This document shows positions 1 through 20,836 of a DNA stretch of 20,836 nucleotides, in pieces. Every line of letters starts with the position of its first letter. The stretch's first letter is position 1. A program made the position numbers and the translations under genes. Origin of the DNA: a virus; the IMG/VR virus record IMGVR_UViG_3300006751_000188, positions 1 through 20,836 of that record. One strand, given 5' to 3'. Below the pieces are notes generated by a model. That model searched no databases and was not told where the DNA came from. It saw only the letters and a list, made by a program, of their open reading frames with translations.

Positions 1-1
1 T

Positions 2-313
2 GCTGAGAACAGAGCTTTCGTCCGCTGCGTCCGCAACTTTTTAAAAATTCATATAGTCGCAAAAGACGAGATGGCCCCTAGCGCCAAGACAACTAGGCCC
101 ACCTCTACTGATCCTGACAACGGCGGCACAGACCCCAAGTCATTACTTCAAAGCGTTATGAAGGAAAAAGGAATTTCGTTCGACAATATTAAACAAAGGC
201 TGAAGGAAGAGAAGTTCGAGGGGTCAGAAAGTATAAAAGAAATATCAGACATATCTAATGTTAAAATTTTTGAACTAATACAAAGACTCAAAAAACTTAA
301 ATCTAAATTTTAG
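2..313 (+). CDS. C-terminal end of an unidentified protein (5' truncated by window edge)
   Basis: The reading frame is open from base 2 to the TAG at 311-313, so the ATG at 71 is probably internal and the gene enters from the left. The upstream codons read ENRAFVRCVRNF. A VRCVR-type ending is typical of C-type-lectin-like folds such as Lcl_C/DUF1566 or Fib_succ_major domains found in phage fibres; that resemblance is short and only suggestive. A Thr/Pro/Asp-rich linker (about residues 24-45 of the visible part) follows. Then comes a charged, probably helical tail rich in Lys and Glu that ends in KKLKSKF. The gene converges on the minus-strand gene at 303-629, with an 11-bp overlap and no room for a classical terminator. 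If translation did start at 71, the product would be an 80-residue basic protein of unknown function. Confidence 0.55.
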   Translation, partial: AENRAFVRCVRNFLKIHIVAKDEMAPSAKTTRPTSTDPDNGGTDPKSLLQSVMKEKGISFDNIKQRLKEEKFEGSESIKEISDISNVKIFELIQRLKKLKSKF

Positions 314-629
314 GATTATCTTCCTTAACAAATTTAATATAATTTATTAATTCATCGAGTTTCTCAGGCCTACCCATTTGCGCCTCCGTAAGGGCTTCAA
401 ATTGTTTGTGGGTGGGCCATTCAGAAAGAATACTTCTTCTTCTGTTTTCTAAGACTTCTTCATTATTTAACTTGCCTTGAAATTCTTGACTATCCCATGT
501 TTCTTGCAATTCTGATTCATTAGGTTTTGCGACCCCTTGATCCTGCCACACGAGACCCACATATGAATTGCCAGCTAGGCTCCACTCACAGTCTGCGTAA
601 TTTAATTCTAGTATTTTTGCTATGTCCAT
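303..629 (-). CDS. Small putative tail-fibre assembly protein (XkdW/DUF4376-like pattern)
   Basis: This is a 108-residue protein at the end of the leftward block. The N-terminal half has the pattern of small phage proteins encoded next to fibres: an aromatic strand (NSYVGLVWQD, about residues 21-30) followed by a 'P-x-x-x-E-L' segment. The C-terminal half contains RRRSILSEWPTHKQFEALTE (about 63-82), then a GRPEKLDELI helix and an IKxVKEDNPK ending. It resembles the 'YPs..eQLDal' module of XkdW-like or tail-fibre-assembly proteins. The start is supported by AAGGA at 635-639, five bases upstream of the ATG. The ATG shares one base with the stop of the collagen-like fibre gene (TAATG), so translation is probably coupled. 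A role as chaperone or accessory of the upstream fibre is inferred from position and motif pattern only. Confidence 0.6.
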   Translation of the reverse strand: MDIAKILELNYADCEWSLAGNSYVGLVWQDQGVAKPNESELQETWDSQEFQGKLNNEEVLENRRRSILSEWPTHKQFEALTEAQMGRPEKLDELINYIKFVKEDNPKI

Positions 630-2377
630 TATGGTCCTTGCTCTGGGTATAATTCATATATTGTTATAGAGGAGGTCGCTGCATCGCCGAAAAGGTTTGA
701 ACTACTTTTCGTTCTATTTAGATAAACTGTCCCCCGCTGCTCCGAATTCGATCGGCCCCCTATTCGAAGCTTCCAAGTTTGGCCCAAGGTGTTTGACGCT
801 GCAGCCGTATACTTTAATCTTAACGTTGCCCCCATATTTTGGCTATAAACATGACCCAGCCAAGCTTTACGCGGAGTGGTTTCGTCGTCCTTGAACAGGC
901 AAGCCATGATTTCCGTATAGTCTGTAGCTGAAAAACTTAAGTCAATTTCCATAGCCAAAAGGTGACCGGGATTGGTTGGGTAGATAGTGGCAGAAGCAAC
1001 CTCTATGCCCTGTGTACTTGTGGGGGAGTCTGAAAATCTAGATGTCGTTGCATATTCAGTATCCCATTGTGCATACACCCCCTGAATTGCCGCGCCATTA
1101 GAAAAACCTCGAGGCCCTCTTTCTCCGCTTGGCCCAGTATCGCCCGGAGTGCCCTGAAGCCCCTCTGCGCCGCTGGAAAGAACACTCCAATAATTATCGT
1201 TTACACCAGACGGGGGATTATTCGTATTGTCCGACGCAAGACTAAAATAAGAATTACCACTATTGTAAACACCATCACTGTGATAGTATTTAATAGTTGG
1301 GCTCCACTTCCCGCTCCAGTTCATGCCGACCTCACCCGTTGGTCCCTGAATACCTTGGATACCTTGGACACCTTGAATTCCCTGATCGCCTTGATCGCCC
1401 TGACTACCTTGAATACCCTGTTCCCCCGAAGGCCCCGCTTCGCCCGAAGGCCCCTGAATACCCTGCACGCCCTGAACGCCCTGAATTCCTTGCGGTCCTG
1501 CTGGCCCTGCCCCACCACGACCCATTATGTTTGCAGCAAAATATGTTTTTTTCTTGTCGCCCTCTAAGGTAATTGGTATGCTTGGGTCTGTATTATCAAG
1601 CCTCATATCAAAATAATCTCCGCTAAGACCAGAAACAATTCTCGTTATAGAGGCCTCGTTGGCCGCATAGGAATTATTATCAAAAGGGCAGGACTCAATG
1701 GTATCGCTACCATTTTTCGTGAGTTCCAAATAATAGAATTGCCAACTACTGGAGTGAATTGTTAATGCAGCCTTAGAGTCAATAAGGTAATTACCGTCAC
1801 TCTCTAACTTAAATCTGTAATTTGATGTATCATAATGTTCTTCTTTGTTCCAATCAGTATTGTCAAACTCTATAATAGATGTGGTAGAAGGATCAACAGT
1901 TTGATCGCTTCCATTCATGTGGGCGAAGAATGATGTATTAATACCTGTCTCATATTCTAGACCCTGCCTTTTATGTACCAGCCCATTTTCGTCAATTGCT
2001 AAAAACCCGGTAACGAGGGGGTTGGCGTCCACCCCGCCGACTGTTAAAGAACCCGTTATGTCTACGTCACAATAAAAATTACAATCCGATTGCCTTATAT
2101 TAAAGCAGCATTTTTCTGTCGAGGAGCTTGTATTTGCTATTTTTACCTTAAGGTCATCATCGTAAATTCTCACATTGGGGACAGTCCCAGTTGCTCGCCC
2201 ATCGCTGCCGACCTCGAAAGGTACGGGCATATGGCCGTCGAAAGCATCTACAAACCATAAACTCGTAGCTGAATGCACCCCACTACCGCTTATCGCAAAG
2301 GCACTACCAGTTAAACCCTCTACTGGTTCAAAACCAGAGATGTATATTTTCTCTTCAAATGAAAAATTATTACCCAT
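629..2377 (-). CDS. Collagen-like phage tail fibre with C1q-like and carbohydrate-binding-like modules
   Basis: This 582-residue protein is modular. Residues 1-80 form an IPT/TIG-like Ig domain (ISGFEPVEGLTGSAFAISG) like those in the upstream gene. Residues 140-285 form a beta-rich region resembling C1q/TNF-type jelly rolls (FFAHMNGSDQT; NYRFKLESDGNYLI). Residues 286-351 are uninterrupted Gly-X-Y, mostly GIQ/GVQ/GPS. Residues 355-402 are an aromatic module (GKWSP, YYHSDGVYNSGNSYF, NPPSG, NYWSVL) resembling small carbohydrate-binding domains. Residues 403-425 are a second Gly-X-Y run, and 426-582 a beta-rich C-terminal head. The Gly-X-Y runs should trimerise and the head probably binds a surface ligand; both are inference from related fibres. 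The start overlaps the upstream gene by eight bases (ATGGGTAA) and has only a weak ribosome-binding site, consistent with coupling. Confidence 0.85.
   Translation of the reverse strand: MGNNFSFEEKIYISGFEPVEGLTGSAFAISGSGVHSATSLWFVDAFDGHMPVPFEVGSDGRATGTVPNVRIYDDDLKVKIANTSSSTEKCCFNIRQSDCNFYCDVDITGSLTVGGVDANPLVTGFLAIDENGLVHKRQGLEYETGINTSFFAHMNGSDQTVDPSTTSIIEFDNTDWNKEEHYDTSNYRFKLESDGNYLIDSKAALTIHSSSWQFYYLELTKNGSDTIESCPFDNNSYAANEASITRIVSGLSGDYFDMRLDNTDPSIPITLEGDKKKTYFAANIMGRGGAGPAGPQGIQGVQGVQGIQGPSGEAGPSGEQGIQGSQGDQGDQGIQGVQGIQGIQGPTGEVGMNWSGKWSPTIKYYHSDGVYNSGNSYFSLASDNTNNPPSGVNDNYWSVLSSGAEGLQGTPGDTGPSGERGPRGFSNGAAIQGVYAQWDTEYATTSRFSDSPTSTQGIEVASATIYPTNPGHLLAMEIDLSFSATDYTEIMACLFKDDETTPRKAWLGHVYSQNMGATLRLKYTAAASNTLGQTWKLRIGGRSNSEQRGTVYLNRTKSSSNLFGDAATSSITIYELYPEQGP
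1325..1522 (-). repeat. Gly-X-Y (collagen) coding repeat, main run
   Basis: About 22 consecutive Gly-X-Y triplets (residues 286-351 of the fibre) are encoded by a degenerate 9-bp-period repeat, visible on the plus strand as variants of ccctgaataccctg. The repetitive DNA also opens long antisense frames, which are artefacts. A second, shorter Gly-X-Y run lies at 1103-1171. Copy number of such tracts is prone to change by slippage or recombination. Confidence 0.9.
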
Positions 2378-5300
2378 TATAGTTATGATCCATTATTAAA
2401 ATTTCCCCAGTAGGTGATCCCCAATCGCATGGGTATATGTCGATTAAATGAACTTGGTCATATATTGGATCACCGTAAAGGTCAGCCAGTCTTATACCGC
2501 TTATAAAATCAGTCACAATACATTCTTTTCCTGCGGCCGCGTCTTGAAATTTTACGCCCGTTGCACCTAAAAAGTTTCTACCAGATATAGTTATTGCGGT
2601 ATTTGTACGGCCCTGCTCTGGATATATTCCGGAGACAATTGGTTCTCTTCCACTTATCTCTATCGAGGGCCCCAAAAATACTAAATTTGCCTTGACGCCG
2701 GCTTGAGCAGAGCCCACATAGTCCCTTATAACATTGGGGCTCGTGGTAGTGTTAGGGTACTCAGCACTTGGCAAAAAAGTTGGGGTGTTCTCTGGAATTA
2801 AATCTTTAGATATTAAAAAGACTTGTCCAGTTCCCGCAAAAGATGAATTAATAACCCCCGTAATTATTGACTGTCCAGTTTTGAGGCTGTCCGGCATGTC
2901 TCCAGTTATGTCAAAAATATTGGAACCATACCCATTATAATAAGTCCTTTCGCCGCTAGGCACATATGCAGAACTATTTGAAATTATTTCTAGTGTATTT
3001 TTATTAGTCCTTGAAGATATGCCACTGATTGCGAGCACAGATGCGGCGTTGGTCGCATTTATGCCCGTTAGCCTAAATGTATCTCCTACATAATATTTGG
3101 TTTTTTCTATTCCACTAATTGAGGGAATGGGAACAAAAAATTGATCAGAGACTTTAAATAAATCGTCCCCGCTTACATAAAGATTACCAGCTTGAATTTC
3201 CTTAGGGACAGATATATAAGCACCAGTTTTATTTGTCAAAGTGGTATTAAGCGAACGTACATAATTATTTTCTTCACCAGTAGTGAAGCCTTGGAAATAA
3301 AAATCTACATTTTCTAAATGAGTTCCAGATATAAGGATATCTTTTCCGTGCTCTCCAGATAATGGATAGCCTAAAAATACAATCCCAGTGTCTATAATTT
3401 TCAGGATGTCCTCCGAAGTCGAAGACTGTATTATAGATGCTCCTGATTTTTGTGCAACAGAAAACGTTTGGTAGGGGGCTACGCCACTAGGTATCGCTGT
3501 TTCAATTCCGGTTGTATTCACTCCTGTGAAATCACTTACGCCGAGTACATCATAGGTCCTAGATAATGTAATTGAGTCACCTCGATGCCCGCTAAATATT
3601 ATATCTGTTACGTTGTGTAAGCTTTTTCCGGATATAGAAATTACATCCCCATAATGCCCCGACTTTGGACTAAAATCTTGGATAGCAATACTTGGTTCTT
3701 CTACTATCAGTTTTCCTAAATTATCAGATAAGTGATTATAATGATCGCCAGAGTAAACGTGGCTCCAATTTAAACAACTTATATAAACTATATTTGGAAT
3801 GATATTTTCATTTTTCCACTCTACGCCCTTATGGTCTGTTCTTACTTCCGGCGGCAAGGGGCACAAAGGGCCATCTTCAAATACTACTTCTTGTGCATAT
3901 ATATTTTCATAGTAAGTTCTTTCTGACAGCCTTAGGTCTATGCCAGTTACCCCAGTGACATAGTTGAGTTGACTCGTCTTCGAGCTATTCGGCGCATCAG
4001 AATGTCCCCTGATCCAAAGACTTAACGTCTCTCCAGAGGCTATTCCACTAAGGGGAATTTCGTAAGGGGAATATTCTATTTCTTCTACATCAGCCCCCCA
4101 AGTTTGGCTCCAAGTTCTCGCTGGGTTATAGCGCAAGTCTCTGAAATCTATATACCCAGTATGGCCAGAAATTTGGCCCATTCCATTTGAGTGTCCACTA
4201 GCCAGAACATCTCCAGTTACGCCGACAAATCCAAATTTTAATTCGCCGCTATTACTCCAAGTGTCCACCTCTCCCAAACCGTAAACAGCATCACCCGTTG
4301 TATACCCCTGCGCATTTTTAACGATCGCCCACATCCAAGAGCACCCTCGGCCCTCTAAAACTTCTTTACCAGTTACTTGATAACCACTATATAAAGTATT
4401 AGTTAGCCGCCCTTTTCTTGCGTGGAACCTTAATTTGTAATGTCCCGACTGCTCTCCGACACTATATGGCTCGATAGGAGTGCCATAAGTACCATGCCAA
4501 GGCTTTGCCACGTCTAAAGTATAAGCCGCCGCATAATAATTGCCATGTTCGTCACGCCCTACCCCAGTTTCCTCGCATGATCCATGCTTGAAGGTACAAA
4601 CATTATAAGATAGCTCTTCTGTTCCATATTTACCATATGTATCTGCAGTACTTACACCCCCTCCGGAGCCGTAAATATGAATATCGTTTGTAGTCGCTTC
4701 ATTGGGGATAACAAAATCAATACCAGTTTCACTTTCTATAGTAAAATCATTTATTGTCGTTTCCCCTATCGCCATACCAGTGACGCCAACAAATTCTGAA
4801 CCAGAGATAATAATATTCTCCCCCCACTCTCCAGTTTTCGGCAAGAACCCGCTTATTCGAGGTTCGTGCAGATATCTTGAAGAGCCGCTTATATCAATAA
4901 TTTTTATTCCATTATTAAGCCGAAGCGTCATTTTATTTGCGCCCGGTTTAATTCCTGTAATTATATTTTTATCTGGCGGGAGAGCCATAAAATCTAACTT
5001 CCAATTATCTTTGTCTATCCTAGTGTGATTCTTTAATTGGAACTTTAAACTTATACAATAATCTGGTGGTGATGATGGAAAAACGGCAGACAAAACATCA
5101 TTACCGTCTATAAATTGTTCATAATATAAATTTTTTCCAACGATAGAGAATTCAGTATCGTTTTGTATTGTTGTATCTGTGATCCAATTTGAATCGTCAG
5201 TATCTATTTCTGGGTCACTCGCAATCTCTATAGCATTTTTTGCTTTAATGAGATTGCCATCAGAATCGGCCATTACTAAATCATGCTCGCCTTGAAATCC

Positions 5301-6830
5301 ATCAGGGGGGATAAATTGGACTTCTCCCTGTTCGTTTTCAGATTGTGGTTCTTCAATAGTGAATATAGGGCCATGACTATATGGGTCGTAAACACCATAG
5401 CTAGAGCCTTGGTCCATATTCAAGTCTCTTAGGCTGTAGCCCGGAGAGCCCGTAACCATAAGGTCAATAAATTTCCCCAAGCATGTTGCCTTCACTGCGA
5501 ACGCGGTGGGTCCGCCCAAAGCGTCGGACGCTCTCCCGGTGGCAGGCGCAGCACCAACATAATAATCACCAGAAAGACCGGTAGGTTTCCAAACGTTTAA
5601 TGAATTTTGAGTTCGCACCTCTACGAACTCCAGAGGACAACAAGGAACAAGGAACTTATCATCGGATGAGCTATACCAATTACCTTCTATATTTTCATTT
5701 TTTGCGATGCTTACCCTTCCGCTAACAGCCCAATCAGGAACTATTCCGGTTAATAAAGTATCACTTTCTTTTTGAAACCAGCCCGTAGTACCGCTTGGCT
5801 CAAATGTTACTAAAAATCCAGTGGAATCTAGAACTTCAAAATAACCAGTTCCGCCGACGCCAGTATAGAAATGATCATAATAAAATAATTTATCCGGCGC
5901 GCCGCTGGGTATTTCGAAAGACGTATATGCTTCATTCCCAGACCCCGGAGTATCATAAAAAGTCACCCCTGACTTGAACTCTCCAGAATACCAACCAGAA
6001 TCTATGTCTCCCCAAGGGCCGTCTGGGATCAAACCTATTCTGAATTGATGCCCCAGATTGCTTGTATCACTTTGATTAAAATAATATGTTTGATTTTTAT
6101 ATAATTTTATCGTTGGCGTCTCGTAAAAATTATCACTCCCAGATGAACCGATGCTATAGCTTCTGGAGACAGTCCCCATAAGAAGGTCGATGCCGGTAAG
6201 TGAGCTTTCATTATATTTTATTTCATATTGATTATTAGAATCTGAGAACCCAGACATTAAATCATCAAAGAAATAATTACCCATTAAACCTATACCTTCT
6301 CCAGAGCAACCAGAGGGCGAAGAAAATCCAGTCACTTTTATGTCTGGTATGAATTTATCTTTACTTTCAGCGCTTAATTCGCCCGAAGCTTCGGAAGGTA
6401 ATTCTGAATAAACTTTGACCAAACCATATGTATTACCAGAGGGGACCGTTACAGAAACCCCAGTATTAGATTGAACTGAAAAATCCGCCGACAAGCTATT
6501 CACCTCTACCCCTGTCGTAGCATATAAAGAATTTCCAGATACCGAAAATGATTCTCCGGATATACCAGTTGAAGGATTTAAAGTTTCTATATGGGGCTTG
6601 GGATAAAATTTATTTTCTGTATATCCCGTTATCTCCCTTTCTTCAGAAATGACAGTTAGATACCCAGCTTGGGGGTTGTGAGGGACCGTGGTATTTAATA
6701 AATCTAATCTAATTTCTTCGTAAGAAGCAGGGACTTCGCCGGAAAATATAACATTACTAATCCTAGACAAGTTATTTCCAGAAATGGAAATAATATCACC
6801 GACTTGTCCTGTAGTATTTATTATTTTCAT
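2370..6830 (-). CDS. Giant modular structural protein with multiple IPT/TIG-like Ig domains and a cupredoxin-like insert
   Basis: This 1486-residue protein has no signal peptide or membrane segment. IPT/TIG-like units with the signature 'SG..G..I.ISG.nL...T.V.F.G' begin near residues 1, 80, 165, 656, 1047, 1150, 1236 and 1396; one example is GQVGDIISISGNNL and another GRTNTAITISGRNFLGATGV. About residues 236-334 resemble the cupredoxin-like domain seen in marine phage structural proteins (YYFNQSDTSNLGHQFRI, a TPGSGNEAY loop, then YYDHFYTGVGG), but most metal-ligand positions are changed. Residues 390-650 and 735-1045 are beta-rich, contain several Cys and Trp, and were not recognised. The gene lies between a tube-like gene and a fibre gene. 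It overlaps the former by one base (TAATG) and the latter by eight. It is probably an elongated tail-tip or side-fibre component, or an extended Ig-like adhesin. The exact role is unknown. Confidence 0.75.
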   Translation of the reverse strand: MKIINTTGQVGDIISISGNNLSRISNVIFSGEVPASYEEIRLDLLNTTVPHNPQAGYLTVISEEREITGYTENKFYPKPHIETLNPSTGISGESFSVSGNSLYATTGVEVNSLSADFSVQSNTGVSVTVPSGNTYGLVKVYSELPSEASGELSAESKDKFIPDIKVTGFSSPSGCSGEGIGLMGNYFFDDLMSGFSDSNNQYEIKYNESSLTGIDLLMGTVSRSYSIGSSGSDNFYETPTIKLYKNQTYYFNQSDTSNLGHQFRIGLIPDGPWGDIDSGWYSGEFKSGVTFYDTPGSGNEAYTSFEIPSGAPDKLFYYDHFYTGVGGTGYFEVLDSTGFLVTFEPSGTTGWFQKESDTLLTGIVPDWAVSGRVSIAKNENIEGNWYSSSDDKFLVPCCPLEFVEVRTQNSLNVWKPTGLSGDYYVGAAPATGRASDALGGPTAFAVKATCLGKFIDLMVTGSPGYSLRDLNMDQGSSYGVYDPYSHGPIFTIEEPQSENEQGEVQFIPPDGFQGEHDLVMADSDGNLIKAKNAIEIASDPEIDTDDSNWITDTTIQNDTEFSIVGKNLYYEQFIDGNDVLSAVFPSSPPDYCISLKFQLKNHTRIDKDNWKLDFMALPPDKNIITGIKPGANKMTLRLNNGIKIIDISGSSRYLHEPRISGFLPKTGEWGENIIISGSEFVGVTGMAIGETTINDFTIESETGIDFVIPNEATTNDIHIYGSGGGVSTADTYGKYGTEELSYNVCTFKHGSCEETGVGRDEHGNYYAAAYTLDVAKPWHGTYGTPIEPYSVGEQSGHYKLRFHARKGRLTNTLYSGYQVTGKEVLEGRGCSWMWAIVKNAQGYTTGDAVYGLGEVDTWSNSGELKFGFVGVTGDVLASGHSNGMGQISGHTGYIDFRDLRYNPARTWSQTWGADVEEIEYSPYEIPLSGIASGETLSLWIRGHSDAPNSSKTSQLNYVTGVTGIDLRLSERTYYENIYAQEVVFEDGPLCPLPPEVRTDHKGVEWKNENIIPNIVYISCLNWSHVYSGDHYNHLSDNLGKLIVEEPSIAIQDFSPKSGHYGDVISISGKSLHNVTDIIFSGHRGDSITLSRTYDVLGVSDFTGVNTTGIETAIPSGVAPYQTFSVAQKSGASIIQSSTSEDILKIIDTGIVFLGYPLSGEHGKDILISGTHLENVDFYFQGFTTGEENNYVRSLNTTLTNKTGAYISVPKEIQAGNLYVSGDDLFKVSDQFFVPIPSISGIEKTKYYVGDTFRLTGINATNAASVLAISGISSRTNKNTLEIISNSSAYVPSGERTYYNGYGSNIFDITGDMPDSLKTGQSIITGVINSSFAGTGQVFLISKDLIPENTPTFLPSAEYPNTTTSPNVIRDYVGSAQAGVKANLVFLGPSIEISGREPIVSGIYPEQGRTNTAITISGRNFLGATGVKFQDAAAGKECIVTDFISGIRLADLYGDPIYDQVHLIDIYPCDWGSPTGEILIMDHNYNG

Positions 6831-7849
6831 TATAGCCCAGAGTCTCCCACTGTTATATCCATAGAGCTATCTTTACCACCATAAGTGGTCAGATATATTC
6901 TTTGTAATCCCGGCATTGTATCATCGGCCAAAGTTCCGCTGACTTTGTTGGCGCCAAACACGGTAATTTCTTGTACAGTCCTGTCGCCAACCTGTATCGC
7001 TGTTGTATTTAGTAAGTTCGAACCATGAAGCTCAAACCCCTCCCCGCCAAGCGCCATAGCGTTTCCTGTCGTTGTCACAGATGTAAGGCTGGGTTTTTCA
7101 TCTATGAAATTCTGAGAAATACTTAATTGAGAGTTCATTATCGCTCCAGCCTGTGCAGATATAAACCTAGATTCTAAAGGTCCCGACACGCTATACTTTT
7201 CTGCGACACCAGTATCATTATTTATATTTAGCGCAGCCTGAGTTTCCTGACCTTCGAACGGTAAATTTCCGCTTATGCCGCAAGTATTTATCTCCATATT
7301 GGATTGTTTTTTTATAAACCTTATTTCTGATGGGGTAGAATCTCCAGCACAATATAATGGTGTTATCTCAGAATTAAACCCGTATCTCATGCTTTGTATT
7401 TCGTCTTCCCCGATACCGCTTTTATTTATTGTGACGTCGGTAAAAGTTAAAATTTTGTTGCTTGGTAATTTTTCTGTAGTCGGGGCAAATTCCCCACTTA
7501 GATTACCGAAAAAATCTATCGTCGCACGAACCAGAACTGGTTGAAATGGTACGCCGTTAATGCTGTGGCTAGTTAAGTAACCGCCATTAAAATAAATGCC
7601 GCCCAAACTACCCGTTAAAGCAGTCTTCTCGTTCACTATGAATGGCTTAAGCGGGTCTGATCCGGTGATGTAATAGGAAATAGAAAACGTACCCCTAGAC
7701 CCGTCAGTGGCCTTACTGAAAAAGCTACTCCTCTCCTCCGATAGATAAACTGGAGAAAGGCTGGTCTTCGAGGAGAGGTCTACACTTTTCGCAAAAAATG
7801 TATTTCCATTAATTGTTGCCTTAGCATTACTGTAGCTCGTGTATGACAT
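6830..7849 (-). CDS. Putative tail tube or tube-like protein with C-terminal IPT/TIG Ig-like domain
   Basis: This is a 339-residue protein. Residues 1-250 are beta-rich and seem to be two similar halves. Each has an opening strand (ATINGNTFFAKSVDL; VTINKSGIGEDEIQSMRYGF), a 'P-x-Y' or 'PLYCAG' turn, and a later SISYYITGSDPLK or YSVSGPLESR segment. Residues 253-335 form an IPT/TIG-like domain (GGEGFELHGSNLLNTTAIQVG). A duplicated tube fold followed by an Ig-like domain is known from the T5 tube protein pb6, and an Ig-like C-terminal domain also occurs in lambda gpV. The assignment here rests on that architecture, not on a clear motif. The start has AAAAGG four bases upstream, duplicated a further eight bases up. 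The gene follows the glycosyltransferase after a 28-bp gap and is coupled to the giant gene by TAATG. A baseplate or hub protein of tube fold is the main alternative. Confidence 0.5.
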   Translation of the reverse strand: MSYTSYSNAKATINGNTFFAKSVDLSSKTSLSPVYLSEERSSFFSKATDGSRGTFSISYYITGSDPLKPFIVNEKTALTGSLGGIYFNGGYLTSHSINGVPFQPVLVRATIDFFGNLSGEFAPTTEKLPSNKILTFTDVTINKSGIGEDEIQSMRYGFNSEITPLYCAGDSTPSEIRFIKKQSNMEINTCGISGNLPFEGQETQAALNINNDTGVAEKYSVSGPLESRFISAQAGAIMNSQLSISQNFIDEKPSLTSVTTTGNAMALGGEGFELHGSNLLNTTAIQVGDRTVQEITVFGANKVSGTLADDTMPGLQRIYLTTYGGKDSSMDITVGDSGL

Positions 7850-7877
7850 TCAGCCTTTTACCTTTTACCATACATAT

Positions 7878-8330
7878 TTACACCTTCGAATCATCATCCG
7901 GAACTGGAGATAGATTTTCTTGGTATAGTTTTTCTTGGATTTCTGATATGGAGATCAAATCGTCGTCTTCTGTCACTTCTCTGGCTACAAATCCGTCCGG
8001 AATATCAAGAAATTGGCGAAGGTCAATTTTATCTAAATCAAAGTTTCCCGACGGGTTGTTTGGCGGCGTGCCCTCGGTTTCAAATGGAGCTAGTAATTCA
8101 TTATCTTTTAAAAATTTTTTAAAACTGGCCCACTCATCGAAACGATCCTGTTTTTCTCGAGGCTTTGAGGTTGTTCCCACCCTTGCATTATAGTGGGCCG
8201 CCACTATATCGTCTACGGGGGCTGCCAGAAACTTACATTTTACTAATTCCCTCCAAAGGAGTAAATCTTCATGTATATCTCTCTCTTCGTAAAACAGTTC
8301 TCCATCTGGGGGTATCATATTCTTATGCAT
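7878..8330 (-). CDS. C-terminal half of a frameshifted GT2-type glycosyltransferase
   Basis: The 150-residue frame begins at an ATG, but it is open upstream to 8381 and there reads SKSLEQLTFGPWATLMHKN. That is the kind of segment expected directly after the donor-site region of a GT-A enzyme. The HEDLLLWREL stretch (about residues 20-29) is the 'E-D-x-x-L-W' acceptor/base motif of GT2 glycosyltransferases, and residues 30-46 (VKCKFLAAPVDDIVAAH) continue the core. The C-terminal 90 residues are acidic and not recognised. The N-terminal half lies in the preceding frame at 8363-8866, so this is best read as the second part of one gene joined by a -1 frameshift. Independent translation from the ATG is possible, but no good ribosome-binding site was seen and half a catalytic domain would be made. 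Confidence 0.65.
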   Translation of the reverse strand: MHKNMIPPDGELFYEERDIHEDLLLWRELVKCKFLAAPVDDIVAAHYNARVGTTSKPREKQDRFDEWASFKKFLKDNELLAPFETEGTPPNNPSGNFDLDKIDLRQFLDIPDGFVAREVTEDDDLISISEIQEKLYQENLSPVPDDDSKV

Positions 8331-8362
8331 GAGCGTAGCCCAAGGCCCGAAGGTTAATTGCT

Positions 8363-8866
8363 CTAAACTTTTGCTTGCCCCTTATCAATTCGCTGGGTTG
8401 AATGATTGTATTCCCATGACCCAACCAGAAGAGGGGAATAAGTCTTTTGCGCGACCTGAAATAGGCCCTTAGCCCTGCCCACGCCCATCAAGTCATCGGC
8501 ATCATGCAGCAATATAGATTGATATTCGTCAAAAAATTTTAATGATTTTTTAATTGCTTTATTTTTAGCCGTAGCCACGTTCTTAGCTTTGTCGAAGGCG
8601 AGTATTTCGAAATGGTCAGCACGGCTTTTTTCTCTATATTTTTTTGCTACAGCCAGCGTGCCATCTACACTATAATCATCAGCAAAAACCATAGTCCATT
8701 TTGTTCCGCGCATTGCTGACTCAATACTTTCAAAATTTTTTGGCAAGAAATCTTCCTCATTGCGAGCAGACATGATAACTAAAAAACCGTTATCTTGCGA
8801 AGTACCCCAATCAACACGCTTGTTTACTTTTTTAAAAAAGTCTTGTCTTTCTTCGATGGTTCTCAT
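8363..8866 (-). CDS. N-terminal half of a GT2-type glycosyltransferase (reading frame ends early at a -1 shift)
   Basis: This 167-residue product has the GT-A nucleotide-sugar-binding fold. FLVIMSARNEE (about 28-38) is strand 1 with the ARNE motif. MVFADDYSVDGT (about 59-70) matches the 'vDDgStDgT' signature, NVATAKNKAI (about 95-104) is the conserved 'N.g.a.arN.g' helix, and LLHDADD (about 118-124) carries the DxD metal-binding motif. The acceptor-binding half is missing: the frame stops at TAG 8363-8365 while the homologous continuation lies in the -1 frame. The enzyme would transfer a sugar, perhaps to fibre proteins, to the host surface or to DNA; the substrate cannot be told. It is the first gene of the leftward block, starting next to the divergent intergenic region. 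Confidence 0.75.
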   Translation of the reverse strand: MRTIEERQDFFKKVNKRVDWGTSQDNGFLVIMSARNEEDFLPKNFESIESAMRGTKWTMVFADDYSVDGTLAVAKKYREKSRADHFEILAFDKAKNVATAKNKAIKKSLKFFDEYQSILLHDADDLMGVGRAKGLFQVAQKTYSPLLVGSWEYNHSTQRIDKGQAKV

Positions 8867-8972
8867 AGCTTATAAATTCTCTATAATACTAGAAAAATCA
8901 GCGTTTAAATCTATAATTTTTGGAAAATAGAACCCATAAAATCAGTGTAACGGTATATAAGGAAAAAGGATT
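8867..8972. promoter_or_regulatory. Divergent intergenic region with candidate promoters
   Basis: This 106-bp A+T-rich gap separates the leftward glycosyltransferase block from the rightward M-L-K-I-J block and is the only sizeable non-coding stretch. On the plus strand the octamer TCTATAAT occurs twice, at 8880-8887 and 8910-8917, exactly 30 bp apart. Each contains a perfect TATAAT -10 hexamer. No convincing TTGACA -35 box lies about 17 bp upstream of either, so the promoters could be weak, activator-dependent or read by a phage-specific sigma factor. On the minus strand the same sequence gives TATTAT close to the glycosyltransferase start. The promoter assignment is inference. Confidence 0.4.
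8959..8963 (+). promoter_or_regulatory. Ribosome-binding site of the M-like gene
   Basis: AAGGA lies nine bases upstream of the ATG at 8973. A second AAGGA, only two bases from that ATG, is too close. The site supports 8973 over the overlapping frame beginning at 8920. Confidence 0.6.
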
Positions 8973-9521
8973 ATGGCAAGTATATACGAGAAAAGAACAT
9001 GGCAGAGCAGCGATAAGGATTTGCCATATCTCAAAAACACTGCAGTTTGGCGCCCCTCATGTAATAAATTTTATTATAACATATCTGACATTACGACTCC
9101 CGCCACCAACTGGGACCCCTGCAACAACTCCGCCACCAGCAATAAATATTGGGGCGGGCACACAAACCACAATGGCGTAGATAAGCCCCATTTCTTCTGG
9201 AAACCTTCATATAATTTAAATATAAGTAAGGCCCCCGTAGTTAAAAGTATTCGTTTTGGGGACGGGTACGAGCAAAGAATAGAGGACGGCATAAATCACA
9301 ATTTAAATATAATAGATTTAAAGTTTGAGAATAGAAGCTTAATTGAATCTACAGCTATTTTACATTTTCTAGAACACCGAGGGGGCACAGAATCATTTGT
9401 TTTCACCCCGCCGCCCCCGTACGCTAGAGCATCTTTATACGTCTGTAGGAATTGGGACTCTTCATATGTTTTTTACGATAACTACAGTATAAAAATGCAG
9501 CTTGAAGAGGTCCCTGAATAA
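8973..9521 (+). CDS. M: Lambda gpM-like minor tail protein with N-terminal extension
   Basis: The last 110 or so residues match the phage minor tail protein M family: F-x-W-x-P near 74-77, then KSIRFGDGYEQRIEDGINHN (about 91-110), a helix ending FLEHRGGTESFVFTPPPP, and a closing YVCRNWDSS...QLEEVPE. Lambda gpM is about 109 residues. This protein has 182, because about 70 residues are added in front. The extension holds YYNISD, PATNWDP and NKYWGG, a spacing of aromatics and Pro that resembles the module in the L homologue and the collagen-like fibre. gpM acts at the distal tip with L, K, I and J. It is the first gene of the rightward block and its TAA overlaps the next ATG by one base (TAATG). 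Confidence 0.88.
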   Translation: MASIYEKRTWQSSDKDLPYLKNTAVWRPSCNKFYYNISDITTPATNWDPCNNSATSNKYWGGHTNHNGVDKPHFFWKPSYNLNISKAPVVKSIRFGDGYEQRIEDGINHNLNIIDLKFENRSLIESTAILHFLEHRGGTESFVFTPPPPYARASLYVCRNWDSSYVFYDNYSIKMQLEEVPE

Positions 9522-10618
9522 TGAAAAAATCAGAAGCAAAAACATCCATAAAAAAGATAGTTAGCGATTCCGCTTCGCTTTCACCTACATCTTTAATTAA
9601 TTTATTTGAAATAGATGTATCCGAAATTGCCGTCAGCGAAACACTTTTAAAAAATGTCCGTTTCAGAAACAGCAACCCACAAACCGTTTTTAGATTTCAT
9701 AACAACGTCAAGATAACGCAAAGTGCGATATGGTTTCAGGGTGTTAAATATATAGCGGCCCCGATTTCGGCAGAGGGATTTGAGATTTCATCGAAAGGAA
9801 CTCTTCCCAGACCAAGGCTATCTCTCACCATAAACCCAAAAGGTGTAGAAAGTTTTTCTATTTTTAAAGACTTAATGAGAGATTTAAATGATCTAGTCGG
9901 CGCGAAAGTAATAAGGAAAAGAACTTTCCTAAAATATATTGATTGGGAAAATTTTTACAAAGTAGACTCGAACAAAAACCCCCTTAACCCCCTTGTTCCG
10001 ATAGTCGGTGAACTTGATCTTCCTAAAGATTTTGACCCAGACCCCAACGCAGAATTTCCTAATGATATATATTTTATAGATAGAAAATCTGGCGAAAATA
10101 AACTTAGTCTAGAATTTGAATTAGCGTCAGCGCTGGAGCTAGAAGAAGTAAAGTTGCCGGGAAGAATTCTTTCCCAAAAAAAGTGTCCATTTACATACAG
10201 GGGCGAAGGCTGCTGTTATGAATATGCCTCTAGAAAATCTTCTATACATGGAGATGCAGATTTGCCGGCCAAAGCACCCCCGATAGCTAACGAGAAAGAC
10301 GAACTTATTTCAGATGCGGTAGATAATTATGACCCCGTCTCGGCGACTATTGAGCTTTGGAAACCTAATACTCCTTATCCTGCTAAAAAGGGAGTTTTCA
10401 TTATTGTGAAGGACATCAATTACTACTATGTCGCAAAATCCGACGGGGTTCCGGCAAACGAGCCGCCACCAAATTCAAAACACTGGGTTCCTGACCAGTG
10501 CTCGAAAAGCTTAAAGGGTTGTAGTCTCCGCTGGGGAGACGGAACCGAGGGGCAAAAAAGCAGCACCCTAAAGGGACACTTGCCATTTGGGGGTTTCCCC
10601 GGAATAACTAAGAGATAA
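9521..10618 (+). CDS. L: Lambda gpL-like minor tail protein with putative iron-sulfur site
   Basis: This 365-residue protein matches the gpL family. It has PRPRLSLTINPKGVESF (about 96-112), DLVGAKVIRKRTF (124-136), FELASALELEEVKLPGRIL (199-217) and the C-terminal LPFGGFPG. Lambda gpL binds a [4Fe-4S] cluster through four cysteines. Here the matching residues are C222 and C231 or C232 (CPFTYRGEGCCYEY) plus C327 and C334 (CSKSLKGCSLRWG). About 95 residues separate the two pairs and include an inserted aromatic module at about 278-326 (LWKPNTPYPAKKG; INYYYVAKSDG; NSKHWVP), similar to modules in M and the fibre. The protein closes the tail tip below the tape measure. AGAGG lies upstream of the start, and the stop is followed one base later by the K-like gene. 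Confidence 0.92.
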   Translation: MKKSEAKTSIKKIVSDSASLSPTSLINLFEIDVSEIAVSETLLKNVRFRNSNPQTVFRFHNNVKITQSAIWFQGVKYIAAPISAEGFEISSKGTLPRPRLSLTINPKGVESFSIFKDLMRDLNDLVGAKVIRKRTFLKYIDWENFYKVDSNKNPLNPLVPIVGELDLPKDFDPDPNAEFPNDIYFIDRKSGENKLSLEFELASALELEEVKLPGRILSQKKCPFTYRGEGCCYEYASRKSSIHGDADLPAKAPPIANEKDELISDAVDNYDPVSATIELWKPNTPYPAKKGVFIIVKDINYYYVAKSDGVPANEPPPNSKHWVPDQCSKSLKGCSLRWGDGTEGQKSSTLKGHLPFGGFPGITKR

Positions 10619-10619
10619 T

Positions 10620-11336
10620 ATGTTAAACGAGCGCAATAAAAATTTTATAAAAGAACAAGCCTTGGAGGCGTCTCCATATGAATGTTGTGGTTTGCTTGTG
10701 TCTAATGGGAAGGGGGGTGAGCGGGTTGTAAGGTGTAGAAATACGGCCGAGAATCCAAAAGAAAATTTTACTATTTGTCCGGAAGACTACCTTAAAGGTT
10801 CCTCGGAGGGGGAGATCGTAGGTACATACCACTCTCACACGAACCACCTTGATGTATTCTCAGAATTTGACAAATTTAATAGTGAGTCTCATAAATTAAA
10901 ATATATTTTATATTGCCTGAAGAATGATACATTTTTAGAATACGACCCAGACTACGAATTTAATTCTTACGCTGGAATAGAATTTAAAATTGGCGAAGCG
11001 GACTGTTATAACTTGGTGAAAGATTTTTATAACAAAGAACTTTCTATAAAATTGAACGATTATTTTAGAGATGAAAATTGGCGGGACAACTTGGAGGAAT
11101 TATTTGATAAGAATTATACCGACGAAGGATTCGCTAAAGTGGAGGGCGAATATAAAAAATATGATTGCCATCTTTTTAAGTATAAAAAAAATTCACCGTC
11201 GCAACACATAGCAGTAAATTTAGGAGATGATCTTATATTGCACCAGCCCCTTAATAGTCTTTCCAGAATAGAAAGATTAACAGACAGACACAAGCAATAC
11301 ATAAACTATACAATTAGACATAAGGATTTATTATGA
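10620..11336 (+). CDS. K: Lambda gpK-like tail-tip protein: JAMM peptidase plus NlpC/P60 hydrolase
   Basis: Two catalytic domains are visible in 238 residues. The N-terminal JAB/MPN+ domain keeps a complete JAMM zinc site: E21 in PYECCGLL, then H71-x-H73-x7-S81-x2-D84 in YHSHTNHLDVFSEFDK. The C-terminal NlpC/P60 domain has the nucleophile C129 in GEADCYNLVKDFY, H196 in QHIAVNLGDD, and H208 in LILHQP as a probable third residue or structural position. This is the architecture of lambda gpK, thought to cleave peptidoglycan or process a tip component during infection. Neither active site is obviously broken, although the NlpC domain is short. AAGAG precedes the start, and the stop overlaps the next ATG (ATGA, 11333-11336). 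Confidence 0.93.
   Translation: MLNERNKNFIKEQALEASPYECCGLLVSNGKGGERVVRCRNTAENPKENFTICPEDYLKGSSEGEIVGTYHSHTNHLDVFSEFDKFNSESHKLKYILYCLKNDTFLEYDPDYEFNSYAGIEFKIGEADCYNLVKDFYNKELSIKLNDYFRDENWRDNLEELFDKNYTDEGFAKVEGEYKKYDCHLFKYKKNSPSQHIAVNLGDDLILHQPLNSLSRIERLTDRHKQYINYTIRHKDLL
11322..11326 (+). promoter_or_regulatory. Ribosome-binding site of the I-like gene
   Basis: AAGGA sits six bases before the ATG at 11333 and inside the end of the K-like gene. The whole leader AGGATTTATTATG recurs almost unchanged before the J-like gene (AGAATTTATTATG, 12011-12023), which suggests a shared translation-initiation leader. Confidence 0.6.
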
Positions 11337-12010
11337 ACCAAACAGTTGACGTTACTTTGCATGGGGTTCTCGGGGAATCAGTTGGGGAAAAATGGAAGCT
11401 TGCTGTTTCTAGCGTTGCAGAAGCTATGCACGCTATCCAAATGAATTCCGACCGCAAACTTTACAAAACGCTACTTGAAAACGATAAAAAGAATATAAAA
11501 TATAAAGTTCTAGTAAATAAAAAAGAAGTAAAGACAGAGAAAGAATTAACAATAGATGATCCAAAAGCCATAAGGGAATCTGAGCTCTGCATAGAGAAAA
11601 AAAATATAAAAAGTATAGACATAGTACCCGTATTGGAGGGGGCAGGAAGTTTTTTTGAAAATGCTTTCTTTGCTATTTTTATGGGGGTTGTTTTAGCTGC
11701 CGCCGGATTAGGCTTGCTCGGCTTTGCGTCCAATCCGATGCTGCTTATGGCTGGCCTAGGTTTAATTTTTCAAGGCGTAGCCAACTTGCTGGCAACCCCG
11801 CCGAAATTTGAAGAGTTCAGAGATATAGAACAAAATCAATTAAACAAAAGATCATCTTATCTATTTTCCGGCCCGCAGAATACTGTAAATGAGGGCGGTC
11901 CGATCCCCGTACTTTATGGAAGACTATTAATAGGGTCACAAGTTATAGCATCGTCTTATGAAATAGATTATAAAAAATCCTCAGAAGCAGGATCAACAAT
12001 AACATCATAA
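11333..12010 (+). CDS. I: Lambda gpI-like tail assembly protein
   Basis: This 225-residue protein has the usual gpI layout. There is an N-terminal beta-grasp-like domain (VTLHGVLGESVGEKWKLAV, then SVAEAMHAIQMN, residues about 6-100) and a long hydrophobic Gly/Ala segment at about 107-160 (FFAIFMGVVLAAAGLGLLGF; LLMAGLGLIFQGVANLLATP). The C-terminal motif KRSSYLFSGPQNTVNEGGPI, followed by PVLYGRLLIGSQVIAS, is diagnostic of the family. In lambda, gpI is needed for tail-tip assembly and acts with J and K. The hydrophobic segment could be a membrane-active hairpin, as proposed for this family; no function is shown here beyond the match. The start overlaps the K stop (ATGA) and has a good ribosome-binding site; J begins ten bases after its stop. 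Confidence 0.9.
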   Translation: MNQTVDVTLHGVLGESVGEKWKLAVSSVAEAMHAIQMNSDRKLYKTLLENDKKNIKYKVLVNKKEVKTEKELTIDDPKAIRESELCIEKKNIKSIDIVPVLEGAGSFFENAFFAIFMGVVLAAAGLGLLGFASNPMLLMAGLGLIFQGVANLLATPPKFEEFRDIEQNQLNKRSSYLFSGPQNTVNEGGPIPVLYGRLLIGSQVIASSYEIDYKKSSEAGSTITS

Positions 12011-12020
12011 AGAATTTATT

Positions 12021-15000
12021 ATGCCAACCGAATCACCAGAAGGAATTTTTAGAGGAGCGACTTCGTCCGCGGGTGACCGTTACTTTTCCGTTAGCCAAAT
12101 AGAAACCCAAGACCTTTTGTCCGAGGGCCAAATAGAAGGTATCGTAACTGGCGAATACCTTTATAATGGCACGCAGGGAAATGTTGGTTGGGATACAGCA
12201 ACTCTTGGCCCAACATATTCTTTCCTTCGTTCGATGTACTGGAATGAGGTTCCAGTAATGGATAGCAGTAATAACCTCAACTTTCAACAAGTTACTGCTA
12301 AAGTCAGCAAAGGAAAACCCAATGGCGAGGTGGACACAAGGGACAAGCTAAAAGAGGAAACCTCCTTAACTAGAAATATATCTGAAAGACTCAGGGGGCC
12401 GACCTATATAGGCGGTCGCCTTGCTGCGGCCCAAGATGAATTCGCAAAAATCTATCGGGTTCTTAATAAAGACTGCAGCAGGATAAATGTAAATGTTAAA
12501 GTAACTAGTTTATCTAAAACAAGCAGACTCCCCGCGTCGATGGGAGACATAGTAGATAGTTACGTTGAGTGTTCCTTAAGATATAGGCCGCTTTTTTCCA
12601 CAGCAGGAAAAGAGGTCTCCTTTATAAGCTCTGGCGCAGATTTCAAAGTCCGCGGAAAAAGTAGTGGTCCATATATTCACTCCGCCTACCTTGGCCTCGC
12701 GCACTCTCACTCCTTGGATCCCGATTTTATAGGTTGGGAAATTAAGATATGGAGAAATACGGCGGAGCCTGAGACGATGGACATAAGAAATCAAACATAC
12801 GTTGATAGTATAACAGAAGTTTATAATTCTAAATTTGCCTATCCGAATTCAGCGATAGTGTCACAAAAATTTAGTGCAGAATATTTTAGCAGTATTCCCC
12901 AAAGAGCATTTGATACGAGGGGGATAAAAGTAAAGATTCCTTCCAACTACGACCCCATTAAGAAAACATACACTAATTACTGGGATGGTAAGTTTTCCAC
13001 AGATACCAGTGGCCCCTATGGGGGCAAAGGTAAATACTGGACCGATAACCCAGCATGGTGCTTTTATGACCTAATTACAAATAGTAGATATGGTCTTGGT
13101 AAATATATTCCAGAATCTTTTGTCGATAAATGGAGCCTATACGAAATAGCAAAATACTGTGATGTACTCGTTCCCGACGGCATGGGTTCGGTAGAACCAA
13201 GATTTACCTGTAACTTGTATATACAGTCTAGAGATGAAGCCTTCAAGGTTGTTAATGATATGGCTAGTATATTTAGGGGTATAGCCTATTCTGCTGCTGG
13301 GGGAATTTTTACTATACAAGATTCTGAGAAAGACTCAATATATACTTTTTCTAATGCGAGTGTAAAAGACGGAGATTTTAATTATTCTAATAGTAGTAAA
13401 AAAGTAAGACATACCGTAGCAATAATAAGATATAATGATAAAACTAATTTTTATAAACCAGCCATAGAGTATGTAGAAGATGTCGATGGCATAAGAAGAC
13501 ACGGCATACGAGAAACCGAAATGACAGCTTTCGGATGCACGAGTCGCGGACAAGCCGTAAGGTTAGGCAGATGGGCTCTATTTACTGAGAACATGGAAAC
13601 AGAAAGTATAAGCTTCTCTGTCGGCGTCGAGGGCGCATACATGAGACCCGGAGATGTATTTACAATTCACGATTCAAATCGGACAACGAAAAGATGGGCC
13701 GGCAGATGCAAGATGATAGACATATATCCCTCGAGCAGCACTCATACAGATGGTTATAATAAAATTGTTATTGATCAAGACATAATGGCCCAAGTCAAAC
13801 AGGGAAGAGAGTATAAGTTTACCTTATTAACGCCAACGTATAATTATGACCCTACGCAAGTAACCGATTTAGATTCCAGAGACTATTCTGATATAAGAAG
13901 AACGCAAATACAAAATTATGTTTTTACCGGCTCAAATTCAGCCAGCCCTAGCGTTGCCCCATATACATATGATAATGGTAATACGGGGCATTACCCCGAG
14001 TTGAGTGGCTATACTGTTGTAAATCTTTTTAGTGGTTTTAATGACGATGATCACGTTATCAATAAAAATTCTGTTTGGACGATAGAACCAACTTCCGCAG
14101 ATTATACCGCTAGCGAACTAGAAGACGGGGTGCTTCCCGATAATAAATTTAGAGTAATAAAAACAGAAGAAACTGAAGACGGTTTTTATAATGTGGCGGG
14201 ATTAGAATATTCAGAAAATAAATATAGTGCAATCGAATCCGGCCTGAGTTTTGATGACGCCATAGTAACTGTTATTCCAGATCCGCCGAAAGATATAATA
14301 CTTTCTGAAAGGGTGGTGACGACGAACACAAGATTAATTGATTATGAAATCACAAAACCAGATAATCTAAATGGTTTGTCTAATTATAACGTTTATACAA
14401 AGCAGGCCTCGCAATGGAGTAAAAGGGATTATACAGGAAATTACCCCTACTTAATTTCCCAAGGAAACTTAGACGCAAAGCAAACAGACGATAAACTTAT
14501 CCCTGATGCGAGGTGGAGAGTTGCAGTTTTACCGCATGATACGCGGACCGACACTTATTTACCCACGGGAAAAGGAGATTACATTTTTAGGGCATTTTCT
14601 TCTAACATAGCTGGCGTACACTCGCAGGGCAGCGCGGTTAAAAAAATTAATATTTCTAAAGTTCAACCTCTCCTTGATGTAAAGATAAAAAACTTAAGAG
14701 AACTGGATGATACAGACCAACAAGATAACCCGGCGGGACATAAACAGTCATATACAACAACTAAGACTGATCTAAAATTTAAATGGGAAACGGAAGTCGC
14801 TTCTGAACAAGTTTCTCTTTCCAATTACTCTTATAGAATTACAGTTAGGGAACCGACCTTCAAACAATCTATAAGTTCAAATATTCTATATGAAACCACA
14901 GACTACAACCCAGACTCAAATTTATATGCTGAAGGTTCAACTGCACTTAATGGTTGGGACTTGGACTTTACCGGAAATGCGGGCAATTTAAAAAATGGCC

Positions 15001-16463
15001 CGTGGAGACAGTTCGATGTGGTCGTTGAAGCTCACGATGATAATAATAATAGTTCTGCAGGAGGGACATTTAGTTCGACCTCAGATTCGAACTACACCAA
15101 TACCAACGGCTATGATAAATATGAAATATTTAACCCTGCTATAACTGACCCTATCTTGGGCACAAGCAGCAATATCATAACAGAACAGACTTTAACCATA
15201 GATAAAGAAGTAAAAATTCTTTTCAGAAGAAACAAATACACAGACATAGAGGGCGCATACGTATACATTAGTAAAGACCCCTTTACTACATCTGACGTAC
15301 AGTGGAAAACTTCGGCAAAAGTAGCAAGCGATAGGGCATCGGCCGGAAAAGCGGTTATTGAAATTCATAAAGTTGAACCATTCAACAATACAATTATAGT
15401 AACTCCCGAAGACTATGACCTAAGGAACACAGAAACAGCATATATAGCGTATAGCCTTTATGATTCTTTTGACAAGCAGCGGGCCGTAACGCTTCAACCT
15501 TCTCAGGAACCTCTCCTCCAGCCAAACGTAACTGACATGCACGTTAGTAATGTAGCGACCATTAAAAAAGGAACTGAAATTATTGACGTAGTTGGAGATG
15601 GATACAAAGTTTGGGTGAGGATGACAGTAGATGGCCGCTGGGTAGGCAAGGGAATTGATCGGGTCGAGGCGCTCGACATGACTAAAAATGCCAGTAACGG
15701 AGCTTTGCCTGACCGTTATAAAAAATATAATGGTTTTTCGCAGTACTCCTGTTCTGCAATTCATTCATATTTGGGTGTTCAGGACCCTTGGGGTGGTGCC
15801 TATGGCCCATTTAATGTTAAGTGGGCATCTGACGGAGGAATAAATGGATTAGGGAGAGTTCCCGCAGGGGAACTTGCGGCATATTTCCCAAATTACTATT
15901 GCGGGTGGGTACCAAGGACTCTCAATCGCGGCGGTAGAATAAGACCCGTATATAACGATATGAACAACCCCGGCGCCGGGATTAAAAAATGGGAGAAGAT
16001 GGACAATTATAAAGAAACTTTCAGAAGATATAGAATATGGATTGACACCAAATTTGCCCCCGATTCTGATGATTACGCAATTATTGGACTGAACATAAAC
16101 AATCACGGATATGAAGACCTTCATCCAGTTGATCAACAGAATTTCCAAGCATACTATATACACACGATGGAATTAATTAGCAGAAATCCTGTTTGGAAAG
16201 ACGCGAACGGCAATTCTACAGAGCCCGGTGGATATGATAGTTATTATGGCAGCAGCCCCGGCGGCATACAGCATCACCCCGCTGGTTTCGGTCAGGGTTT
16301 TGGCAACTTAGTAAGGAATAAAAAATATTTTGATGTCCACTTGGGGCACCTTATAGACATGAGTTATCTAAAGGAGGGGTTCTTTGGAATGTTGACTCAG
16401 GGCGACGACAAAGATCAAGGCGGCAAGACCATCACCCCCAACATGGACGGTAGGGCTCGCTAA
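12021..16463 (+). CDS. J: Lambda gpJ-like central tail hub / host-specificity protein
   Basis: This 1480-residue protein carries the gpJ N-terminal signature TQDLLSEGQIEGIVTG (about 28-43). Hub domains follow up to about residue 560, including the EAFKVVNDMASIFRGIAY-type segment and MRPGDVFTIHDSNR (about 541-554). Residues about 768-885 look like a fibronectin-III-type unit (YIFRAFSSNIAGVHSQGS). A further beta-rich stretch (about 900-1170) precedes an unrecognised C-terminal region (about 1180-1480) rich in Gly, Tyr and Trp, which is the position of the receptor-binding part in lambda gpJ (1132 residues). The extra length lies mainly in that distal half. The gene is last in the M-L-K-I-J series and lies ten bases after I, with an AAAGAA leader. 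Receptor and host cannot be deduced. Confidence 0.92.
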   Translation: MPTESPEGIFRGATSSAGDRYFSVSQIETQDLLSEGQIEGIVTGEYLYNGTQGNVGWDTATLGPTYSFLRSMYWNEVPVMDSSNNLNFQQVTAKVSKGKPNGEVDTRDKLKEETSLTRNISERLRGPTYIGGRLAAAQDEFAKIYRVLNKDCSRINVNVKVTSLSKTSRLPASMGDIVDSYVECSLRYRPLFSTAGKEVSFISSGADFKVRGKSSGPYIHSAYLGLAHSHSLDPDFIGWEIKIWRNTAEPETMDIRNQTYVDSITEVYNSKFAYPNSAIVSQKFSAEYFSSIPQRAFDTRGIKVKIPSNYDPIKKTYTNYWDGKFSTDTSGPYGGKGKYWTDNPAWCFYDLITNSRYGLGKYIPESFVDKWSLYEIAKYCDVLVPDGMGSVEPRFTCNLYIQSRDEAFKVVNDMASIFRGIAYSAAGGIFTIQDSEKDSIYTFSNASVKDGDFNYSNSSKKVRHTVAIIRYNDKTNFYKPAIEYVEDVDGIRRHGIRETEMTAFGCTSRGQAVRLGRWALFTENMETESISFSVGVEGAYMRPGDVFTIHDSNRTTKRWAGRCKMIDIYPSSSTHTDGYNKIVIDQDIMAQVKQGREYKFTLLTPTYNYDPTQVTDLDSRDYSDIRRTQIQNYVFTGSNSASPSVAPYTYDNGNTGHYPELSGYTVVNLFSGFNDDDHVINKNSVWTIEPTSADYTASELEDGVLPDNKFRVIKTEETEDGFYNVAGLEYSENKYSAIESGLSFDDAIVTVIPDPPKDIILSERVVTTNTRLIDYEITKPDNLNGLSNYNVYTKQASQWSKRDYTGNYPYLISQGNLDAKQTDDKLIPDARWRVAVLPHDTRTDTYLPTGKGDYIFRAFSSNIAGVHSQGSAVKKINISKVQPLLDVKIKNLRELDDTDQQDNPAGHKQSYTTTKTDLKFKWETEVASEQVSLSNYSYRITVREPTFKQSISSNILYETTDYNPDSNLYAEGSTALNGWDLDFTGNAGNLKNGPWRQFDVVVEAHDDNNNSSAGGTFSSTSDSNYTNTNGYDKYEIFNPAITDPILGTSSNIITEQTLTIDKEVKILFRRNKYTDIEGAYVYISKDPFTTSDVQWKTSAKVASDRASAGKAVIEIHKVEPFNNTIIVTPEDYDLRNTETAYIAYSLYDSFDKQRAVTLQPSQEPLLQPNVTDMHVSNVATIKKGTEIIDVVGDGYKVWVRMTVDGRWVGKGIDRVEALDMTKNASNGALPDRYKKYNGFSQYSCSAIHSYLGVQDPWGGAYGPFNVKWASDGGINGLGRVPAGELAAYFPNYYCGWVPRTLNRGGRIRPVYNDMNNPGAGIKKWEKMDNYKETFRRYRIWIDTKFAPDSDDYAIIGLNINNHGYEDLHPVDQQNFQAYYIHTMELISRNPVWKDANGNSTEPGGYDSYYGSSPGGIQHHPAGFGQGFGNLVRNKKYFDVHLGHLIDMSYLKEGFFGMLTQGDDKDQGGKTITPNMDGRAR

Positions 16464-16473
16464 GGCTTAGATT

Positions 16474-17247
16474 ATGAATAATATATTAATAGTTTATTAT
16501 GAAGACGGAGAGAAGATCGTAACTTCCTTTGCCGCTAGCAAAACTGAAAAAGAAGCCGTAGAATCTCTTGCCTCTGTTGGCTCCAGAAAAATTAAAAAAT
16601 TCTTTTTCGTAGAAAATGCAACACACAGCCTTGAATTTTACCAAAATTATTGCGAGGCAGGCAAGAACGACGAGCTAGAGCTCGACGAAATATCTGCGAT
16701 TATAGACAGTAAAGAAGATTCAATAAAAGAAACAAGAAACCAACTACTGGAACAATTAGATATCCCCTTTATGAGAGCTATAGAAGACGACTGCTCGGAT
16801 TGTAAGGAGCATATAACAAAGCTTAAGAATTTCTTAAGGGATGTTCCAGATAATTTAAGACTTAAAGAACTTCAAACAAAAGAAGATTTTACATACTATA
16901 ATCCATTCAATAATATTTTTAATGTAGCCTTAGTAAAAAAGGGGTCTGGTTATACTTCCCCGCCAGAAGTTACTATTAGTGCTCCAGATAATAATTTTTT
17001 TATTGGCTTCCCCGCGAAAGCAGTAGCTCTTATAAAAGATGGTTCAGTTGAAAAAATTGAAATAACTGACCCCGGTTGCGGTTATCATAAAACGCCCATA
17101 GCAACAATTAGTTCGCCGCAAGAAGACGGTGGCTCTCAAGCTGTCGGGGTATGTTTCCCTCCGGAAAACACTATGGAAATTACAACAAATATGGGTCTGG
17201 ATCCAAAAGAAGTACACGACTGGCAAAAGGAAGCAGGCTTACTTTAA
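16474..17247 (+). CDS. Accessory tail protein with assembly-chaperone-like helix and GSGYTSPP repeats
   Basis: This 257-residue protein begins with an alpha/beta region of about 80 residues. A segment like the 'RN.LL...D......LRDiP' module of small phage tail-assembly proteins follows: ETRNQLLEQLDIPFMRAIED at about 86-105 and LRDVP at 121-125. Residues about 155-215 contain two copies of a beta repeat, KKGSGYTSPPEVTISAP and DPGCGYHKTPIATISSP, of the GSGYTSxPxVxIS type common in phage fibres. AAGG (16462-16465) overlaps the J stop and lies eight bases before the ATG. Position after J suggests a tip or fibre partner. The gene meets the tape-measure gene head-on: both TAA stops lie within TTAA at 17244-17247. 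No specific function can be assigned. Confidence 0.65.
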   Translation: MNNILIVYYEDGEKIVTSFAASKTEKEAVESLASVGSRKIKKFFFVENATHSLEFYQNYCEAGKNDELELDEISAIIDSKEDSIKETRNQLLEQLDIPFMRAIEDDCSDCKEHITKLKNFLRDVPDNLRLKELQTKEDFTYYNPFNNIFNVALVKKGSGYTSPPEVTISAPDNNFFIGFPAKAVALIKDGSVEKIEITDPGCGYHKTPIATISSPQEDGGSQAVGVCFPPENTMEITTNMGLDPKEVHDWQKEAGLL

Positions 17248-20200
17248 CTGCCCTGATACAAAAGTCCACCGGGGCGCTTCTCTTTAATAAGCGTTGACAG
17301 AACAGCGTTATTTACCATCTCAGCAATTTGTTTGCCGCGCTCTTCTTCTGCCGCATTGCCATCAGAATTATTTGAGGCACTGGTTGCAGTATTGCCATTT
17401 TGGTCAACGTTAACGACGATGTTAATGTTGTTGTTCGTGGATCCGGTTCCGCCGGCGTCCTCTGAACCCATAGCATTTCTTGTTACGCCGCCAACATAGC
17501 CGCCCTCTGCGTAGCCCCTAACCGAACCGGCGTTTAGCCTTTCAAAGAAGTCTTGGCCGTACTTGTCTACCGTTCTTCTGTTGACTACATACTCACCGCC
17601 AGTGAGCATGGCGGGTACATTGTCACTACCCACAGTCGCGGCATTTCTTATTGCTCCGCCCATCGCGTGACCCGGAATTCTGTGGTCCCAGCCCATAGCC
17701 CGCGCTGTTGCTGCGAGGCCACCTGTACCGCCGCCACGAATATTTGCGCCACCGCCACGAATATTTGCGCCACCGAAGGCATGATCAGCCCATCTTTCGT
17801 TATCCCCCCGATCGCCTCGGAACTGTATATTGTTGCGATTATTCATTATTTTGGGAGCTTTGCCGCCGCCCGTGAATGGACTAGCAGCCCCCGGCCCGCC
17901 GTAACTTCTTGCCGTCGGACTCCACCACTGTTTCATACCCTGCATGAATGGGTTGTCGGTTACGGGCCGTTGGGTGTATTTAAATTTCTTCAACCTCTTG
18001 CTCATCTTAAAGCCGTCAACTTTATTTTCTCGCTGGGTTCTTAACGCCCTATGGAAAGCTTTTGCCCCCCTCTCATGTTGTAATGCCCCACCGGGGCCAT
18101 ATGCCCTTTCAAGGCGTCTTTTGCTTTTGGCTGGTAACGAGGCCATTGCTTCCTTATTAATTCGTCCGGTTTCAGGATCAGTTACGTCACCCATTATACC
18201 CTGTGCCCTGTTAGCCTCGGCGGCATTTGCCCAATTCATAAGACCCTCAGCAGCCATAGAGGTTGCGATACTGATGCCGGTTGAAATAAATGCACCTTTT
18301 ATGTTCTTTTTCTTCTGATCGTGGAAATTCTTTAGTTGTTCTTCATATGCTTTTCTATGCTCCTCTTTTGCCTCGAGGTAATTCAGGAGTGCGTCTTGTT
18401 TACCAAATTTAAAGGCATTGTGTGGGTTGTCCGGGTCAGTAAGAGCTAGCGCAGACAAACCTATTTCATTCGGATCGTTCGGGTCTTTTCTTACGTCCAC
18501 ATTAAATTCGCCCTTCGTGGGCCTTGTTCTGTGGTCAACAGTATATGTATTTTTCAACAACATGTTGGCCATGTCATTTTCAAGCTCTTTCCTTGAAGTC
18601 ACAAATGATTCTGGGTCTGCATTTTCAGCAGCCTTGGAAGTCACATGTCCTTCGTCAACGAGCCTTTTTAATTCTTCCTTACCTGCCAGCCCCCAACCCG
18701 AGGCTTCAGCGACTACGCCGCCACCTGCGAATCTTTGTATTTTAAGTTTTTGTTTTGGGCCGGACCTCTGTTTTTTGCTCATTGATGCTCCATACGCGGC
18801 CGCTATTAAACTAGCCGGCATTTCCTGAGGCATATCCTTCAGGCCAACTTGAGGTTCAATACGTCTTTTCTTGATGTTCATGCTCGAATCTGCAGCACCG
18901 CCTTTATTCAGCCCTTGAAAAAATGGCGATCCATATTTTCGTACAGAACTTTTACGTACTACAAATTCTCCCTTTTGTAACATTGCCGGAACATCGTCCC
19001 TAACGCCGGAACCCCCACGAACCATCCCCCCGCGAGCAAATCCTTCAACTGCACCGCCCTTGTTCCACCCCTTGGGTAGTCCAGTAAATAAAGCATTCAT
19101 CATACCATTGATGGCCATATCGAGCGTACTCTTCAGCGCGGTGTCAGCGATAGCCTGAAACACTTCACTAAAAGCGGACTTCATATCTTTCGCGCCTTTT
19201 ATGCCTTCGAAAAGTGCATCAGATACGCCCGTTCTAAATTGGTTTAGCATTTGGGTTTGCGACGTCAATATGTCATCATACATATCTTTAGAATCGTAGC
19301 GCATTTGATCTTGTGCGTTTTGCCACATGTCTGTTCCGCTTAGACCCTCCCCCCTGTTTATTCTACCTCTTCTATAAACTTCACCAGCCTGTCTTATGCC
19401 TTGGTTTCTTAGTTTACCCTCCCCGTAAAGCTCCTTCGCCCTTCCATATGAAAGTTTCTCAGCGAAACCGCCAAGTTCTCGTAAAGATAGTGCTGTATCT
19501 GTTGAGGTTTTGCTCAACTCTACCCATTTGGCCCTCAATTCTTCGGCTGCGAGTATCTTGTCTTTTTCAGTTAGTTCGGATGCGTAAATCTCACCGAACA
19601 TTTGCTCCTTGGCCTGCCTTGCCATTTGGCCCTGTCCGGAAAGAACACCAGCTTGGATGTCCTTGGGGTCGATACGCATTTCATCTTTGAAATTTTCACG
19701 CCAGTCTCCCCCGCCCAACTTCTCTCCAGCATCTATTCTAACCATCCGTGCCTTCACCCCTGCGTTCGCCAGATCACCGCTCCTTATTTTGCCCTCCTCG
19801 TAAAGTTTCTTTGCATTTTCATATGCGAGTTTCTTGGCGAAAGTAGCAAGTTTGCGTAAAGATAATGTTGTATCTGTTGAAGTTTCGATCAACTCCTCCC
19901 ACTTGGCTTTTAGTTTCTCGGCCGTTGTTACTTTTTCCTCTTCGGTTAGTGGGGATGTGAAAACCTGCCCGAAAATCTGGTCTCTAGCTGATTTTGCCAT
20001 TTGTTCTTGCGCTGCATGAACACCAGTTTGGATGTCCTTGGAGTCGTAACGCATTGTGTCTTCGAGATTTTGAGTCCAGTCTTTCCTGTTTAATTTCTCT
20101 CCTCGGTTTATTTTACCTGTCCTCAGGGTTAACCCCGCCCTTGCTATGTCGCTGCTACCGGCCTTGCCGTCTTTGTAGAGCGCCTTCGCTCTTTCGTAGC

Positions 20201-20836
20201 CGAGTTTGTCGGCTACTCCTGCGAGGGCCCGTAGGGCCTTGGTTGTGTCTTTCGCGTTGTCGCTTATCTCGCTCCAACTTTTTTTAAGTTTTTTAACTTG
20301 TTCAGCCCTTTCTTCTTCGGTTAATTCCGAGTTTGCAATGGTCATTGCATAGGACTCTAGTGCCTTGTTTAACTCTGCTTGGGTTGTTACATCTTGACGT
20401 TTGTCTTTCTTGTCCTCAAGATTTTTTATAACCGCATCCACGAATTCCCCGCCGCGCATCTTCTCTATGCCTTTCGGCCCGACCCTCTCCAGCATTCTCT
20501 CAAATTTGGTATTGGCTCTTCTTATTCCTCGTTGTCTACCTTTGGCTTTAGTTTTGTTGACCGTATGTTTCTCAATAAGAGCTTTTCTTTTCGCTATTAA
20601 TTCGTCAGGCAAATCGGTTAGTGATTTTAATTTGAGTTGTCCAAATCTTGACCGCTCATTTGTTTGGGTCATCCTGCCGCTCGGGCTCGAGAATCCTTGA
20701 TTAATTTTTAAGAATTTATTTAAGGTGGCTGCATCAAAGAGTCTCAATTCTTTTAGTTTTTCTATTGCTTCGTTGACCGCCTTGCGTTTCTCTTTTGGCC
20801 CCTCCGCCTTTTCAATACTCTCTTCTACTTTTTTAA
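17244..20836 (-). CDS. Tail tape-measure protein, C-terminal part (N-terminus beyond the right edge)
   Basis: The frame is open to base 20836. The TTG at 20747 is internal, since KAEGPKEKRKAVNEAIEKLK is encoded upstream of it. Counting from that TTG, residues 141-514 are three tandem 125-residue helical repeats. Residues 505-556 (SDALFEGIKGAKDMKSAFSE, then IADTALKSTLDMAINGMMN) match the lambda-type tape-measure C-terminal region. Residues 576-614 and 1040-1075 carry the tape-measure motif 'DDVPAMLxxGEFVVxxxxVxKYGxxFFxxLN' twice. Residues 818-845 are hydrophobic. The extreme end ERGKQIAEMVNNAVLSTLIK, then RPGGLLYQG, is a classic tape-measure terminus. The protein sets tail length and is released during DNA ejection. 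Unusually, the gene faces the M-L-K-I-J genes instead of preceding them. Confidence 0.88.
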   Translation of the reverse strand, partial: KKVEESIEKAEGPKEKRKAVNEAIEKLKELRLFDAATLNKFLKINQGFSSPSGRMTQTNERSRFGQLKLKSLTDLPDELIAKRKALIEKHTVNKTKAKGRQRGIRRANTKFERMLERVGPKGIEKMRGGEFVDAVIKNLEDKKDKRQDVTTQAELNKALESYAMTIANSELTEEERAEQVKKLKKSWSEISDNAKDTTKALRALAGVADKLGYERAKALYKDGKAGSSDIARAGLTLRTGKINRGEKLNRKDWTQNLEDTMRYDSKDIQTGVHAAQEQMAKSARDQIFGQVFTSPLTEEEKVTTAEKLKAKWEELIETSTDTTLSLRKLATFAKKLAYENAKKLYEEGKIRSGDLANAGVKARMVRIDAGEKLGGGDWRENFKDEMRIDPKDIQAGVLSGQGQMARQAKEQMFGEIYASELTEKDKILAAEELRAKWVELSKTSTDTALSLRELGGFAEKLSYGRAKELYGEGKLRNQGIRQAGEVYRRGRINRGEGLSGTDMWQNAQDQMRYDSKDMYDDILTSQTQMLNQFRTGVSDALFEGIKGAKDMKSAFSEVFQAIADTALKSTLDMAINGMMNALFTGLPKGWNKGGAVEGFARGGMVRGGSGVRDDVPAMLQKGEFVVRKSSVRKYGSPFFQGLNKGGAADSSMNIKKRRIEPQVGLKDMPQEMPASLIAAAYGASMSKKQRSGPKQKLKIQRFAGGGVVAEASGWGLAGKEELKRLVDEGHVTSKAAENADPESFVTSRKELENDMANMLLKNTYTVDHRTRPTKGEFNVDVRKDPNDPNEIGLSALALTDPDNPHNAFKFGKQDALLNYLEAKEEHRKAYEEQLKNFHDQKKKNIKGAFISTGISIATSMAAEGLMNWANAAEANRAQGIMGDVTDPETGRINKEAMASLPAKSKRRLERAYGPGGALQHERGAKAFHRALRTQRENKVDGFKMSKRLKKFKYTQRPVTDNPFMQGMKQWWSPTARSYGGPGAASPFTGGGKAPKIMNNRNNIQFRGDRGDNERWADHAFGGANIRGGGANIRGGGTGGLAATARAMGWDHRIPGHAMGGAIRNAATVGSDNVPAMLTGGEYVVNRRTVDKYGQDFFERLNAGSVRGYAEGGYVGGVTRNAMGSEDAGGTGSTNNNINIVVNVDQNGNTATSASNNSDGNAAEEERGKQIAEMVNNAVLSTLIKEKRPGGLLYQGS
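17731..17775 (-). repeat. Perfect 21-bp tandem duplication in the tape-measure gene
   Basis: Two exact copies of cgccacgaatatttgcgcca plus c (17732-17752 and 17753-17773) extend one base to the left and two to the right. They encode ANIRGGG twice in a Gly-rich linker (residues about 994-1007). Exact nucleotide identity implies a recent duplication. Confidence 0.95.
19203..20327 (-). repeat. Three tandem 375-bp repeats in the tape-measure gene
   Basis: Units lie at 19953-20327, 19578-19952 and 19203-19577, each of 125 codons. Each opens with a [EP]LTEx(D/E) start, continues through KLKAKW, TDTTLSLRxL and AxxxAKxLYxxGK, then GEKL and MRYDSKDIQ, and ends near QMxxQ. The offset is exact: a 35-bp stretch at 20021-20055 recurs at 19646-19680 with four differences. 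The third unit is more diverged. The C-terminal part of a fourth, weaker unit may precede the first (NLEDKKDKRQDV at about residues 109-120). Confidence 0.9.

Follow-up and report, generated by a model that had tools for sequence, protein, structure and literature searches.

Organization of the locus

The stretch of DNA analysed here, called the window throughout, is a 20.8-kb virus record from an uncultivated long-tailed bacterial virus (siphovirus). A near-identical longer contig, G001 (24.5 kb), adds sequence to the left of the window. Three genes for proteins with IPT/TIG domains were found on the minus strand, in an operon that begins with a glycosyltransferase gene and is divergent from the tail-tip gene M. 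The genes of the locus are as follows.

303..629, minus strand: gene of a 108-aa partner, last of the module (phrog_9114; kept in G002 and G007)
629..2377, minus strand: fibre/head protein gene, 582 aa (N-terminal TIG, C1q-like stretch, collagen repeats, Pgp3/TNF-like C-terminus)
2370..6830, minus strand: TIG-chain protein gene, 1486 aa, seven TIG units by unit profile
6830..7849, minus strand: tube-fold protein gene, 339 aa (AlphaFold2 and Foldseek)
7878..8866, minus strand: family-2 glycosyltransferase gene, operon head, split in two within the window
8973..16463, plus strand: lambda-like tail-tip genes M, L, K, I and J, homologues in order, divergent from the module
17244..20834, minus strand: 3' part of the tape measure gene, converging from the right side

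The tube and chain genes meet at a TAATG at 6830 with a 1-nt overlap, the chain and fibre genes overlap by 8 bp at 2370-2377, and the fibre and 108-aa genes meet at another TAATG at 629. These are the junctions that an earlier sequence-only reading of this DNA had given, and they are borne out. A frameshift joining the tube and chain proteins in the window was considered and rejected, as no slippery sequence was seen by eye at the TAATG and the spacing varies among relatives. With homologues of M, L, K, I and J in the right order, the window contains a lambda-like tail tip.

The break in the glycosyltransferase gene comes down to a single base near 8378 that G001 has and the window lacks, and the gene is intact as a single 266-aa gene in L012 and L008. 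Encoded first in an operon for tail fibres, a glycosyltransferase could have fibre or tail proteins as its substrates. At 16474-17247 of the window lies the gene of a 257-aa protein whose residues 147-225 resemble a domain shared by numerous proteins of baseplates and virions (phrog_5342 and others). To the left of the module, in L011 (G001:1-9000) and L016, an NAD epimerase-like gene, two glycosyltransferase-like genes and a DNA polymerase III alpha-like end are found; these names were read from sequence, with a single Pfam hit tested, in L016.

IPT/TIG domains in the three proteins

The sequence-only reading had noticed an Ig-like signature shared by three consecutive genes. The signature proves to be that of the IPT/TIG domain, of which one copy ends the 339-aa protein, seven lie in the 1486-aa protein and one starts the collagen fibre.

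6836..7099, minus strand: tube TIG, residues 251-338 (profile and fold; position kept in relatives)
6600..6827, minus strand: chain TIG unit 1, residues 2-77 (the chain opens directly with a TIG)
6348..6599, minus strand: chain TIG unit 2, residues 78-161
4632..4865, minus strand: chain TIG unit 3, residues 656-733 (within the variable middle)
3399..3689, minus strand: chain TIG unit 4, residues 1048-1144
3162..3371, minus strand: chain TIG unit 5, residues 1154-1223
2856..3125, minus strand: chain TIG unit 6, residues 1236-1325
2376..2645, minus strand: chain TIG unit 7, residues 1396-1485 (passes Pfam TIG)
2090..2350, minus strand: fibre TIG, residues 10-96 (unit profile)

The pattern G..[IVFLMA].[IVLM].G..[LFVY] occurs eight times in the three proteins, against 0.35 times in composition shuffles. 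An HMM trained solely on the units of the 1486-aa protein scores 19.2 bits on the fibre N-terminus, where the best of 2000 fibre shuffles reaches 11.3. On the tube C-terminus it scores 8.6 bits, a value exceeded by about 4 of 2000 tube shuffles, so that the tube TIG is marginal from the window alone. It becomes firm through Pfam hits in relatives, a profile match in the PDB and fold comparison. Searched against the PDB, the tube profile aligns over residues 260-340 with the TIG domain of SGBP-B (E 1.7e-4), and a profile of all nine window units matches SGBP-B at E 1.8e-9. The tube proteins of relatives exceed the Pfam TIG cut-off, and PF01833 is found above its gathering cut-off in 13 of 15 records, mostly within the tube protein. 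Unit 7 is the sole window unit found by Pfam TIG alone (21.8 bits, cut-off 20.9); the window tube and fibre units score below that cut-off and are recognised by profile or fold.

The C-terminus of the 339-aa protein is predicted as a beta-sandwich, for which Foldseek returns the TIG domains of SGBP-B and EBF1. The expected Ig/TIG fold is thus seen in the predicted structure of this domain, the one TIG that was folded. Among 265 ORFs from relatives the window-unit HMM has hits in 26, and these are without exception tube, chain or fibre genes of the TIG module; among 265 shuffled ORFs it has none. A tree of the TIG units lacks resolution, with the first units of several chains clustering weakly, and for this reason no recent common origin is claimed for the TIGs of the three proteins.

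A duplicated tail-tube fold

Ahead of its TIG, the 339-aa protein is predicted to be a duplicated tail-tube fold of the T5 type.

7100-7849, minus strand: duplicated T5-type tube fold, residues 1-250 (AlphaFold2/Foldseek)

By itself the window protein gave no match in Pfam, PHROG or the PDB and no significant match in the phage collection. Peptide-pattern searches returned only two relatives; a DNA motif search for YYxTG[AS]DP then uncovered the family in uncultivated viral contigs. AlphaFold2 reached a pLDDT of 80.7 with 16 relatives, and about 25 for the N-terminal part with three sequences. The best Foldseek matches to the resulting model are T5 pb6 (E 1e-8) and T5 p140 (E 7e-7), followed by the tail tube (MTP) of SH-Ab15497, and the "tube-like" call of the earlier reading was correct. 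The tube of P74-26 stands lower in the list with a TM of 0.49 by query. Alignments to these four proteins span nearly the whole protein, with TM mostly 0.42-0.50 by query; such values of 0.4-0.5 suggest the same fold and not close kinship. Comparison with viral predicted structures yields more tail tube proteins. The two fused tube domains are recognised by fold, and sequence profiles detected neither the internal duplication nor the similarity to pb6. The protein of one relative, L042, matches Phage_tube_2 at 24.4 bits, just below the 27-bit cut-off.

Chain and fibre proteins

TIG units make up about 40% of the 1486-aa chain. Its residues 215-1042 are mostly non-TIG, with one TIG inside. The regions below complete the description of the chain and fibre.

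3705..6188, minus strand: variable middle of the chain, residues 215-1042 (differs from G002)
1334..1507, minus strand: collagen-like repeats of the fibre, residues 291-348 (other repeats in G002; absent in G007)
635..1021, minus strand: conserved C-terminal head domain of the fibre, residues 453-581

Between the window and G002 the chain ends (1-214 and 1043-1443) are conserved and the middles differ. The G002 chain consists of three ORFs of 993, 263 and 2218 aa; residues 1-214 of the window chain align with the start of the first and residues 1043-1443 with the end of the last, and the middle bears three Laminin_G lectin-like domains. In the window, chain residues 237-329 (5844-6122) resemble virion structural proteins of marine cyanophages, with E down to 1e-5. 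The fibre is likewise conserved at its ends (5-143 and 453-582); its middle consists of collagen or of other repeats, or is lacking, as in the 255-aa fibre of G007. The 108-aa gene follows the fibre gene in the window, G002 and G007, and its product is probably a fibre assembly factor.

Distribution and gene order among relatives

About 12 lineages of the TIG-tube family were collected, all from uncultivated viruses. No relatives were found among the genome contigs of bacteria and archaea searched, and the tube proteins of the window, L042 and L029 had no match in 50,697 phage records. A TIG-chain gene follows the tube gene in six lineages (window/G001, G002, G005/G007/G013, G006, G011/G012 and L040). 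In a seventh, L028/G010, tube and TIG chain share one open frame of 796 aa in the locus and 1048 aa in the record; this fusion, as read from the sequence, fits a physical association of the two proteins. G002 (about 35% identity) and G007 have the tube, chain, fibre and 108-aa genes in the order of the window. Judged from such gene order, the three genes are one conserved module. The lineages G008/G009/G014/G018, G016 and G017 keep the ring TIG, while a search of their records found no other TIG-bearing gene, and the ring TIG can therefore have a use without the chain. In L032, a contig of 4.3 kb, the tube gene is followed by an ORF of opposite orientation, and the contig L027 stops at the tube gene.

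Wherever both are in view, the TIG-tube gene is divergent from gpM and adjoins it, or adjoins tube paralogues that do. One or two additional paralogues of the tail-tube fold (276-302 aa) lie directly beside the TIG-tube gene in L026/L055, L028, L029/L056, L035, L040 and L044, and there may be several special rings per tail. One lineage has, on the TIG side, another gpM-like gene that contains a collagen-like stretch (L029:8315-8914, L056:6296-6895). Tape measure open frames of 4737-5143 aa were found in G007, G008 and G018, with parts in L049, L050 and L053; by the usual rule, these lengths correspond to tails of roughly 700 nm or more.

Major tail tube or second ring

In G007 and G008 the TIG-tube gene is not the one found where a bulk tube subunit gene belongs, with neck genes on one side and the tape measure gene on the other. 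A different protein is encoded there (424 aa in G007, 372 aa in G008), on contigs that also carry the TIG-tube gene. The neck genes were assigned by gene order and size, a family-match search having given none. Profile-profile comparison links the 424/372-aa protein to a 302-aa tube paralogue at 95.8%, and this paralogue to the TIG-tube family at 97.4%, with unrelated proteins at most at 0.3%. As this comparison is transitive and the direct one with the TIG-tube family is negative (0.5% probability), the tube identity of the 424/372-aa protein is good, not final. The gene position and the coexistence with another tube protein in G007 and G008 fit, at the level of genes, a ring protein of the p140 type. 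Rather than the major tail tube, the 339-aa protein thus probably forms a second ring close to the tip, comparable to T5 p140. Since the window breaks off within the tape measure gene, a separate major tube in the window virus is drawn from these relatives.

The sequence-only reading had proposed an undescribed side-decoration system on the tail. The tube fold and the TIG domains stand, and the genes prove to form one conserved module. A placement over the whole tail surface is unlikely, and a distal side-fibre anchor is favoured from G007 and G008. Nor is the kind undescribed, as Ig decorations of tube proteins and Ig-anchored side fibres are known from lambda gpV, T5 pb6 and T5 p132.

Proposed assembly and alternatives

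With a probability of roughly 0.5, the products of the three genes make up a side-fibre module of the siphovirus tail, consisting of a tip ring, a TIG stalk and a fibre head joined via TIG. Together the three proteins probably hold side fibres on the tail, with docking that we infer. By fold, three copies of the 339-aa protein would assemble into a single pseudo-hexameric ring that continues the tail tube, its TIGs pointing outward; the number three would follow from the two fused tube domains, as in T5. From the gene position in relatives, this second p140-like ring would lie at the tail tip beside gpM. The outward TIGs of the ring may then hold the 1486-aa TIG chain as a stalk with a variable adhesin-like middle. 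At the far TIG end of the chain, the fibre would be held through its own N-terminal TIG, and its C1q/TNF-like head, with swapped middles, would contact the host surface. More tentative is the full scheme as a new anchoring system, in which a second ring with a fused TIG docks the TIG chain and the chain docks the TIG-headed fibre, through TIG-TIG joints and with swappable middles. If the joints are TIG-TIG, this would explain the exchange of adhesins among such phages with fixed ends.

The 339-aa protein could instead be the major tail tube, with its TIG decorating the whole tail, like the Ig domains of lambda gpV and T5 pb6, and chain and fibre lying along the tube surface. Its fold and domain order match those of T5 pb6, the top Foldseek hit, and the window stops short of the usual major-tube position upstream of the tape measure gene. 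However, G007 and G008, with the same gene in the same place, have their other, profile-linked tube protein at that position, and the one or two further tube paralogues of some relatives suit special rings better than a bulk subunit. As another protein occupies the major-tube position in the readable relatives, decoration along the whole tail is unlikely. An assignment to a head-proximal structure, such as a neck-passage-like collar or whiskers, has very little probability. Some lactococcal phages have neck-passage structures made of collagen-like proteins, and collagen-like genes lie near the neck genes in G008, but in the lineages seen the TIG-tube gene keeps company with gpM and the tip genes, not with neck genes.

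A slightly better case than for the major tail tube can be made for TIGs as promiscuous surface domains that three tail proteins gained independently, serving in glycan binding or as spacers with no mutual docking, though we still consider this improbable. Ig-like domains are common on phage tails, where they are thought to be weak binders of cell-surface sugars (PMC10721106; PMC8718954), the top matches in the PDB are to SGBP-B, glycan-binding lipoproteins, and the ring TIG is retained in lineages where no chain was found. Against such independent acquisition, the TIGs are confined to one module among the surveyed ORFs, the genes remain adjacent and ordered, and a tube-chain fusion exists.

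Comparison with known systems

The 339-aa protein shares with T5 pb6 a duplicated tube fold and a C-terminal Ig-type domain. The Ig domain of pb6 is Big_2 (PMC8718954), whereas here it is TIG; pb6 is the major tail protein, which the 339-aa protein probably is not, and there is no match between the two at the sequence level. Lambda has homologous tip genes (M, L, K, I, J), and its gpV likewise carries a C-terminal Ig domain. However, gpV has a single tube domain, and unlike in the lambda tail (gpV, gpM-L-K-I-J, Stf/Tfa) the tip genes of the window and its tape measure gene are on different strands. Bacteroidetes SGBP-B (PDB 6e57, 7k44) gives the best TIG matches by both sequence profile and fold, but is a bacterial surface glycan-binding protein and not a virion protein.

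Side-fibre attachment to siphovirus tails is structurally known for few phages. In T5, the last pb6 ring is followed by a p140 ring and then by the distal tail protein, and the Ig-fold collar p132 encircles the p140 ring and holds the side fibres (PMC10038345). The module would resemble this p140/p132/pb1 system in having a tube paralogue as a putative ring adjoining the distal tail protein and an Ig-fold element for side fibres. It differs in that p140 has no Ig domain and p132 is a separate protein, whereas the putative ring protein of the module carries an Ig-type domain of its own, and in that the proposed stalk is a TIG chain. The T5 authors consider p140/p132 limited to T5-like phages (PMC10038345); the module described here would be a second solution beside it, with anchor and ring in one protein.
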